A stretch of 64,000 nt of DNA from Pseudomonas sp. F(2018) (GTDB lineage: Bacteria; Pseudomonadota; Gammaproteobacteria; Pseudomonadales; Pseudomonadaceae), in contig NZ_SCOM01000001.1 of assembly GCF_005508865.1 (NCBI RefSeq), forward strand, positions 930,001 to 994,000. The letters are read 5' to 3'. The notes below the pieces were generated by a model. The model was given only the letters and a program-made list of their open reading frames with translations, had not been told where the DNA came from and did no database searches. The position numbers were made by a program, and so were the translations under genes. Position 1 is the first letter of the stretch. The number at the start of each line of letters is the position of its first letter. Below, in pieces: positions 1 through 64,000 of this stretch.

Positions 1-1007
1 CAGTAGCCGGTGTTGAGGCCCATGCGGATCTCCAGCGGCTTGGTGATGCCCTGGGCGCGCCACTGCTGGCGCAGCACCTTCATGTGCTTGCGCATGGCGA
101 TGGCCATGGACACCGCGTTCACTGCGTCTTTCTTGGCGCCCTGGCTGGAGGGGTCGCCGAAGAACACCAGCACGCTGTCGCCGACGAACTTGTCGATGGT
201 GCCGCCGTACTTGAGGGCGATCTTCGACATCTCGTTGAGGTAGGTGTTGAGCAGGTCGGTGAGCTGCTCGGCTTCCAGCTCCTCGGCCAGTTCGCTGAAG
301 CCCTTGATGTCGGAGAAGAACACGGTGAGCTTCTTGCGTTGGGTCTCCAGGCGCACGTGCTTCTTGCCGCTGAAGATCATTTCCCAGACCTGCGGCGACA
401 GGTACTTGGCCAGGTTGCGTGCCAGGCGCGCGGCCTTTTCCTGCTCGCGTTTGATCTCGATGCGTGCCTGGGTCAGGCGCATGCCCTGCTCGTGGACGAA
501 GAAGGCGGTGATGCAGATATACAGGGTAGTCAGCAGGATGCTGGTCATCGCCACCAGGCTGGGGCTGGCGATATTGATTTCCGGATGGATCAGCGCGGTG
601 TTCAGCGCCATGCTGCCCAAGGCGATCAACAGGGCCAGGCCCATGTTGCGCAGGCCGCCGGCGATCAGCGAGCTGAACGCCAGGGTCAGCAGGAACATCA
701 GCGTCGGCACTATCGAGAAGCCCATCAGCACGCCGGCGGCGCCGGCATGGATGGCGTCGAGGAACAGCAGGATCAGGTTGGTCTGCTGCGGATGATCGCG
801 CTTGAAGCGGTTGCCCAGGTGATAGGCCAGGTGCGGGTAGAGCAGGGCGTACGGCACCATCCACAGGATGTTGTAGCCGAAGTGGTTGCTATAGGTACCG
901 GCAGCAACGGCAGCAGCGGGGGCGATGTAGGCCAGCACCCGCGAATAATATTCGCGGAGCAACGGGGCAGGCTGCGCCCTGGGTGTTTCCTGGACGTTGG
1001 ACTTCAT
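1..1007 (-). CDS. cyaB: Class III adenylate cyclase with MASE2 membrane domain, 3' end cut by window edge
   Basis: This would make cyclic AMP from ATP at the inner membrane; in P. aeruginosa CyaB is the main source of cAMP for the Vfr virulence regulator. The reverse strand reads from an ATG at 1007 without a stop to base 1, giving 335 codons. Residues about 20-160 are hydrophobic and fit a MASE2 domain. After a charged linker comes the catalytic domain, with FFSDIKGFSELAE (metal-binding Asp) and KFVGDSVLVFFGDP. The C-terminal end of the cyclase domain lies outside the window. Orientation and the next genes match the P. aeruginosa cyaB neighbourhood. Family assignment is firm; the cyaB identity rests on the MASE2 plus cyclase architecture and synteny. 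Confidence 0.9.
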   Translation of the reverse strand, partial: MKSNVQETPRAQPAPLLREYYSRVLAYIAPAAAVAAGTYSNHFGYNILWMVPYALLYPHLAYHLGNRFKRDHPQQTNLILLFLDAIHAGAAGVLMGFSIVPTLMFLLTLAFSSLIAGGLRNMGLALLIALGSMALNTALIHPEINIASPSLVAMTSILLTTLYICITAFFVHEQGMRLTQARIEIKREQEKAARLARNLAKYLSPQVWEMIFSGKKHVRLETQRKKLTVFFSDIKGFSELAEELEAEQLTDLLNTYLNEMSKIALKYGGTIDKFVGDSVLVFFGDPSSQGAKKDAVNAVSMAIAMRKHMKVLRQQWRAQGITKPLEIRMGLNTGY

Positions 1008-1152
1008 GGATGGAGCGATCCCTGATGTTTTTCTGACGCTTCTGACGAGCGCCTGAACGGCTGCAAGACCTGAGCCAAGGCTATGGCGGGTAGGGGATCA
1101 TAACCAGCTGCCATTCAGCGGCCAAGCGTGGCCGCCGAATGGCGAAATGCAA

Positions 1153-1740
1153 TCACGCCGGCTGGCGTTCCATGGCGGCCTTGTACAGCGACTGCCTGGG
1201 CTGGGCGAATACCCGGCGCAGCATGGGCTCGAAGAACTCCAGCGGCAGCACTTCGCCCTGCGGGTCGAAGGCGGCGGCGTCGTAGCGGGCGCAGAACTCG
1301 ATGGTCGCCTGGTACTGCGGGTGGTCCTTGAACTGCTCGCGCAGATGGCGATCCATGCCCAGGTGATGGAAGAAGTAGTAGCCCTGGAAGATGCCGTGCT
1401 TCTCGACCATCCAGTGGTTCTCGGCGCTGACGAACGGCTTGAGCATGGCCGCGGCGATGTCCGGGTGGTTGTAGGTGCCGAGAGTGTCGCCGATATCGTG
1501 GAGCAGGGCGCAGACCACGTATTCCTCGTCACGGCCGTCGCGGTAGGCGAGGGTGGCGGTCTGCAGCGAGTGGCTCAGGCGGTCGATGGGAAAGCCGCCG
1601 AAGTCGCCGTCGAGCAGGCGCAGGTGGCTGAGGATGCGGTCGGGCAGCCGGGTGGCGTACTGGGCGAAATCCTTGGCGATGATGGCCCAGTCATCTGCCG
1701 TGCCGTCTTCCATATGGGTGAAACGGGCATGTGCATTCAT
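1153..1740 (-). CDS. HD-domain protein, possible phosphohydrolase or PhnZ/MIOX-like oxygenase
   Basis: This is a 195-residue soluble protein with a single HD domain. The metal-ligand pattern starts at HSLQTATLAYRDG and continues with ALLHDIGD, then further histidines (YNHPD, NHWMVEKHG). I chose the ATG at 1740 (MNAHARFTH) rather than an upstream in-frame start because an AAGAGGA ribosome binding site sits about 7 bases before it. The spacing HSLQ...ALLHDIG resembles diiron HD proteins such as PhnZ as much as classical phosphohydrolases, so the reaction is not decided. There is no phosphonate gene nearby to support a PhnZ role. It lies between cyaB and an Mpo1-like gene, all on the minus strand. 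Confidence 0.75.
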   Translation of the reverse strand: MNAHARFTHMEDGTADDWAIIAKDFAQYATRLPDRILSHLRLLDGDFGGFPIDRLSHSLQTATLAYRDGRDEEYVVCALLHDIGDTLGTYNHPDIAAAMLKPFVSAENHWMVEKHGIFQGYYFFHHLGMDRHLREQFKDHPQYQATIEFCARYDAAAFDPQGEVLPLEFFEPMLRRVFAQPRQSLYKAAMERQPA

Positions 1741-1787
1741 TAAGCGTCCTCTTGTTATTGGTCGGGACTGCGCACGGATACGATCTT

Positions 1788-1896
1788 GCGAGCTAGAGCC
1801 AGACAAGGCAGAAGTGGCCGAAGGAGCGCAGTTTACGAGCTGTAAATGAGCATCCTGAGGCCGCTTCTAACGCCGACTGGCCGACGCGCAGCAGGT
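1788..1896 (+). repeat. Dispersed intergenic hairpin element, copy A
   Basis: This non-coding element sits in the gap between the Mpo1-like gene and the HD gene. It starts at GCGAGCTAGAG and ends at GCGCAGCAGG. Its core is a 5-bp stem TTTAC/GTAAA (1832-1836 and 1842-1846) with a 5-base loop, followed directly by TGAGCAT. A reverse-complement copy lies at 8047-8211 and a divergent copy at 3405-3503, where the stem bases differ but pairing is kept. No transposase is nearby. Confidence 0.7.
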
Positions 1897-1905
1897 CGTA
1901 TGGCC

Positions 1906-2223
1906 TCAGAAACGGATACGGCCGGTGAAGGCGTCCTTGAGCATCACCCAGTCGCCCATCAGGCTGTACAGCGGGTACTTGAAGGTGGCCGGCTTGTTCT
2001 TCTCGAACACGAAGTGGCCAACCCAGGCGAAGCCGTAGCCGGCCAGCGGCAGGGCCAGCAGCCACAGCCACTGCTGGGTGACGACAGCGTAGGCGAGGAT
2101 GGAGAGCACCAGCAGGCTGCCGACGTAGTGCAGGCGGCGGCACACATCGTTGCTGTGCTCCTGCAGGTAATAGGGGTAAAACTCGGCAAAGCTGTTGAAG
2201 CGATCGGTGGTTTCGGCGCTCAT
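1906..2223 (-). CDS. Mpo1-like (DUF962) membrane protein
   Basis: This small integral membrane protein of 105 residues belongs to the DUF962/Mpo1 family; the yeast member is an ER fatty-acid 2-hydroxy dioxygenase. It has the family signature near the N-terminus (FNSFAEFYPYYLQEHSN, then RRLHYVGS) and two hydrophobic segments at about residues 34-50 and 53-72, followed by a GHFVFEKNKPATF stretch with histidine and charged residues typical of the family. An AGGAGGT ribosome binding site precedes the ATG at 2223. The bacterial role is not established; a lipid oxidation function is inferred from the yeast protein only. Confidence 0.85.
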   Translation of the reverse strand: MSAETTDRFNSFAEFYPYYLQEHSNDVCRRLHYVGSLLVLSILAYAVVTQQWLWLLALPLAGYGFAWVGHFVFEKNKPATFKYPLYSLMGDWVMLKDAFTGRIRF

Positions 2224-2347
2224 GGCGTACCTCCTGTCATTGTCGACGCCAGTCTATGCGGACTGTCTTCCGCGGCCAGTGACATACAGGGCCAGTTTAG
2301 TATCCTCTTGGCGCCAGACCGTGCTGACCAACTTATAAGAACAAACG

Positions 2348-3349
2348 ATGAGCGAACGTACCACTTCCTCCAGCTGGGCTTCCGGCATCGTCCAGGCCCT
2401 GGAGCTGGGCGGCGTCGACTGCCGTGCGCTGTTCGCCCGCCTGGGGCTCGACTATGCGGCCCTGACCGATCCGGACGCGCGCCTCCCGCAGGATGCCATG
2501 ACCCGTCTCTGGCACCTGGCGGTGGAGGCATCCGGCAACCCGGCTATCGGCCTGAACATGGCCAAGGTGGTCCGGCCGGCGTCCTTCCATGTGGTGGGCT
2601 ATGCGCTGATGTCCAGCCGCAACCTGCTCGAGGGCTTCAACCGCCTGGTGCGCTACCAGCGCATCATCGCCGAGGGCTCGGACCTGTGCCTGCGCCCCTC
2701 GCCCGAGGGCTACGAACTGATCCAGGCGATCCATGGCGACCGTCTGCCGCCGGCGCGGCAGAGCTCCGAGGCGTCGCTGGCCTATTCCCTGGCGTTCTGC
2801 CGGTGGCTCACCGGCAAGCCGATCACGCCGCTGCTGGTCAGCTTCCAGGGCCCGGCGCCGGCCAATCTGGAGCTGTACCAGCAGGTGTTCCAGGCGCCGT
2901 TGAAATTCAATGCCGAGCACTACTCGCTGCTCTACGCCCGCGCCGATCTGGAGACTCCGCTGCCCTCGGCCAACGAGGCGCTGGCGCAGCTGCACGACCG
3001 CTTCGCCGGCGAGTACCTGGCGCGCTTCTCCGAGAGCCGGGTGACCCATCAGGTGCGCCAGGTGCTGTGCCGCCTGCTGCCCCAGGGCGAGCCCAAGCGC
3101 GAGGCGGTGGCCCAGGCGCTGCTGCTGTCCGAGCGCACCCTGCAGCGGCGCCTGCAGGAGGAGGGCACCAGCTACCAGCAACTGCTCGACGACACCCGCC
3201 GCGAGCTGGCCGAGCAGTACCTGGCCCAGCCCAACCTGACCCTGCTGGAAGTCGCCTATCTGCTCGGCTTCGCCGACCCCAGCAATTTCTTCCGCGCCTT
3301 CCGCCGCTGGTTCGATGCCACGCCGGGTGAGTACCGCGCGCGGTTGTGA
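2348..3349 (+). CDS. AraC-family transcriptional regulator (AraC_N/OruR-type arm domain)
   Basis: This is a 333-residue DNA-binding regulator. Residues about 20-205 form the long N-terminal effector domain typical of the OruR/ArgR-like AraC group. Residues about 235-333 carry two helix-turn-helix motifs (VAQALLLSERTLQRRLQEEG and the signature ending EVAYLLGFADPSNFFRAFRRWFDATPGEYR). It is transcribed divergently from the Mpo1-like gene at 2223 and convergently with trkH. Its inducer is not visible; no transport or catabolic genes are next to it, so no target is proposed. The ATG at 2348 starts MSERTTSS. Confidence 0.9.
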   Translation: MSERTTSSSWASGIVQALELGGVDCRALFARLGLDYAALTDPDARLPQDAMTRLWHLAVEASGNPAIGLNMAKVVRPASFHVVGYALMSSRNLLEGFNRLVRYQRIIAEGSDLCLRPSPEGYELIQAIHGDRLPPARQSSEASLAYSLAFCRWLTGKPITPLLVSFQGPAPANLELYQQVFQAPLKFNAEHYSLLYARADLETPLPSANEALAQLHDRFAGEYLARFSESRVTHQVRQVLCRLLPQGEPKREAVAQALLLSERTLQRRLQEEGTSYQQLLDDTRRELAEQYLAQPNLTLLEVAYLLGFADPSNFFRAFRRWFDATPGEYRARL

Positions 3350-3404
3350 ACCACTGGGGTGCTTCCCTCGGTGAAAAATTTGCTCTGACCGTCGCGAGCG
3401 CGCC

Positions 3405-3503
3405 TCAGCCGTGGGCGGCCAGCGCGCAGCAAGCGCAGTGGACTTGAGGTCCATGAGCATTGCGAGCACTGCCCGCACGCGGATCAGGCGTGCGCAGCAG
3501 GTC
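3405..3503 (+). repeat. Dispersed intergenic hairpin element, divergent copy C
   Basis: This copy lies in the convergent gap between the araC-like gene and trkH. It has the same layout as the copies at 1788-1896 and 8047-8211: AAGCGCAG, a 5-bp stem, a 5-base loop, TGAGCAT, and a distal GCGCAGCAGGTC. Here the stem is TGGAC/GTCCA (3439-3443 and 3449-3453) instead of TTTAC/GTAAA, so two base pairs have changed on both sides together. Outer parts are much more diverged than between the other two copies. Confidence 0.55.
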
Positions 3504-3515
3504 AGGGCGAATTTT

Positions 3516-4970
3516 TCAGTGGCGCCAGAATGCGGGGAGCAGCAGTACGAGTACGGTGAGGATCTCCAGCCTGCCCAGCAGCATGCCGGCACTCAGCAGC
3601 CACTTGGCCGTGTCCGGCAGGCTGGAGAAGTTACCGGCCGGGCCGATGATCGGCCCCATACCCGGGCCAACGCCGGACACCGTGCTGGCCGCGCCGGACA
3701 GCGCGGTGATCCAGTCAAGCCCGCACAGGCTCAGGGCCAAGGCCAGGGCGGCGATGGTGATGGTGAAGAAGAATGAGAAGGCCAGGATAGAGCGGACGAT
3801 GTCCTCGTCCAGGCGGTGGCGGTTGTACTGCTGCTTGATCACCGCGCGCGGGTGTACCAGCTGCATCAGGTTGGCCTTGAGCAGGATGAAGGCGACCTGG
3901 AAGCGGAACACCTTGAGGCCGCCGGCGGTGGAGCCGGAGCAGCCGCCGATGAAGCCCAGATAGAAGAACAGCATGGTCGAGAAGCCGCCCCACAGGCTGT
4001 AGTCGCCGAGGGCGAAGCCGGTGGTGGTCATGATCGAGGTGGTGTTCACCGCTACGTGGCGCAGGGCCTCGAACCAGTGCAGCTGAGTGGTCAGGGTGTA
4101 CCAGGTGGCCAGCACCAGCCAGCTGCCGAGCAGCACGAACATGAAACCGCGCACCTGCTCGTCGCGGATCAGCGCCCGGTAGTTGCCGCGCAGGGTGGAG
4201 ACGTACAGCACGAACGGCAGGCTGCCGAGGATCATCACCACCACCGCCACCCAGTGCACGGCCGGCTGCTGCCACTTGGCCAGGGAGGCGTCCGAGGTGG
4301 AGAAACCGCCGGTGGAGATCGCCGACATGGCGTGGTTGATCGCGTCGAACAGGTTCATCCCGGCCAGCCAGAAGCCCAGTACCGCCAGGGCGCTGAGGCC
4401 GACATAGGCCACCACCATGTACTTGGCCACCATGTGCGAGCGCGGCATGACCTTGTCCGAGCGGTCCGAGGATTCGGTCTGGAACAGGCGCATGCCGCCA
4501 ATGCGCAGCATCGGCAGGATCGCCACGGCCATGGCGATGAAGCCGATGCCGCCCAGCCAGTGCAGCAGCGAGCGCCAGATCAGAATGCCCGGCGACATGC
4601 TGTCCAGACCGATGAAGATGGTGGCGCCGGTGGCGGTGATGCCGGACATGCTCTCGAAGTAGGCATCGGTGAAGCTGGCGTGCTGGGTGAAGATGAACGG
4701 CAGGGTGGCGAACAGCGAGACCAGCAGCCAGCTGGACACGGTCAGCATGTACATGTCGCGTGGCCGCAGCTGGCCGTGCTGCGGGCGGCCCTGGGCGATC
4801 ATCACGATGCCGGCGACGAAGGTGATCAGGCTGGACCAGAGGAAGGCGTTGATGCCCTGCGGCTGCTCGAACACCAGCAGGGTGGCGACCGGCACCAGCA
4901 TGCTCACCGCCAGGGTGATCAGGAAGATGCCGTTGATGAAGGCGAGGATGCGTAGGGTAGGCAGAGACAT
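3516..4970 (-). CDS. trkH: Trk potassium uptake system membrane subunit TrkH
   Basis: This 484-residue polytopic inner-membrane protein forms the K+ pore of the Trk system and works with the NAD-binding TrkA subunit, which is not in this window. Four pore-loop filter segments are visible in order: GITATGATIF, SAISTGGFST, STSIMTTTGFAL and STVSGVGPGMGP. The length matches the family. A GAAAGGAA ribosome binding site precedes the ATG at 4970. It is monocistronic here, convergent with the AraC gene and divergent from the cysteine-cluster gene at 5164. Confidence 0.95.
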   Translation of the reverse strand: MSLPTLRILAFINGIFLITLAVSMLVPVATLLVFEQPQGINAFLWSSLITFVAGIVMIAQGRPQHGQLRPRDMYMLTVSSWLLVSLFATLPFIFTQHASFTDAYFESMSGITATGATIFIGLDSMSPGILIWRSLLHWLGGIGFIAMAVAILPMLRIGGMRLFQTESSDRSDKVMPRSHMVAKYMVVAYVGLSALAVLGFWLAGMNLFDAINHAMSAISTGGFSTSDASLAKWQQPAVHWVAVVVMILGSLPFVLYVSTLRGNYRALIRDEQVRGFMFVLLGSWLVLATWYTLTTQLHWFEALRHVAVNTTSIMTTTGFALGDYSLWGGFSTMLFFYLGFIGGCSGSTAGGLKVFRFQVAFILLKANLMQLVHPRAVIKQQYNRHRLDEDIVRSILAFSFFFTITIAALALALSLCGLDWITALSGAASTVSGVGPGMGPIIGPAGNFSSLPDTAKWLLSAGMLLGRLEILTVLVLLLPAFWRH

Positions 4971-5163
4971 CGGGTTCCTTTCCGCGTGGTTGCCTTGAGT
5001 CTAGTGCGCCGGCATTGCGGGAACCGGCTAGGCTGCGGTGGGGCGCCATTCTACCTTGGTGCCATGCCCTGTAAATCCGCCGTGTGGGGCTTCACAGCGG
5101 CGAGTGGATTCATAGAATACGGCTCCATTCTCCGGCGCTCGGCCGGCTCACTGCGTATGCGCC

Positions 5164-5511
5164 ATGTCCGATAACCATCCCTGCCTCAGTTGCGGCGCCT
5201 GTTGCGCCAACTTCCGCGTGTCCTTCTACTGGGGCGAATGCCAGTCCGCCGGCGGCACGGTGCCCGATCACTTGGTCGAGCAGATCGGTCCCTACCATGT
5301 GGCGATGCTCGGCACCACGACCAAGCCGGTGCGCTGCATCGGCCTGCAGGGCGAGGTGGGCTGCGGCACGCGCTGCAACGTCTACGAGCAGCGCTCCAGC
5401 ACCTGCCGGGAGTTCACCGCCAGTTGGGAGGATGGTCAGCACAACCCGCATTGCGATGCGGCGCGCGCGGCCTTTGGCCTGCCGCCGCTGACGCCAGAAC
5501 ACTTCGGCTAG
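5164..5511 (+). CDS. YkgJ-family cysteine cluster protein
   Basis: This is a 115-residue soluble protein of the YkgJ/CxxCxxCC group, thought to bind zinc or an Fe-S cluster. It begins with the cluster motif CLSCGACCANFR and has further cysteines in RCIGLQGEVGCGTRCNVY and SSTCREF. Function is unknown across the family. The nitroreductase gene follows 30 bases later in the same direction, so the two may be cotranscribed; this pairing is also seen in P. aeruginosa. Confidence 0.85.
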   Translation: MSDNHPCLSCGACCANFRVSFYWGECQSAGGTVPDHLVEQIGPYHVAMLGTTTKPVRCIGLQGEVGCGTRCNVYEQRSSTCREFTASWEDGQHNPHCDAARAAFGLPPLTPEHFG

Positions 5512-5541
5512 AATGCCCGCCTGCTTCCCTTGGAGATGGCC

Positions 5542-6099
5542 ATGCAAGCCCTCGATCTGCTGCTCAATCGCGTATCCGTCGGTCGTCTGCTGGAGCCGGC
5601 GCCTGATGCCGCCCAGCGCGAGCTGATGTTCCGCGCCGCCCTGCGTGCGCCGGACCATGGCCAGCTGCGCCCCTGGCGTTTCCTCACCGTCGAGGGCGAT
5701 GCCCGCGTGCGCCTCGGCGAACTGTTCGCCACGGCCATGGCCAGCGATCCGGCGAACAAGGCCGAGGCCCTGGACAAGGCCCGCGCCATGCCGCTGCGCG
5801 CCCCGCTGCTGATCGTGGTGGTCGCGCGCCTGAGCGAACACCCCAAGGTGCCGCAGGAAGAACAGGCGCTGTCCGCCGGCTGCGCCGCCCACGGCCTGCT
5901 ACTGGCGGCCCAGGAGCTGGGCTTCGGCGCCATCTGGCGCACCGGTGCCCTGGCCCATCACCCGCAGGTGCTGGTCGGTCTCGGCCTGCACGCCAGCGAG
6001 CGGATTGTCGGCTTTCTCTATGTCGGCAGCTTCGAAGGCGAGCGCCGCACGCCACCGGCCCTGGAACCGGTGCAGTTCGTCAGCGCCTGGCGGGGCTGA
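5542..6099 (+). CDS. Nitroreductase-family FMN oxidoreductase (YdjA-like)
   Basis: This is a 185-residue flavoprotein of the small YdjA-type nitroreductase class, which reduces substrates with NAD(P)H using FMN. The FMN-phosphate binding region is seen at the N-terminus (LLNRVSVGRLLEPAPD) and the second FMN motif near LGFGAIWRTG. I prefer the ATG at 5542 (MQALDLLL) because GGAG lies six bases upstream and the length then fits YdjA; in-frame starts at 5530 and 5536 are less likely. The physiological substrate is unknown. Confidence 0.87.
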   Translation: MQALDLLLNRVSVGRLLEPAPDAAQRELMFRAALRAPDHGQLRPWRFLTVEGDARVRLGELFATAMASDPANKAEALDKARAMPLRAPLLIVVVARLSEHPKVPQEEQALSAGCAAHGLLLAAQELGFGAIWRTGALAHHPQVLVGLGLHASERIVGFLYVGSFEGERRTPPALEPVQFVSAWRG

Positions 6100-6106
6100 G
6101 TCCGCT

Positions 6107-7429
6107 TCATTCGGCCAGTGGCAACTCCAGGGTGGCGACAAATCCGCCCTGCGGGTGATTGGCCAGCAGCAACTGACCTTCATGACGCTCCGCCGCGCGG
6201 CGGGCGATGGCCAGGCCGAGGCCATGGCCCGGTGCTTCTTGCTTTGGTGCACGGAAGAACGGCTCGCCGAGGCGCTCGATGATTTCCGCCGGAGCGCCGG
6301 GGCCGTGGTCGCGCACGGCGATGCGCAGCTGGCCATCCTGCTGGCTCACTTCGATCTCGATCGGCTGCTCCACCGGGTTGAAGCGCAGGGCGTTGCGCAG
6401 CAGGTTGTCCAGCGCGCGGCCGAGCATGTCGGGCCAGCCCTGCAGGGCAATCGGACGGCTGTCCATGCGCACCTGCAGACGCTGCTCGGGGGCGGCCAGG
6501 GCGGCATCTTCCAGCAGACCGTCGAGCAAGCCGCGTAGGTCCACCGGCTGCGGCGTGCCGGGGTCGGCATCCAGGCGGGCGAGGGCGAGGATTTCGGCGA
6601 TCAGCGCCTCCAGGCGATCGCACTCCTGGGTCAGGCGGCCCCACAGCTGCTCGCGCTGGGCCGGCTCGGCGCGCTCGGTCAGGGCCAGGGCCACGCGCAG
6701 GCGCGCCAGTGGCGAGCGCAGCTCGTGGGACACGTCGCGCAGCAGCTGGCGCTGGCTGCCGATCAGGTCCTGCAGACGCGAGCCCATGCGGTTGAAGTCG
6801 CGTGCCAGCACGCCGAACTCGTCGCCGCGGTCGGCCAGGCGCGCCAGGCTGTTCTGCTGGTAGGCGGTCTGGCCGAGGTCGTACACGGCGCCGCGCAGGC
6901 GGCCGAGCGGGCGGGTGATGGACAGGGTCAGCAGCAGGCTGATGGCGGTCAGCACCACCAGGGCGATGGTCAGGGCGCTGAGTGGCCAGAACAGGCTCTC
7001 GCGGTGCCAGGCCATCATCTCCGGGTGGGGAATGCGGTAGATGAACAGGTAGGTCTCGCCCGTGGCCGGGCTGCGGTATTCCTCGGTGATGCGGCGCCAG
7101 GGCAGGCGCTTGGGATTGTCGTGACGCGCCTCGAAGGCCGCCGCGCGCGGCGGGAAGGTGCCGTAGACCAGGGCCTGGCCTTCTTCGTTGAGGACCTGGA
7201 TGTTCACCCGGTAGCGCTGCTTGCGCTTCTCCAGAAACTGCTGGGCGGCTTCCGGGCCATTGCGCTCGTAGAGCTGGCTCCACAGTTCGGCGACATCCTT
7301 CAGCGCCGGATGGCGGCCGAGTACCCAGGAATCCTGGTCCAGCGCACGGCCCAGCAGCATGGACAGGCCGGCGACCAGGGCGACGGCCAGCCAGAAGCTG
7401 GCGAAGATGCGCCAGAACAGTGAACGCAT
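6107..7429 (-). CDS. cpxS: Sensor histidine kinase of a CpxA-like two-component system
   Basis: This is an inner-membrane kinase of 440 residues. A first membrane segment lies at about 8-28, followed by a periplasmic domain, a second membrane segment near 145-168, a HAMP domain, the H-box DVSHELRSPLARL with the phosphorylated His at about 235, and an ATPase domain with N-box DNLLRNALRF, VRDHGPG and GHGLGLAIARR. The partner regulator is at 8231-8908 and a Spy/CpxP-like protein lies between them, the same set as P. aeruginosa PA3204-PA3206 (CpxR/CpxS). It should sense envelope stress and phosphorylate the regulator. It is probably cotranscribed with the Spy-like gene 55 bases upstream. Confidence 0.88.
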   Translation of the reverse strand: MRSLFWRIFASFWLAVALVAGLSMLLGRALDQDSWVLGRHPALKDVAELWSQLYERNGPEAAQQFLEKRKQRYRVNIQVLNEEGQALVYGTFPPRAAAFEARHDNPKRLPWRRITEEYRSPATGETYLFIYRIPHPEMMAWHRESLFWPLSALTIALVVLTAISLLLTLSITRPLGRLRGAVYDLGQTAYQQNSLARLADRGDEFGVLARDFNRMGSRLQDLIGSQRQLLRDVSHELRSPLARLRVALALTERAEPAQREQLWGRLTQECDRLEALIAEILALARLDADPGTPQPVDLRGLLDGLLEDAALAAPEQRLQVRMDSRPIALQGWPDMLGRALDNLLRNALRFNPVEQPIEIEVSQQDGQLRIAVRDHGPGAPAEIIERLGEPFFRAPKQEAPGHGLGLAIARRAAERHEGQLLLANHPQGGFVATLELPLAE

Positions 7430-7484
7430 GAGTACTCCTCAAATAGCCAAGCCCGGCTCAGGGAGCCGGGCCGGTAACGCTGGG

Positions 7485-7928
7485 TTATTGGGCCTGCTTG
7501 TCCTTCTCGGCCTTCCACGCCTCGAACTCGGCACGCTCGGCGCGGCGCTTGTCCATCTCCGCCCTGCGCGTGTCGAAGGTCTTCTGCTGCTCCGGCGTGA
7601 GGATGGCACGGAAGGCCTTGTCATGCTCCAGACGGGCCGTCTCCAGTTCCTTCTTCAGCGCGTCCTGGTCGGCCTGCGGCAGTTTGCTCAGGTACTTCTG
7701 GGTGATCTCGCGCGGGTCGTTCTTGCGTTCGTGCATCAGCTTGCCCACTTGCTCACGCTGCTCGGCGCTGAGGTCGAGGTCCTTGAGCATCCGCATGCCG
7801 TGACCGCGATGCTCGCCGTGCATGGCCTTGCTGCAGTGCCCGGGTTCGCCGGGTGCGCCCTCGGGCATGGCCAGGGCGATGGTCGGCAGGCTGGCGGCCA
7901 GGAGCAGGGCGGTGAGGGTCTTGCGCAT
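7485..7928 (-). CDS. Spy/CpxP-like periplasmic LTXXQ protein
   Basis: This 147-residue protein starts with a signal peptide (MRKTLTALLLAASLPTIALA). The mature part is helical and charged, with LSAEQREQVGKLMHERK and LTPEQQKTFDTRRAEMDKR, the two LTXXQ-type repeats of Spy/CpxP chaperones. It probably protects periplasmic proteins and may damp the neighbouring kinase, as CpxP does in E. coli. A tandem GTAAA box upstream (8012-8027) suggests activation by the CpxR-like regulator. An AGGAGACACATC sequence just before the ATG supplies the ribosome binding site. Confidence 0.88.
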   Translation of the reverse strand: MRKTLTALLLAASLPTIALAMPEGAPGEPGHCSKAMHGEHRGHGMRMLKDLDLSAEQREQVGKLMHERKNDPREITQKYLSKLPQADQDALKKELETARLEHDKAFRAILTPEQQKTFDTRRAEMDKRRAERAEFEAWKAEKDKQAQ

Positions 7929-8011
7929 GATGTGTCTCCTTGTCTCGAAACCGGCGGGTTACCGGATGAGCCCAGTCTAGGGAGGGCAAGGTCAAGCGCG
8001 GTCAGCGCAGC

Positions 8012-8027
8012 GTAAAGGCTGGGTAAA
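8012..8027 (-). promoter_or_regulatory. Candidate CpxR binding box upstream of the Spy-like gene
   Basis: On the plus strand this reads GTAAA, six bases, GTAAA, with both half-sites perfect. CpxR in enterobacteria binds tandem GTAAA repeats spaced about five or six bases. It lies 84-99 bases upstream of the ATG of the Spy/CpxP-like gene, in the same locus as a CpxR/CpxS pair. Function is inferred from motif and context. Confidence 0.6.
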
Positions 8028-8046
8028 TGCCGAGCCTGCCCATAAG

Positions 8047-8211
8047 CCTGCTGCGCGTCGGGCCTGCTGCGTTAAAACTGCGTTCAGAAGGCCGCTTGCG
8101 GCCAACGCACGCCAGTGCGGCCCCAGGGGGTGAGCGCAGCGAGTCATGCTCATTTACCGCTTGTAAATTGCGCTTCTTCACGCAGTTTTGCCTTGCATGC
8201 CTCTAGCTCGC
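8047..8211 (-). repeat. Dispersed intergenic hairpin element, copy B
   Basis: This is the reverse-complement counterpart of the element at 1788-1896. It keeps GCGAGCTAGAG at one end, the TTTAC/GTAAA stem (8153-8157 and 8163-8167), TGAGCAT and the distal GACGCGCAGCAGG, with extra bases in between. Together with the CpxR-like box it fills the 302-base gap between the Spy-like gene and the regulator gene (7929-8230); no coding sequence was seen there. Confidence 0.7.
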
Positions 8212-8230
8212 GAGGCTTTTGAACAGGCTC

Positions 8231-8908
8231 TCAGGGCGCGTAGTAGTAGCCGCGGCTGCGCAGGGCGACGATGCGCGGGCGGCCGTCCGGGTGCGGGCCG
8301 AGCTTCTTGCGCAGGTTGCTGACGTGCATGTCCAGGCTGCGGTCGTAGAGGGTCAGCTTGCGGCCCAGCGCCAGTTGCGCCAGGGCCTGTTTGTCCAGCG
8401 GCTCGCCGGGTTGCTGCAGCAGCGCCTCGAGGATGCGGCCCTCGGACAGGGTCAGGGTGATCTCGTGTTCGCCGAGGCTGGCCACGCCGCGCTGCGGGCT
8501 GTAGCTGATGTCGCCCAGCTCGACGCGGGTAGGCGTGGCCACCGGCAGGCTGCGGCGCAGCACGGCGCGCAGGCGGGCGGTCAGCTCGCGCGGGTCGCAG
8601 GGCTTGGCCAGGTAGTCGTCGGCGCCCAGCTCCAGGCCGAGAATGCGGTCCAGCGGTTCGCCACGGGCCGAGAGCATCAGCACTGGCAGTTCGGCGTGTT
8701 CGCTGCGCAGCTGCTTGAGCAGTTCCAGGCCGCTGCCGTCGGGCAGCATCACGTCGAGGATCACCGCCGCCGGGCTCTGTTCGGCCAGCGCGGCGCGGGC
8801 GCTGACGCCGTCATGGCTGGCGCGCACGTTGAAGCCTTCCTGCTGCAGCCAGCTGGCCAGCAGCTCGCAGAGTTCGCGGTCGTCGTCGATCAGCAGCAGG
8901 TCGGTCAT
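8231..8908 (-). CDS. cpxR: OmpR-family response regulator, CpxR-like
   Basis: This is a 225-residue regulator with an N-terminal receiver domain (acidic pocket IDDD at residues 7-10, phosphorylated Asp52 in ILDVMLPDGSG, and KP in DYLAKPCDPREL) and a C-terminal winged-helix domain ending RSRGYYYAP. The histidine kinase is encoded downstream at 6107-7429, after the Spy-like gene. The gap of 302 bases, containing a repeat and a CpxR-like box, suggests the regulator has its own promoter and that it controls the Spy-kinase transcript. Confidence 0.9.
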   Translation of the reverse strand: MTDLLLIDDDRELCELLASWLQQEGFNVRASHDGVSARAALAEQSPAAVILDVMLPDGSGLELLKQLRSEHAELPVLMLSARGEPLDRILGLELGADDYLAKPCDPRELTARLRAVLRRSLPVATPTRVELGDISYSPQRGVASLGEHEITLTLSEGRILEALLQQPGEPLDKQALAQLALGRKLTLYDRSLDMHVSNLRKKLGPHPDGRPRIVALRSRGYYYAP

Positions 8909-8936
8909 GGTGGCGTCGGTTCTTCAGGTGGAGCGG

Positions 8937-9362
8937 TCAGACCCACTCGCTGCGGCGTTTATTCCGACCGCCGGCGCTCAGGCGACCGACGATGAAGGCG
9001 AGCAGGGCGGTGCCGGCGCCGATGGCGAACCACAGCTGCTGCTCGCTGAACAGGCGCGGTGGCTGTTCGGCCTGGGCCTGCTTGAGCTGCAGCTTGAGGC
9101 GCTGGTTGTCCTGGCGCAGGCGGCCGATCTGCGCGGTCTCGCGCTCGCCGGAAGTACTGGCCTGCAACTCGCTGCGCTGGCGCTCGCTCTCCGCCAGTTG
9201 TTGCTGCAGCGCTGCGATCTGCGCGGTGCTGTCGTTGGCCGGTGCAGAGACCGGAGCGCTGGCCGGCGTCGGGTTGAGGGCCAGCGGTTGGGATTCTTCG
9301 GCGTGCAGCGCGGGGGTGACGCAGAGAGCGGTGAGCAACAGGTAGAGCGGGCCTTGGCGCAT
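8937..9362 (-). CDS. Hypothetical envelope protein: signal peptide, coiled coil, C-terminal membrane segment
   Basis: This 141-residue protein is one I cannot assign to a function. A cleavable signal peptide is likely (ending ALHAEE). Next comes a Pro/Ala-rich linker, then a coiled-coil stretch rich in Gln, Glu, Arg and Leu (about residues 46-98), and a membrane segment near 108-127 (LWFAIGAGTALLAFIVG) followed by positive residues. Homologues in Pseudomonas are sometimes labelled translation initiation factor 2, which this architecture does not support. It lies just upstream of the CpxR-like gene in the same direction, so cotranscription is possible. Confidence 0.75.
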   Translation of the reverse strand: MRQGPLYLLLTALCVTPALHAEESQPLALNPTPASAPVSAPANDSTAQIAALQQQLAESERQRSELQASTSGERETAQIGRLRQDNQRLKLQLKQAQAEQPPRLFSEQQLWFAIGAGTALLAFIVGRLSAGGRNKRRSEWV

Positions 9363-9412
9363 GGGGAACTCCAGTTTTCGAATTATTGTTATGGGCCTGC
9401 GTCGTGTGTGGG

Positions 9413-9712
9413 TTAGGGCAGCACCTGCTTGAAAGGCTTGACCAGCACGCTGGCATAGACGCCGGCGGCACGGTAGGGGTCGGCGTCGGCCCAGCTTTGG
9501 GCGGCGCTCAGGGATTCGAACTCGGCGACGATCAGGCTGCCGGAGAAGCCGGCCGGGCCGGGATCGACGCTGTCCACCGCCGGGTGCGGGCCGGCCAGCA
9601 CCAGGCGGCCTTCGTTCTTCAGCTGTTCCAGGCGGGCCAGGTGGGCGGGGCGGGTAGCCAGGCGCTTTTCCAGGGACTCGGGGGCATCGCTGGCAATGAT
9701 GGCGTAGAGCAT
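9413..9712 (-). CDS. yciI: YciI-family protein
   Basis: This is a 99-residue ferredoxin-like fold protein of the YciI family, whose role is undefined. It starts [17 protein letters not shown], has [25 protein letters not shown], and keeps the conserved His and the Asp of [14 protein letters not shown]. The stop lies 50 bases from the start of the next minus-strand gene. It is encoded directly downstream of yciB, with the ATG one base after the yciB stop codon region, the same pairing as in E. coli and P. aeruginosa, so the two are likely one transcript. Confidence 0.9.
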
Positions 9713-9713
9713 G

Positions 9714-10304
9714 TCAGTCCTTGCTTTGCTGCGGGGTTTCGTCGTGGATGTGGCGCGCCAGGTAGACGCCCTGGGCGACCAGGAACAGCACGGTCATGCC
9801 GAGGCTGCCGAAGACTTTGAAGTCGACCCAGATGTCGTGGAAGGTGAAGGCGACGAACAAGTTGGCGCAGCCGCTGAAGATGAAGAACACCACCCAGGCC
9901 AGGTTCAGGCGGGTCCAGATCTGCTGCGGCAGCTGTACGGCGTGGCCCATGACGCGCTGGATCAGCACCTTGTCGCCGATGAAGTGGCTGCCAAGGAAGC
10001 CGGCGGCGAACAGCCAGTTGACCACCGGTGCCTTCCACTTGAGGAAGGTCTCGCTGTGGAAGGCCAGGGTCAGGCTGCCGAAGATCAGGCAGGCGACCAG
10101 GGTCAGCCACTGGCTTTTCTCCAGCTTGCGTTGCCAAACGAACAGAACGCCATAAACCAGGATCGAACTGACAATGAGTACCGCGGTGGCGCTGAAAGGG
10201 CCGCCCAGCTCGACGCTGTGGCCGGCCAGTTCGACGGTGCGGGGATCGAGCTTGTAAACGATGAAGAACAGGATAAGCGGGATGAAATCGATGAATTGTT
10301 TCAC
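9714..10304 (-). CDS. yciB: Inner membrane septation protein YciB/IspA family
   Basis: This is a 196-residue polytopic inner-membrane protein needed for normal cell envelope and division in enterobacteria and intracellular spread in Shigella. The family start [17 protein letters not shown] is preceded by GTG at 10304, which I take as the start; a TTG at 10343 would add residues not typical of the family. About five hydrophobic segments follow, including the conserved [11 protein letters not shown] and [17 protein letters not shown]. It is divergent from the PHP gene at 10370. Confidence 0.88.
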
Positions 10305-10369
10305 GGCGGCAGCCAGAAGCGGGATGTGGCGGCATAATAACAAACAACCCCATTAACGAAAGACGCGCC

Positions 10370-11230
10370 ATGAAGGTCGATCTGCACTGCCACAGCACCG
10401 CTTCGGACGGCGTTCTCGCGCCTGCCGCGGTGGTCACTCGCGCCCATGAAAGAGGCGTGCAGCTGTTGGCGCTGACCGACCACGACACCCTCGAAGGGCT
10501 GGACGAGGCGCGCCGCACCGCCGGCGAGCTGGGCCTGCGTCTGGTCAACGGCATTGAGCTGTCCTGCACCTGGGGTGGCGCGACCATCCACGTGCTGGGC
10601 TATGCCTTCGCCGCCGATGCGCCGGCCCTGGCCCAGGCCATCGCCGAGCTGCATCAGGGCCGCTGGCTGCGTGCCGAGGAAATCGACCGGCGCCTGGCGG
10701 CCAAGGGCATGCCCGGTGCCCTGGAAGGTGCGCGGGCGATCCAGCAGGGCCTCGGCGACAGCGGCAACGCGCCGGCGCGGCCGCACTTCGCCGAATTCCT
10801 GGTACGCGCGGGGCATGTGCGCGACCACGCCGAGGCGTTCCGCAAGTGGCTGGGCTCGGGCAAGCTGGGCGACGTCAAGCAGCACTGGCCGACCCTGGAA
10901 CAGGCGGTCGGCACGCTCAAGGCGGCCGGCGCCTGGATCAGCCTGGCGCATCCCTGGCAGTACGACTTCACTCGTAGCAAGCGGCGGCGTCTGGTGGCCG
11001 ATTTCATCGGCGCCGGTGGCCACGCCCTGGAAGTAGTCAACGGCCTGCAGCCGGCCGAGCAAGTCGGCGGCCTGGCCATCCTGGCCCGTGAATTCGGCAT
11101 GCTGGCCAGTGTCGGCAGCGATTTTCACGCCCCGGGCGACTGGTCGGAGCTGGGCATGTACCGTCCGTTGCCGGAAGACCTGTCTCCTCTATGGGAGCGC
11201 TTCGACCATGCACGCGCTACTACCGCCTGA
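10370..11230 (+). CDS. PHP-domain 3',5'-nucleoside bisphosphate phosphatase (RNase AM/YciV type)
   Basis: This is a 286-residue metal-dependent phosphoesterase. PHP motifs are seen in order: DLHCHSTASDG, LTDHDTLEG, GIELSCTW, ARPHFAEFLV, LAHPWQYD and GSDFHAPG. E. coli YciV (TrpH, RNase AM) removes the 3'-phosphate from 3',5'-bisphosphonucleotides and trims RNA 5' ends; the same role is inferred here. It is followed after 13 bases by yciO, a conserved pairing. The start ATG is at 10370 with GAAAGA upstream. Confidence 0.9.
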   Translation: MKVDLHCHSTASDGVLAPAAVVTRAHERGVQLLALTDHDTLEGLDEARRTAGELGLRLVNGIELSCTWGGATIHVLGYAFAADAPALAQAIAELHQGRWLRAEEIDRRLAAKGMPGALEGARAIQQGLGDSGNAPARPHFAEFLVRAGHVRDHAEAFRKWLGSGKLGDVKQHWPTLEQAVGTLKAAGAWISLAHPWQYDFTRSKRRRLVADFIGAGGHALEVVNGLQPAEQVGGLAILAREFGMLASVGSDFHAPGDWSELGMYRPLPEDLSPLWERFDHARATTA

Positions 11231-11243
11231 GCAGGGAGAGTTC

Positions 11244-11876
11244 ATGAGTCAGTTCTTCCAGGTCCACCCGGAGAATCCGCAGCCGCGCCTGATCAAGCAG
11301 GCGGTGGAGATCCTGCGTAGCGGCGGGGTGATCGTCTATCCGACCGACTCCTCCTACGCCATCGGCTGCCTGATCGGCGACAAGGGCGCAGTCGAGCGCA
11401 TCCGCCGCCTGCGCCAGCTGGACGACAAGCACAACTTCACCCTGGTGTGCAGCGACCTGTCGCAGATCGGCCTGTTCGCCAAGGTCGACACCGGCGCCTT
11501 CCGCCTGCTCAAGGCGCACACGCCCGGCCCTTACACCTTCATTCTCAGCGCCACCCGCGAAGTGCCGCGCATGCTGCTGCACCCCAAACGCCGCACCATC
11601 GGCCTGCGCGTGCCGGCCCACCCCATCGCCCTGGCCCTGGCCGAGCAGTTGGGTGAGCCGCTGATGAGCGTCAGCCTGATCATGCCCGGCGAAGAACTGC
11701 CGATGAGCGACCCCTACGAGATGCGCCAGCTCCTCGAACACCAGGTGGATCTGATCATCGATGGCGGCTACGGCGGCCTGGAGGCCTCCACCGTGATCAA
11801 CCTGGCCGATGGCGAGCCGGAGGTGATCCGCGTTGGCTGCGGCGACCCGACTCCCTTCCAGGGGGAAGAGGCGTGA
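11244..11876 (+). CDS. yciO: YciO, Sua5/YrdC-domain protein
   Basis: This is a 210-residue protein of the YrdC/Sua5 superfamily, the fold that makes threonylcarbamoyl-AMP for tRNA t6A. YciO proteins are a separate branch and usually cannot replace TsaC, so the substrate is uncertain. Motifs include IVYPTDSSYAIGC, RRLRQLDDKHNFTLVC, HTPGPYTFIL and KRRTIGLRVPAHP. The ATG at 11244 is preceded by AGGGAGAG. Its stop overlaps the GTG of scpA by four bases, suggesting coupled translation. Confidence 0.9.
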   Translation: MSQFFQVHPENPQPRLIKQAVEILRSGGVIVYPTDSSYAIGCLIGDKGAVERIRRLRQLDDKHNFTLVCSDLSQIGLFAKVDTGAFRLLKAHTPGPYTFILSATREVPRMLLHPKRRTIGLRVPAHPIALALAEQLGEPLMSVSLIMPGEELPMSDPYEMRQLLEHQVDLIIDGGYGGLEASTVINLADGEPEVIRVGCGDPTPFQGEEA

Positions 11877-12685
11877 GCGAGCAGGTCGACAGCCAGGCCG
11901 GCGCACAACAGGAACTACCTTTCGCTCTGGTCTACGGTCAGGCGGTCACCGAGCTGCCGATCGACCTGTATATCCCGCCGGATGCCCTGGAAGTATTCCT
12001 CGAAGCCTTCGAGGGCCCGCTCGACCTGCTGCTGTACCTGATCCGCAAGCAGAACATCGACATCCTCGACATCCCGGTCGCCGAGATCACCAAGCAGTAC
12101 ATGGGCTACGTCGAGCTGATGAAGTCGGTGCGCCTGGAACTGGCCGCCGAGTACCTGGTGATGGCCGCCATGCTGGCCGAGATCAAGTCGCGCATGCTGC
12201 TGCCGCGCTCCGCCGAGGCTGAGGAAGAGGAAGACGACCCGCGCGCCGAGCTGATCCGCCGCCTGCAGGAATACGAGCGCTACAAGGCCGCTGCCGAGGG
12301 GCTGGACGAGATCCCGCGGGTCGGTCGCGACCTCAGCGTGCCGCGCCTGGACGCCCCCGAGGCGCGGGCGCGCAAGCTGCTGCCGGACGTCAGCCTGGAG
12401 GAAGTGCTGCTGTCCATGGCCGAGGTGCTGCGCCGTGCCGACATGTTCGAAAGTCACCAGGTAACGCGCGAGGCGCTGTCCACCCGCGAGCGCATGAGCG
12501 AGGTGCTGGAGCGCCTCAAGGGCAATGGTTTCGTGGCCTTCGTCAGCCTGTTCAGCGCCGAAGAGGGCCGCCTCGGCGTGGTCGTCACCTTCATGGCGGT
12601 GCTCGAACTGATCAAGGAACAACTGGTGGAACTGGTGCAGAATGAGCCCTTCGCGCCTATCCACGTCCGTGCCCGAGCCGAATAG
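11873..12685 (+). CDS. scpA: Segregation and condensation protein A (kleisin)
   Basis: This 270-residue kleisin bridges SMC heads and recruits ScpB for chromosome condensation and segregation. The conserved N-terminal FEGPLDLLLYLIRKQNIDILDIPVAEITKQY region is present (about residues 45-80), followed by AAEYLVMAAMLAEIKSRMLLP and a C-terminal winged helix that ends in NEPFAPIHVRARAE. Translation begins at GTG 11873 inside the yciO stop. scpB starts at the next base after the scpA stop. Confidence 0.93.
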   Translation: MSEQVDSQAGAQQELPFALVYGQAVTELPIDLYIPPDALEVFLEAFEGPLDLLLYLIRKQNIDILDIPVAEITKQYMGYVELMKSVRLELAAEYLVMAAMLAEIKSRMLLPRSAEAEEEEDDPRAELIRRLQEYERYKAAAEGLDEIPRVGRDLSVPRLDAPEARARKLLPDVSLEEVLLSMAEVLRRADMFESHQVTREALSTRERMSEVLERLKGNGFVAFVSLFSAEEGRLGVVVTFMAVLELIKEQLVELVQNEPFAPIHVRARAE

Positions 12686-13477
12686 ATGAACCTGTCCGAC
12701 CCGCAAGAACTCGCCTCCCTGCTCGAAGCCTGGCTGCTGGCCCTGGGCCGGCCCTTGTCGCTGGAGCGCCTGGGCGAGCTGTTCGAGGAGGGTGAGCGCC
12801 CGGAGCCGGCACAGATTCGCGAGGCTCTGGAAGTGCTGCGCCTGTCCTGCGAGGGCCGCGCCTTCGAACTGAAGGAAGTGGCCACCGGCTACCGCCTGCA
12901 GGTCCGCGAGAAGTTCGCCCCCTGGGTCGGCCGGCTGTGGGAGGAGCGCCCGCAGCGCTACTCGCGCGCCATGCTCGAGACCCTGGCGCTGATCGCCTAC
13001 CGCCAGCCGATCACCCGCGGCGAGATCGAAGATATCCGCGGCGTGGCGGTCAACAGCCAGATCATCAAGACCCTGCAGGAGCGCGACTGGATTCGCGTGG
13101 TCGGCTACCGCGACGTGCCCGGCAAGCCGGCCATGCTGGCCACCACCAAGGTGTTCCTCGACTACTTCAACCTGAAGAGCCTGGAAGAATTGCCGCCGCT
13201 GGCCGCCCTGCGCGAGCTGGAACCCGAGCCGATGCTGGCGCTGGACGACGACATGCCGGTACCGGCCGGCCTGCAGGCCCGGGTCGATGCCGAGTTGGGC
13301 GACGATGTGCCGGCCGAGCCGCGCGAGGAAACCAGCTTCCGCAGCCTGCTGGTCGAGCTGGACGAGATGGAGCAGGGCCTGAAGACCGACTTCGACGATC
13401 TGGCCCGAGCCGAAGAAGAGATTGCGGTCGAAGAGGATCAGGACGAGACCCTGGGCGCCGGCGACTCCCTGCATTGA
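12686..13477 (+). CDS. scpB: Segregation and condensation protein B
   Basis: This 263-residue partner of ScpA has two winged-helix domains. Typical motifs are CEGRAFELKEVATGYRLQ and RYSRAMLETLALIAYRQPITRGEIEDIRGVAVNSQIIKTLQERDWI. The last 80 or so residues form an acidic tail, longer than in Firmicutes but usual for Pseudomonas. The ATG directly abuts the scpA stop, so the two are translated together. Confidence 0.93.
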   Translation: MNLSDPQELASLLEAWLLALGRPLSLERLGELFEEGERPEPAQIREALEVLRLSCEGRAFELKEVATGYRLQVREKFAPWVGRLWEERPQRYSRAMLETLALIAYRQPITRGEIEDIRGVAVNSQIIKTLQERDWIRVVGYRDVPGKPAMLATTKVFLDYFNLKSLEELPPLAALRELEPEPMLALDDDMPVPAGLQARVDAELGDDVPAEPREETSFRSLLVELDEMEQGLKTDFDDLARAEEEIAVEEDQDETLGAGDSLH

Positions 13478-13568
13478 GGCATTGGCCATCGAGGGCATTG
13501 AGACTTTCAATCCCGGCCTGATCCGCTTCCGCACTATGCTGGCGGCGCCTTCCACCACAGGTGCCGCC

Positions 13569-13754
13569 ATGAGCAAGAATCCCTGCATCAAGGTCTGCGA
13601 GTTCGACGCCGACATCTGCGTCGGCTGCGGGCGCAGCAAGCGCGAGATCAAGGCCTGGAAGAAACTCGACAAGCACGAGCGCTTCGCCCTGCTGGCCGAG
13701 GCCGACCTGCGCCTGCTGGCCTTCGAGGCGACTGGCCGGCGCAAGACCCGCTGA
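13569..13754 (+). CDS. DUF1289 small cysteine-motif protein
   Basis: This is a 61-residue protein of the DUF1289 family, whose members carry a CxxxC...CxGC cysteine pattern probably binding metal. Visible here are [10 protein letters not shown] and [17 protein letters not shown]. The ATG at 13569 was chosen because it yields the family start [10 protein letters not shown]. Function is unknown. It lies 91 bases after scpB in the same direction and before rluB. Confidence 0.85.
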
Positions 13755-13842
13755 GCGGTCTATAGTCAGCCGTGCGCAGCACCGACGATCCGCGTATGAT
13801 GCGCGACCTTTTTCATCCTCAGTTACACCGGGAGGTGCCCAG

Positions 13843-15021
13843 ATGAGTGAGTCCGAACTAGATCCCCGTCCCAGCGGCGAGAAGCTGCAGAAAGTCCTGG
13901 CCCGCGCCGGCCTCGGCTCGCGCCGTGACATCGAGCAGTGGATCACCGATGGCCGCGTCAAGGTCAATGGCGCCGTCGCCACCCTCGGCGCCCGCGTCGA
14001 GCTGCGCGACGCCATCAGCGTCGACGGCCAGCTGCTCAAGCGCGAAGACATCCAGCAGACCGTGCGCCGCGTGCTGATCTACAACAAGCCGGAAGGCGAG
14101 ATCTGCACCCGTGACGACCCGGAAGGTCGCCCCACCGTGTTCGACCGTCTGCCGCGGCCCAAGGAAGGCCGCTGGATCAACATCGGCCGCCTGGACATCA
14201 ACACCACCGGCCTGCTGCTGTTCACCACCGACGGCGAGCTGGCCAACCGCCTGATGCACCCCTCCTACGAGATGGACCGCGAGTACGCCGTGCGCGTGCG
14301 CGGCGAAGTCACCGAGGAAATGATCGAGCAGCTCAAGGCCGGCGTGATGCTGGAAGACGGCCCGGCCAAGTTCACCGACATCAAGGAAGCGCCCGGCGGC
14401 GAAGGCTTCAACCACTGGTTCCACTGCGTGGTGATGGAAGGCCGCAACCGCGAAGTGCGGCGCCTGTGGGAGTCCCAGGGCGTGGTGGTCAGCCGCCTGA
14501 AGCGCGTGCGCTTCGGTCCGGTGTTCATGACCTCCGACCTGCCGATGGGCCGCTGGCGCGAAATGGGCCAGCGCGAGCTGGACATCCTCAGCGAGGAAGT
14601 CGGCCTCAAGCCCATGGCCCTGCCGGCCATGAACGAGAAGATGCGCGACAAGCTCGATCGCCTGCAGCGCAAGGCGGCCCGACCGATGAGCCGCAACGAG
14701 CGACCCAAGCGCGTGCTGCGTCCGGCCCAGGATGGCGCGGCAGAGGCCTCCGAGCAGCGTCCGGCCCGCGCCCCGAGCGGCGAAGAGCGGCCGCAGCGCG
14801 CTCCGCGCAAGCCGAGTGGCGAGCGTGGTGAGCGTCGCGAGGGTGGCCGTGGCACGCCGGTGGCCGAGCGTCCCGCCGATGTGAACAAGAAGCGCACTCC
14901 ACGTCCTGCTGGCGACGCCGCCGAGCGTCCGGCCCGCAAGCCGCGCCCGGCTGCACCGAGCGGAAACAAGCGGCCGCCGAGTGGCGACGGGCAGCGTCCG
15001 GGCTTCGGCCGCAAGCGCTGA
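13843..15021 (+). CDS. rluB: 23S rRNA pseudouridine 2605 synthase RluB
   Basis: This 392-residue enzyme would isomerise U2605 of 23S rRNA. It has an S4 RNA-binding domain at about residues 10-60 ([18 protein letters not shown]) and the RsuA-type catalytic domain with catalytic Asp in [20 protein letters not shown], then [14 protein letters not shown]. From about residue 265 onward the protein is a long Arg/Pro/Gly-rich, basic, low-complexity tail, common in Pseudomonas RluB and probably disordered. A TATGAT at 13795 could be its -10 element. A strong terminator follows at 15034. Confidence 0.92.
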
Positions 15022-15033
15022 TTGCCGGCAATG

Positions 15034-15061
15034 AAAAAGGGGCTCCCAGGAGCCCCTTTTT
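15034..15061. terminator. Bidirectional intrinsic terminator between rluB and the diguanylate cyclase gene
   Basis: A perfect 13-bp hairpin, AAAAAGGGGCTCC and its complement with a 2-base loop, ends in TTTTT on the plus strand and TTTTT on the minus strand. It sits between two convergent genes and can terminate both. Confidence 0.93.
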
Positions 15062-15077
15062 GTTGGCTGGCGTTTTC

Positions 15078-16004
15078 TCAGCCGGCCATGGACAGGCGAT
15101 TGCGGCCTTCGCGCTTGGATACATACAGCGCGCTGTCGGCGCGGCGCTGCAGGCTCTCCGATGATTCGCCCGGCAGCAGGGTGGAGCAGCCCAGGCTGAT
15201 GGACAGCTCCAGGGCGCGGCCTTCTTCCAGGTACTGAAGGCCCAGCACGGCCAGGCGCAGGCGCTCGCCGATGATCTGCGCGGCCTCGCGACTGGTGTTG
15301 GACAGCAGCACCAGGAACTCTTCGCCACCGTAGCGGAACACCATGTCGATATTGCGCAGGCTGCCCTTCAGGGCCGCGGCCACGGCCTTCAGCACCTCGT
15401 CGCCGGTGGCGTGGCCGAAACGGTCGTTGATGCTCTTGAAGTGGTCGATATCCAGCATCAGCACCGACAGCGGCTGCAGGCTGCGGCGGGCGAGGTCGAC
15501 TTCGCGCTGCAGGGCCTGGTTCATGGCGATGCGGTTGCCGGTGTCGGTCAGCGGGTCGCGCAGTGCACTCTGCAGGGCGGCGCGGTAGAGCAGGGCGTTG
15601 CGCAGCGGGAACAGCAGGCTGGCGAGCAGCGATTCCAGCTGGCCCAGTTCGTCGTCGCTGAAGCGCTGGCTGCGGCGGAAGGTCAGCTCACCCAGGTATT
15701 CGCCCTGGTGGCTGAGGCGGTAGCTGGCCGAATGGTTGGCGCGCTCGCCCAGCTCCAGACGCAGATCGCAGGCCGCCAGTTGATAGCTCAGCGCGCTCAG
15801 CGGCACCAGGCGCTGCACTTCCTGGAAGAACAGACCGAGGATGCGGTCGACTTCCAGGGAGGTCTGCAGCTGCAGGTTCAGCTGCTGACGCAGCTGGGCC
15901 AGGCTGACCGGCTTGAGCAGCGGCTGATTGCGGCTGGCATAGCCCAGGCGCTGCAGCTTGGCGGCATCGAAATCGATGGTATTGGAGGGGTTGTGCGGAA
16001 CCAT
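15078..16004 (-). CDS. Diguanylate cyclase (GGDEF domain)
   Basis: This 308-residue cytoplasmic protein should make cyclic di-GMP from two GTP. The N-terminal half (about residues 35-160) looks like a GAF-type sensor without membrane segments. The GGDEF domain starts near DPLTDTGNRIAMNQAL and carries the active GGEEF form of the signature. An inhibitory I-site RNID lies five residues before it, so product feedback inhibition is expected. It ends RRADSALYVSKREGRNR. It is homologous to P. aeruginosa PA3177 by position and layout. AGAGGTC serves as the ribosome binding site before the ATG at 16004. Confidence 0.92.
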   Translation of the reverse strand: MVPHNPSNTIDFDAAKLQRLGYASRNQPLLKPVSLAQLRQQLNLQLQTSLEVDRILGLFFQEVQRLVPLSALSYQLAACDLRLELGERANHSASYRLSHQGEYLGELTFRRSQRFSDDELGQLESLLASLLFPLRNALLYRAALQSALRDPLTDTGNRIAMNQALQREVDLARRSLQPLSVLMLDIDHFKSINDRFGHATGDEVLKAVAAALKGSLRNIDMVFRYGGEEFLVLLSNTSREAAQIIGERLRLAVLGLQYLEEGRALELSISLGCSTLLPGESSESLQRRADSALYVSKREGRNRLSMAG

Positions 16005-16048
16005 AATGCTCGACCTCTGGCGCTTGAGCGCCTTGTTGTCGGAGGTAG

Positions 16049-16064
16049 AGCGAATTCTGTGCCA
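16049..16064 (-). promoter_or_regulatory. Candidate sigma-54 promoter for the diguanylate cyclase gene
   Basis: The minus strand reads TGGCAC, five bases, TCGCT. The GG and GC dinucleotides are exactly 12 bases apart, as in -24/-12 promoters; the only departure from TTGCT is one C. It lies 45 bases before the ATG at 16004, leaving a plausible 5' leader of about 30 bases. An AAAAGTACTTTT palindrome (16071-16082) sits just upstream. Confidence 0.45.
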
Positions 16065-16112
16065 CTTTTAAAAAGTACTTTTATTTCAGTGGCTTGAGCT
16101 GATTTTTAGCAG

Positions 16113-16140
16113 ATAGAGCGGCAATCCATTGCCGCTCTAT
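16113..16140. other. Perfect 13-bp inverted repeat in the yciK-diguanylate cyclase gap
   Basis: ATAGAGCGGCAAT and its exact reverse complement are separated by only two bases. It lies 68 bases past the stop of the yciK gene on the minus strand. No clear T-run follows on either strand, so it may be a transcript-end hairpin without a U tract or an operator for the cyclase promoter. Confidence 0.65.
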
Positions 16141-16207
16141 TGACGCTGGTACTGGCAATTTGATGCCTCGCCGCCGGTGACGACGGAAAACCGGCAGCCA
16201 GCCGCTT

Positions 16208-16948
16208 TTATTGCGCGTCGAATGCCTGGCCGTTGACGCCCTGGCTGTCCGGGCCCATCAGGTACAGGTAGACCGGCATGATGTCTTCCGGCGGCGGGTT
16301 GTTCGCCGGGTTCTCGCCGGGGTAGGCCTGGGCGCGCATGCCGGTACGGGTGGCGCCGGGGTTGATGCTGTTGGCGCGGACGTTGGCGATACCCTCGACT
16401 TCGTCGGCCAAGGTTTGCATCAGACCCTCGGTGGCGAACTTGGACACGCCATAGGCGCCCCAGTAGGCGCGGCCCTTGCGGCCGACACTGCTGGAGGTGA
16501 ACATCACCGAGGCGTCATCGGACAGTTTGAGCAGCGGCAGCAGGGTGCTGGTCAGCATGAACATGGCGTTGACGTTGATCTGCATGACACGCATGAAGTT
16601 GTCGCCGGACAGCTGTTCCAGCGGCGTGCGCGGGCCGACGATGGCGGCGTTGTGCAGCAGGCCGTCGAGGCGGCCGAACTCGGCTTCGATGGTGGCGGCC
16701 AGTTCGTCGTACTGGTGCGGCAGGGCGGTTTCCAGGTTGAACGGAATCACCACCGGCTGCGGATGGCCGGCGGCCTCGATCTCGTCATACAGCTGATTCA
16801 GGTTGCCCTCGGTCTTGCCCAGCAGCAGCACGGTGGCGCCATGGGCGGCGAAGGTCTTGGCGGCGGCGGCGCCGATGCCGCGGCCGGCACCGGTGACCAG
16901 GATCACGCGACCCTTGAGCAGGTCGGGGCGGGCGCTGTAGTCGAACAT
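16208..16948 (-). CDS. YciK-family short-chain dehydrogenase
   Basis: This 246-residue SDR oxidoreductase has the NAD(P)-binding motif VTGAGRGIGAAAAK near the N-terminus, HNAAIVG, and the catalytic Ser and YxxxK region (SSSVGRKGRAYWGAYGVSKFATEG). The substrate of YciK is not known. It follows mupP by 30 bases on the minus strand and ends the ubiG-mupP-yciK group, an order conserved in Pseudomonas. Confidence 0.9.
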   Translation of the reverse strand: MFDYSARPDLLKGRVILVTGAGRGIGAAAAKTFAAHGATVLLLGKTEGNLNQLYDEIEAAGHPQPVVIPFNLETALPHQYDELAATIEAEFGRLDGLLHNAAIVGPRTPLEQLSGDNFMRVMQINVNAMFMLTSTLLPLLKLSDDASVMFTSSSVGRKGRAYWGAYGVSKFATEGLMQTLADEVEGIANVRANSINPGATRTGMRAQAYPGENPANNPPPEDIMPVYLYLMGPDSQGVNGQAFDAQ

Positions 16949-16978
16949 GGGTGAAATCTCGTTATTGCGTGAATAGGG

Positions 16979-17650
16979 TCAGCAGCTGCACAGGGCGTTG
17001 TCGAGCACGGCGCGCAGCTCCAGGGGATGGTCCACCACCACATCGGCGCCCCAGTGGCGCGGATTGTCTTCGGGGTGGATATAGCCGTAGGTGACGGCGG
17101 CGGTCTTGCAGCCGGCGGCGCGGCCGGCCTCGATGTCGCGGGCATCGTCGCCGACGAACAAGACGTCGGCAGGGGCCACGCCGATCTTCTCGCAGGCCAG
17201 CAGGAGCATGTCCGGCGCCGGCTTGCTGCGCGGCACATGGTCCGGGCAGACCAGCACGGCTGAGCGTTCGGCCAGGGCCAGTTGCTGCATGATAGGTTCG
17301 GCGAAGGTCACCGGCTTGTTGGTGGCTACGCCCCAGATCAGGCGGGAGGCCTCGATATCGCCGAGCAGTTCGAGCATGCCGTCGAACGGCTTGCTGAGTA
17401 CCGCGCAGTGCTGCTGGTAGCGTTCGAGAAACTCCAGGCGCAAGGCCTCGAAGCCCTCGGCGCCAATTTCGAGATCAAAGGTGGCGGAGACCATGGCGCG
17501 GGCGCCGCCGGAGACCACGTCGCGGATCAGCTGCTCGTCCACCGGAGCCAGGTCGCGCGCGGCGCGCATGGCCTGGCACACGGCGACGAAGTCCGGCGCG
17601 GTGTCCAGCAGGGTACCGTCCATGTCGAAGAGAACCGCTCGCAGGGCCAT
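16979..17650 (-). CDS. mupP: N-acetylmuramic acid 6-phosphate phosphatase MupP (HAD family)
   Basis: This is a 223-residue HAD phosphatase. In Pseudomonas MupP removes phosphate from MurNAc-6-P in the peptidoglycan recycling route that bypasses de novo UDP-MurNAc synthesis and gives intrinsic fosfomycin resistance. HAD motifs are clear: [28 protein letters not shown] and [12 protein letters not shown]. Start at ATG 17650 is supported by GCGAGGAGTAAG at the end of ubiG. The reading frame stays open upstream into ubiG, but that extension is out of frame with UbiG and not real. Confidence 0.9.
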
Positions 17651-17655
17651 GCGCC

Positions 17656-18354
17656 TTACTCCTCGCGCAGGGTCTGGATCATGTAGTTGACGTCCACGTC
17701 CGCTTCCAGCTTGTAGTGCTTGGTCAGCGGGTTGTAGGTCAGGCCGATGATGTCCTTGACCTGCAGGCCGGCGGCGCGGCTCCAGGCGCCCAGCTCGGAG
17801 GGGCGGATGAACTTCTTGAAGTCGTGGGTGCCGCGCGGCAGCAGGCGCATCACGTACTCGGCGCCGATGATGGCGAACAGGTAGGCCTTGGGATTGCGGT
17901 TGATGGTGGAGAAGAACACCTGGCCGCCGGGCTTGACCATCCTGTAGCAGGCGCGGATCACCGAGGACGGATCCGGCACGTGCTCGAGCATCTCCAGGCA
18001 GGTGACCACGTCGAACTGGCCGGGCATCTCCTCGGCCAGGGCCTCGGCGGTGATCTGCCGGTACTCGACGTTGACCCCGGACTCCAGCTGGTGCAGCTGG
18101 GCCACGGCCAGCGGCGCCTCGCCCATGTCGATGCCGGTGACGTTGGCGCCACGCTGGGCCATGGACTCGCTGAGGATGCCGCCGCCGCAGCCGACGTCCA
18201 GCACCTTCTTGCCGGCCAGACCGACGCGCTCGTCGATCCAGTTGACGCGCAGCGGGTTGATGTCGTGCAGCGGCTTGAACTCGCTCTCGCGGTCCCACCA
18301 GCGGTGGGCGAGGGCCTCGAATTTGGCGATTTCGGCGTGGTCGACGTTGCTCAT
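17656..18354 (-). CDS. ubiG: Ubiquinone biosynthesis O-methyltransferase UbiG
   Basis: This 232-residue SAM-dependent enzyme performs both O-methylations in ubiquinone synthesis. The SAM motif I is [14 protein letters not shown], followed by [11 protein letters not shown] and [12 protein letters not shown]. The N-terminal [30 protein letters not shown] is diagnostic of UbiG. mupP starts five bases after its stop. The MTA deaminase gene ends 31 bases upstream, so all four minus-strand genes could share a transcript. Confidence 0.95.
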
Positions 18355-18385
18355 GGCGTGCTCTTAAAAAGTCTCGAAAACGAAT

Positions 18386-19714
18386 TCAGTGTTTGCCGGC
18401 GATGCGCTCGCCCCAGGCGCGCGCGTTGGCGACGATGCGCTGCTCGTCCAGGCGCGTCAGGCGGCCGTCGTCGAGCAATTGCTTGCCGCCGACCCACAGG
18501 TGCTTCACGCAGCTGCGGCTGCCGGCGTAGATCAGTTGCGATACCGGGTCGTAGACCGGTTGCTGGGCCAGGCCGGAGAGGTCGAAGGCGGCCAGATCGG
18601 CCAGCTTGCCCAGCTCCAGCGAGCCGGTGCAATCGTCCAGGCCCAGGGCGCGGGCGCCGTTCAGGGTGGCCATGCGCAGGGCGCTGTGGGCGCCCAGTGC
18701 GGTGGCGCTGCCGGCCACGGCCTTGGCCAGCAGGGCGGCGGTGCGGGTCTCACCGAGCAGGTCCAGGTCATTGTTGCTGGCGGCGCCGTCGGTGCCGATG
18801 GCGACGTTGACCCCGGCCTGCCAGAGCTTCTCCACCGGGCAGAAGCCGCTGGCCAGCTTGAGGTTGGACTCCGGGCAGTGGATCACGCTGCTGTTGCTTT
18901 CGACCAGCAGGGCGATGTCTTCGTCGCTGATCTGGGTCATGTGCACGGCCTGGAAGCGCGGGCCGAGCAGGCCCAGGCTGGCCAGGCGCTGCAGCGGGCG
19001 CACGCCGTGCAGCTCCAGGCTCTGCTGCACTTCGAAGGCGGTCTCGTGGACGTGCATGTGGATGCCGGCGTCCAGCTCCTCGGCCAGCATCAGCACGTTC
19101 TTCAGCTTGTCGTCGCTGACCGAGTAGGGCGCATGGGGGCCGAAGGCTACCTTGATGCGCGGATGCTGCTTGAGGTCGTCGAACAGGCGCAGGCCCTTGC
19201 GCAGGGCCTCCTCGGCGTCACGGGCGCCGGGGGTGGGGAAGTCCAGCACCGGGATGGTCACCTGGGCGCGGATGCCGCTCTTGTGCACCAGCTCGCAGGC
19301 CACTTCCGGGAAGAAGTACATGTCGGAGAAGCAGCTGATGCCGCCCTTGATCTGCTCGGCGATGGCCAGCTCGGTGCCGTCGCGGACGAACTCCTCGTCG
19401 ACCCACTTGGCCTCGGCCGGCCAGATATGGTCCTGCAGCCAGCTCATCAGCGGCAGGTCGTCGGCCAGACCGCGGAACAGGGTCATGGCCGCGTGGCCGT
19501 GGGCATTGACCAGGCCGGGGGTGAGCACGCAGTCCGGCAGTTCGCGCACTTCCGTGGCCGGATGGCGCAGGGCCTCGGCGCGCGGCGCGATCAGGGCGAT
19601 GCGCCCGTCGCGGATGCCCAGGCCGTGATCGCGCAGCACCACGCCAGCGGGTTCGACCGGCACCAGCCAGGTGGGCAGGAGCAGCAGATCGAGCGGCTGG
19701 CGCGGTTCGGGCAT
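18386..19714 (-). CDS. 5-methylthioadenosine/S-adenosylhomocysteine deaminase
   Basis: This 442-residue amidohydrolase of the TRZ/ATZ family matches the P. aeruginosa enzyme that deaminates methylthioadenosine to methylthioinosine, the first step of its methionine salvage variant. Metal ligands are seen in [26 protein letters not shown] and [16 protein letters not shown]. The ATG at 19714 ([11 protein letters not shown]) gives the usual family length; an upstream in-frame start would add an atypical N-terminus. It is divergent from mtnA, the later enzyme of the same pathway, with a shared promoter region between. Confidence 0.9.
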
Positions 19715-19745
19715 GGCATTTATCCGGGCAATAAAGAGGTGGCGG

Positions 19746-19784
19746 CAGTATAACTGAGCCATGTAACAGGCGGCTCGCTATAAT
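19746..19784. promoter_or_regulatory. Divergent promoter region, MTA deaminase / mtnA
   Basis: A perfect TATAAT at 19779-19784 lies 34 bases before the mtnA ATG. On the minus strand TATACT (plus 19747-19752) lies 33 bases before the deaminase ATG. Matching -35 elements are weak, so only the -10 calls are supported. Confidence 0.5.
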
Positions 19785-19817
19785 CCGCGGCTTTTCGTTT
19801 CACCTTGTGGGGATGTC

Positions 19818-20894
19818 ATGCGCGACGAACTGTTGGCGGCAGAGAAGGTAAAAGCCATCGAGTGGCGCGAAGGCACGTTGTATCTGCTGGATCAGCGCGT
19901 ATTGCCGCGCGAGGAAACCTGGCTGGCCTACGATTCGGCCGCCGGCGTGGCCGAGGCCATCCGCAGCATGGTGGTGCGCGGCGCGCCGGCCATTGGTATC
20001 GCCGCCGCTTTCGGCCTGGTGCTGGGTGCGCGGGCGCGGCTGGCGGCTGGCGGCGACTGGCAGGCGGCGCTGGAAGAAGACTTCAAGGTGCTGGCCGAGT
20101 CGCGGCCGACCGCGGTCAACCTGTTCTGGGCCCTGGATCGCATGCGCGAGCGCCTGCAGCGGCTGAAGGAGGGCGAGAACGCCCTGGCGGCGCTGGAGGC
20201 GGAGGCCGTCGGCATCTTCGACAGCGACCGCGAGGCCAATCTGACCATGGCTCAGCTGGGCATGGAGCTGATCCGCAAGCACCAGGACAGCCCGCAGAAG
20301 CTGCTCACCCATTGCAATACAGGCGCCCTGGCCACCGGCGGTTTCGGTACCGCCCTGGGCGTGATTCGTGCCGCCCATCTGGGCGGGCTGGTCGAACGGG
20401 TGTTCGCCGACGAGACCCGGCCCTGGCTGCAGGGCTCGCGCCTGACCGCCTGGGAGCTGGCGGGCGAGGGCGTGCCGGTCAGTCTGAATGCAGACTCCGC
20501 CGCCGCGCACCTGATGAAGACCGAGGGCATCACCTGGGTCATAGTCGGGGCCGACCGCATCACCGCCAATGGTGACGTGGCCAACAAGATCGGCACCTAT
20601 CAGTTGGCGGTCAACGCCATGCACCACGGCGTGCGCTTCATGGTGGTGGCGCCCAGCTCGACCATCGACATGAACCTGGAAGACGGCGAAGACATCCCGA
20701 TCGAGGAGCGCGACGGCCGCGAGCTGCTGGATGTCGGCGGCCAGCGCATCGCCGCCGACGTGCATGCGGTCAATCCGGTGTTCGACGTGACCCCGGCCGA
20801 CCTGATCGACGCGATCGTCACCGAAAAGGGCGTGGTCGAGCGGCCGGATGCGGCGAAAATGGCGCAGCTGATGTGTCGCAAGCGCCTGCATTGA
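19818..20894 (+). CDS. mtnA: Methylthioribose-1-phosphate isomerase
   Basis: This 358-residue enzyme converts 5-methylthioribose-1-phosphate to the ribulose isomer in methionine salvage. It belongs to the eIF2B alpha-like family. The motifs [15 protein letters not shown], catalytic Cys in [13 protein letters not shown], and catalytic Asp in [19 protein letters not shown] are present. GGGGATGTC provides a ribosome binding site near the ATG at 19818. Its divergent neighbour acts earlier in the same pathway. Confidence 0.95.
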
Positions 20895-20961
20895 GGCCAG
20901 TGGGTCGGCGTCTGGCGGGGTAGGTCTGCACGGGTGACTGTGATAAGCTCCGGCAGTTCTC

Positions 20962-20984
20962 GGATGGCCTCGTGGAGGTCATCC
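20962..20984 (+). other. 10-bp hairpin in the mtnA-gyrA gap
   Basis: GGATGGCCTC pairs with GAGGTCATCC (one G-U pair) around a 3-base loop, 68 bases after the mtnA stop. No T-run follows, so it is not a standard intrinsic terminator. It may end the mtnA message or lie in the gyrA leader. Confidence 0.45.
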
Positions 20985-21025
20985 CAATAGCGCCAATAAC
21001 CGACCTAACTCGTTGATTTGTTGTG

Positions 21026-21050
21026 AGTCGCCGCCCCAGCAGGGGCGACT
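21026..21050 (+). other. GC-rich stem-loop in the gyrA leader
   Basis: GCCCC/GGGGC with an AGCA loop is extended by AGTC/GACT across a 3-base bulge, 70 bases before the gyrA ATG. It would be in the 5' leader if gyrA is transcribed from upstream of 21026. A regulatory role is inference only. Confidence 0.4.
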
Positions 21051-21119
21051 ACGACGGACTCCGGTCTTGCCCAGGATGGGTGTGACGGGGTTTCACCAGA
21101 ATAAGGAACCAGGCTTCTC

Positions 21120-23894
21120 ATGGGCGAACTGGCCAAAGAAATCCTCCCGGTCAATATCGAAGACGAGCTGAAACAGTCCTACCTCGACTACGCGATGAGC
21201 GTGATCGTCGGGCGTGCGCTGCCGGATGCGCGTGACGGCTTGAAGCCCGTGCACCGCCGCGTGCTCTATGCCATGAGCGAGCTGGGCAACGACTGGAACA
21301 AGGCGTACAAGAAGTCCGCCCGTGTGGTCGGTGACGTGATCGGTAAGTACCACCCGCACGGCGACACGGCTGTTTACGACACCATCGTGCGTATGGCCCA
21401 GCCCTTCTCCCTGCGCTACATGCTGGTCGACGGCCAGGGCAACTTCGGTTCGGTGGACGGTGACAACGCCGCGGCCATGCGATACACCGAAGTGCGCATG
21501 GCCAAGCTGGCACACGAGCTGCTGGCCGACCTGGACAAGGAAACCGTCGACTGGGTGCCCAACTACGACGGCACCGAGCAGATCCCGGCGGTCATGCCGA
21601 CCAAGATCCCCAACCTGCTGGTCAACGGCTCCAGCGGTATCGCCGTGGGCATGGCCACCAACATTCCGCCGCACAACCTCACCGAGGTGATCGACGGCTG
21701 CTTGGCGCTGATCGACAACCCCGAGCTGACCGTCGACGAGCTGATGCAGTACATCCCCGGTCCGGACTTCCCCACCGCCGGCATCATCAACGGTCGCGCG
21801 GGCATCATCGAGGCCTATCGCACCGGCCGTGGCCGCATCTACATGCGTGCCCGTGCCACGATCGAGGACATGGAGAAGGGCGGCAACCGCCAGCAGATCA
21901 TCGTCACCGAGCTGCCGTACCAGCTGAACAAGGCGCGTCTGATCGAGAAGATCGCCGAGCTGGTCAAAGAGAAGAAGATCGAGGGCATCACCGAGCTGCG
22001 CGACGAGTCCGACAAGGATGGCATGCGCGTGGTCATCGAGCTGCGCCGCGGCGAAGTCGGCGAGGTGGTGCTGAACAACCTCTACGCCCAGACCCAGATG
22101 CAGAGTGTGTTCGGTATCAACGTGGTGGCCCTGGTCGATGGCCAGCCGCGCACGCTGAACCTCAAGGACATGCTCGAAGTGTTCGTCCGTCACCGCCGCG
22201 AAGTGGTGACCCGCCGTACCGTCTACGAACTGCGCAAGGCCCGCGAGCGTGGACACATCCTCGAAGGCCAGGCCGTCGCCCTGTCGAACATCGACCCGGT
22301 GATCGAGCTGATCAAGACCTCGCCGACCCCGGCCGACGCCAAGGAGCGCCTGATCGCCACCGCCTGGGCCTCCAGCGCCGTGGAAGCGATGGTCGAGCGC
22401 GCCGGTGCCGATTCCTGCCGTCCGGAAGACTTGGACCCGCAGTACGGCCTGCGCGACGGCAAGTACTATCTGTCGCCCGAGCAGGCCCAGGCCATCCTCG
22501 AGCTGCGCCTGCATCGCCTGACCGGTCTGGAACACGAGAAACTGCTGTCCGAGTACCAGGAGATCCTGACTCAGATCGGCGAGCTGATCCGCATCCTGAC
22601 CAGCCCCGAGCGCCTGATGGAAGTCATCCGCGAGGAGCTGGAGAAGGTTAAGGCCGAGTTCGGCGACGCCCGTCGCACCGAGATCATGGCCTCGCAGATG
22701 GACCTGACCATCGCCGACCTGATCACCGAGGAAGAGCGCGTCGTCACCATCTCCCACGGCGGCTACGCCAAGAGCCAGCCGCTGGCCGCCTACCAGGCCC
22801 AGCGTCGCGGCGGCAAGGGCAAGTCGGCCACCGGGGTGAAGGACGAGGACTACATCGAGCACCTGCTGGTCGCCAACAGCCACGCCACCCTGCTGCTGTT
22901 CTCCAGCAAGGGCAAGGTCTACTGGCTGCGTACCTTCGAGATTCCGGAAGCCTCGCGTACCGCGCGTGGTCGCCCGCTGGTCAATCTGCTGCCGCTGGAC
23001 GAGGGTGAGCGCATCACCGCCATGCTGCAGATCGACCTGGAGGCCGTGCGTGCGCGCTTCGCCGACGAAGAGAGCGATGACGACGACGTGGTCGCCGAGC
23101 AGGTCGGCGAGGTGGTCGAGGTGGAGGAAGCCGAGGAAGGCGACGAATCCGACTTCAGCCAGGACGAGCCGACCGGCGCCTACATCTTTATGGCGACCGC
23201 CTACGGCACGGTGAAGAAGACTCCGCTGATCCAGTTCACCAAGCCGCGCTCCAACGGCCTGATCGCTTTGAAGCTGGAAGAGGGCGACTCGCTGATCGCC
23301 GCCGCCATCACCGATGGTTCGAAGGACGTGATGATGTTCTCCGACGCCGGCAAGGTGATCCGCTTCAAGGAAAGCAAGGTGCGCACCATGAGCCGTATCG
23401 CTCGCGGTGTGCGCGGCATGCGCCTGGCCGACGGGCAGCGCATCATCTCCATGCTGATTCCGGAAGCCGGTGCGCAGATCCTCTCCGCCTCCGCGCGCGG
23501 CTACGGCAAGCGCACCCCGCTGGCCGACTACCCGCGCCGCGGTCGTGGCGGCCAGGGCGTGATCGCCATGGTGATCAACGAGCGCAATGGCAAGCTGGTC
23601 GGCGCCGTGCAGGTGCTGGATGGCGAAGAAATCATGCTGATTTCCGACCAAGGCACCCTGGTGCGTACCCGCGTCGATGAAGTCCGCGGCGCCGGCCGTA
23701 ACACCCAGGGCGTGATCCTGATCAAGCTGGCCGACGACGAGACCCTGGTTGGCTTGGAGCGGGTCCAGGAGCTGTCCGGCTCGGATGACGACGACATCGA
23801 AGGCGAAGTGCTTGCCGAAGGTGCCGAGACCGAACAAGTGGAAGTGGCGGACGAGGGCGAGACCTCGGTAGACGCCCCCAGCGACGAAGAGTGA
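21120..23894 (+). CDS. gyrA: DNA gyrase subunit A
   Basis: This 924-residue subunit breaks and rejoins DNA during negative supercoiling. The catalytic Tyr122 is in AAAMRYTE. The quinolone-resistance region reads [10 protein letters not shown] with Thr83 and Asp87, the susceptible forms in P. aeruginosa. The GyrA box QRRGGKG is near residue 560 and begins the C-terminal beta-pinwheel. An acidic insertion rich in Asp/Glu/Val (about residues 645-690) lies inside the pinwheel, a feature of Pseudomonas GyrA. The C-terminus is also acidic. AAGGA lies 12 bases before the ATG. serC follows after seven bases. Confidence 0.98.
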
Positions 23895-23901
23895 GATTGA
23901 C

Positions 23902-24987
23902 GTGAGCAAACGCGCCCATAACTTCTGCGCCGGCCCGGCCGCGCTGCCGACCGCCGTACTGCAACGCGCCCAGGCCGAGATGCTCGACTGGCAGGGCAAG
24001 GGCCTGTCCGTGATGGAGATGAGCCATCGCAGCGACGAGTACGTGGCCATCGCCGAGAAGGCCGAGCAGGACCTGCGCGACCTGCTGAGCATCCCGACCG
24101 ACTACAAGGTGCTGTTCCTGCAGGGCGGCGCCAGCCAGCAGTTCGCCGAGATTCCGCTGAACCTGTTGCCGGAAGACGGCACCGCCGACTACATCGAGAC
24201 CGGCATCTGGTCGAAGAAGGCCATCGAGGAAGCGCGTCGCTACGGCAACGTCAACGTCGCCGCCAGCGCCAAGGGCTACGACTACTTCGCCATCCCCGGG
24301 CAGAACGAATGGCAGCTGTCGAAGGACGCTGCCTACGTGCACTACGCCAGCAACGAGACCATCGGGGGCTTGCAGTTCGACTGGATTCCCGAGGTCGGCG
24401 ACACCCCGCTGGTGGTGGATATGTCCTCGGACATCCTCTCTCGCGAAGTCGACGTGTCCAAGTTCGGTCTGATCTACGCCGGCGCGCAGAAGAACATCGG
24501 CCCGAGCGGCCTGGTCGTCGCCATCATCCGCGAGGACCTGCTGGGCCGCGCCCGCAGCGTCTGCCCGACCATGCTCAACTACAAGATCGCCGCCGACAAT
24601 GGCTCCATGTACAACACCCCGGCGACCTATTCCTGGTACCTCTCCGGCCTGGTCTTCGAGTGGTTGAAGGAGCAGGGCGGCGTCGCCGCGATGGAGCAGC
24701 GCAACAAGGCCAAGAAGGACCTGCTGTACAAGGCCATCGACGCCAGCGACTTCTACAGCAACCCGATCCAGCCGAGTGCCCGCTCGTGGATGAACGTGCC
24801 GTTCCGCCTGGCCGACGAGAAGCTGGACAAGGCCTTCCTGGCCGGTGCCGATGCCCGCGGCCTGCTCAACCTCAAGGGCCATCGTTCGGTGGGCGGCATG
24901 CGCGCCTCCATCTACAACGCCACCGGTCTGGACGCGGTCGAGGCCCTGGTTGCCTATATGGCGGAGTTCGAGAAGGAGCACGCCTGA
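23902..24987 (+). CDS. serC: Phosphoserine/phosphohydroxythreonine aminotransferase
   Basis: This 361-residue PLP enzyme makes phosphoserine for serine synthesis and 4-phosphohydroxythreonine for pyridoxal phosphate synthesis. It starts at GTG 23902 with the family opening HNFCAGPAALP. PLP is bound by Lys197 in YAGAQKNIGPSG. GHRSVGGMRASIYNA near the end is conserved. It is the first of a tightly packed block (serC, pheA, hisC, tyrA-aroA, cmk); its stop overlaps the pheA ATG by one base. Confidence 0.96.
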   Translation: MSKRAHNFCAGPAALPTAVLQRAQAEMLDWQGKGLSVMEMSHRSDEYVAIAEKAEQDLRDLLSIPTDYKVLFLQGGASQQFAEIPLNLLPEDGTADYIETGIWSKKAIEEARRYGNVNVAASAKGYDYFAIPGQNEWQLSKDAAYVHYASNETIGGLQFDWIPEVGDTPLVVDMSSDILSREVDVSKFGLIYAGAQKNIGPSGLVVAIIREDLLGRARSVCPTMLNYKIAADNGSMYNTPATYSWYLSGLVFEWLKEQGGVAAMEQRNKAKKDLLYKAIDASDFYSNPIQPSARSWMNVPFRLADEKLDKAFLAGADARGLLNLKGHRSVGGMRASIYNATGLDAVEALVAYMAEFEKEHA

Positions 24988-26084
24988 TGAGTGACGCCGA
25001 TCAGCTCAAGGCGCTGCGGGTACGCATCGACAGCCTCGACGAGAAGATTCTCGATCTGATCAGCGAGCGCGCGCGCTGTGCCCAGGACGTGGCCCGGGTG
25101 AAGATGGCCTCCCTGCCGGCAGGCGAGAAGCCGGTCTTCTACCGTCCCGAGCGCGAAGCCTGGGTGCTCAAGCACATCATGGAGCTGAACAAGGGTCCGC
25201 TGGACAACGAGGAAATGGCGCGGCTGTTCCGCGAAATCATGTCCTCCTGCCTGGCCCTGGAGCAGCCGCTGAAGATCGCCTACCTGGGGCCGGAAGGCAC
25301 TTTCTCCCAGGCCGCGGCGCTCAAGCATTTCGGTCACGCGGTGATCAGCCAGCCGATGGCGGCGATCGACGAGGTGTTCCGCGAAGTGGCCGCCGGCGCG
25401 GTCAACTTCGGCGTGGTGCCGGTGGAGAACTCCACCGAGGGTGCGGTCAACCACACCCTGGACAGCTTCCTCGAGCATGACATGGTCATCTGCGGCGAGG
25501 TGGAGCTGCGCATCCACCACCACCTGCTGGTCGGCGACACCACCAAGACCGACAAGATCACCCGCATCTATTCCCACGCCCAGTCCCTGGCCCAGTGCCG
25601 CAAGTGGCTGGACGCGCACTACCCGAACGTCGAGCGCGTGGCGGTGCCAAGCAACGCCGATGCGGCCAAGCGGGTGAAGAGCGAGTGGAATTCGGCGGCC
25701 ATCGCCGGCGACATGGCGGCCAACCTCTACGGCCTGACCAAGCTGCAGGAGAAGATCGAGGATCGCCCGGACAACTCCACGCGCTTCCTCATCATCGGCA
25801 GCCAGGAAGTGCCGCCGACCGGCGACGACAAGACCTCGGTCATCGTCTCCATGCGCAACAAGCCGGGCGCGCTGCACGAACTGCTGGTGCCGTTCCACAC
25901 CAACGGCATCGACCTGACCCGCATCGAGACCCGCCCGTCGCGCAGCGGCAAGTGGACCTACGTGTTCTTCATCGACTTCGTCGGTCACCACCAGGACCCG
26001 CTGATCAAGGACGTGCTGGAAAAGATCAACGGCGAAGCCGTCGCCCTGAAAGTGCTGGGTTCCTACCCGAAAGCGGTTCTCTGA
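24987..26084 (+). CDS. pheA: Bifunctional chorismate mutase / prephenate dehydratase
   Basis: This 365-residue protein leads chorismate to phenylpyruvate. Residues about 5-90 form the AroQ chorismate mutase (LRVRIDSLDEKILDLISERARCA). The prephenate dehydratase domain follows (about 95-275), with IAYLGPEGTFSQAAA, VPVENSTEGAVNHTLD and DNSTRFLIIG. The C-terminal ACT domain, with GALHELLVPF and the phenylalanine-binding IETRPSR (a variant of ESRP), predicts feedback inhibition by phenylalanine. Translation is coupled to serC. Confidence 0.96.
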   Translation: MSDADQLKALRVRIDSLDEKILDLISERARCAQDVARVKMASLPAGEKPVFYRPEREAWVLKHIMELNKGPLDNEEMARLFREIMSSCLALEQPLKIAYLGPEGTFSQAAALKHFGHAVISQPMAAIDEVFREVAAGAVNFGVVPVENSTEGAVNHTLDSFLEHDMVICGEVELRIHHHLLVGDTTKTDKITRIYSHAQSLAQCRKWLDAHYPNVERVAVPSNADAAKRVKSEWNSAAIAGDMAANLYGLTKLQEKIEDRPDNSTRFLIIGSQEVPPTGDDKTSVIVSMRNKPGALHELLVPFHTNGIDLTRIETRPSRSGKWTYVFFIDFVGHHQDPLIKDVLEKINGEAVALKVLGSYPKAVL

Positions 26085-26110
26085 ACCGCGTGAGTGTCTG
26101 AGGAGAGCTC

Positions 26111-27220
26111 ATGAGTTGCGATTTCCTCGCCCTGGCCGTGCCGGGCGTGCAGAAACTTTCGCCCTATGTGCCCGGCAAGCCGGTCGATGAGCTGGCCCGT
26201 GAGCTGAATCTCGATCCGGCCGGCATCGTCAAGCTGGCCAGCAACGAGAACCCGCTGGGTCCGTCGCCCAAGGCGCTGGAAGCGATCCGCGCCGAACTGG
26301 CCGAGCTGACCCGCTATCCGGACGGCAACGGCTTCGAGCTGAAGTCCAAGCTGGCGGCGCGCTGTGGCGTGACTGCGGCCCAGGTGACCCTGGGCAACGG
26401 CTCCAACGATATCCTCGACCTGGTTGCCCGCGCCTGGCTGGCGCCGGGGCTGAACGCCGTGTTCAGCCAGTACGCCTTCGCCGTCTATCCGATCGCCACT
26501 CAGGCGGTCGGTGCCCAGGGCAAGGCGGTACCGGCCAAGGAGCACGGTCACGACCTGGAAGCCATGCTGGCGGCCATCGATGCCAATACCCGCGTGGTGT
26601 TCATCGCCAACCCGAACAACCCGACCGGCACCTGGTTCGGCCCGGCTGCGCTGGAGTCTTTCCTCGCCCGCGTGCCGGAGAACGTGCTGGTGGTGCTAGA
26701 CGAGGCCTATATCGAGTACGCCGAGGGCGACGAGCTGCCGGATGGCCTCGACTACCTGGCGCGCTACCCGAACCTGCTGGTCTCGCGCACCTTCTCCAAG
26801 GCCTATGGCCTGGCCTCGCTGCGCGTCGGCTATGCGCTGAGCTCGCCGCAGGTGGCCGATACGCTGAATCGCGTGCGCGCGCCGTTCAACGTCAACAGCC
26901 TGGCCCTGGCTGCCGCCTGTGCGGCGCTGGACGATGCCGAGTACCTGGCTGCCAGTCGCCGCACCAACGACGCCGGCATGGCGCAGCTGGAGGACGGTTT
27001 CCGCCGCCTGGGGCTGAGCTGGATTGCCTCCAAGGGCAACTTCATCGCCGTCGACTTCTGCCGCGACGCCGCGCCGATCAACCAGGCGCTGCTGCGTGCC
27101 GGAGTGATCGTGCGTCCGGTTGCCGGCTACGGCATGCCGACCTTCCTGCGCGTGTCCATCGGCACCGAGCAGGAGAATGCCCGCTTCCTCGAGGCGCTGG
27201 AGCAGATTCTCCGTGGCTGA
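26111..27220 (+). CDS. hisC: Histidinol-phosphate / aromatic aminotransferase (HisC2 type)
   Basis: This 369-residue class I/II PLP aminotransferase has KLASNENPLGPSPKAL, NPNNPTG, and the PLP Lys in SRTFSKAYGLASLRVGY. Being placed between pheA and tyrA-aroA, it most likely transaminates aromatic keto acids as well as, or rather than, imidazole acetol phosphate; this corresponds to hisC2 of P. aeruginosa. AGGAGAG precedes the ATG at 26111. Its 3' end overlaps the start of the next gene. Confidence 0.93.
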   Translation: MSCDFLALAVPGVQKLSPYVPGKPVDELARELNLDPAGIVKLASNENPLGPSPKALEAIRAELAELTRYPDGNGFELKSKLAARCGVTAAQVTLGNGSNDILDLVARAWLAPGLNAVFSQYAFAVYPIATQAVGAQGKAVPAKEHGHDLEAMLAAIDANTRVVFIANPNNPTGTWFGPAALESFLARVPENVLVVLDEAYIEYAEGDELPDGLDYLARYPNLLVSRTFSKAYGLASLRVGYALSSPQVADTLNRVRAPFNVNSLALAAACAALDDAEYLAASRRTNDAGMAQLEDGFRRLGLSWIASKGNFIAVDFCRDAAPINQALLRAGVIVRPVAGYGMPTFLRVSIGTEQENARFLEALEQILRG

Positions 27221-29456
27221 TGCAATGCCGCTGCAACAAGTATCGAGCAAGCTCGGTCGCCTGGTGGTGGTGGGGCTAGGCCTGATCGGCGGCTCCTTCG
27301 CCAAGGGGATTCGCGAGAAGGGGTTGTTCGACGAAGTGGTGGGAGTGGATCTGGACGCCGAGTCGCGTCGTCTGGCCGTGCAGCTGGGCGTGGTCGACCG
27401 CTGCGAGACCGAGCTGGCCGCCGCCTGTCAGGGCGCCGCGGTGATCCAGCTGGCGGTGCCTATTCTGGCCATGGAAAAAGTCCTGGCCCAACTGGCGCGC
27501 CTCGATCTGGGCCATGCCGTGCTCACCGATGTGGGCAGCGCCAAGGGCAATGTGGTGCGCGCCGCGCGTTCGGCCTTCGGTGGCGAGGTGCCGCGTTTCG
27601 TTCCGGGCCATCCCATCGCCGGTTCCGAGCAGAGCGGGGTGGAGGCCTCCAACGTCGAGCTGTTCCGTCGCCACAAGGTGATCCTCACCCCGCAGGCCGG
27701 CACCGATGCCGAGGCGCTGGCGCTGGTCGACGGTCTGTGGCGCGCCCTGGGTGCCGACGTGGAGCACATGGAGGTGGAGCATCACGACCAGGTGCTGTCC
27801 GCCACCAGCCACCTGCCGCACCTGCTGGCCTTTACCCTGGTCGACTCGCTGGCCAAGCGCAGCGAGAACCTGGAGATCTTCCGTTACGCCGCCGGCGGCT
27901 TCCGCGACTTCACGCGAATTGCCGGCAGCGATCCGGTGATGTGGCACGACATCTTCCTCGCCAACCGCGAGGCGGTGTTGCGCACGCTAGACGCATTTCG
28001 CGACGACCTCGACGCCCTGCGCGGCGCGGTCGACGCAGGGGACGGGCATCAGTTGCTGGGCGTGTTCACCCGCGCCCGCTTCGCCCGCGAGCATTTCAGC
28101 AAAATCCTGGCCCGCAGGGCCTATGTGGACGCCATGCATTCGAATGATCTGATCTACCTCGCCAATCCCGGTGGTTCTCTCTCCGGTCGCATCCGTGTGC
28201 CGGGCGACAAGTCCATCTCGCACCGCTCGATCATGCTCGGCTCGCTGGCCGAGGGCACCACTCAGGTGGAAGGCTTCCTTGAGGGCGAAGACGCCCTGGC
28301 CACCCTGCAGGCCTTCCGCGACATGGGCGTGGTGATCGAAGGTCCGCATCACGGCAAGGTGACCATTCACGGCGTGGGTCTCAACGGCCTCAAGCCGCCG
28401 CCCGGTCCGCTGTACCTGGGTAACTCCGGCACCTCCATGCGCCTGCTCTCCGGCCTGCTGGCCGCGCAGCCGTTCGATACCGTGCTGACCGGCGACGCCT
28501 CGCTGTCCAAGCGCCCGATGAACCGCGTGGCCAAGCCGCTGCGCGAGATGGGTGCGGTGATCGAGACCGGTCCGGAAGGTCGTCCACCGATGCATATCAA
28601 GGGCGGCCAGCGCCTGACCGGCATGAGCTACGAGATGCCGATGGCCAGCGCCCAGGTCAAGTCCTGCCTGCTGCTGGCCGGTCTGTACGCTGCCGGCGAG
28701 ACCTCGGTGACCGAGCCGGCGCCGACCCGCGACCACACCGAGCGCATGCTGCGCGGCTTCGGCTATCCAGTGACCGTGGACGGCAACGTCGCCACCGTCG
28801 CGTCCGGCCACAAGCTCGGCGCCACTCATATCGAAGTGCCGGCGGATATCTCCTCGGCTGCCTTCTTCCTGGTCGCCGCCAGCATCGCCGAAGGTTCCGA
28901 ACTGGTGCTGGAGCACGTTGGTATTAACCCGACCCGTACCGGCGTGATCGACATCCTCAAGCTGATGGGTGCCGACCTGACCCTGGAAAACCAGCGCGAA
29001 GTCGGCGGTGAGCCGGTTGCGGATATCCGCGTGCGCGCCGCCAAGCTCAAGGGTATCGATATCCCGGAAGACCTGGTGCCGCTGGCCATCGACGAGTTTC
29101 CGGTGCTGTTCGTCGCCGCCGCCTGCGCCGAAGGGCGCACCGTGCTGCGCGGCGCCGAGGAGCTGCGGGTCAAAGAGTCCGATCGCATCCAGGTCATGGC
29201 CGACGGCCTGATTGCTCTCGGTGTGAAAGCCGAGCCGACCCCGGACGGCATCATCATCGAGGGCGGCGCCTTCGGTGGTGGCGAGGTATGGAGCCATGGC
29301 GACCACCGTATCGCCATGTCCTTCAGCGTGGCCTCGCTGCGTGCCGGCGGCGCCATCCGTATCCATGATTGCGCCAACGTCGCCACGTCCTTCCCCAATT
29401 TCCTCGGGCTGGCGGCCCAGGTCGGCATCCGCGTGGCGGAGGAGGGCAAGGCATGA
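27213..29456 (+). CDS. aroA: Fused prephenate dehydrogenase / 3-phosphoshikimate 1-carboxyvinyltransferase (TyrA-AroA)
   Basis: This 747-residue fusion joins two shikimate-pathway enzymes. The N-terminal TyrA domain (about 1-305) has the Rossmann motif [29 protein letters not shown] and the conserved [10 protein letters not shown]. The EPSP synthase domain (about 310-747) starts near [25 protein letters not shown] and carries [11 protein letters not shown] and KRPMNRV. The fusion is normal for Pseudomonas. I chose the GTG at 27213, inside the end of hisC; an ATG at 27225 would shorten it by four residues. The AroA part shows GDKS, RDHTE, SAQVK and NPTR, the set used to define class II EPSP synthases. 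Confidence 0.95.
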
Positions 29457-30118
29457 GCGCCGTAGTCATCACCATCGACGGGCCGAGCGGCTCGGGCAAG
29501 GGCACCGTTGCCGGCCTGCTGGCCGCCAAGCTGGGCTGGAACCTGCTGGATTCCGGCGCCCTCTACCGTCTGCTGGCCTTCGCCGCCGGCAATCACGGCA
29601 TCGATCTGACCAACGAGGAAGCGCTGAAGACCCTGGCCGCCCACCTGGACGTACAGTTCATCGGCAAGCGCATCATCCTCGAAGGTGACGAGGTCACCGA
29701 CGACATCCGCAACGAACAGGTCGGCGCCGGTGCTTCCATGGTCGCTTCCCTGCCTGCGGTGCGCGAGGCGCTGCTGCAACGCCAGCGAGCCTTCCGCGAG
29801 GCGCCGGGCCTGGTGGCCGATGGTCGCGACATGGGAACCGTGGTGTTCCCGGACGCGCCGCTGAAGATCTACCTGACCGCCAGCGCCGAGGAGCGGGCCC
29901 GTCGCCGCTACCTGCAGTTGAAAGACAAGGTAGAAGGTGTTAGCCTGCCGAGTCTGCTAGACGAGATTCGTGCGCGCGACGAGCGCGACATGCAGCGTGC
30001 GGTGGCTCCGTTGAAGCCGGCAGTCGATGCCATTCAACTGGATTCCACCGAGCTGAGCATCGAGCAGGTAATGGAAAGAATTCTCAGTGAGGTCGCCAGC
30101 CGCGATCTCGCCGGGTAA
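29453..30118 (+). CDS. cmk: Cytidylate kinase
   Basis: This 221-residue enzyme phosphorylates CMP and dCMP. The P-loop [12 protein letters not shown] is at residues 9-20, followed by [12 protein letters not shown], the long CMP-binding insert with [15 protein letters not shown], and the lid [11 protein letters not shown]. The ATG at 29453 overlaps the aroA stop by four bases. It ends the aromatic operon; a terminator-like hairpin follows at 30148. Confidence 0.96.
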
Positions 30119-30147
30119 GCCCAGGCCGCACCATCGCGGCCGACAAG

Positions 30148-30190
30148 GAGGCAGGCGGGAGACCAGTCATAGTCCCGCAGGCCTCTTTTT
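30148..30190 (+). terminator. Intrinsic terminator between cmk and rpsA
   Basis: The stem GAGGC-AG-GCGGGA pairs with TCCCGC-AG-GCCTC around a 12-base loop, leaving only an AG/AG internal mismatch, and is followed by TTTTT. It should end cmk transcription, so rpsA needs a promoter in the 70 bases that follow or depends on read-through. Confidence 0.75.
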
Positions 30191-30261
30191 ACATGAACGA
30201 ACCCACATTGTCTGGAGTGTGGTTTGGGCAGATTCCCTGCCCTTGATCGACAGGAATCAAC

Positions 30262-31941
30262 ATGAGCGAAAGCTTTGCAGAACTTTTTGAAGAAAGCCTG
30301 AAATCCCTCGACATGCAGCCGGGTGCCATCATCACCGGCATCGTGGTCGACATCGACGGTGACTGGGTCACCGTGCATGCCGGCCTGAAGTCCGAGGGCG
30401 TCATCCCGCTCGACCAGTTCTTCAACGAACAAGGCGAGCTGACCATCAAGGTCGGTGACGAAGTCCACGTTGCGCTGGACGCAGTGGAAGACGGCTTCGG
30501 TGAAACCAAGCTGTCCCGCGAGAAAGCCAAGCGTGCCGAGTCCTGGCTGGTTCTGGAAGCCGCTTTCAATGCTGAGGAAGTGGTCAAGGGCGTTATCAAC
30601 GGCAAGGTCAAAGGCGGCTTCACCGTTGACGTCAACGGCATCCGCGCATTCCTGCCGGGCTCCCTGGTCGATGTCCGTCCGGTGCGTGATACCACTCACC
30701 TGGAAGGCAAAGAGCTGGAGTTCAAGGTCATCAAGCTGGACCAGAAGCGCAACAACGTTGTCGTTTCCCGTCGCAGCGTGCTGGAAGCCGAGAACAGCGC
30801 CGAGCGCGAAGCTCTGCTGGAATCCCTGCAGGAAGGCCAGCAGGTCAAAGGTATCGTCAAGAACCTCACCGACTACGGTGCGTTCGTTGACCTGGGCGGC
30901 GTAGATGGTCTGCTGCACATCACCGACATGGCCTGGAAGCGCATCAAACACCCGTCCGAGATCGTCAACGTTGGCGACGAGATCGACGTCAAGGTTCTGA
31001 AGTACGACCGCGAGCGCAACCGCGTCTCCCTGGGTCTGAAGCAGCTGGGCGAAGATCCATGGGTCGCCATCAAAGCGCGCTACCCGGAAGGTACTCGTGT
31101 TACCGCCAAAGTCACCAACCTGACCGACTACGGCTGCTTCGCCGAGCTGGAAGAAGGCGTGGAAGGCCTGGTGCACGTATCCGAGATGGATTGGACCAAC
31201 AAGAACATCCACCCGTCCAAAGTCGTTCAGGTCGGCGACGAAGTGGAAGTTCAGGTTCTCGACATCGACGAAGAGCGTCGTCGTATCTCCCTGGGCATCA
31301 AGCAGTGCAAGTCGAACCCGTGGGAAGACTTCTCCGGCCAGTTCAACAAGGGCGACAAGATCTCCGGCACCATCAAGTCGATCACCGATTTCGGTATCTT
31401 CATTGGTCTGGACGGCGGCATCGACGGTCTGGTTCACCTGTCCGACATCTCCTGGAACGAAGTGGGCGAAGAAGCCGTACGTCGCTTCAAGAAGGGCGAC
31501 GAGCTGGAAACCGTCATCCTCTCCGTTGATCCGGAGCGCGAGCGCATCTCCCTGGGCATCAAGCAGCTGGAAGACGATCCGTTCTCCAACTACGCCTCCC
31601 TGAACGAGAAAGGCACCATCGTGCGCGGTACCGTCAAGGAAGTGGACGCCAAGGGCGCTGTGATCAGCCTGGGCGGCGACATCGAAGGCATCCTGAAAGC
31701 CTCCGAAATCAGCCGTGACCGCGTTGAAGACGCCCGCAACGTGCTGAAGGAAGGCGACGAAGTCGAAGCCAAGATCATCAGCATCGACCGCAAGTCCCGC
31801 GTGATCAGCCTGTCCGTCAAGTCCAAAGACGTCGAAGACGAAAAGGACGCGATGAAAGAGCTGCGCACCAAGCAGGAAAGCGAAAGCACCGGTCCGACCA
31901 CCATTGGTGATCTGATCCGTGCCCAGATGAACCAGAACTAA
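30262..31941 (+). CDS. rpsA: 30S ribosomal protein S1
   Basis: This 559-residue protein binds mRNA and helps 30S subunits start translation. Six S1 OB-fold repeats can be followed through the recurring phrases GxVxxxxxFGxFVxL and LVHxSDxSW (for example [27 protein letters not shown] and [28 protein letters not shown]). The repeats are protein-level, not a DNA tandem repeat. AGGAATC lies before the ATG at 30262. Codon use is strongly biased, as expected for a highly expressed gene. A strong terminator follows. Confidence 0.98.
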
Positions 31942-31957
31942 GTTCCGGCGCTTCTGG

Positions 31958-31985
31958 AAAAAGGGCGACTTCGGTCGCCCTTTTT
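31958..31985 (+). terminator. Intrinsic terminator after rpsA
   Basis: A 12-bp perfect stem (AAAAAGGGCGAC) closed by a TTCG tetraloop ends in TTTTT, 16 bases after the rpsA stop. Confidence 0.95.
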
Positions 31986-32099
31986 CATTTCCTAAAGGTT
32001 CGTATTTCCCCTCTTGACATTCGGGCTACCCAAACACTGGCAGGCGTGCTAAAAACACCCTACTAGATGATCTAGCCGCTTGAAAAAGAAGGGAAAACC

Positions 32100-32384
32100 A
32101 TGACCAAGTCGGAGTTGATCGAGCGCATAGTCACCCACCAGGGACTGCTGTCCTCCAAAGATGTGGAACTGGCGATCAAGACCATGCTGGAGCAGATGTC
32201 CCAGGCTCTGGCGACCGGCGATCGCATCGAGATCCGTGGCTTCGGCAGTTTTTCCCTGCACTACCGTGCACCTCGCGTGGGGCGTAACCCCAAGACCGGC
32301 GAGTCCGTGCGTCTGGACGGCAAGTTCGTGCCGCATTTCAAGCCTGGTAAGGAATTGCGTGACCGCGTTAATGAGGATGAGTGA
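32100..32384 (+). CDS. ihfB: Integration host factor subunit beta
   Basis: This 94-residue DNA-bending protein pairs with IhfA. The conserved [28 protein letters not shown] arm, with the intercalating Pro in RNPKTG, is present. AAGGGAAAA precedes the ATG at 32100. Its own promoter is expected in 31986-32099, where a TTGACA occurs at 32014 and a 13-base palindrome CTAGAT-G-ATCTAG at 32063-32075 could be an operator; the matching -10 is not clear. Confidence 0.97.
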
Positions 32385-32682
32385 GCTTCCTGCCTTGAGG
32401 CGCGCGACTAGGCCAGATATTAAGCGTGTTTTTCTGGCGATTGCCTTGTTGGTTCTGGCTGCTGCTATCTTCTTGTTGGTTTTGCAGAATCCTCAGCCTG
32501 CTCATCTGGTGTTTTTGAGGTGGTCGACGCCAGATCTTCCGCTTTCCGTTTTGCTGGTCCTTGCCTTTTCTGTCGGATTGGCTGTCTGTCTGCTCTCTGT
32601 GCTCTGGCTACTAGGTCGCATGCGTTTTCGCATCCGCAGGTTGGAGCGTGCTGCGCGGCGTACTGCAGGGGGGCAGGGTTAG
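32371..32682 (+). CDS. lapA: LapA-domain (DUF1049) membrane protein
   Basis: This is a 103-residue inner-membrane protein of the LapA/YciS family with two membrane segments (about residues 20-40 and 57-80) separated by the typical [14 protein letters not shown] loop, and a basic C-terminus. In E. coli LapA works with LapB in LPS assembly control, but no lapB follows here. The start is uncertain: ATG 32371 or ATG 32377, both inside ihfB. It is directly downstream of ihfB, as in other Pseudomonas, and base composition becomes more AT-rich from here onward. Confidence 0.82.
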
Positions 32683-32793
32683 TCGGCCTCTCCGAGCGGC
32701 GGGCGGCTCTATCCGAGTCGGCTTCTATTGCTTATCATCTCGCCCTTCGAATTATTGTCCCCTTTCTCAATTTTCGCTGGTTGCTGGTGCATC

Positions 32794-32818
32794 TTAGATG
32801 CTTAGCAAAGGCATCTAA
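32794..32818 (+). other. Hairpin upstream of the O-antigen cluster
   Basis: TTAGATGC pairs perfectly with GCATCTAA around a 9-base loop, 46 bases before the wbpA ATG, in the 182-base gap that should carry the O-antigen promoter. There is no T-run. I found no JUMPstart/ops element nearby. Confidence 0.4.
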
Positions 32819-32864
32819 TCATCGTCTACTCCTGTGAGAGAAGTCGTTTTATCGGAGCACGCGC

Positions 32865-35206
<2,342 letters not shown>

Positions 35207-35209
35207 GCC

Positions 35210-35794
35210 ATGAGCCACTATCAGCACCCCAGCGCCATCGTCGACGACGGCGCGCAGATCGGTGAAGGCTCGCGCGTCTGGCACTTCGTCCATGTCTGTG
35301 GCGGGGCGCGCATTGGTCAGGGCGTCTCGCTCGGGCAGAACGTCTTCGTTGGCAACAAGGTGGTCATCGGCGACAACTGCAAGATCCAGAATAACGTCTC
35401 GGTCTACGATGGTGTGACCCTGGAAGAGGGCGTGTTCTGCGGCCCGAGCATGGTTTTCACCAACGTCTACAACCCACGCTCGCTGATCGAGCGCAAGAGC
35501 GAGTACCGCGACACTCTGGTGAGAAAGGGCGCCACACTTGGTGCCAACTGCACCATTGTTTGCGGCGTGACCATCGGCGAGTTTGCCTTCGTTGGCGCCG
35601 GCGCTGTGATCAACAAGAATGTGCCTGCCTATGCCCTGATGGTCGGCGTGCCAGCACGGCAGATCGGCTGGATGAGCGAGTTTGGCGAACAGCTGGAACT
35701 GCCACTGGAAGGTGAGGGCAGCGCGCCATGCATCCACACTGGTGCGCAGTATGTTCTGCGTGGCCGTGTATTGAGCAAGGAGAGCGTGGCGTGA
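35210..35794 (+). CDS. wbpD: UDP-2-acetamido-3-amino-2,3-dideoxy-D-glucuronate N-acetyltransferase
   Basis: This 194-residue left-handed beta-helix acetyltransferase adds the acetyl group to the C3 amine made by WbpE. Hexapeptide repeats run from about residue 8 to 145 ([71 protein letters not shown]). Its stop overlaps the GTG of wbpE. The order B-D-E is the same as in P. aeruginosa O5. Confidence 0.93.
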
Positions 35795-36879
35795 TTGAGT
35801 TCATCGACCTCAAGGCCCAGCAGGCGCTGATCAAGGAAAAAATCGACGCCGGCATCCAGCGCGTGCTCGCGCATGGCCAATACATCCTCGGCCCGGAAGT
35901 CAGCGAGCTGGAAGAGAAGCTAGCGGCCTTCGTCGGTGCGAAGTACTGCATCAGCGTAGCCAATGGTACCGATGCCTTGCAGATCGCCCAGATGGCACTG
36001 GGCATCGGCCCGGGCGACGAGGTTATCACTCCTGGCTTCACCTATATCGCTACCGCCGAGACCGTTGCACTGCTGGGCGCCCAGCCGGTCTATGTGGACG
36101 TCTGTCCGCGTACCTACAATCTCAATCCGCAGTTGCTGGAAGCTGCTATCACTCCACGGACCAAGGCGATCATCCCGGTTTCTCTTTACGGGCAGTGCGC
36201 CGATTTCGACGCCATTAACATCATCGCGGCAAAACACGGCATCCCCGTAATCGAGGATGCTGCGCAGAGTTTCGGCGCCATTTACAAAGGCAAGCGTTCC
36301 TGCAACTTGACGACTATCGCCTGCACCAGCTTCTTCCCAAGCAAGCCTCTGGGTTGTTATGGCGATGGCGGTGCAGTCTTCACTAACGATGAAGAACTGG
36401 CCAAGGTTCTGCGCCAGATCGCCCGCCATGGGCAGGATCGTCGTTATCACCACATTCGTGTCGGCGTTAACAGCCGCCTGGATACCGTGCAGGCGGCCAT
36501 CCTGCTGCCCAAGCTGGAAATCTTCCCGCGCGAGCTGGAATTGCGTGAGCAGGCTGCCCTGCGTTATACGCATCTGCTCGGCAAGTCCGGCATCGCCGCG
36601 CCCTTCGTCGAGGCGCACAACCTCAGTGCCTGGGCCCAGTACACGGTGCAGGTTGAGGCGCGGGACCGGGTGCAGGAGCAACTCAAGGCTGCCGGCGTAC
36701 CCACGGCCGTGCATTACCCTATTCCGCTCAATCGCCAACCCGCGGTTAAGGACGATGCGGCAAGGCTGCCGGTGGGCGATGCGGTCGCGCAGAAGGTTAT
36801 GAGTCTGCCAATGCATCCATATCTGGAAGATATGCAGCAGGCGATGGTGATTGATGCTCTGCGAAATTCGCACTCATGA
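35791..36879 (+). CDS. wbpE: UDP-3-keto-GlcNAcA aminotransferase
   Basis: This 362-residue PLP enzyme of the DegT/DnrJ/EryC1 family adds an amine at C3 of the keto sugar made by WbpB. PLP is bound by Lys185 in [15 protein letters not shown], the same residue number known for P. aeruginosa WbpE. Other motifs are [11 protein letters not shown] and EDAAQSFGA. The start is GTG 35791 ([11 protein letters not shown]), overlapping the wbpD stop. Its stop overlaps wzx. Confidence 0.94.
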
Positions 36880-38156
36880 GTGCCTTTAAACGGCTAGTGA
36901 ACTCTACCGCTACCTACGCCCTGGCGAACGTCCTAAATAGTGCCATTCCATTTTTGTTACTGCCGGTGCTGACAAGGGTCTTAGCGCCGGCGGAGTATGG
37001 TGCGGTCACCATGTTCGCTACGGTCGTGAGTGTGCTTACGGCGTTTACCGGGCTTAGTATCCACGGTGCTGTGAGCGTGCGCCATTTCGATGCAGACACT
37101 GATCACCCTCGCTTCGTTGGTGCTTGTCTGGGTCTTCTGGCCATCAGCACTAGCTTGGTTCTGCTTATCGTCTGGTTGATGGCAGGGCCGCTTTCTCGCT
37201 GGGTAGAAATCCCAGAGGGCTGGCTGCTGATCGCAGTATTGGCATCGGCCGCGCAAGCTATCGTGCAGGTGCGCTTGGCGATCTGGCAGGTCAGGAGTGA
37301 GGTGTGGCGCTATGGCTTGTTTCAGATTCTGCAGACTTCCTTGAATCTTGGGCTTTCGCTGGGGCTTATTCTTTTGCTTGGTATGGGCTGGGAAGGCAGG
37401 GTTCTAGGTATCTGCGTTGCGGTGTTTCTTTTTGCCGGCATTGCGATCTATGGCCTGCAGCGCCGGGTGTTGGTGCGCTGGACCATTGATATAGATTACA
37501 TACGAGCCGCTTTGCGCTTTGGTGTCCCGTTGATCCCTCATGCCGTGGGCGCCATGATGATCGCCATGAGTGATCGCTTTATCATTACTCACTTGCTGGG
37601 AGTTGGAGCGACAGGTGCGTATGCGGTGGGGGTGCAAATGGGAATGGTGGTTGGGCTTTTGGCTGATGCATTTGTCAAGGCTTTCGGCCCTCATCTTTTT
37701 TCTGAGTTGAAAAGCCAAGACTCCTCTTCGGGCGTTCGTATCGTGCGGCAATGCGCAGTTGTTTTCGTAGGGTTTCTGGTATTCGCGCTCGGTTATGTGG
37801 CGCTACTGCCATACTTTTATCCGTTAATCGTTGGAGAGCAATATAGTGCATCGCTGCCAATAGCCCAGTTAGTGGGTTTCGGTAATGCATTCATGGGGAT
37901 GTACTACGTGGTAGCTGGCTTTTTATTCTTTTTTGAACGGACCATTCTGCTAGCGAAACTGACATTGGTTGTGGGGTTGATGAGCATCGTTCTTACCTAT
38001 GTGTCGGTTGAGAAAATAGGTGTGAACGGAGCAGCCTGGGCTTATGTGTTGGTTCAAATACTGTTCTTCCTAGGTGCTTGGCGTCTGGCTCAGGGTGTTT
38101 TTCCTCTTCCGTGGCGCTCGCTATTTTGCAAAAGAGAAAGCTTCAATGTGGGTTAG
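36876..38156 (+). CDS. wzx: Lipid-linked oligosaccharide flippase (Wzx-like, MATE/MOP superfamily)
   Basis: This 426-residue membrane protein has about 12 hydrophobic segments and the family features near the N-terminus (LLPVLTRVLAPAEYGAVTMFATVVSV) and FGVPLIPHAVGAMMIAMSDRFIITHLLG in mid-protein. It would move undecaprenyl-linked O-units across the inner membrane. Base composition is clearly more AT-rich than in the flanking wbp and pse genes, a mark of separate transfer. A second flippase-like domain is fused to a ligase-like protein at 52826. Confidence 0.88.
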   Translation: MSAFKRLVNSTATYALANVLNSAIPFLLLPVLTRVLAPAEYGAVTMFATVVSVLTAFTGLSIHGAVSVRHFDADTDHPRFVGACLGLLAISTSLVLLIVWLMAGPLSRWVEIPEGWLLIAVLASAAQAIVQVRLAIWQVRSEVWRYGLFQILQTSLNLGLSLGLILLLGMGWEGRVLGICVAVFLFAGIAIYGLQRRVLVRWTIDIDYIRAALRFGVPLIPHAVGAMMIAMSDRFIITHLLGVGATGAYAVGVQMGMVVGLLADAFVKAFGPHLFSELKSQDSSSGVRIVRQCAVVFVGFLVFALGYVALLPYFYPLIVGEQYSASLPIAQLVGFGNAFMGMYYVVAGFLFFFERTILLAKLTLVVGLMSIVLTYVSVEKIGVNGAAWAYVLVQILFFLGAWRLAQGVFPLPWRSLFCKRESFNVG

Positions 38157-38658
38157 TTTAAATAGGTTTTTGGTAAGGCTCCTGCTGGTGATCAATGCGG
38201 CCTACTGGCGAGTAATTTATCTGGAGTTCCGCAGGCGGTATGAAATATCACCTGAGTTTCGTTTTAATGGAAAAAATATTTTGCTCTATGGCAATGGGCG
38301 GATAGTGTTGGCGGGTAATAGCTATATTGGTGATAGCTCTACTGTGCAGTCTTCTGTGGATTGCAATGTTGAAATTGGTAGTGGCTGTCATATTTCTTCA
38401 AATGTTCGGATATTTACCGAGTCAATGAAGGCGGATAGCGATCTCCGGGTGAAGCCAGTGCCCTCAAAAACTGGTGACGTTGTAATTGGTGATGCTTGCT
38501 GGATTGGAGCTAATGTGCTGATAAATCCCGGTGTTTCCATTGGAGAAAATAGTGTCGTAGGAGCGAATAGTGTAGTGGTTCGAGACATTCCGCCAAATGA
38601 AATTTGGGGCGGTGTTCCGGCGAAGCTCATTAGAAAGAAGCTTCCTTCAGCAATTTGA
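38146..38658 (+). CDS. Hexapeptide-repeat acyltransferase, probably O-acetyltransferase
   Basis: This is a 170-residue left-handed beta-helix enzyme with repeats IVLAGNSYIGDSSTVQSSVDCNVEIGSGCHIS and GDVVIGDACWIGANVLINPGVSIGENSVVGANSVVV, ending GGVPAKLIRKK as in the WbbJ/maltose acetyltransferase group. An N-terminal hydrophobic stretch (LVRLLLVINAAYW) may sit on the membrane. It overlaps the end of wzx. It likely acetylates an O-unit sugar, or could add a second N-acyl group; the substrate cannot be told. The gene is AT-rich like wzx. Confidence 0.8.
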   Translation: MWVSLNRFLVRLLLVINAAYWRVIYLEFRRRYEISPEFRFNGKNILLYGNGRIVLAGNSYIGDSSTVQSSVDCNVEIGSGCHISSNVRIFTESMKADSDLRVKPVPSKTGDVVIGDACWIGANVLINPGVSIGENSVVGANSVVVRDIPPNEIWGGVPAKLIRKKLPSAI

Positions 38659-38698
38659 TTTGGTTATTAGTCTCGGTTAATCATGTGATGTAGGACTT

Positions 38699-39838
38699 AT
38701 GATTCCATACGGTCGACAAAATATAAGTGATGACGACATCGCCGCAGTGGTCGATGTCCTGCGTTCGGAATGGCTGACCCAGGGGCCGGGTATCGCCAGC
38801 TTCGAGCAGGCCGTTGCCGCGGCCTGTCAGGCGCAGCACGCGGTGGCGGTAAGCAACGCTACTGCGGCTCTGCACATTGCCTGTCTGGCGCTGGATGTCG
38901 GTCCGGGGGACTTGGTCTGGACCAGCCCTAATACCTTTGTCGCCAGTGCCAATTGCGCGCGCTACTGCGGCGCTGATGTGGACTTCGTCGACATCGATCC
39001 GCAAACGCTCAACATCAGCGTGGAGCGCCTGGCCGAGAAGCTGGCGGTAGCCCGCCTGGCCGGGCGCCTGCCGAAGGTGGTGATCCCGGTGCATTTTGCT
39101 GGGCGCAGTTGCGATATGCGCGCGATCGGGCAGTTGGCCCGGGAGTATGGCTTTCGCGTGATCGAAGATGCTTCGCATGCCGTGGGGGCGAGCCATGACG
39201 GTGTACAGGTGGGTGCCTGTCAGTACAGCGACATCACCGTGTTCAGCTTTCATCCGGTAAAGATCATCACCACGGGCGAGGGCGGCATGTTGCTGTGCAA
39301 CGACACCGCGCTGGCGAAGCGCCTGGTGCGCTTGCGTACCCATGGCATCGCCCAGGGCAGCGACGAGCTGGTGAGTACGCCGCAGGGCCCTTGGGAATAC
39401 CAGCAGATAGAGTTGGGCTTCAACTACCGCATGACCAATCTGCAGGCTGCGCTGGGGCAGAGCCAGCTGGGGCGTCTGCCGCAGTTCATTGCCAGACGGC
39501 GGGAGCTGGTGAGGCAGTACCATGAACTGCTGGTTGACTTGCCCATCGTCTTGCCGCAGCCGAGCGCAGAGTCGGCCTGGCATCTGTATCCGATTCGTGT
39601 GGCGGCGGAGCGGCGTCTTGAGGTGTTTTCCCGTTTGCGTGCCGCGGATGTGTGGGTGCAGGTGCACTACATCCCCGTGCATACCCAGCCCTATTACCGC
39701 AATCTGGGTTTCAAGACGGGTGACTTCCCGCAGGCGGAGCGTTATTTCGCTGAAGCCTTCAGCCTGCCGTTGTTCTACGACCTGACCGATGAAGAGCAGC
39801 GGTGCGTCGTCGATCTGCTGCGTGAGGCCTTGTCTTGA
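38699..39838 (+). CDS. pseC: UDP-4-amino-4,6-dideoxy-N-acetyl-beta-L-altrosamine transaminase (PseC)
   Basis: This 379-residue PLP enzyme adds the C4 amine in pseudaminic acid synthesis. It opens MIPYGRQNISDDDI, typical of PseC, and binds PLP through Lys188 in SFHPVKIITTGEGGM. FNYRMTNLQAALGQSQL is also conserved. The substrate is the 4-keto sugar normally made by PseB, which is absent from the window. The gene is preceded by a 40-base AT-rich gap and returns to high GC. Confidence 0.9.
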   Translation: MIPYGRQNISDDDIAAVVDVLRSEWLTQGPGIASFEQAVAAACQAQHAVAVSNATAALHIACLALDVGPGDLVWTSPNTFVASANCARYCGADVDFVDIDPQTLNISVERLAEKLAVARLAGRLPKVVIPVHFAGRSCDMRAIGQLAREYGFRVIEDASHAVGASHDGVQVGACQYSDITVFSFHPVKIITTGEGGMLLCNDTALAKRLVRLRTHGIAQGSDELVSTPQGPWEYQQIELGFNYRMTNLQAALGQSQLGRLPQFIARRRELVRQYHELLVDLPIVLPQPSAESAWHLYPIRVAAERRLEVFSRLRAADVWVQVHYIPVHTQPYYRNLGFKTGDFPQAERYFAEAFSLPLFYDLTDEEQRCVVDLLREALS

Positions 39839-40533
39839 ACGTCGCGGTCATTCCGGCGCGAGGCGGCAGCAAGCGCATTCCGCGCAAGAACATCAAGACC
39901 TTCTGCGGTCGTCCCATGATCGCCTGGTCGATCCAGGCGGCGCAGCAGAGCGGTCTTTTCGAGCGGATCATCGTGTCTACCGACGATGAGGAGATCGCTG
40001 AGGTGGCGCGTGCGTGGGGTGCCGAAACGCCATTCATACGTCCGCCAGAGCTGTCTGACGACTATGCCGGTACCACCGAGGTGGTCGCCCATGCCTCCCG
40101 ATGGCTCGAGGCCCAGAGCCAGGCTTTGGCTGCGGTCTGCTGCATCTATGCCACCGCGCCGTTGATCCTCACGGACGACCTCAGGCGCGGCCTCGAGGTT
40201 TTGCAATCGGGCGATTGGGCATATGCTTTCTCGGTCGCGGAGTTTTCGCCGTCGGTTTATCGCGCCTTCCAGGCGTTGCCCGAAGGTGGACTCGCTATGC
40301 TGTTTCCAGAGTACTTTTCCACACGCTCCCAGGATTTGCCCGTGGCTCTGCATGATGCCGCGCAGTTTTACTGGGGGCGCCCAGGCGCCTGGACGCAGGG
40401 GCTGAGGATTTTCGATCGCCACTCGATGCCTGTCACCATTCCGCGCTGGAGGGTGCAGGACATCGATGACATGGACGATTGGATTCGCGCTGAAATGATC
40501 TTCAAACAAATGATGAGTGACCAGACACAATGA
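39835..40533 (+). CDS. pseF: Pseudaminic acid cytidylyltransferase (PseF)
   Basis: This 232-residue enzyme activates pseudaminic acid with CTP. It begins NVAVIPARGGSKRIPRKNIKTFCGRPMIAW, the CMP-sugar synthetase signature, and has IVSTDDEEIAEVA and AAQFYWGRPGAW, which fits PseF rather than NeuA. The TTG at 39835 is the only start close to the family N-terminus and lies in the pseC stop overlap. Its stop overlaps the methylase ATG. Confidence 0.9.
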   Translation: MNVAVIPARGGSKRIPRKNIKTFCGRPMIAWSIQAAQQSGLFERIIVSTDDEEIAEVARAWGAETPFIRPPELSDDYAGTTEVVAHASRWLEAQSQALAAVCCIYATAPLILTDDLRRGLEVLQSGDWAYAFSVAEFSPSVYRAFQALPEGGLAMLFPEYFSTRSQDLPVALHDAAQFYWGRPGAWTQGLRIFDRHSMPVTIPRWRVQDIDDMDDWIRAEMIFKQMMSDQTQ

Positions 40534-41162
40534 GTGCATCGGATTATGTGACGCCGCAGGAAGGCTTCTGGGCGGGCGAATTCGGCTCCGAGTACATCGG
40601 CCGCAACGACAGCCAGCAGTTGCTGGCTTCCAACCTGAATTTCTTCACCAAGGCGCTCAAGCAGGCGGGTCGGGTCGGCTCTGCCATCGAGTTTGGCGCC
40701 AACATCGGGATGAACCTGCGTGCCCTGCAGCTGCTTTATCCGGACGTGGCCCTGCACGGCGTGGAGATCAATCCCGACGCGGCGGCCCAGCTGCGCTTGC
40801 ACATCGGTCAGGACAACGTCTACGAAGGTTCGATCTTCAATTACCCAGTCGAGCAGCAGGTGGACCTTTCCCTGATCAAGGGTGTGCTCATCCACATCAA
40901 TCCGGACATGTTGCCGGTGGTCTACGAGAAGCTTTACACGGCGTCTCGCCGATTCGTGCTGGTATGTGAGTACTACAATCCCTCTCCCGTGGCGATTTCC
41001 TACCGCGGGCATGCCGACCGCTTGTTCAAGCGCGATTTTGCCGGCGAGATGATGGATAAGTATCCGGATCTGAAGCTGGTCGATTACGGCTTCGCCTATC
41101 GCCGCGATCCTGCGTTCCCGCAGGACGACATCACTTGGTTCCTAATGGAAAAAGGGGCCTGA
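40530..41162 (+). CDS. Pseudaminic acid biosynthesis-associated methyltransferase
   Basis: This 210-residue protein matches the methylase family found inside pseudaminic acid loci. Its start, TPQEGFWAGEFGSEYIGRND, is characteristic. A SAM-binding motif is seen at AIEFGANIGMNLRALQLL, then GVEINPDAAAQL and the late VCEYYNPSPVAISYRGHADRLFKRDFAGEM. It probably methylates a pseudaminic acid intermediate, possibly on the amidino nitrogen or a hydroxyl, since the amidotransferase gene follows directly. The exact substrate is unknown. Confidence 0.82.
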   Translation: MSASDYVTPQEGFWAGEFGSEYIGRNDSQQLLASNLNFFTKALKQAGRVGSAIEFGANIGMNLRALQLLYPDVALHGVEINPDAAAQLRLHIGQDNVYEGSIFNYPVEQQVDLSLIKGVLIHINPDMLPVVYEKLYTASRRFVLVCEYYNPSPVAISYRGHADRLFKRDFAGEMMDKYPDLKLVDYGFAYRRDPAFPQDDITWFLMEKGA

Positions 41163-41163
41163 G

Positions 41164-42312
41164 ATGCTCAAGTACTGTGTTCGTTGCGTGATGCCGCATA
41201 CCAAGCCGGATCTGCACATCGACGAAGAGGGCGTCTGCAACGCCTGTCGCTCCTACGAGAAGCGCAAGGAAGTCGATTGGGACCAGCGCAAGAGCGAGCT
41301 GCTGACGCTGCTGGAGAAATATCGACAGCATGGCAGCAACTGGGACTGCATCGTTCCGGTGAGCGGCGGCAAGGACAGCACCTATCAGGTGATCCGCATG
41401 TTGCAGCTGGGCCTCAATCCGCTGTGCGTGACCTCGACCACCTGTGACCTGAGCGAAATCGGCCGGCGCAATATCGAGAACCTGCAGCGCCTGGGTGTCG
41501 ACCATGTAGCGTTCACGCCCAACCCTCTGGTGCGCGCTAAGCTCAATCGCATCGGCCTGACCGAGGTCGGTGATATTTCTTGGCCGGAGCACGTCGGCAT
41601 TTTCACCATTCCGGTGCGTGCAGCGGTGCAGTACAACGTGCCCTTGATCGTCTGGGGCGAGAACTCGCAGAACGAGTATGGCGGCCCGGCAGCCGCGACC
41701 GAGAACAACACCTTGACCCGGCGCTGGCTGGAAGAGTTTGGCGGCCTGCTCGGCTTGCGGGTGTCGGACCTGTCCGAAACTTACGGCATCGAGCAGCGCC
41801 ATCTGTTGCCGTATCAGTACCCGTCCGACGAGGAGTTGCAGCGAGTCGGTGTGACCGGCCTATTCCTCGGCCATTACCTGCCATGGGACGGCCTGTCCAA
41901 CGCGCTGATCGCCCAGGCCAACGGCTTCGTCACTTACGACGAGCCGGTCGAAGGCTCGATGGTGAATTACGAGAACCTCGACAACCACCAGACCGGCATC
42001 CACGACTACTTCAAATATCTGAAGTTCGGCTTTTCCCGCGCGACCGACATTGCCTGCCTGCATGTGCGGCGTGGTCGTATCACGCGGCAGGACGCCATCG
42101 AGATCGTCAAGGCGCGTGACGGCAAGTTCCCCTGGAGCTACCTGGGCAAGCCGTTGGCCGAGATTCTCGAACCGCTGGAAATGACTACCGATGAGTTCAT
42201 CAAGATCTGCGACCGGTTCACCAACAAGAAGATCTTCAAGCGTGATGCCTCGGGTGCGTTGGTGAAGGATCGGCATGGCAACCTCGAGAAGCTGAACCAC
42301 GACAATCCATGA
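41164..42312 (+). CDS. pseA: N-acetyl sugar amidotransferase, PseA/WbuX-like (copy 1)
   Basis: This 382-residue PP-loop ATPase would turn an N-acetyl group into an acetamidino group using ammonia from HisH/HisF. It has an N-terminal zinc site (CVRCVMPHTKPDL and VCNACRSYE), the PP-loop VSGGKDSTYQ near residue 70, and WGENSQNEYGG. Its position inside the pse block, with its own hisH and hisF directly after, points to pseudaminic acid as the substrate (Pse5Ac7Am type). It is clearly different in sequence from the second copy at 49198. The pse name is by analogy with Campylobacter PseA. Confidence 0.85.
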   Translation: MLKYCVRCVMPHTKPDLHIDEEGVCNACRSYEKRKEVDWDQRKSELLTLLEKYRQHGSNWDCIVPVSGGKDSTYQVIRMLQLGLNPLCVTSTTCDLSEIGRRNIENLQRLGVDHVAFTPNPLVRAKLNRIGLTEVGDISWPEHVGIFTIPVRAAVQYNVPLIVWGENSQNEYGGPAAATENNTLTRRWLEEFGGLLGLRVSDLSETYGIEQRHLLPYQYPSDEELQRVGVTGLFLGHYLPWDGLSNALIAQANGFVTYDEPVEGSMVNYENLDNHQTGIHDYFKYLKFGFSRATDIACLHVRRGRITRQDAIEIVKARDGKFPWSYLGKPLAEILEPLEMTTDEFIKICDRFTNKKIFKRDASGALVKDRHGNLEKLNHDNP

Positions 42313-42932
42313 AGATCGCCATTGTCAACTACGGGATGGGCAATCTGGGCTCGGTGCGCCGGGCCTTCGAGGAGCTCGGTGCCGAGCCGTTGATCGCCAA
42401 TCACCCGTCGGCGCTTTATGACGTCAATCGCATCGTCCTGCCTGGCGTGGGTGCCTTTGCTGAGGGCATGGCGCACCTGGACCAGGGTGGCTGGAGCGAT
42501 GCGCTGCGCGAGCTGGTTGGCGAGCAGGGCAAACCTCTGCTGGGAATCTGTCTGGGTATGCAGATGCTCGCCGGGGAGGGTCACGAAGGTGGCGTCACGC
42601 CCGGTCTCGGCTTGATTCCCGGGCAGGTACGTCGCCTTGACGCTCTGGGCTGCACGCTGCGTATTCCTCATGTGGGTTGGAACGAGGTGCGTCACGCCGA
42701 GCAAGACGTTCTCTTCGAGGGCATTCCGTCCGCCGCAGATTTTTATTTCGTACACAGCTACGCCTTCGTTCCCGAGCAACGCGAGCACTTGCTCGCGAGC
42801 GTGCCTTACGGCGTCGACCTGACAGCGGCGGTGCGCCGTGATCATGTATTCGGCTGTCAGTTCCACCCGGAAAAAAGCTCCAAGGCCGGGCGCCGCCTGT
42901 TGCGCAACTTCCTGAGTTATTTGCCATGCTGA
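42309..42932 (+). CDS. hisH: HisH-type glutamine amidotransferase (copy 1)
   Basis: This 207-residue class I glutaminase releases ammonia from glutamine and passes it to the paired HisF-like protein. The nucleophile Cys81 is in LGICLGMQML, and the His/Glu pair in GCQFHPEKSS. It starts at ATG 42309, overlapping the amidotransferase stop by four bases, and ends inside the hisF start. It is dedicated to sugar amidation by context, not to histidine synthesis, because the chromosome should hold a normal his operon elsewhere. Confidence 0.9.
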   Translation: MKIAIVNYGMGNLGSVRRAFEELGAEPLIANHPSALYDVNRIVLPGVGAFAEGMAHLDQGGWSDALRELVGEQGKPLLGICLGMQMLAGEGHEGGVTPGLGLIPGQVRRLDALGCTLRIPHVGWNEVRHAEQDVLFEGIPSAADFYFVHSYAFVPEQREHLLASVPYGVDLTAAVRRDHVFGCQFHPEKSSKAGRRLLRNFLSYLPC

Positions 42933-43708
42933 AGGTTCGTGTCATACCGACCCTGCTCTGGAAGGGGCTGGGGTTGGTGAAAGGCGTTGGCTTCGATAGC
43001 TGGCGTCGGGTCGGGCCGGTACTGCCGGCGGTCAAGGTCTACAACGCGCGTGACGTCGACGAGCTCATCCTGGTGGATATCAACGCCACCCTGGAGAGCG
43101 AGTGGCCGGACCACGACTCGGTCAACGATTTTTCTGAGGAGTGTGCGGTGCCGCTGACCGTGGGTGGTGGCATCAGCAGTCTCGAGCAGGTTCTGGCGTT
43201 GCTGCATAGCGGGGCCGACAAGATCGCCATCAACAGTGCGGCCTATGCCGATCCGGGATTGATCAATGCAGCCGCGTCGCGTTTTGGCGCGCAATGCGTG
43301 GTCGCAAGCATTGATGTGCGCCGCCTGGACGATGGTGCCTACCGCTGCTTTAGTCACGCCGGCACCCAGGATACCGGCCGTGAGGTGCTGGCCTGGGCGT
43401 GCGAGCTGGCTGACCGTGGCGCCGGCGAGATACTGCTGACCTCCATCGAGCGTGACGGCAGCATGACCGGCTATGACCTGGCGCTGGTGGAGCGCGTCGC
43501 TCGTGCCGTGGATATTCCGGTGATCGCCTCCGGTGGCGCGGGGAACTACCAGCACATGATCGATGTGGTACAGCAGGCAGGCGCCTCGGCGGTTGCTGCC
43601 GCCAGCATCTTCCATTTCACCGAGCTGACGCCGGCCGGGGCCAAGACGGCGATGCAGGCTGCCGGCATTCCAGTGCGGCGCAATTTCGTCGGTGAGGCGA
43701 ATCCGTGA
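42926..43708 (+). CDS. hisF: HisF-like ammonia-channel protein for sugar amidation (copy 1, WbuZ type)
   Basis: This 260-residue (beta/alpha)8 barrel is homologous to imidazole glycerol phosphate synthase HisF. The N-terminal catalytic Asp of true HisF (PCLDV) is Leu here (IPTLLWKG), while the second Asp is kept (VASIDVRR), as is GAGEILLTSIERDGSMTGYDL. Loss of the first acid suggests it no longer makes the imidazole ring and instead conducts ammonia from HisH to the PseA/WbuX-like enzyme. Its stop overlaps the GTG of the pseG-pseH gene. Confidence 0.88.
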   Translation: MLKVRVIPTLLWKGLGLVKGVGFDSWRRVGPVLPAVKVYNARDVDELILVDINATLESEWPDHDSVNDFSEECAVPLTVGGGISSLEQVLALLHSGADKIAINSAAYADPGLINAAASRFGAQCVVASIDVRRLDDGAYRCFSHAGTQDTGREVLAWACELADRGAGEILLTSIERDGSMTGYDLALVERVARAVDIPVIASGGAGNYQHMIDVVQQAGASAVAAASIFHFTELTPAGAKTAMQAAGIPVRRNFVGEANP

Positions 43709-45219
43709 AAGTGGTTCTGCGCGTCGATGCCAGCGAGAAGATCGGAACCGGGCACTTCATGCGTTGCCTGACGCTGGCCGACACTCTACTCAAGCGCGGC
43801 GCGCAATGTGTGTTTCTCAGTCGTGATTTGCCTGTGCACCTGCAGCAATTGGTGCAGCGTCAGGGCCACGCCTTGCGGCATCTGCCTGTGCACGAGGCTG
43901 GCACCTGCGTGGGTGATCTGGCGCACTCGAGCTGGTTGGGTTGCGATCAAAACAGCGATGCCGTCGACTGCCTGACGGCGCTGGAGGGTCAGCTGCATGA
44001 TTGGCTGATCGTTGATCACTACGCATTGGACTGCCGTTGGGAAGCTCAGCTGCGCCAGGCCGCCAGACGCATACTGGTCATCGATGACTTGGCCGATCGT
44101 CGGCATGATTGCGACCTGCTGCTCGATCAGAACCTGTATCAGGACATGCAGACTCGCTACGCCGACAAGGTCCCGCACACCTGCCGTCTGTTGTTGGGCC
44201 CCAGGTTCGCCCTGCTGCGCGAGGAGTTCCGGCAATTGCGTGAAACCCTGGCCGGTCAGCGAACCCAGGTTAGGCGCGTGCTGGTGTTCTTTGGCGGCGT
44301 CGATGCTCGCAATTTCACCGGTCAGGCACTGGCGGTGCTGGCAGGCGTTGGTCAGGCCAGCTTCGAGGTGGACGTGGTGCTTGGCGCACAGCATCCGCAG
44401 CTTGTTGCCATCGAATCGTTGTGTCAGACCCAGGGTTATCGTTGCCATGTGCAGACCGCGCGAATGGCTGAGCTGATGGCGGGTGCCGATCTCGCCATCG
44501 GGGCGGGCGGTACCGCGACCTGGGAGCGTTGCAGCCTGGGATTGCCAACCCTGGCGCTGAGCAGTGCAGATAACCAGACGCGCCAGTTGGCCGATGCGGC
44601 TGCGCAGGGTCTGGTCTATGCGCCCGAGGTAGGTGCGGACGTGCAGGCGACCCTTGCCCTGCACTTGCCGGCGTTGCTGCACAACGCTGCCTTGCGGCAC
44701 TTGATCTCCCGCTCAGGCACGGCTGCAGTGGATGGCCTGGGCGCTCAGCGCCTGGCGACACGCATGGGCTGTAGTGGGCTTAGCCTGCGCGAGGCGTGTG
44801 CAGAAGACTCCGAGCATCTGTTCCGCTGGCGCAATCACCCCTCGATCCGCGCTGTCTCGCGCAACCATGACGAGATTGCCTGGGAAGACCACTGTCGTTG
44901 GTTCGCCGGTGTGCTTGGCGATACTCGGCGCAAGCTGCTGGTTGGCCTGCAGAGCGGGGTGCCCGTGGGTGTCGTACGCTTCGACATCGACGCTGAAAAG
45001 GCCGAAGTATCCATTTATCTCGTTCCCGAAGCGCAGGTGCGCTGTCGCGGGGGCGATCTGTTGCAAAGTGCGGAGGATTGGCTCATGGAGCATTGCCGCG
45101 AAGTGCGGCAGCTGCATGCGCAGGTCATGGGGGGCAACACTGTCTCCAAAGGGTTGTTCATGGCCGCAGGCTATGACGTCGACAACACGCTGTTTTCAAA
45201 GAAGCTGCATGAGCTATGA
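43705..45219 (+). CDS. pseG: Fused UDP-sugar hydrolase PseG and N-acetyltransferase PseH
   Basis: This 504-residue protein joins two pseudaminic acid steps. Residues 1 to about 345 match PseG, which removes UDP from UDP-2,4-diacetamido-trideoxy-altropyranose: KIGTGHFMRCLTLAD with catalytic His17, VIDDLADR, and GAGGTATWERCSLGLPTL. Residues about 350-504 form a GNAT domain (LREACAEDSEHLFRWRNHPSIR and EVSIYLVPEAQVRCRGG), which fits PseH, the 4-N-acetyltransferase. No separate pseH is seen, supporting this reading. Start is GTG 43705. The fusion is uncommon but known in some bacteria. Confidence 0.9.
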   Translation: MKVVLRVDASEKIGTGHFMRCLTLADTLLKRGAQCVFLSRDLPVHLQQLVQRQGHALRHLPVHEAGTCVGDLAHSSWLGCDQNSDAVDCLTALEGQLHDWLIVDHYALDCRWEAQLRQAARRILVIDDLADRRHDCDLLLDQNLYQDMQTRYADKVPHTCRLLLGPRFALLREEFRQLRETLAGQRTQVRRVLVFFGGVDARNFTGQALAVLAGVGQASFEVDVVLGAQHPQLVAIESLCQTQGYRCHVQTARMAELMAGADLAIGAGGTATWERCSLGLPTLALSSADNQTRQLADAAAQGLVYAPEVGADVQATLALHLPALLHNAALRHLISRSGTAAVDGLGAQRLATRMGCSGLSLREACAEDSEHLFRWRNHPSIRAVSRNHDEIAWEDHCRWFAGVLGDTRRKLLVGLQSGVPVGVVRFDIDAEKAEVSIYLVPEAQVRCRGGDLLQSAEDWLMEHCREVRQLHAQVMGGNTVSKGLFMAAGYDVDNTLFSKKLHEL

Positions 45220-46268
45220 CTGAATCAATCAAGATCGCAAACCGTCGCATCGGCCGTGGTCACGCGCCCTTCGTCATTGCCGAGATGTCCGGCAACCACA
45301 ATCAGTCGCTGGAGCGTGCACTTCAGATCGTCGAAGAGGCGGCCCGCACGGGTGCTCATGCGCTGAAGATCCAGACCTATACGGCGGACTCGATGACGCT
45401 GGATCTGGATGAGGGTGAGTTCCATATCAGTGATCCCAATAGCCTCTGGGCTGGCACCTCCCTGTACAAGCTCTATGGCGAGGCATTCACCCCCTGGGAA
45501 TGGCACAAGCCGATCTTCGACCGGGCGCGCGAGCTGGGCATGATCGCCTTCAGCACACCCTTCGATGACAAGGCCGTGGATTTTCTCGAGTCGCTGGACG
45601 TGCCGTGCTACAAGATCGCGTCCTTTGAGAACACCGACCTGCCGTTGATCTGCCGTGTGGCTGCGACCGGCAAGCCGATGATCATTTCCACCGGCATGGC
45701 CACGGTCGCCGAACTGGACGAGACCGTTCGTGCCGCGCGGCAGGCCGGTTGCAAGGACCTGATCCTGCTCAAGTGCACCAGTACCTATCCGGCATCGCCA
45801 GAGAACACCAACATCCTGACGATTCCGCATCTGCGCGAGCTGTTCGGCTGCGAAACCGGTCTTTCCGATCACACTATGGGCGTCGGCGTGTCCGTAGCGG
45901 CGGTGGCGCTGGGCGCAAGCGTGGTGGAGAAGCACTTCACTCTGAGCCGCGCCGAGGGGGGGGTTGACAGCGCTTTCTCCATGGAGCCGCAGGAGATGGC
46001 GCAGCTGGTCGTCGAAACCGAGCGCGCCTGGCAGTCGCTGGGACGCGTCAGCTATGGCGCTACCGCTGCCGAGGAAAAGAGCCGGGTGTTCCGCCGTTCG
46101 ATCTACGCCAGCGAAGACATCGCAGCCGGTGATCTGCTGTCGCCCTGCAATGTCCGCATCATTCGCCCGGGGCTCGGGTTGCCGCCGAAGTACTTCGAGC
46201 AGGTCATCGGCAAACGGGCCAAGCAGGCGATCAAGCGAGGCACCCCCATCAGTTGGGATCTCATCTAG
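45216..46268 (+). CDS. pseI: Pseudaminic acid synthase (PseI)
   Basis: This 350-residue NeuB-family enzyme condenses the hydrolysed altropyranose with phosphoenolpyruvate to form pseudaminic acid. FVIAEMSGNHNQSLERAL is the PseI form of the N-terminal motif (legionaminic and sialic synthases differ). KIASFENTDLPLI and GLSDHTMGVGVSVAAVALGA follow, and a C-terminal SAF (antifreeze-like) domain runs from about residue 290. ATG 45216 overlaps the pseG-pseH stop. The next gene starts inside the pseI stop. Confidence 0.94.
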   Translation: MTESIKIANRRIGRGHAPFVIAEMSGNHNQSLERALQIVEEAARTGAHALKIQTYTADSMTLDLDEGEFHISDPNSLWAGTSLYKLYGEAFTPWEWHKPIFDRARELGMIAFSTPFDDKAVDFLESLDVPCYKIASFENTDLPLICRVAATGKPMIISTGMATVAELDETVRAARQAGCKDLILLKCTSTYPASPENTNILTIPHLRELFGCETGLSDHTMGVGVSVAAVALGASVVEKHFTLSRAEGGVDSAFSMEPQEMAQLVVETERAWQSLGRVSYGATAAEEKSRVFRRSIYASEDIAAGDLLSPCNVRIIRPGLGLPPKYFEQVIGKRAKQAIKRGTPISWDLI

Positions 46269-47701
46269 TGACGCGGCCCAGTCTTGCCCAGTTGATCGAG
46301 ATCGAAAACGATCCGACGTTTCTCGAGTTTCGTTGTCCGCGCAGCGGCGTGTTGCTCTGGCCTCTGGTGCGTAATCAGTTCCTGCGCCAGCTGATTTCCG
46401 ATCTCTACTATCAGCAAGCACCTCTGGTTTCTGCTGTGCCTGCGGTGCCGCGTCGACAGGCGCTGGGGGCGCTTGCGCAAGTACTGGGCCACAATCTGCA
46501 GCAGGGCCGGATGCGCGGTGAGGTGTTGGTGATCGGCACTGGTGCGGGGCATTTTCAGCGCGAAGGCCGCTGGTTCAACCGCATCACCGATTACCTCGTG
46601 CAGGAGTCTCCAGCAGACACCGTGATAGTCGAAGGCGTGGTGGATTGGCACGTACCGCATCCGCGCTGGAACCAGCAAGTCGCCTACTGGCTGCCCTGGC
46701 AGGGGGCGATCACTGTGGCGGGTCGCTTGCTGACGCGCGACCACCACGTGGCAACCGCGCGTGAACTGCTCGAATATGCCAAGCGTCGGGCCTCGCAATT
46801 GCTGGGGCTGACCATCGCCGACTCGAATATGGACATGCTGGTCGGTATGCTGGCGCGCAAGCTGGCGCGACTGCCCGTGATGCAATTTGCCTATCGCCGT
46901 CTGCTGGAACGGGTACAGCCGCGCCTGGTACTGCTGGAACAGGCCTGTTACGGGGACTTTGCGCCCCTCAATCAGGTCGCGCGCGAGATGGGCATCCGCG
47001 TGGCTGAGCCCCAGCACGGCATGGTCTCCGGCGGCCACGACGCCTATTGCTATGCACCTGTTTTGCGCGAGAGTGAGGCGTACCGTGTCTGCCTGCCGCA
47101 TGACTTTCTGAGTTACGGCGCTTGGTGGAGCAGCCAGATCAACGTGCCGGTGCACAAATGGGTGATCGGCAACCCGCATTACAGCGAGCAGCGTCGATTC
47201 ATTTCGCCGTTACAGGGAGAACAGAACGATATCCTGCTGCTTGGCGATGGTATCGAATTTTCACTCTATCTGGCGCTGGCCCAGGAGCTGGCGCAGTTGC
47301 TGCGTGGCCGCTACCGCATTGTGCTGCGGCCGCATCCGCTGGAGCGTGCCGAGGTCCAGTTGCGTTTTCCCGAAGGGCGCGCAGGCGATGTGCTGATTGA
47401 TCACAATCGGGATATTTACAGCTCGTTTGCCACGGCTCACGCGGTCGTCGGTGAGGTTTCCACCGGCCTGTTCGAGGCGCAGGGAATAGCGGGCCGCGTA
47501 ATGCTCTGGGAGACCGCCAAGGCGCGCTTCAGTTATCCGCAGCATCCATTCTGTGGCTTCTCTGACGCTCGGGCGCTGGTGGAGGCGCTGCAGGCACCCC
47601 GGGCTGGGCAAACAGAGGCGCTCGCGGAGGAGATCTGGGCGCCTGGCTGGGCCGGCAATTACCGAAAGTATCTGGCCCATGCCCTGGGAGCGTCGGGCTG
47701 A
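46268..47701 (+). CDS. Probable glycosyltransferase of the surface-carbohydrate type
   Basis: This 477-residue protein has no clear named homologue that I recognise, but the C-terminal half looks like a GT-B capsule/LPS transferase: PQHGMVSGGHDAY, GNPHYSEQRRF, IVLRPHPLER and VVGEVSTGLFEAQGIAG. It has no membrane segments. I chose GTG 46268, which overlaps the pseI stop; a TTG at 46253 is also in frame. Placement directly after pseI makes it the best candidate for the enzyme that attaches pseudaminic acid. This is inference. Confidence 0.65.
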   Translation: MTRPSLAQLIEIENDPTFLEFRCPRSGVLLWPLVRNQFLRQLISDLYYQQAPLVSAVPAVPRRQALGALAQVLGHNLQQGRMRGEVLVIGTGAGHFQREGRWFNRITDYLVQESPADTVIVEGVVDWHVPHPRWNQQVAYWLPWQGAITVAGRLLTRDHHVATARELLEYAKRRASQLLGLTIADSNMDMLVGMLARKLARLPVMQFAYRRLLERVQPRLVLLEQACYGDFAPLNQVAREMGIRVAEPQHGMVSGGHDAYCYAPVLRESEAYRVCLPHDFLSYGAWWSSQINVPVHKWVIGNPHYSEQRRFISPLQGEQNDILLLGDGIEFSLYLALAQELAQLLRGRYRIVLRPHPLERAEVQLRFPEGRAGDVLIDHNRDIYSSFATAHAVVGEVSTGLFEAQGIAGRVMLWETAKARFSYPQHPFCGFSDARALVEALQAPRAGQTEALAEEIWAPGWAGNYRKYLAHALGASG

Positions 47702-47812
47702 GCCAACGTCGGGCGGCCAAGGATCTGCAAACAGCGTATCCTTGCGCCCCTAAATTGTGCGGGTCTGCCGTGGGCCGGCAATCCGTGAAGTCACTTCGAG
47801 CGGTAGCGAATC

Positions 47813-48433
47813 TTGGCCGTACAGACAATTTCAGTGATCGACTATGGCTGCGGCAATCTGGCTTCGGTCGTCAACATGATCCAGCACGTGGGTGGTGAGG
47901 CGCGCATCATCCGCACTCCAGATGAGCTGGACAGTGCGGCCAAGCTCGTTTTGCCGGGCGTTGGCGCGTTTGACCACGGCATCGGCAGCTTGCGTCAGGG
48001 TGGCTGGATCACGCCGCTGGAGCAGGCCGTGTATCAGCGCAAGGTACCCCTCATGGGTATCTGTCTGGGCATGCAGTTGCTGACTCGCGGCAGCGAAGAA
48101 GGCCAAGAGCCTGGGCTCGGCTGGGTTGACGCGCAGGCAAGACGCTTTCGTCCCAGCGACCCGCGGCTGAAGGTACCGCACATGGGCTGGAACGAGGTGC
48201 GACAGGTGCGCGCGGACGAGCTGTTACCGGCATCGGCCAGTCCGCGGCGTTTCTACTTCGTGCATGCCTACCGGGTCGAATGCGCTGACCCTGCGGATGT
48301 GTTGCTGGAATGCGAGTACGGGGAAACCTTCGTGGCCGCCTTTCGCCATGCCAACATCTGGGGCTTCCAGTTTCACCCGGAGAAGAGCCATCGATTCGGC
48401 ATGGAACTCTTCCGCCGCTTCCTGGAGGTATGA
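47813..48433 (+). CDS. hisH: HisH-type glutamine amidotransferase (copy 2)
   Basis: This 206-residue glutaminase is the second HisH in the cluster. The nucleophile Cys84 is in MGICLGMQLL and the His/Glu pair in GFQFHPEKSH. The TTG at 47813 gives the expected first strand (TISVIDYGCGN); a GTG at 47834 would cut it. It follows a 111-base gap, so this group may have its own promoter. It pairs with the next gene to supply ammonia to the WbpG-like enzyme. Confidence 0.88.
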   Translation: MAVQTISVIDYGCGNLASVVNMIQHVGGEARIIRTPDELDSAAKLVLPGVGAFDHGIGSLRQGGWITPLEQAVYQRKVPLMGICLGMQLLTRGSEEGQEPGLGWVDAQARRFRPSDPRLKVPHMGWNEVRQVRADELLPASASPRRFYFVHAYRVECADPADVLLECEYGETFVAAFRHANIWGFQFHPEKSHRFGMELFRRFLEV

Positions 48434-48434
48434 G

Positions 48435-49208
48435 GTGCTCAAGCATCGTGTAATACCGGCCCTGCTGTTGCGCGACGGCGGCTTGGTAAAAACCCAGAAG
48501 TTTGGCAAACACAAGTACATCGGCGATCCGATCAACGCCATCCGCATCTTCAATGAGAAGGAAGTGGACGAACTGGTGTTGCTCGACATCGATGCCAGCC
48601 TTCGGGGTCGTGAGCCCGACTATGCGCTGATCGAGAGCATTGCAGCCGAGTGCTTCATGCCGCTTGGCTACGGTGGCGGGATATCCACGATCGAGCAGGC
48701 GCGGCGAATCTTCTCTTCCGGCGTGGAGAAAGTCGTGCTGCAGACGTCGGCGCTGCAGAATCCGGCGCTGGTCACAGAGATCGCCCAGCGCTTCGGCAGC
48801 CAGAGCGTGGTTGTTTCCATTGATATCAAGCGTGACTGGCTGGGGCGTTATCGTCTGTGGTCTTCGTCTTCCCGTCGGGCCTTGTCCGCAGACTGGCTTC
48901 AAGCGCTCCGTTCGATCGTATCCGCCGGCGCTGGCGAGGTCCTGCTCAACTCCGTGGATCGTGACGGAATGCAGCAGGGATATGATCTGCGTCTGATCAA
49001 GGCCGCTGCTGATGCAGTAAATGTGCCGCTGATAGCCCTGGGTGGTGCTGCAGAGCTGGGACACTTCGTGGAAGCGATCGATGCGGGTGCTTCTGCGGTC
49101 GCTGCTGGCAGCCTGTTCGTGCTGCAGGGGCCGCATCGTGCGGTGTTGATCAGCTACCCCAATTATTCAGAGCTCGAGTCGCTTTTCAGAGGTAAGGATG
49201 TTTCCTAA
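48435..49208 (+). CDS. hisF: HisF-like ammonia-channel protein for sugar amidation (copy 2, WbuZ type)
   Basis: This 257-residue TIM barrel is the second HisF homologue in the cluster. As in copy 1, the first catalytic Asp of HisF is replaced by Leu (IPALLLRDGGLVK), while SIDIKRDWLG keeps the second. GAGEVLLNSVDRDGMQQGYDL is conserved. It is more like HisF2 of the P. aeruginosa O5 cluster than copy 1. GTG 48435 is the start, one base after the hisH stop. The wbpG ATG lies inside its 3' end. Confidence 0.88.
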   Translation: MLKHRVIPALLLRDGGLVKTQKFGKHKYIGDPINAIRIFNEKEVDELVLLDIDASLRGREPDYALIESIAAECFMPLGYGGGISTIEQARRIFSSGVEKVVLQTSALQNPALVTEIAQRFGSQSVVVSIDIKRDWLGRYRLWSSSSRRALSADWLQALRSIVSAGAGEVLLNSVDRDGMQQGYDLRLIKAAADAVNVPLIALGGAAELGHFVEAIDAGASAVAAGSLFVLQGPHRAVLISYPNYSELESLFRGKDVS

Positions 49209-50319
49209 AGAACGCAGGATCTGTTCGCGGTGTGTGATGGACGATAGCGCATCCGCAATCACTTTCGACGACGCGGGCGTTTGCAACTACTGCACTTATT
49301 TCCAGCAGCGCGTAAACGGTGTGGTCTTCGCCCCCGAGCACGAGCGCGCGGAGCAGCGCAGGGTTTTCGTGGAGAAAGTGAAGAAGGCTGGGAAGGGCAA
49401 GAAATATGACTGCATCATCGGTCTCTCCGGTGGAGTAGACAGCTCCTATGTGTTGCATCTGGCCCTGAGCGAAGGCTTGCGGCCGCTGGCCGTGCACATG
49501 GACAACAACTGGAATTCCGAGTTGGCGGTCAACAACATCAAGAATCTGGTCACCCGTCTCGGCGTTGATCTGTACACCCACGTTATCGACTGGCCTGAGT
49601 ACAAGGGCCTGATGCAGTCATTCTTCGACGCCGATGTCATCGATGTGGAGCTGCTTTACGACAACGCGATGCTGGCGGTGAACTACGAGCAGGCGCGGCG
49701 CTACGGTATCAAGTACATCCTGTCGGGAAGCAACTCCGCGACCGAAGGAATGCCCATGCCGGAGGGCTGGAACTGGCGCAAGTGGGACAAGCGCAACATC
49801 AAGGCGATCGCTCGGCGCAATTCAGTGCGGATCCGTACCTTCCCGATCATGGGAACGCTTGGCTACGTGTATAACCGTGTCGTACGTGGAATTCAGTGGG
49901 CGTCATTTCTCGACCTCTACGACTACCAGAAGGAAGCAGCGCTGGAGCTGCTCGAGCAGAAGTACGCCTACAAGCGTTATCCCTACAAGCACTACGAATC
50001 GGTCTTCACACGCTTCTATCAGGGCTACATCCTTCCAGAAAAATTCGATGTGGATAAACGCAAGCTGCATCTCTCGACGCTGGTTATGAGCGGCCAGATG
50101 ACTCGCGATCAGGCGCTTGCCCATCTCCAGGGTTCTCCCTACGCCTCGCCGGAGGAGCTCGACAGGGACCGCAAGTATTTCCTCAAGAAGATGGGCTGGT
50201 CTGAAGGCCAACTGGATGAATATCTGCGTCGACCAGGCAAGCCGCACGATGCTTATCCCAGCGAGCGCTTCGCCTGGGATTTCATTCGCAAGATCTATCA
50301 GATGCGGCGTACTTCCTGA
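49198..50319 (+). CDS. wbpG: N-acetyl sugar amidotransferase WbpG (copy 2)
   Basis: This 373-residue PP-loop enzyme matches WbpG of P. aeruginosa, which with HisH2 and HisF2 makes the acetamidino group on the diacetamido-uronic acid of O5. N-terminal zinc Cys pairs are in ICSRCVMDD and VCNYCTYF, the PP-loop is LSGGVDSSYV near residue 80, and SGSNSATEGMPMP and YKHYESVFTRFYQGYILPEKF are family landmarks. With wbpABED in the same cluster, the likely substrate is the GlcNAc3NAcA residue. Confidence 0.92.
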   Translation: MFPKERRICSRCVMDDSASAITFDDAGVCNYCTYFQQRVNGVVFAPEHERAEQRRVFVEKVKKAGKGKKYDCIIGLSGGVDSSYVLHLALSEGLRPLAVHMDNNWNSELAVNNIKNLVTRLGVDLYTHVIDWPEYKGLMQSFFDADVIDVELLYDNAMLAVNYEQARRYGIKYILSGSNSATEGMPMPEGWNWRKWDKRNIKAIARRNSVRIRTFPIMGTLGYVYNRVVRGIQWASFLDLYDYQKEAALELLEQKYAYKRYPYKHYESVFTRFYQGYILPEKFDVDKRKLHLSTLVMSGQMTRDQALAHLQGSPYASPEELDRDRKYFLKKMGWSEGQLDEYLRRPGKPHDAYPSERFAWDFIRKIYQMRRTS

Positions 50320-50367
50320 GTCCGTTCGCCAAGGCGTGCAAGCTCGTTTCCGTTAAGGGTTTTTCAC

Positions 50368-51564
50368 TTGAATGTTCTGTTTCTGCATCCTGCTGCGGCT
50401 TTCGGTGGCGCATCCAAAAGCCTGATCGAGCTCTACAGGCTGCTACAAGATGGTGGGGTCCGAGGGACGGTTCTCACTCCTGCCGGAGCCGTTTGCCAAT
50501 CCTTCGAAAGAGCCGGCATGCGGGTTCATCCGATAAAGGGACTCAGTCAGTTCGACAACACTCGTTATGGCTACTATCGCAAGGTTCGCTGGTTGATCCT
50601 GTTACGCGAGTTACTCCTGCTGCCGTTTGCGCTGGCGGGGCTGTGGCGGCTGCGGCGCGAACCCTTCGACCTGATCCATATCAACGAAATCACCCTGTTG
50701 CCGTTGGGTGTCGTCGCCAAACGGCTGCTACGCGTTCCGATGGTGGTGCATGTTCGCTCGCTGCAGCGTAAGCCGGGCTCCGGCTTGCGAACCCGTTGGC
50801 TTAACGGGCTGCTGCGTCGATACGCCGATGCGGTGGTGGCGATAGATCACACTGTCGCCGCCACGCTGGAGCCGGAGCTTCCGTTGAGCATCGTCCACAA
50901 TGGCCTCGAGGTAGCCAGTCAACCAGTCGAGAGGCTCCCTGGTGACGGAGTTGGACCGGTCAAGGTCGGCTTCCTCGGCGTGCTGATTCCGCTCAAGGGC
51001 ATCTTCGAGCTGGTCGAGGCGATGCGCATCCTGAAATCCCGTGGCGTTTCCATCCAGTGCCTCGTAGCGGGTGAGAACGCGCGGGAGATATCCGGACTCA
51101 AGGCCTGGATTCTGCGCAAGTTCGGTTTTGCGCGAGATGTCCGGAGTGAGCTGGAGAGACTGATCTGCCGCGAGGGCCTGGAAGACCGGGTCAAGCTGCT
51201 CGGCTTCGTGAGCGATGTCCGCGAACTTTATCCACAACTGGATATTCTCTGCTTTCCCTCGCATCTGGATGCAGCGGGGCGTCCGGTCTTCGAGGCGGCG
51301 TTCTACTCGGTGCCTAGCGTCGTGGCCGTGAGCGATCCATTGCCAGACGCTTTATTACACGGGGTGACAGGGCTGGCGGTGCCGACACCAGACCCGCTGT
51401 TGATCGCCGACGCGTTGCAGCGGCTTGCGGAAGATCCCGACCTTCGCCGTCAGCTTGGATGTCAGGCGAAGAGTTGGGCCGAGGAAACCTTCGCGATCGA
51501 CGTCAATGCGGCGCGCATGCTTGACCTCTATCACCGCGTACTTTCATCAAATGCGAGTAGCTGA
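50368..51564 (+). CDS. GT4-family glycosyltransferase
   Basis: This 398-residue GT-B enzyme of family 4 starts at TTG 50368, with AAGGG eight bases upstream; no ATG is near. It opens NVLFLHPAAAFGGASKSLIEL and has VKVGFLGVLIPLKGIFEL, VKLLGFVSDVRELYPQLD and the donor-site AGRPVFEAAFYSVPSVV. The sugar donor is unknown. Being next to wbpG, it may transfer the diacetamido-uronic acid or its amidino form. Confidence 0.85.
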   Translation: MNVLFLHPAAAFGGASKSLIELYRLLQDGGVRGTVLTPAGAVCQSFERAGMRVHPIKGLSQFDNTRYGYYRKVRWLILLRELLLLPFALAGLWRLRREPFDLIHINEITLLPLGVVAKRLLRVPMVVHVRSLQRKPGSGLRTRWLNGLLRRYADAVVAIDHTVAATLEPELPLSIVHNGLEVASQPVERLPGDGVGPVKVGFLGVLIPLKGIFELVEAMRILKSRGVSIQCLVAGENAREISGLKAWILRKFGFARDVRSELERLICREGLEDRVKLLGFVSDVRELYPQLDILCFPSHLDAAGRPVFEAAFYSVPSVVAVSDPLPDALLHGVTGLAVPTPDPLLIADALQRLAEDPDLRRQLGCQAKSWAEETFAIDVNAARMLDLYHRVLSSNASS

Positions 51565-51567
51565 GCC

Positions 51568-52776
51568 ATGCGCATCCTGATGCTCTCCCAGTACTTTTGG
51601 CCGGAAAGCTTCATCATCAATGACATCGTGCGTACGCTCGACGAGCAGGGCCACGAGGTGGTCGTCGCTGCTGGCAAGCCCAACTATCCCGATGGCAAGG
51701 TCTTTGATGGCTACCGCGCTGCGGGTACCCAGCGCGAACGCTATCTGGGGCGCATCGAGGTACTACGGGTGCCGCTGTGGCCGCGCGGGCAGGGTGGGGC
51801 GAAGAATCTGATCCTCAATTACCTGTCCTTTGTACTTAGCGGTCTGCTGTACCTGCCCTGGATGCTGCGGGGGCGCGAGTTCGATGCCATCCTGGTGTTC
51901 GCCCCCTCGCCGATCACCCAGGCGATTCCGGCGATCCTGCTCAAGTGGCTGAAGAAGGCCAGGCTGGCCCTGTGGGTCCAGGACCTGTGGCCGGAGAGCC
52001 TCTCGGCCACCGGTTTCGTGCGCAATCCGTACCTGTTGCGTGCGGTGGGCTGGATGGTGCGTGCCATCTACCGCTCGTGCGACACCCTGCTGGTGCAGTC
52101 GCGGGCGTTCGTCGAGCCGGTGGCGCAGTATGCCGACCGGGCGAAGATCCAGTACTACCCCAATTCCATGGACGTCAGCAGCAAGGCCGTGGTGCCGGTG
52201 CCTGGCGAGCTGCTCGAACTGCTCGAGCAGCACTTCTGCGTGGTGTTCGCCGGCAACCTCGGCACCGCCCAGGCGCTCGACACCCTGGTGCAGGCGGCGG
52301 TCCACCTGCGCGACGAGCCGCGTATCCGGCTGGTGCTGGTGGGCAGTGGCAGCCGCCTGGCCTGGCTCAAGACCCAGCAGCAGGCGCTGGGGCTGGACAA
52401 CCTGGTGCTGCCGGGGCGTTTCCCGATGGAGGCCATGCCGCAGATCTTCGAGCGTGCTTCGGCCCTGCTGGTGTCGCTGAACGACGAGCCGGCCTTTGCC
52501 CAGACCATTCCCAGCAAGATCCAGGCGTACCTGGCGGCCGGACGGCCGATCCTGGCCTGCATAAACGGCGAGGGTGCCCGGGTGGTCTGCGAGGCGCGCG
52601 GCGGGCTGGCCTCGCCGGCCGAGCAGGTGCTGCCGCTGGTAGCCAACATCCGCTGCATGCAGGCGCTCGGTGCCAGCGAGCGCGCCGCAATGGGCACCTC
52701 CGGGCGTGCCTATTTCGATGCCCACTTCGAGATGACCAGCCAGGTGCGCCGACTGGTCGAGCTGCTGCAGTGCTGA
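51568..52776 (+). CDS. wbuB: WbuB-like GT4 glycosyltransferase (probable 2-acetamido-2,6-dideoxy-L-hexose transferase)
   Basis: This 402-residue enzyme resembles WbuB/WbjE, the L-FucNAc transferases of E. coli O26 and P. aeruginosa O11. Typical features are ILMLSQYFWPESFIINDI, GKPNYPDGKVFDGY, VQDLWPESLSATG and FAQTIPSKIQAYLAAGRPIL. The RmlD-like, wbjB and wbjD genes further on would make the matching UDP-L-sugar. High GC and core-like codon use set it apart from the AT-richer flippase region. Confidence 0.87.
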   Translation: MRILMLSQYFWPESFIINDIVRTLDEQGHEVVVAAGKPNYPDGKVFDGYRAAGTQRERYLGRIEVLRVPLWPRGQGGAKNLILNYLSFVLSGLLYLPWMLRGREFDAILVFAPSPITQAIPAILLKWLKKARLALWVQDLWPESLSATGFVRNPYLLRAVGWMVRAIYRSCDTLLVQSRAFVEPVAQYADRAKIQYYPNSMDVSSKAVVPVPGELLELLEQHFCVVFAGNLGTAQALDTLVQAAVHLRDEPRIRLVLVGSGSRLAWLKTQQQALGLDNLVLPGRFPMEAMPQIFERASALLVSLNDEPAFAQTIPSKIQAYLAAGRPILACINGEGARVVCEARGGLASPAEQVLPLVANIRCMQALGASERAAMGTSGRAYFDAHFEMTSQVRRLVELLQC

Positions 52777-52825
52777 TGCGCGTGCACGCCGCTCGGGCCG
52801 TGACGGCCCTCAGGGAGATCTGCTG

Positions 52826-55243
52826 ATGCGCTTGCTGGTCTTCCCGCTGGCCTTCATGGCCAACACCTTCGCCATGATGCTGGTGATGATCGGCCTGAGC
52901 CTGTTCGGCAAGCCAGCGCTGGCGGCCGACTTTGGTTTGGTCCACGGGGCAACGGTTGCGCTGTTCTATTCGTTTTCCGGCAACGCGCGCAGCCTGATTC
53001 TGGGTGAGTCGGGCAGGGTGGACGGCCCGGCCATCCTGCGTTTGCGTCTGTTCCTGCTGCTGCCGCTGGCGGTATTGGCTTTCGCGCTGTGCATCGGAGT
53101 GGTGGACGGGGGTTGGCTATTCGTGCTGCTGCTGGTAATGCGGCGGGCGGCAGAGTGGCTGGCAGAGGTATTTCTCAGTGAGCAGGAGCTACAGCATAAG
53201 GGCGCGGCTGCGCTGCGCTTTCTGCTGATCCAGGGGGGGCTGAGCCTGGCATTGTTGCTGGTATTGCTCGATGACGGCGTGTGGGCGCTGCCGCTGACCC
53301 TTGTCTGGGCGCTGTCGCCGCTGCTCGGTTGCCTGAGTTTGGCCTCGCTGGGGCGGGCGCTCGGCCATGCCGTACCGGTGATGGCCGGCATCCGCCAGAT
53401 GCTGCCGCACTTCGGTTCCACCGCGGTGATCGGCGTTTCCGTCTATGTATTCCGACTGTTCATCCTGCTGGTTGCGGGCAAGGAGACAGCGGGTGATCTG
53501 TTCTCTGCCTTTGCCCTTGGCGGCATCCTCGGCGCTGTGTTCTCCCAGGCGCTCGGGCCGACCATGGTGCGCCAGGAGCGCAGCGCGGCGGGTCCCGGTC
53601 GCATGCTCCAGTTGTTCAACCTGATGCTTGTGCTGGTGGCTTTGACTGGCTGCATCTTGCTGGCTGCGGTTTGGAGTGCTCCGCATCTTCTGGACTGGAC
53701 GCAGAAGAGTCAGCTGTTCTGGCTGGCAGTGGGATGCTCTCTTGTTGGCGGCGTGGTGATGGTACTGGCGCAGCGCATTCGCCTGCGCATCCTGCAGGAT
53801 GAGGTCGGCGGCGATGTCTTCGGCTCGGACATGCTGGCGAATATTCTGCTGGTGGCGTGCATCCCCTTCGTTTTTTACGAATTGGGGGGCGATGCCCTGG
53901 CAGCACTTTACCTACTGGGGGCAGTGCTGTCGTGGGGGTTCTACGCCAGTGAGCGGGGTGGCCTGCTGCCACTGAAGGCGACCGGCGCCCTTACGGAAAG
54001 AAATCTGCTGCGGTTGATCGCCTTCGCGATCTTCCTGCCATTGTTCTTCCAGCTCAGTGGTGGTCTCTTCGACGATCGTTCCGGTAGCTTCACCAGTGGC
54101 GGTGTGCTGGCCTTACTGCCGATCCCCGTGTCGGTGCTGGCCTGTTATCTCGGCATCGTGCTCCTGGGCGGGTACTCCCGTGCGCGCCTGTCCCTGGTGT
54201 GCCTGTTCTTCGTCTTTATCGGCATGTTGCTGACCAGTCTGCTTCTAGGCCTGGATCAGGGAGGGGAGGGGCGGCAAAAACTGGTCCTGCTGGTCCAGTA
54301 CATCCTGCCGATGTTTGCATTGGTGCTGGGGCAGCAGTACGGGAAACGCGACCTGTCGCTATCAATGCTGGCGCAGGCCGGGGCAGGCGTGCTTTTCCTG
54401 GTCATACCGTTGCAACTGATCTCTACGCTGCTTGACGACCTCGGCTATCTCTCGCCTTCGCTGTTTATCTTCAGTGTCTATCAGCACCTTCAATACGTGC
54501 CTGTTGTATTCGTTGCGCTGTTCGCCATCGTGCTGTTTGTCGGCGCAGCCAGGAGTTGGCCACGAAGCGGTTTGCTAATGCTCAGCCTGATGATGGGTGG
54601 GTATACCGTTCTTTCGATGTCGATGCTCGCGCTCTGTTTCATGCTGCTGGCCTGCCTGGGGTTCTTTATTCGCATGTTGTGCTGGCGCCGAGTCGACTGG
54701 GCCTGTGGAGTGATTTCATGTGCCGCAATAGGTGCAGCAGCAGCGGGCCTCTATGTTCATGGCGGCGAGTTTTTCGATCACAAGTTCGCTGCTGTTACAA
54801 CGGGCGAAGCGCTTGGCGTGCCGGCCAATCTTTCGGAAAGCGTGATGTTTTGGCGCTTTTATGTGAGTGAGGTGCTTTCTAATTGGGGCGTTTTCATGTT
54901 GGGTCATGTAGAACCCCCAGATCGACTTCTATATCCCAGCGCACACAATTACTACCTGGACTTCATTTACAACTTTGGGTTTGTGGGCCTGCTGCCGCTT
55001 ATCCTGCTGATCCTCTATTCCGCATGCTCTGCTTTGCGCCGGTTGCCACGGGTCTGGTCTGACGTTGAGTTGCTGGGGCTGTTGGGCGTGGTGGCTTTTC
55101 TGCTGCTGGTGGATAACTTTCTCAAGGTCGGGCTGCGCCAACCGTATTCGGGTGTATTTGTGTTCTTCATTTGGGGTGTGCTGCTGGCAAGGCTTGCAAA
55201 GATTCGTTTTGCTGGATGTGTTGATTCGCCGGAGGCGACATGA
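52826..55243 (+). CDS. Large membrane protein: flippase-like domain fused to O-antigen ligase/polymerase-like domain
   Basis: This 805-residue integral membrane protein has about 20 or more hydrophobic segments. Residues 1 to about 385 resemble a Wzx/MATE half: FGLVHGATVALFYSF, a central HFGSTAVIGVSVYVFRLFILLVAGKETAGDLFSAFALGG, and FSQALGPTMV. Residues about 410-790 resemble the Wzy_C/O-antigen ligase family, with the periplasmic-loop signature ESVMFWRFYVSEVL, GHVEPPDRLL and SAHNYYLDFIYNFGFVGLLPLI. GGGAG precedes the ATG. I read it as one continuous frame with no stop or frameshift. Whether both parts work is unknown. Confidence 0.7.
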   Translation: MRLLVFPLAFMANTFAMMLVMIGLSLFGKPALAADFGLVHGATVALFYSFSGNARSLILGESGRVDGPAILRLRLFLLLPLAVLAFALCIGVVDGGWLFVLLLVMRRAAEWLAEVFLSEQELQHKGAAALRFLLIQGGLSLALLLVLLDDGVWALPLTLVWALSPLLGCLSLASLGRALGHAVPVMAGIRQMLPHFGSTAVIGVSVYVFRLFILLVAGKETAGDLFSAFALGGILGAVFSQALGPTMVRQERSAAGPGRMLQLFNLMLVLVALTGCILLAAVWSAPHLLDWTQKSQLFWLAVGCSLVGGVVMVLAQRIRLRILQDEVGGDVFGSDMLANILLVACIPFVFYELGGDALAALYLLGAVLSWGFYASERGGLLPLKATGALTERNLLRLIAFAIFLPLFFQLSGGLFDDRSGSFTSGGVLALLPIPVSVLACYLGIVLLGGYSRARLSLVCLFFVFIGMLLTSLLLGLDQGGEGRQKLVLLVQYILPMFALVLGQQYGKRDLSLSMLAQAGAGVLFLVIPLQLISTLLDDLGYLSPSLFIFSVYQHLQYVPVVFVALFAIVLFVGAARSWPRSGLLMLSLMMGGYTVLSMSMLALCFMLLACLGFFIRMLCWRRVDWACGVISCAAIGAAAAGLYVHGGEFFDHKFAAVTTGEALGVPANLSESVMFWRFYVSEVLSNWGVFMLGHVEPPDRLLYPSAHNYYLDFIYNFGFVGLLPLILLILYSACSALRRLPRVWSDVELLGLLGVVAFLLLVDNFLKVGLRQPYSGVFVFFIWGVLLARLAKIRFAGCVDSPEAT

Positions 55244-56652
55244 GTATGGGTTGGGGATTGATAACAAGAGTTGCCTGGCTGCTGTTCTTTGCGGGAACGG
55301 CGATATTGGCCGTTCTGGCAGGAGCGGAATACGCGGGAAGCACGTGGGTTTACCTGTTGTTCACTGTGCTTTCCACAGCTGTGCTGTTCTTCGGCTTTGG
55401 TCGTGGCGCGATATTTTTTGATGCGTTCATCGGTGTTCTGTTGTGGATCGGCTTCTGGTTGAAGTTCAGCGTCCGAACGGCGTTTTCCGACGGACGATTC
55501 AATATTTCCGTGGGCAATTTCGACGGAGCTCCCGCGTCGCTGGACAAGGCCTTGCTGGTGGTGTGTTGCGCCTTGGGGGCTATCCTGCTTGCACGTTTCG
55601 TACGGCAGCGCTGGGTCTTCAGGTATCCCGATGCGCTGCCGGAACTCACCTATTCGGGTTTGTTTGCGTTTTATCGTAGGCACCGAATCGTGGTGTTGAC
55701 TGGTTTTGTTCTCGCGGTGCTGCTCGTCTGCGTGTCGAATGCCTGGTTAGGCATCTACCAGCGTGGTCAGGTTGCGCGGGTGAACCTGCCGTTTGGACTT
55801 AACGGCGTCTATGCCTGGATGCTTATGTTCGGGATGGCTTCGGTGTCGGCGATCGTGCTGCGTTTCGAGTTCGAGCTCAATCGGGAGCGTTACTGGATCG
55901 CGATCAGCATCGCCTTGCTGGAAACGGCGTTGTCGAACATTTCGCTGTGGAGCCGTGGAATGATCCTCAATGGCTCGTCTCTGCTCTACGGCGCCGTTGC
56001 CCAGTTCAGGCGCAGCGAGCCGCGGCTTCGACTGGGTCTGGCGAGCTTCGTGCTGTTGGCTTTTGTTGGCTTTTTCGTGGTGTCCGTGCTGTCGGTCAAC
56101 TGGCTGCGTGCCAATGCGTTTTATGACGCCCATCCGGATATCGCAACCGGTGAGGCGGTCAGCGAGCAGACCACGTTGCTGTTCCTGGATCGGTGGGTGG
56201 GCATCGAGGGGGTGATGGCGGTTGTCGGCTCAGAGCGTACCGGTTGGGGCGTGTTCGGCGAGGCGTTGGCCGAACGTTTTGATACCTCGGCCAATGCTTT
56301 CTATGACCAGCATTTCGTGGAGTCGGCCTATGACAATACGCGCGATGGCGGCACGCATTTCATTTCTTTGCCGGGCTATATCGCATTTCTGTATTACCCA
56401 GGTTCCCCGCTTTTCTTATTTGTCGCGGTATTTGTATTTTCCGTTGGCGCGGCGTTGATCGAGTATTTCGTTTATCGGTTCGGCGGAAAAAACCTCGTTC
56501 TCTGTGCTTTGATCGCTCAGGTGGTCGCGTTCCGCTACACCAGCTTTGGCTATGTGCCAATGCAGAGCTATCTACTGTTTGGGTCGATTCTGCTGAATAT
56601 TCTGATTCTGTATTTTTCTGATAGGCTCCTGCGTTTTTTCTACAGGCCTTGA
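55240..56652 (+). CDS. Polytopic membrane protein, candidate O-antigen polymerase (Wzy-like)
   Basis: This 470-residue protein has about 10-12 hydrophobic segments and a large loop (about residues 285-380) that includes DRWVGIEGVMAVVGSERTGWG and NTRDGGTHFISLPGYIAFLYYPG. The topology and position between glycosyltransferases and the sugar-nucleotide genes fit Wzy, which shares little sequence between serotypes. ATG 55240 overlaps the stop of the fused membrane protein by four bases. If this is Wzy, the ligase-like domain upstream has another role, or the reverse. Confidence 0.6.
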   Translation: MSMGWGLITRVAWLLFFAGTAILAVLAGAEYAGSTWVYLLFTVLSTAVLFFGFGRGAIFFDAFIGVLLWIGFWLKFSVRTAFSDGRFNISVGNFDGAPASLDKALLVVCCALGAILLARFVRQRWVFRYPDALPELTYSGLFAFYRRHRIVVLTGFVLAVLLVCVSNAWLGIYQRGQVARVNLPFGLNGVYAWMLMFGMASVSAIVLRFEFELNRERYWIAISIALLETALSNISLWSRGMILNGSSLLYGAVAQFRRSEPRLRLGLASFVLLAFVGFFVVSVLSVNWLRANAFYDAHPDIATGEAVSEQTTLLFLDRWVGIEGVMAVVGSERTGWGVFGEALAERFDTSANAFYDQHFVESAYDNTRDGGTHFISLPGYIAFLYYPGSPLFLFVAVFVFSVGAALIEYFVYRFGGKNLVLCALIAQVVAFRYTSFGYVPMQSYLLFGSILLNILILYFSDRLLRFFYRP

Positions 56653-56675
56653 GATTGCGAGAAGGTTTTTGATTC

Positions 56676-57539
56676 ATGGCTCGAATTCTGGTTCTTGGCG
56701 TCACCGGCATGCTTGGCAATGCTGTCTTTCGCGTCTTTTCAGCGGATGCCACACATGAAACCTGGGGCACGCTGCGCAGCGCCGCGGCACTGCGTTATTT
56801 TGCTGCTGAGAGCCATGCCCGCCTGCTGTGCGACGTTGATGTGCTCGACCAGGATGCGCTGGCTACGGTGATGGCCAAAGTCCGGCCGGATGTGGTTGTC
56901 AACTGTGTGGGGCTTATCAAACATCTTGCAGATGCCAAGGACCCGCTCACCGCGCTGCCGATCAACGCCATGCTGCCGCATCGGCTGGCACGGCTGTGCG
57001 AGCTGGGCGGCGCGCGGCTGATCCATGTCAGCACCGACTGCGTGTTCTCCGGGCGCAAGGGCCTGTACCAGGAGAGCGATCTGTCGGACGCGGAAGACCT
57101 CTACGGCAAGTCCAAGTACATCGGCGAGCTGCACGACCTGCCGCATGCCATCACCCTGCGCACTTCGATCATCGGTCATGAGCTGGGTTCGAGCCACGCG
57201 CTGGTGGACTGGTTCCTGGCGCAGCAGGGCAGCATCAGGGGTTTCACCAAGGCGATCTTCTCCGGCCTGCCGACGGTGGAGCTGGCGCGGGTGATGAAGG
57301 ACTTCGTGCTTGCGCACCCGCAGCTCAATGGTCTGTATCATGTCGCCGCCGAGCCGATCGACAAGTTCCGGCTGCTCAGCCTGGTGGCTGCGCAGTACGG
57401 CAAGTCGATCGAGATTCGTCCGGATGATGCACTCGTGATCGACCGCTCGCTGGATGGTTCGCGCTTCCGCGCGGCCACCGGCTATGTGGCGCCGGACTGG
57501 GTCGAGCTGGTGCGGCGTATGCACCAGCAGCAAGGTTAG
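56676..57539 (+). CDS. RmlD-like 4-keto reductase for a UDP-2-acetamido-2,6-dideoxy-L-hexose
   Basis: This 287-residue SDR protein has the NAD(P)H motif VLGVTGMLGNAVF, STDCVFSG and catalytic YGKSK. It is an RmlD-type reductase without the extra C-terminal domain of WbjC/FnlB (about 370 residues). With wbjB and wbjD next to it, it likely reduces the C4 ketone of the L-sugar made by WbjB. The short RmlD type parallels WbvR of Vibrio cholerae O37, where the end product is UDP-L-QuiNAc by way of L-RhaNAc, rather than UDP-L-FucNAc. Confidence 0.8.
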   Translation: MARILVLGVTGMLGNAVFRVFSADATHETWGTLRSAAALRYFAAESHARLLCDVDVLDQDALATVMAKVRPDVVVNCVGLIKHLADAKDPLTALPINAMLPHRLARLCELGGARLIHVSTDCVFSGRKGLYQESDLSDAEDLYGKSKYIGELHDLPHAITLRTSIIGHELGSSHALVDWFLAQQGSIRGFTKAIFSGLPTVELARVMKDFVLAHPQLNGLYHVAAEPIDKFRLLSLVAAQYGKSIEIRPDDALVIDRSLDGSRFRAATGYVAPDWVELVRRMHQQQG

Positions 57540-57651
57540 TTTCGTAGCCCGGCCGATTGCCGGCGCTTTCATGCTCTTTTCGGTCCCTTCCCGAAAGGGA
57601 GAGGGCAGGTTCATTCAGCCCTCGGGCCGCGTTTACGTTCAGGAAGGTTCT

Positions 57652-58662
57652 ATGTTCGACAATAAGGTATTGATGATCACCGGAGGCACCGGCTCCTTCG
57701 GTCATACGGTGCTCAGGCGTTTCCTCGATACCGACGTGCGCGAGATCCGTATCTTCTCCCGCGACGAGAAGAAGCAGGAGGACATGCGCATCGCCCTGGC
57801 CAATGACAAGGTCAAGTTCTACATCGGCGACGTGCGCGACTATGACAGCCTCAGGCAGGCCATGGTCGGCGTCGACTATATCTTCCATGCGGCGGCGCTC
57901 AAGCAGGTACCGTCCTGCGAGTTCTACCCGATGGAGGCGGTGCGCACCAACGTCAACGGCACTGAGAACGTGCTCAATGCGGCCATCGCCAGCGGCGTGA
58001 AGCGGGTGGTGGTTCTATCCACCGACAAGGCTGTCTATCCGATCAACGCCATGGGTATTTCCAAGGCCATGGCCGAGAAGCTGATGGTCGCCAAGTCGCG
58101 GATGATTCCTTCAGGCGGAACGGTGGTCTGTGCGACTCGCTACGGCAACGTCATGGCCTCGCGTGGCTCGGTGATCCCGTTATTCATCGAGCAACTGCGC
58201 AGCGGTGAGCCGCTGACTGTGACCGACCCTAACATGACGCGTTTTCTGATGTCCTTGGAGGACTCCGTTGACCTGGTGCTACACGCCTTCGAGCATGGCG
58301 AGCAGGGTGACCTGTTCGTGCAGAAGGCACCGGCCTCCACCGTCGGGGAGCTGGCCCAGGCGCTCAAGGAGTTGTTCGGTTGCGACAATCCTGTGCGGGT
58401 GATCGGTACCCGCCACGGCGAGAAGCTCTACGAATCGCTGGTTTCGCGCGAGGAGATGGCCAAGGCCGAGGACATGGGGCGCTACTACCGCATCCCGGCC
58501 GACAACCGCGACCTGAACTACAAGAAGTACTTCGTCGAGGGCGAGGAGAAGATCTCCGAGCTGGACGACTACACCTCGCACAATACACAGCGTCTGGACG
58601 TGCCGGGCATCAAGGAGCTGCTGCTCAAGCTTGATTACATCAAGGAGCAGCTCGATGCTTAA
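57652..58662 (+). CDS. wbjB: UDP-GlcNAc C5-inverting 4,6-dehydratase (WbjB/CapE/FnlA type)
   Basis: This 336-residue short FlaA1-family enzyme makes UDP-2-acetamido-2,6-dideoxy-L-4-hexuloses from UDP-GlcNAc. NAD motif ITGGTGSFGHTVLRRFL is at the N-terminus. The catalytic triad is in LSTDKAVYPINAMGISK with Met134 and Lys138, the CapE numbering; PseB proteins have Tyr there. RYGNVMASRGSVIPLF and TRFLMSLEDSVDLV also match. The ATG at 57652 has AGGAAGG upstream. Its first product is also the PseC substrate, so it may feed both sugars. Confidence 0.92.
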   Translation: MFDNKVLMITGGTGSFGHTVLRRFLDTDVREIRIFSRDEKKQEDMRIALANDKVKFYIGDVRDYDSLRQAMVGVDYIFHAAALKQVPSCEFYPMEAVRTNVNGTENVLNAAIASGVKRVVVLSTDKAVYPINAMGISKAMAEKLMVAKSRMIPSGGTVVCATRYGNVMASRGSVIPLFIEQLRSGEPLTVTDPNMTRFLMSLEDSVDLVLHAFEHGEQGDLFVQKAPASTVGELAQALKELFGCDNPVRVIGTRHGEKLYESLVSREEMAKAEDMGRYYRIPADNRDLNYKKYFVEGEEKISELDDYTSHNTQRLDVPGIKELLLKLDYIKEQLDA

Positions 58663-59782
58663 GGTCATGACGCTGGTTGGCACACGGCCTGAGCTGATCA
58701 AGATGAGTCGGGTGATCGCTGAGCTTGATCGCCAGGTCAACCACGTGCTGGTTCACTCCGGGCAGAACTACGACTACGAGCTGAACCAGGTCTTCTTCGA
58801 TGACCTGGAGATCCGCAAGCCTGACCATTTCCTCGGAGCCGCCGGCGACACCGCCGCACAGACCATCGCAGAGGTGATCGCCAAGGCCGACTCGGTGTTC
58901 GAGCTGGAGCAGCCCGACGCGCTGCTGCTCTATGGCGATACCAATACCTGCCTGGCGGTGATCGCGGCCAAGCGCCGCAAGATTCCGGTGTTCCATATGG
59001 AGGCGGGCAACCGCTGCTTCGACCAGCGCGTGCCGGAGGAGCTTAATCGCAAGGTGCTGGATCACCTCTCGGACATCAACATGGTACTCACCGAGCATGC
59101 CCGTCGTTACCTGATCGCCGAGGGCATTCGCCCCGAGACCATTATCAAGACTGGCTCGCACATGCACGAGGTGCTGGACTACTACCGGCCAAAGATCGAG
59201 GCCTCCGACGTACTGGCCCGCGAGGGGCTGGAGGCGGGCAAATTCTTCATTGTCAGCGCACACCGCGAAGAGAACGTCGATACTCCGGACAATCTGCGCG
59301 ACCTGCTCGCCACCCTGCGCGCGCTGGCCGATGAGTACGGTTTCCCGCTGATCGTCTCGACCCATCCGCGCACCCGCAAGCGCCTGGAGGCGCTGGGCGA
59401 GTCGCTGGAGCATCCGCTGATCCGTTTCTCCAAACCGTTCGGCCTGCTCGACTACGTCAAGCTGCAGATGAACGCCTTCTGCGTGCTCTCCGACAGCGGC
59501 ACCATTACTGAAGAAGCCTCGCTGCTCAACCTGCCGGCCGTGACTCTACGCAACGCGCATGAGCGTCCCGAAGGCATGGACCAGGGCACGTTAATCATGA
59601 GCGGCTTGAGGAAGGACTCGGTGCTGGCGGCCGTCAAGGTCATCACCAGCCAGTACCAGGCGGGTCTGCGCAGCATTCCGCTGGTGCCTGACTACGAGGG
59701 TGGGCCAGTATCGTTGCAGGTTGTGCGCGTCGTACTCAGCTACACCGACTATGTGAATCGCACCGTCTGGCGCAAGGACTGA
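58655..59782 (+). CDS. wbjD: UDP-2-acetamido-2,6-dideoxy-L-hexose 2-epimerase (WbjD/FnlC type)
   Basis: This 375-residue WecB-fold epimerase would invert C2 of the 6-deoxy-L-sugar. It starts MLKVMTLVGTRPELIKMSRVIAELD and has QNYDYELNQVFFDDLEIRKPDHFLGAAG, HMEAGNRCFDQRVPEELNRK and the late SDSGTITEEASLL, which match WbjD/CapG more closely than WecB. WbpI (2-epimerase for GlcNAc3NAcA) is in the same superfamily and is a less likely reading. ATG 58655 overlaps the wbjB stop by eight bases. Confidence 0.9.
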   Translation: MLKVMTLVGTRPELIKMSRVIAELDRQVNHVLVHSGQNYDYELNQVFFDDLEIRKPDHFLGAAGDTAAQTIAEVIAKADSVFELEQPDALLLYGDTNTCLAVIAAKRRKIPVFHMEAGNRCFDQRVPEELNRKVLDHLSDINMVLTEHARRYLIAEGIRPETIIKTGSHMHEVLDYYRPKIEASDVLAREGLEAGKFFIVSAHREENVDTPDNLRDLLATLRALADEYGFPLIVSTHPRTRKRLEALGESLEHPLIRFSKPFGLLDYVKLQMNAFCVLSDSGTITEEASLLNLPAVTLRNAHERPEGMDQGTLIMSGLRKDSVLAAVKVITSQYQAGLRSIPLVPDYEGGPVSLQVVRVVLSYTDYVNRTVWRKD

Positions 59783-59784
59783 GC

Positions 59785-60747
59785 ATGCGCGTGCTGCTCA
59801 CCGGTGCCAGCGGCTTCGTTGGTCAAGCCGTGCAGACACGCCTGCTGGCCGATGGAGTGCATCAGCTGCGCTGTGCCCAGCGTCAGTTGCCACCTGTTTC
59901 TGCGACGGGCGTCGAGGTCTGCCTGGCCCCATCCTTGGGGCCAGATAGCGACTGGATGGCGGCTTTGGATGGTGTTGATGCGTTGATCCACTGCGCTGCA
60001 CGGGTGCATGTGATGCAGGAGCAGGCAACTGATCCGCTCGCTGAGTTCCGCCGCGCCAATGTTGAGGGCACACTGCGGCTGGCGCGTCAGGCGGTAGAAG
60101 CGGGTGTGCGCCGCATGGTCTTCGTGAGCTCGATCAAGGTCTGCGGAGAGCAAACCCATGATGGTGAGCCGTTTTACGCTGATGCCGTGCCTAAAGCTTG
60201 CGATCCCTACGGTATTTCGAAGCTGGAAGCCGAAGAAGGATTATTGGCTCTGGCGGCCGCCAGCGGTTTAGAGGTGGTCATAATTCGTCCTCCCCTGATT
60301 TACGGGCCAGGTGTCAAAGCCAACTTCTTGAACATGCTGCGTTGGTTGAGCAACGGTATTCCTCTGCCGCTGGGGGCTATACGTAATCGCCGCAGCCTGG
60401 TGGCTCTGGACAATCTGGTTGATTTGCTCGTGCTCTGCCTGGAGCACCCCTCCGCAGCGGGTGAGCGTTTTCTGGTCAGCGATGGCGAGGATCTGTCGAC
60501 TAGCGATCTTTTGCTCCGCTTGGGGCAAGCGTTGGGGCGTCCCGCTCGTTTGCTGCCCGTGCCACAAAGGTGGATAGAAAGCGCCGCACGATTAGTTGGG
60601 AGGCAGGATCTGAGCCAGCGCCTTTGTGGGTCATTGCAGGTAAACATCGACAAAACTCGCGATCGACTGGGCTGGACGCCTCCTGTTTCGGTGGATCAGG
60701 CTCTAGAGGCGACAGCTCGGCACTATTTGGAACACCACGTATCATGA
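59785..60747 (+). CDS. NAD-dependent epimerase/dehydratase, WbpV/WbpK-like 4-keto reductase
   Basis: This 320-residue SDR enzyme has VLLTGASGFVGQAVQTRLL, HCAARVHVM, a catalytic VFVSSIKVCGE and YGISKLEAE, and IIRPPLIYGPGVKANFLNML. It fits WbpV and WbpK, which with WbpM make UDP-D-FucNAc or UDP-D-QuiNAc from UDP-GlcNAc; the stereochemistry cannot be told from sequence. It sits just before wbpL, as in P. aeruginosa. Its stop overlaps the wbpL ATG. Confidence 0.85.
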   Translation: MRVLLTGASGFVGQAVQTRLLADGVHQLRCAQRQLPPVSATGVEVCLAPSLGPDSDWMAALDGVDALIHCAARVHVMQEQATDPLAEFRRANVEGTLRLARQAVEAGVRRMVFVSSIKVCGEQTHDGEPFYADAVPKACDPYGISKLEAEEGLLALAAASGLEVVIIRPPLIYGPGVKANFLNMLRWLSNGIPLPLGAIRNRRSLVALDNLVDLLVLCLEHPSAAGERFLVSDGEDLSTSDLLLRLGQALGRPARLLPVPQRWIESAARLVGRQDLSQRLCGSLQVNIDKTRDRLGWTPPVSVDQALEATARHYLEHHVS

Positions 60748-61787
60748 TTTCCTTGATAACTATTGCTGTGGCGGTGCTGCTTGCGTGCTCGCTTACTGCA
60801 TTACTGCGTCGTTACGCATTGGCTAAGAGTTTGCTGGACATTCCCAACGCGCGCAGTTCGCACACTTTGCCGACGCCGCGCGGCGGTGGTGTAGCCATTG
60901 TCGTTACTTTCCTGCTTGGGCTCGTCGCTCTGTACCGATGGCAGGGGCTGCCATTGCCACTTTTCCTGGCTCTGGCAGGCGGTGGTGGTGGTGTCGCATT
61001 ACTAGGGTTTCTCGACGATCACGGCCACGTTGCTGCCCGCTGGCGCTTGCTCGGCCATTTTCTAGCTGCTGCCTGGTCCCTCTACTGGCTGGGCGGCCTA
61101 CCGCCAATACTGGCGTTTGGTACTAGCTGGGATATGGGGCTAGTGGGGCAGGGGGGCGCTTTGCTGTATCTGGTCTGGCTGCTCAATCTGTACAACTTCA
61201 TGGACGGTATTGATGGAATTGCTGGAGTGGAGGCGATTAGCGTCTGCCTAGGTGCAGCCTTACTGTCTCAGTTGAGCGGGGCCACAGAATTGGTTCCTGC
61301 GGTATTGGTGCTTGCTGCGGCGTGCTCGGGGTTCCTATTCTGGAATTTCCCGCCTGCGAAGATCTTCATGGGCGATGCAGGTAGCGGTTTTCTTGGCATC
61401 ACCCTCGGTGTGCTTTCGCTGCAGGCAACCTGGGTCGACGGGGATTTGCTGTGGTGCTGGTTGATTCTCCTGGGAGTGTTCATTGTCGATGCGACCCTGA
61501 CCTTGCTGCGTCGCCTGTTGCGCGGCGAGAAGGTCTATGAGGCGCATCGTAGTCATGCCTATCAGTTCGCGGCGCGGCTTTTCAATCGACACCTTCCGGT
61601 AACGCTTGGGGTGCTGCTGATCAATCTCTTCTGGTTATTGCCTATTGCTGCCAGTGTGGCCCTGGATCAATTGTCTGGGCCTCTTGCGCTGGCATTGGCT
61701 TATGCGCCCTTGATCGCGCTGGCCATCAAGTACCGAGCCGGTTTGGCAGAACCGATTGAGCATGTTGTAAGGACCTCGAGTGAGTAA
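60744..61787 (+). CDS. wbpL: Undecaprenyl-phosphate initiating glycosyltransferase WbpL
   Basis: This 347-residue integral membrane enzyme of the MraY/WecA family transfers the first sugar phosphate (D-FucNAc or D-QuiNAc in Pseudomonas) to undecaprenyl phosphate. Visible motifs are SSHTLPTPRGGGVAIV, GFLDDHGHVAARWR, the substrate/metal-binding NLYNFMDGIDGIAGVEA, and FMGDAGSGFLG. About 10-11 membrane segments are spread along the chain. The ATG at 60744 overlaps the previous stop. wbpM starts inside its 3' end. Confidence 0.94.
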   Translation: MISLITIAVAVLLACSLTALLRRYALAKSLLDIPNARSSHTLPTPRGGGVAIVVTFLLGLVALYRWQGLPLPLFLALAGGGGGVALLGFLDDHGHVAARWRLLGHFLAAAWSLYWLGGLPPILAFGTSWDMGLVGQGGALLYLVWLLNLYNFMDGIDGIAGVEAISVCLGAALLSQLSGATELVPAVLVLAAACSGFLFWNFPPAKIFMGDAGSGFLGITLGVLSLQATWVDGDLLWCWLILLGVFIVDATLTLLRRLLRGEKVYEAHRSHAYQFAARLFNRHLPVTLGVLLINLFWLLPIAASVALDQLSGPLALALAYAPLIALAIKYRAGLAEPIEHVVRTSSE

Positions 61788-63771
61788 GGCAGAAATGATG
61801 CGTCAGCGTTTACTGGCGCTGTCACGGCAGTCCAAACGTACATTGCAGGTTGCTGTCGATGTCGTTCTGCTCTGGTTGGCTCTTTGGCTGGCATTTTTTG
61901 CCCGCCTGGGCTGGAACAATGTGATTAACCCATTCGATGAATATCTCTGGTTGTTCCTCGCTGCGCCAGCTACCGCAATTCCGTTATTCATCCGTTTTGG
62001 TCTGTATCGCGCAGTACTACGTTACTTCGGCTCAAATGCTCTGGTCACCATATTCAATGCAATTAGCTTGTCGGCACTGCTGCTAGCGCTGGTGATCTAT
62101 TTGGTGCGCCCGGATGAATTGATGCCGCGCTCGGTCGTGTTTATCTACTGGTGCTTGGCGTTACTGTTAGTGGGGGGGCTACGGCTCTTCATGCGGCAGT
62201 ACTTTAGCGGCGCGCTGTTTTCCTTCAAATTTGAGCGAGAGTCCGGACGTCCGCTTAAACGAGTAGCAATTTATGGCGCAGGTGCGGCAGGTAATCAGTT
62301 GCTGTTTGCTCTGCGTATGGGCAGAAGCATGCAGCCAGTGGCCTTCATCGATGATGATGCAGGTATTGCTGAGCGGGTGATTGCCGGTATCAAAGTGTAC
62401 CGCTCAGATTCCTTGAGCCACATGCTTGAAGAGCTAGCTGTAGAGGAGGTGCTGTTGGCTCTGCCCTCTGCATCCCGTAGCCGCCGTAGGGAAATCCTCG
62501 AGGCACTTGAGCCTTATCCCGTACATGTGCGGACGATTCCAGGCTTCATGGATCTGGCACATGGCAAAGTCAGCGTGAGCGATTTGCAGGAAGTCGACAT
62601 AGTCGATCTCTTGGGGCGCGATGCGGTGACGCCAGACCAGGCTTTGCTTGATCACTGCATTCGTGGCCAAGTGGTTATGGTGACGGGGGCTGGTGGTTCT
62701 ATTGGGTCTGAGCTGTGCCGGCAGATCCTGGCGATCCAGCCTGCCACTCTCCTGCTATACGAGCATAGCGAGTTCAACCTTTACAGCATCTATGGCGAGC
62801 TGGAGTCCTGGATTGCTCGCAATGGCAGCTCAACCCGGCTTATCAGCATTCTCGGTAGCGTTCGCGATGGTCTGCGAGTGGGCGCCATTTTGCGCGACTG
62901 GAAGGTGGACACGCTCTACCATGCTGCAGCCTACAAACACGTCCCCATCGTGGAGCACAACATTCGCGAAGGTTTGCTGAATAATCTTTTCGGCACTCTA
63001 CACACTGCTCAGGCTGCAGTGACTGCGGGTGTAAAGAACTTCGTGCTGATATCCACGGACAAGGCGGTGCGCCCGACCAATGTTATGGGTAGCAGCAAGC
63101 GCCAAGCTGAAATGGTCCTACAGGCGCTTAGTCGGGAGGCTTCGCCAAGTCTATTTGGCGCAGAGGAGCAGGGCTCCGTAACTAACCGGACTCGTTTCAC
63201 CATGGTGCGCTTCGGTAATGTGCTTGGCTCATCTGGCTCGGTTATCCCGTTATTTCGTGAACAGATCAATCGCGGTGGCCCGGTCACCGTGACCCATCCG
63301 AATATTACCCGCTACTTCATGACCATCCCTGAAGCCGCGCAGCTGGTTATTCAGGCGGGGTCGATGGGGCAGGGCGGCGATGTGTTCGTGCTGGATATGG
63401 GGCCGCCAGTGAAGATCATTGATCTGGCCGAGAAGATGATTCATCTCTCCGGCCTGACTGTTCGCAGCGAAGCGAATCCACAGGGTGATATCGAGATCGA
63501 GTTCACCGGTTTACGTCCCGGAGAGAAGCTCTATGAGGAATTGCTGATCGGCGACAACGTCAGCTCTACCGATCATCCAATGATCATGCGTGCTAATGAG
63601 GAAGATCTTCCTTGGGAGAGCTTGAAGACTGTCTTGACTGAGATGCTTGGCGCATTACAGCGGGATGACTACGACAAGGTCACGCAGCTATTACGGGAAA
63701 CCGTCAGCGGATATGCCCCTGAAGGTGAAATAGTTGACTGGATTCATGTGCAGCGTCGCACAGAACACTGA
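61780..63771 (+). CDS. wbpM: UDP-GlcNAc 4,6-dehydratase WbpM (long, membrane-bound)
   Basis: This 663-residue enzyme has four N-terminal membrane segments (within about residues 20-140), a first Rossmann region with VAIYGAGAAGNQLL, and a C-terminal catalytic domain with VMVTGAGGSIGSELCRQIL, YHAAAYKHVP and ISTDKAVRPTNVMGSSK, where Met436 and Lys440 form the unusual Ser-Met-Lys triad known for WbpM. It makes UDP-2-acetamido-2,6-dideoxy-D-xylo-4-hexulose. Start GTG 61780 follows AAGGA; an ATG at 61795 is an alternative. It is the conserved last gene of Pseudomonas O-antigen clusters. Confidence 0.95.
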   Translation: MSKAEMMRQRLLALSRQSKRTLQVAVDVVLLWLALWLAFFARLGWNNVINPFDEYLWLFLAAPATAIPLFIRFGLYRAVLRYFGSNALVTIFNAISLSALLLALVIYLVRPDELMPRSVVFIYWCLALLLVGGLRLFMRQYFSGALFSFKFERESGRPLKRVAIYGAGAAGNQLLFALRMGRSMQPVAFIDDDAGIAERVIAGIKVYRSDSLSHMLEELAVEEVLLALPSASRSRRREILEALEPYPVHVRTIPGFMDLAHGKVSVSDLQEVDIVDLLGRDAVTPDQALLDHCIRGQVVMVTGAGGSIGSELCRQILAIQPATLLLYEHSEFNLYSIYGELESWIARNGSSTRLISILGSVRDGLRVGAILRDWKVDTLYHAAAYKHVPIVEHNIREGLLNNLFGTLHTAQAAVTAGVKNFVLISTDKAVRPTNVMGSSKRQAEMVLQALSREASPSLFGAEEQGSVTNRTRFTMVRFGNVLGSSGSVIPLFREQINRGGPVTVTHPNITRYFMTIPEAAQLVIQAGSMGQGGDVFVLDMGPPVKIIDLAEKMIHLSGLTVRSEANPQGDIEIEFTGLRPGEKLYEELLIGDNVSSTDHPMIMRANEEDLPWESLKTVLTEMLGALQRDDYDKVTQLLRETVSGYAPEGEIVDWIHVQRRTEH

Positions 63772-63781
63772 TAACGTCGAT

Positions 63782-63809
63782 TTGACAGTTGTCGGTTGAT
63801 GGCTAGCTT
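63782..63809 (+). promoter_or_regulatory. Sigma-70-like promoter for the comEA-like gene
   Basis: A perfect TTGACA (63782-63787) is followed after 16 bases by TAGCTT (63804-63809), about 55 bases before the ATG. A 6-bp hairpin (GCGTGA/TCACGC, 63817-63836) lies in the leader. Confidence 0.55.
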
Positions 63810-63862
63810 TGTTCGTGCGTGATGGGAATTTCACGCTCAAACCACGAAACGGAGCTTTCGCC

Positions 63863-64000
63863 ATGCCTAAGATGCATCTTGCTGCCCTTCTGCTTTCCTG
63901 CCTCGCGATACTGCCTTTCCACATCTCGGCCGCTGAAACCGAAGCACAGCCAACGTCCGTCGGTGAGCCTCAGCAAGCTACTTCAGCCTTGATCAATCTC
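63863..64000 (+). CDS. ComEA-like secreted helix-hairpin-helix protein, cut by window edge
   Basis: The first 46 codons are present from ATG 63863, with GGAG eight bases upstream. A signal peptide is clear (MPKMHLAALLLSCLAILPFHISA, cut after SAA), then a polar linker and SALINL, which is where the helix-hairpin-helix of ComEA-type proteins usually begins (NLNTA). In P. aeruginosa a ComEA-like gene follows wbpM. The DNA-binding domain itself is outside the window, so the call depends on synteny. Confidence 0.65.
   Translation, partial: MPKMHLAALLLSCLAILPFHISAAETEAQPTSVGEPQQATSALINL

Follow-up and report, generated by a model that had tools for sequence, protein, structure and literature searches.

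The locus described here raises the question of why one O-antigen cluster holds two complete sets of sugar-amidation genes, and on which sugar each set would act. All coordinates are positions in the window, i.e. the whole 64,000-nt stretch of DNA analysed (NZ_SCOM01000001.1, 930,001-994,000, forward strand) from Pseudomonas sp. F(2018) (GCF_005508865.1). The reading favoured here, at a rough probability of 0.7, is that the locus specifies a single O-antigen in which two acidic sugars are amidinated: set 1 would act on pseudaminic acid (Pse), and set 2 would yield GlcNAc3NAmA.

Organization of the locus

Open reading frames and family profiles bear out the two full sets that the initial annotation had described, including their coordinates, gene orders and spacing of about 4 kb: set 1 (amidotransferase-hisH-hisF, 41164-43708) and set 2 (hisH-hisF-amidotransferase, 47813-50319) are both intact and lie 4.1 kb apart (Table 1). 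The accompanying wbp genes, previously given as wbpABED, are likewise present, in the order A-B-D-E (32865-36879).

Table 1. Genes of the O-antigen locus and the matches on which their assignments rest.
Gene or product	Position	Strand	Evidence
wbpA-like nucleotide-sugar 6-dehydrogenase	32865..34178	+	TIGR03026 416.6 bits (cut-off 189.8)
wbpB, 3-dehydrogenase	34256..35206	+	PDB 3oa2 WbpB 571.5 bits
wbpD, 3-N-acetyltransferase	35210..35794	+	PDB 3mqg LPS acetyltransferase 312.5 bits
wbpE, 3-aminotransferase	35728..36879	+	PDB 3nyu WbpE 632.9 bits
Wzx-like flippase	36876..38156	+	HfsF/WZX_like models, under cut-offs; ~10 hydrophobic stretches
Hexapeptide acyltransferase (start inferred)	38074..38658	+	Pfam Hexapep 53.5 bits
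pseC	38699..39838	+	TIGR03588 534.5 bits (cut-off 423.5)
pseF	39835..40533	+	TIGR03584 305 bits (cut-off 205.7)
Pseudaminic-acid-associated methylase	40530..41162	+	TIGR03587 303.4 bits (cut-off 112.05)
Set 1 amidotransferase (predicted pseudaminic-acid type, WbuX-type)	41164..42312	+	TIGR03573 339 bits (cut-off 203.2); clade of 8 pse-block rows, 99/92
Set 1 HisH-like glutaminase	42309..42932	+	TIGR01855 228 bits; Cys/His/Glu retained
Set 1 HisF-like ammonia-channel subunit	42926..43708	+	WbuZ 287 bits, slightly under cut-off 299.7; early Asp replaced by Leu
PseG-PseH fusion	43705..45219	+	TIGR03590 305 bits (1-293); TIGR03585 66.5 bits (362-495), under cut-off 93.1
pseI, pseudaminic acid synthase	45216..46268	+	TIGR03586 502 bits (cut-off 340.25)
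482-aa protein, candidate Pse transferase	46253..47701	+	Adjoins pseI
Set 2 HisH-like glutaminase	47813..48433	+	TIGR01855 219.3 bits; Cys/His/Glu retained
Set 2 HisF-like ammonia-channel subunit (start inferred)	~48435..49208	+	NF038364 AglZ/HisF2 357.4 bits (cut-off 310)
Set 2 amidotransferase (predicted WbpABDE-product type)	49198..50319	+	TIGR03573 258 bits (cut-off 203.2); own 13-row clade, 100/99
GT4 glycosyltransferase a	50368..51564	+	Pfam Glycos_transf_1 87.7 bits
GT4 glycosyltransferase b (WcaI family)	51568..52776	+	NF007640 147.9 bits, under cut-off 276; Pfam Glyco_trans_1_4
Membrane protein, ~20 hydrophobic stretches	52826..55243	+	No Pfam match
Membrane protein, ~10 hydrophobic stretches, candidate Wzy	55240..56652	+	No Pfam match
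fnlB-like reductase	56676..57539	+	RmlD-type 89.9 bits, under cut-off 224.05; sits in fnl block
fnlA, C5-inverting 4,6-dehydratase (start inferred; ORF opens 57454)	57655..58662	+	TIGR04130 579.7 bits, under cut-off 730; PDB 4j2o 525.7 bits, CapE 3vvb 493.4 bits
fnlC, UDP-L-FucNAc 2-epimerase, not WbpI	58631..59782	+	CapG 7ya2 419 bits vs WbpI-type 8sxv 211 bits
wbpV-like reductase	59785..60747	+	SDR family, under cut-offs
wbpL-like initiating transferase (start uncertain)	60570..61787	+	WecA/MraY family, under cut-offs
wbpM-like 4,6-dehydratase	61780..63771	+	PseB/FnlA-like C-terminal and sugar-transferase-like N-terminal part, under cut-offs

The two amidotransferases are the only TIGR03573 matches in the whole genome, and both retain the CxxC...CxxC (tetracysteine) and SGGxDS PP-loop motifs described for N-acetyl sugar amidotransferases (PMC10607449). 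The Cys, His and Glu conserved in every sequence of the HisH alignment are present in both HisH proteins, and both set HisF proteins carry a Leu at the site of an early Asp in E. coli HisF and in the genome's third HisF. Set 2 HisF passes the AglZ/HisF2 cut-off; set 1 HisF falls under both this cut-off (253.5 vs 310) and that of WbuZ, though it probably acts like the WbuZ/HisF2 proteins despite these scores. Histidine biosynthesis is rejected as the role of either protein, because the genome's own third HisF exceeds the cut-off (386.8 bits).

No PseB in the genome reaches the family cut-off of 407.75, the best match being FnlA (323.5 bits), and FnlA is for this reason predicted to serve, probably, both the Pse and the L-FucNAc pathways. 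The top PDB match of fnlC (4hwg, 528 bits) is named merely as a general 2-epimerase. For the 482-aa protein, Pfam and NCBIfam searches at E <= 0.001 were empty, a PDB search returned chance matches only, and structure prediction gave a mean pLDDT of 40.3; the protein is conserved next to pseI in four further loci (L037, L150-L152). Scans for promoters and terminators found no excess over shuffled sequences.

Divergence and co-inheritance of the two sets

The amidotransferases of the two sets share 30% identity, over 175 aa only, with 43% for HisH and 40% for HisF. In the amidotransferase tree they occupy separate, strongly supported superclades (100/100), and uniting the two clades of the window's pair is rejected (p = 4.5e-46). 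In agreement with the initial annotation, these identities and this tree rule out a recent duplication of one set. The hisH and hisF genes split in the same way: of 101 amidotransferase-hisF neighbours, 98 match in type, and for hisH all 103 of 103 do; such co-inheritance agrees with the earlier suggestion that each amidotransferase would have its own ammonia supply.

Four other genomes carry this double locus as well (five with the window's); the identity of their amidotransferases to those described here is 94-99% for set 1 and 87-97% for set 2. Two complete sets in one locus, ~12 kb apart, are also found in Pseudomonas G156 and G159, which differ from the window in pairing a legionaminic-type with a FucNAm-type set.

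Substrate of set 1

Set 1 most likely amidinates pseudaminic acid, because all eight rows of its clade (99/92) sit in pse blocks, among them two class-level genomes with no wbp genes in view (L107 and L117, the latter a 5 kb contig). Amidotransferases in a pse context do not form one clade: three lie elsewhere in superclade I (L116, L124, L128), and four more in the hexose superclade, namely L067, L069 and L083 (FucNAm clade) and L092 (near the WbpG-like clade). A blastn search of set 1 against E. coli gave no match.

Amidinated Pse might instead be attached elsewhere, for instance to flagellin as happens in Campylobacter, and the two sugars would then never be joined in a repeat. At E <= 1e-60 the genome yields one PseI match, the gene in this locus, so this block would be the Pse source for any use; amidinated Pse is known on flagella (PMC3068675), and Campylobacter jejuni makes acetamidino derivatives of Pse and Leg (PMC3068675, PMC7371886). 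However, the pse block lies inside the O-antigen locus, with wzx on one side and the wbpL/wbpM end on the other, and its genes (38699-47701) abut or overlap their neighbours, which makes a separate destination very improbable. Campylobacter PseA and legionaminic-type amidotransferases, likened here by description, resemble set 1 in its predicted amidination of Pse, but act on flagellar sugars rather than in an O-antigen.

The methylase gene of the pse block lies near amidotransferases in six other loci (L109, L116, L123, L150-L152), all chosen for having an amidotransferase. In a sample of 322 genomes not chosen in this way it is present in nine, the window's included. A strict link, in which the enzyme would N-methylate the acetamidino group, is rejected because five of these nine (G479, G503, G614, G683, G705) are not among the sample's TIGR03573-positive genomes.

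Substrate of set 2

Set 2 belongs to a clade of its own (13 rows, 100/99), and its proposed substrate, the WbpABDE product, is assigned by elimination. Of the eight genomes of set-2 relatives searched, seven contain a clear WbpE orthologue (56-91%), and six of these seven have it on the contig of set 2, upstream of the set; the remaining genome, that of a Planctomycetaceae bacterium, yields WbpE matches of only 40-41%. All four of wbpA, B, D and E are present in G389, G071 and G262, and the fetched G071 locus showed no genes for nonulosonic acids. In another relative (L157), set 2 is retained at 97% protein identity, and the 8.6 kb covered upstream of hisH2 does not resemble the window's pse block at the DNA level. 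A tblastn search of set 2 against plasmids gave 14 records, the best at 44% identity.

The two-sugar reading of the initial annotation is backed by both sets and by the phylogeny, but it left unweighed a third candidate substrate, L-FucNAc, for which the locus holds fnlB-fnlA-fnlC. Set 1 could amidinate pseudaminic acid while set 2 turns L-FucNAc into L-FucNAm, like WbuX of E. coli O145 (PMC10607449) or LfnA of P. aeruginosa O12; L-FucNAm requires lfnA and wbuX, according to the title of a paper cited in PMC11637443. Both systems resemble the window in their protein families and in having fnl genes in the locus, and fnl genes (56676-59782 here) adjoin seven of the 13 set-2 rows. The E. coli O145 protein, however, falls in a different clade, with the usual order amidotransferase-hisH-hisF-fnlA and FnlA nearby in 21 of 26 rows, and joining set 2 to this FucNAm clade is rejected by an AU test (p = 0.018) whose groups were picked after the tree was seen. 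Furthermore, FnlA matches are absent at E <= 1e-30 from the whole genome of the Planctomycetaceae set-2 bacterium (L159), a whole-genome search of SJZ074, also a set-2 genome, gives a WbpM-like match only, and the fetched locus of G389 has no FnlA match over 31% besides wbpM. Halomonas DQ26W, which carries set 2 with no fnl genes in the fetched stretch, does have a 68% FnlA elsewhere in its genome. On this comparison of genes, L-FucNAc appears the less likely substrate and its amidination by set 2 unlikely. D-QuiNAc or D-FucNAc may be another candidate substrate, with wbpV, L or M in view in nine of the 13 set-2 rows.

The gene order of P. aeruginosa O5 (PAO1), which we take to be hisH2-hisF2-wbpG, is that of set 2, and PAO1 also shares the WbpABDE pathway, a likeness drawn by description rather than sequence. 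WbpG forms the C3 group of ManNAc3NAmA (PMC10607449). The window differs in its second, Pse-type set and in the position of set 2 outside the WbpG-like clade in the best tree, although an AU test does not reject joining them (p = 0.15). That clade is named from its gene order and WbpI-like neighbour, a WbpI-like gene lying near six of eight rows (437 bits to 8sxv in L045, the one tested). A WbpI 2-epimerase was not seen in the window's locus, where the sole WecB-type gene found resembles CapG; the product is therefore expected to have the gluco and not the manno configuration, and acting on the WbpABDE product set 2 would likely yield GlcNAc3NAmA.

Proposed product and its significance

In the proposed scheme, FnlA would provide a common C5-inverted 4-keto intermediate for the L-FucNAc and Pse pathways. 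The HisH of each set would free ammonia from glutamine and the HisF-like barrel, probably without cyclase activity, would hand it on to an ATP-dependent amidotransferase predicted to activate and then amidate the acetamido carbonyl. On a pseudaminic acid intermediate, set 1 would turn one of the N-acetyl groups into acetamidino, and set 2 would do likewise with the 3-N-acetyl group of UDP-GlcNAc3NAcA, giving GlcNAc3NAmA; L-FucNAc and a QuiNAc/FucNAc-type first sugar would remain N-acetylated. Because both pathways share one locus, we infer that the two amidinated sugars occur in one repeat. A single acetamidino group would result if one set were silent or its product not built into the polymer, and activity cannot be shown by sequence; this outcome is nevertheless improbable, given that all six genes are open with their motifs retained and that both sets are kept together in five genomes, the window's included.

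The enzyme types are already known, and their combination was not found in the literature searched: no description of two acetamidino sugars made by two sets in one O-antigen repeat was found in the open-access titles and passages searched, those of PMC3210612, PMC10326049 and PMC8319346 included. For the capsule of Vibrio vulnificus SUKU_G1, PseB/C/A/F/G/I are listed alongside so-called wbpB, D and E (PMC11676643); unlike the window, one PseA is listed, and the product is predicted from genome annotation (PMC11676643).

The amidotransferase tree offers a practical way of separating nonulosonic-acid from hexose types by sequence, and the set-2 clade is a source of a candidate enzyme for a gluco-configured diNAc-uronic acid. 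Acetamidino groups place positive charge on otherwise acidic O-antigens, and in P. aeruginosa O12 such a group has been proposed by the authors to contribute to adhesion (PMC11637443). At somewhat short of even odds, the repeat could be a charge-balanced zwitterion, in which Pse and GlcNAc3NAcA each bear an amidinium and the neutral deoxy sugars none, with FnlA feeding two pathways and the two sets co-selected to neutralize the coat. If true, such a charge-balanced cell coat would be unusual, and one amidinium per carboxylate in the repeat would offer a natural way to test the reason that bacteria amidinate sugars.

Organization and integrity of the two amidation sets

The O-antigen locus is of the Pseudomonas type, extends from wbpABDE to wbpL-wbpM and holds both complete amidation sets (see table). 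Set 1 (amidotransferase-hisH-hisF) is enclosed in a pseudaminic acid (Pse) block comprising pseC, pseF, a methylase, the set itself, a pseG-pseH fusion and pseI. Set 2 (hisH-hisF-amidotransferase) is preceded by a 111-base gap; a pair of GT4 genes, another pair encoding membrane proteins and then fnlB-fnlA-fnlC lie downstream. The initial annotation had described two complete sets in one cluster, and this description holds: all genes were found and their motifs are kept. Both amidotransferases score above the cut-off of the N-acetyl sugar amidotransferase family TIGR03573 (203.2), and they are the only two matches to it in the genome (4.74 Mb, 10 contigs searched). Both retain the tetracysteine and PP-loop motifs, as defined in PMC10607449. 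Cys, His and Glu are retained in both HisH proteins. The early Asp of HisF is catalytic in histidine synthesis; both HisF proteins of the sets carry Leu at the position of this Asp in E. coli HisF and in the genome's histidine HisF. This histidine HisF, the third of the genome (386.8 bits), is encoded on a different contig from both sets.

Features of the O-antigen locus (positions in the window)
Feature	Coordinates	Remark
wbpABDE	32865-36879	start of locus
Pse-associated methylase	40530-41162	immediately 5' of set 1
Set 1	41164-43708	
pseG-pseH	43705-45219	one gene, PseG fused to PseH-like acetyltransferase
482-aa protein	46253-47701	candidate transferase, adjoins pseI
Set 2	47813-50319	
Candidate transferase	50368-51564	
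Candidate transferase	51568-52776	
FnlA	57655-58662	
wbpL-wbpM	60570-63771	end of locus

The methylase is also found in three further double loci from a scan of named genomes (L150-L152), with none seen in the genus genome G262, and has no strict link to amidation, five of nine carrier genomes being without an amidotransferase match. The 482-aa protein has no family match, is kept in the other four double loci and is a candidate Pse transferase.

Distribution of double sets

Among 398 genus genomes searched, 58 gave an amidotransferase match at E <= 0.001, 49 of them above the cut-off. Two complete sets within one locus occur in four of the 398: the window, G262, which has the same arrangement, and G156 and G159, which combine a legionaminic-type with a FucNAm-type set. 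G164 carries a further amidotransferase-like gene 6 kb off its set; this gene scores lower, and no hisH/hisF pair belonging to it was found in the sequence fetched. The named-genome scan also revealed the window-type double locus in Atopomonas hussainii JCM 19513, in Pseudomonas mangrovi TC11 and in a metagenome-assembled genome (MAG) labelled Candidatus Accumulibacter sp. 66-26. Among 398 family genomes, a set-1 profile at E <= 1e-100 matched four, namely the window, G262, G1040 and G790, the latter two being counted as the P. mangrovi and Atopomonas genomes and not as additional carriers. From the named, genus and family searches together, the window's pair is therefore counted in five genomes, with amidotransferase identities to the window's of 94-99% (set 1) and 87-97% (set 2).

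The Accumulibacter-labelled contig (L150:1-13540) has 13.5 kb in common with the window at 92.7% DNA identity, and is either a mislabelled bin or a recent transfer. In Pseudomonas sp. KBW05, a partial set-1-like amidotransferase (32%; L154:1-495) borders the locus that carries set 2, which may represent yet another, third type of double set. Two neighbouring amidotransferase genes were observed in G452 (L094), G696 (L121) and a Treponema MAG (L161), where no more than a single hisH/hisF pair was detected close by.

Phylogeny and modularity

Removal of six short pieces from 123 amidotransferase-type open reading frames left 117 rows; a quick tree was built from 97, after removing 20 near-duplicates and off-type rows, and a careful tree from 74, after removing 23 long or unstable rows. 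The careful tree resolves two superclades (support 100/100), one of nonulosonic-acid and one of hexose-type contexts. In line with the initial annotation, which had read the two sets as serving different sugars, set 1 and set 2 fall in separate superclades; forcing their clades together costs 136.65 log units and is rejected (p = 4.5e-46). The set-1 clade (8 rows, 99/92) has pse blocks throughout (8/8), and the set-2 clade contains 13 rows (100/99). WbuX of E. coli O145 is placed in a third clade, in which 21 of the 26 rows have FnlA nearby. In a fourth clade (8 rows), wbp genes are followed by hisH-hisF-amidotransferase in that order, and a WbpI-like epimerase lies near 6/8; the epimerase of locus L045, the only one tested, matches the WbpI-type structure 8sxv at 437 bits.

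Partners were assigned by taking, for every amidotransferase, the nearest same-strand hisF and hisH within 3.5 kb. Type-2 amidotransferases have a hisF2-like partner in 65/65 cases (6 more without neighbour), type-1 a hisF1-like partner in 33/36 (16 more without neighbour), and the hisH partner is of matching type in 66/66 (type 2) and 37/37 (type 1); these counts include near-duplicates, L086 and L153 being a single locus, and reflect a two-way choice rather than a full tree. Such pairing shows that amidation sets tend to travel as modules.

Substrates of the two sets

The nearest relatives of set 1 outside double loci occur in G073 and G293, with pse blocks and wbp genes and no set 2 in view, and in G674 and G553 (the latter a 5 kb contig), with pse blocks and no wbp genes in view. 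Judged by gene context, the element common to these loci is pse, which points to Pse as the set-1 substrate. Against this, three pse-context amidotransferases (L116, L124, L128) are placed elsewhere within the same superclade in the quick tree. The acetamidino group would sit at C5 or C7; names in print for the Campylobacter sugar disagree.

For set 2, the locus offers GlcNAc3NAcA, L-FucNAc and Pse as its three candidate substrates. Regarding Pse, P. chlororaphis 14D6 (G071, L153) combines set 2 with wbpABDE and fnl, and no pse or leg genes were detected in its fetched locus; PseI is present elsewhere in the genome. Regarding L-FucNAc, in G389 set 2 is accompanied by wbpABDE and by genes of legionaminic type, and no fnl was found within the fetched locus; at E <= 1e-30 across whole genomes, the sole FnlA match of Pseudomonas sp. 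SJZ074 is WbpM-like and a Planctomycetaceae genome has none. Halomonas DQ26W has a 68% FnlA on another contig number and therefore does not discriminate between the substrates. A clear WbpE (56-91%) is present in seven of eight genomes of set-2 relatives searched, upstream of set 2 on the same contig in six (L150-L153, L155, L157; judged from matching coordinates), with that of Halomonas counted by genome presence. The eighth, Planctomycetaceae, has WbpE matches of only 40-41%, with a 39% WbpE-like and a 27% WbpB-like gene in the vicinity of its set 2. In HAR-UPW-AIA-41 (L157), set 2 is 97% identical to the window's; DNA similarity ends inside hisH2 (window ~47997; L157:8800), and the 8.6 kb upstream holds other nonulosonic-acid genes in place of the pse block, with an 82% identical WbpE further upstream. 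Here the upstream nonulosonic-acid block has been swapped, with set 2 and fnl retained. Genes for D-QuiNAc/D-FucNAc (wbpV, L or M) are in view in 9/13 set-2 rows, and this sugar might formally also serve. The intersection of set-2 contexts is, on this comparison, the WbpABDE product, UDP-GlcNAc3NAcA. The set-2 product is expected in the gluco form, because the FnlC found is CapG-like and no gene that would epimerize the uronic acid at C2 was seen in the locus.

A probable shared dehydratase

FnlA and PseB yield an identical intermediate. The window's genome has no PseB over the family cut-off, the top match being FnlA (323.5 vs 407.75 bits) and the next WbpM. No PseB-like gene was seen in any of the eight fetched loci with pse and fnl (window, G262, L150-L152, G187, G177, G025); the stretches of L150-L152 start within pseC, and whole-genome searches with FnlA used in their stead gave only FnlA and a WbpM-like match (E <= 1e-30). 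Among nine loci with pse and without fnl, six (G073, G293, G674, G679, G483, G730) have a PseB-like gene beside or near pseC (38-45% identity), G507 has none in view, and G553 and G549 are too short or cut for a call. FnlA thus appears to replace PseB and would serve both the L-FucNAc and the Pse pathway.

Repeat model and novelty

In the proposed model, WbpM-WbpV-WbpL would begin the chain with a QuiNAc/FucNAc-type sugar, and the three candidate transferases would correspond in number to Pse, GlcNAc3NAmA and L-FucNAc. The resulting repeat would be electrically balanced, with two carboxylates against two amidinium groups. Two sugars are amidinated in one organism in Campylobacter (PMC3068675, PMC7371886), and PseA is listed alongside wbpB, D and E in V. 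vulnificus SUKU_G1 (PMC11676643). No description of two full amidation sets in one O-antigen locus was found in the portion of the open-access literature searched. The enzyme types of both sets are already known.
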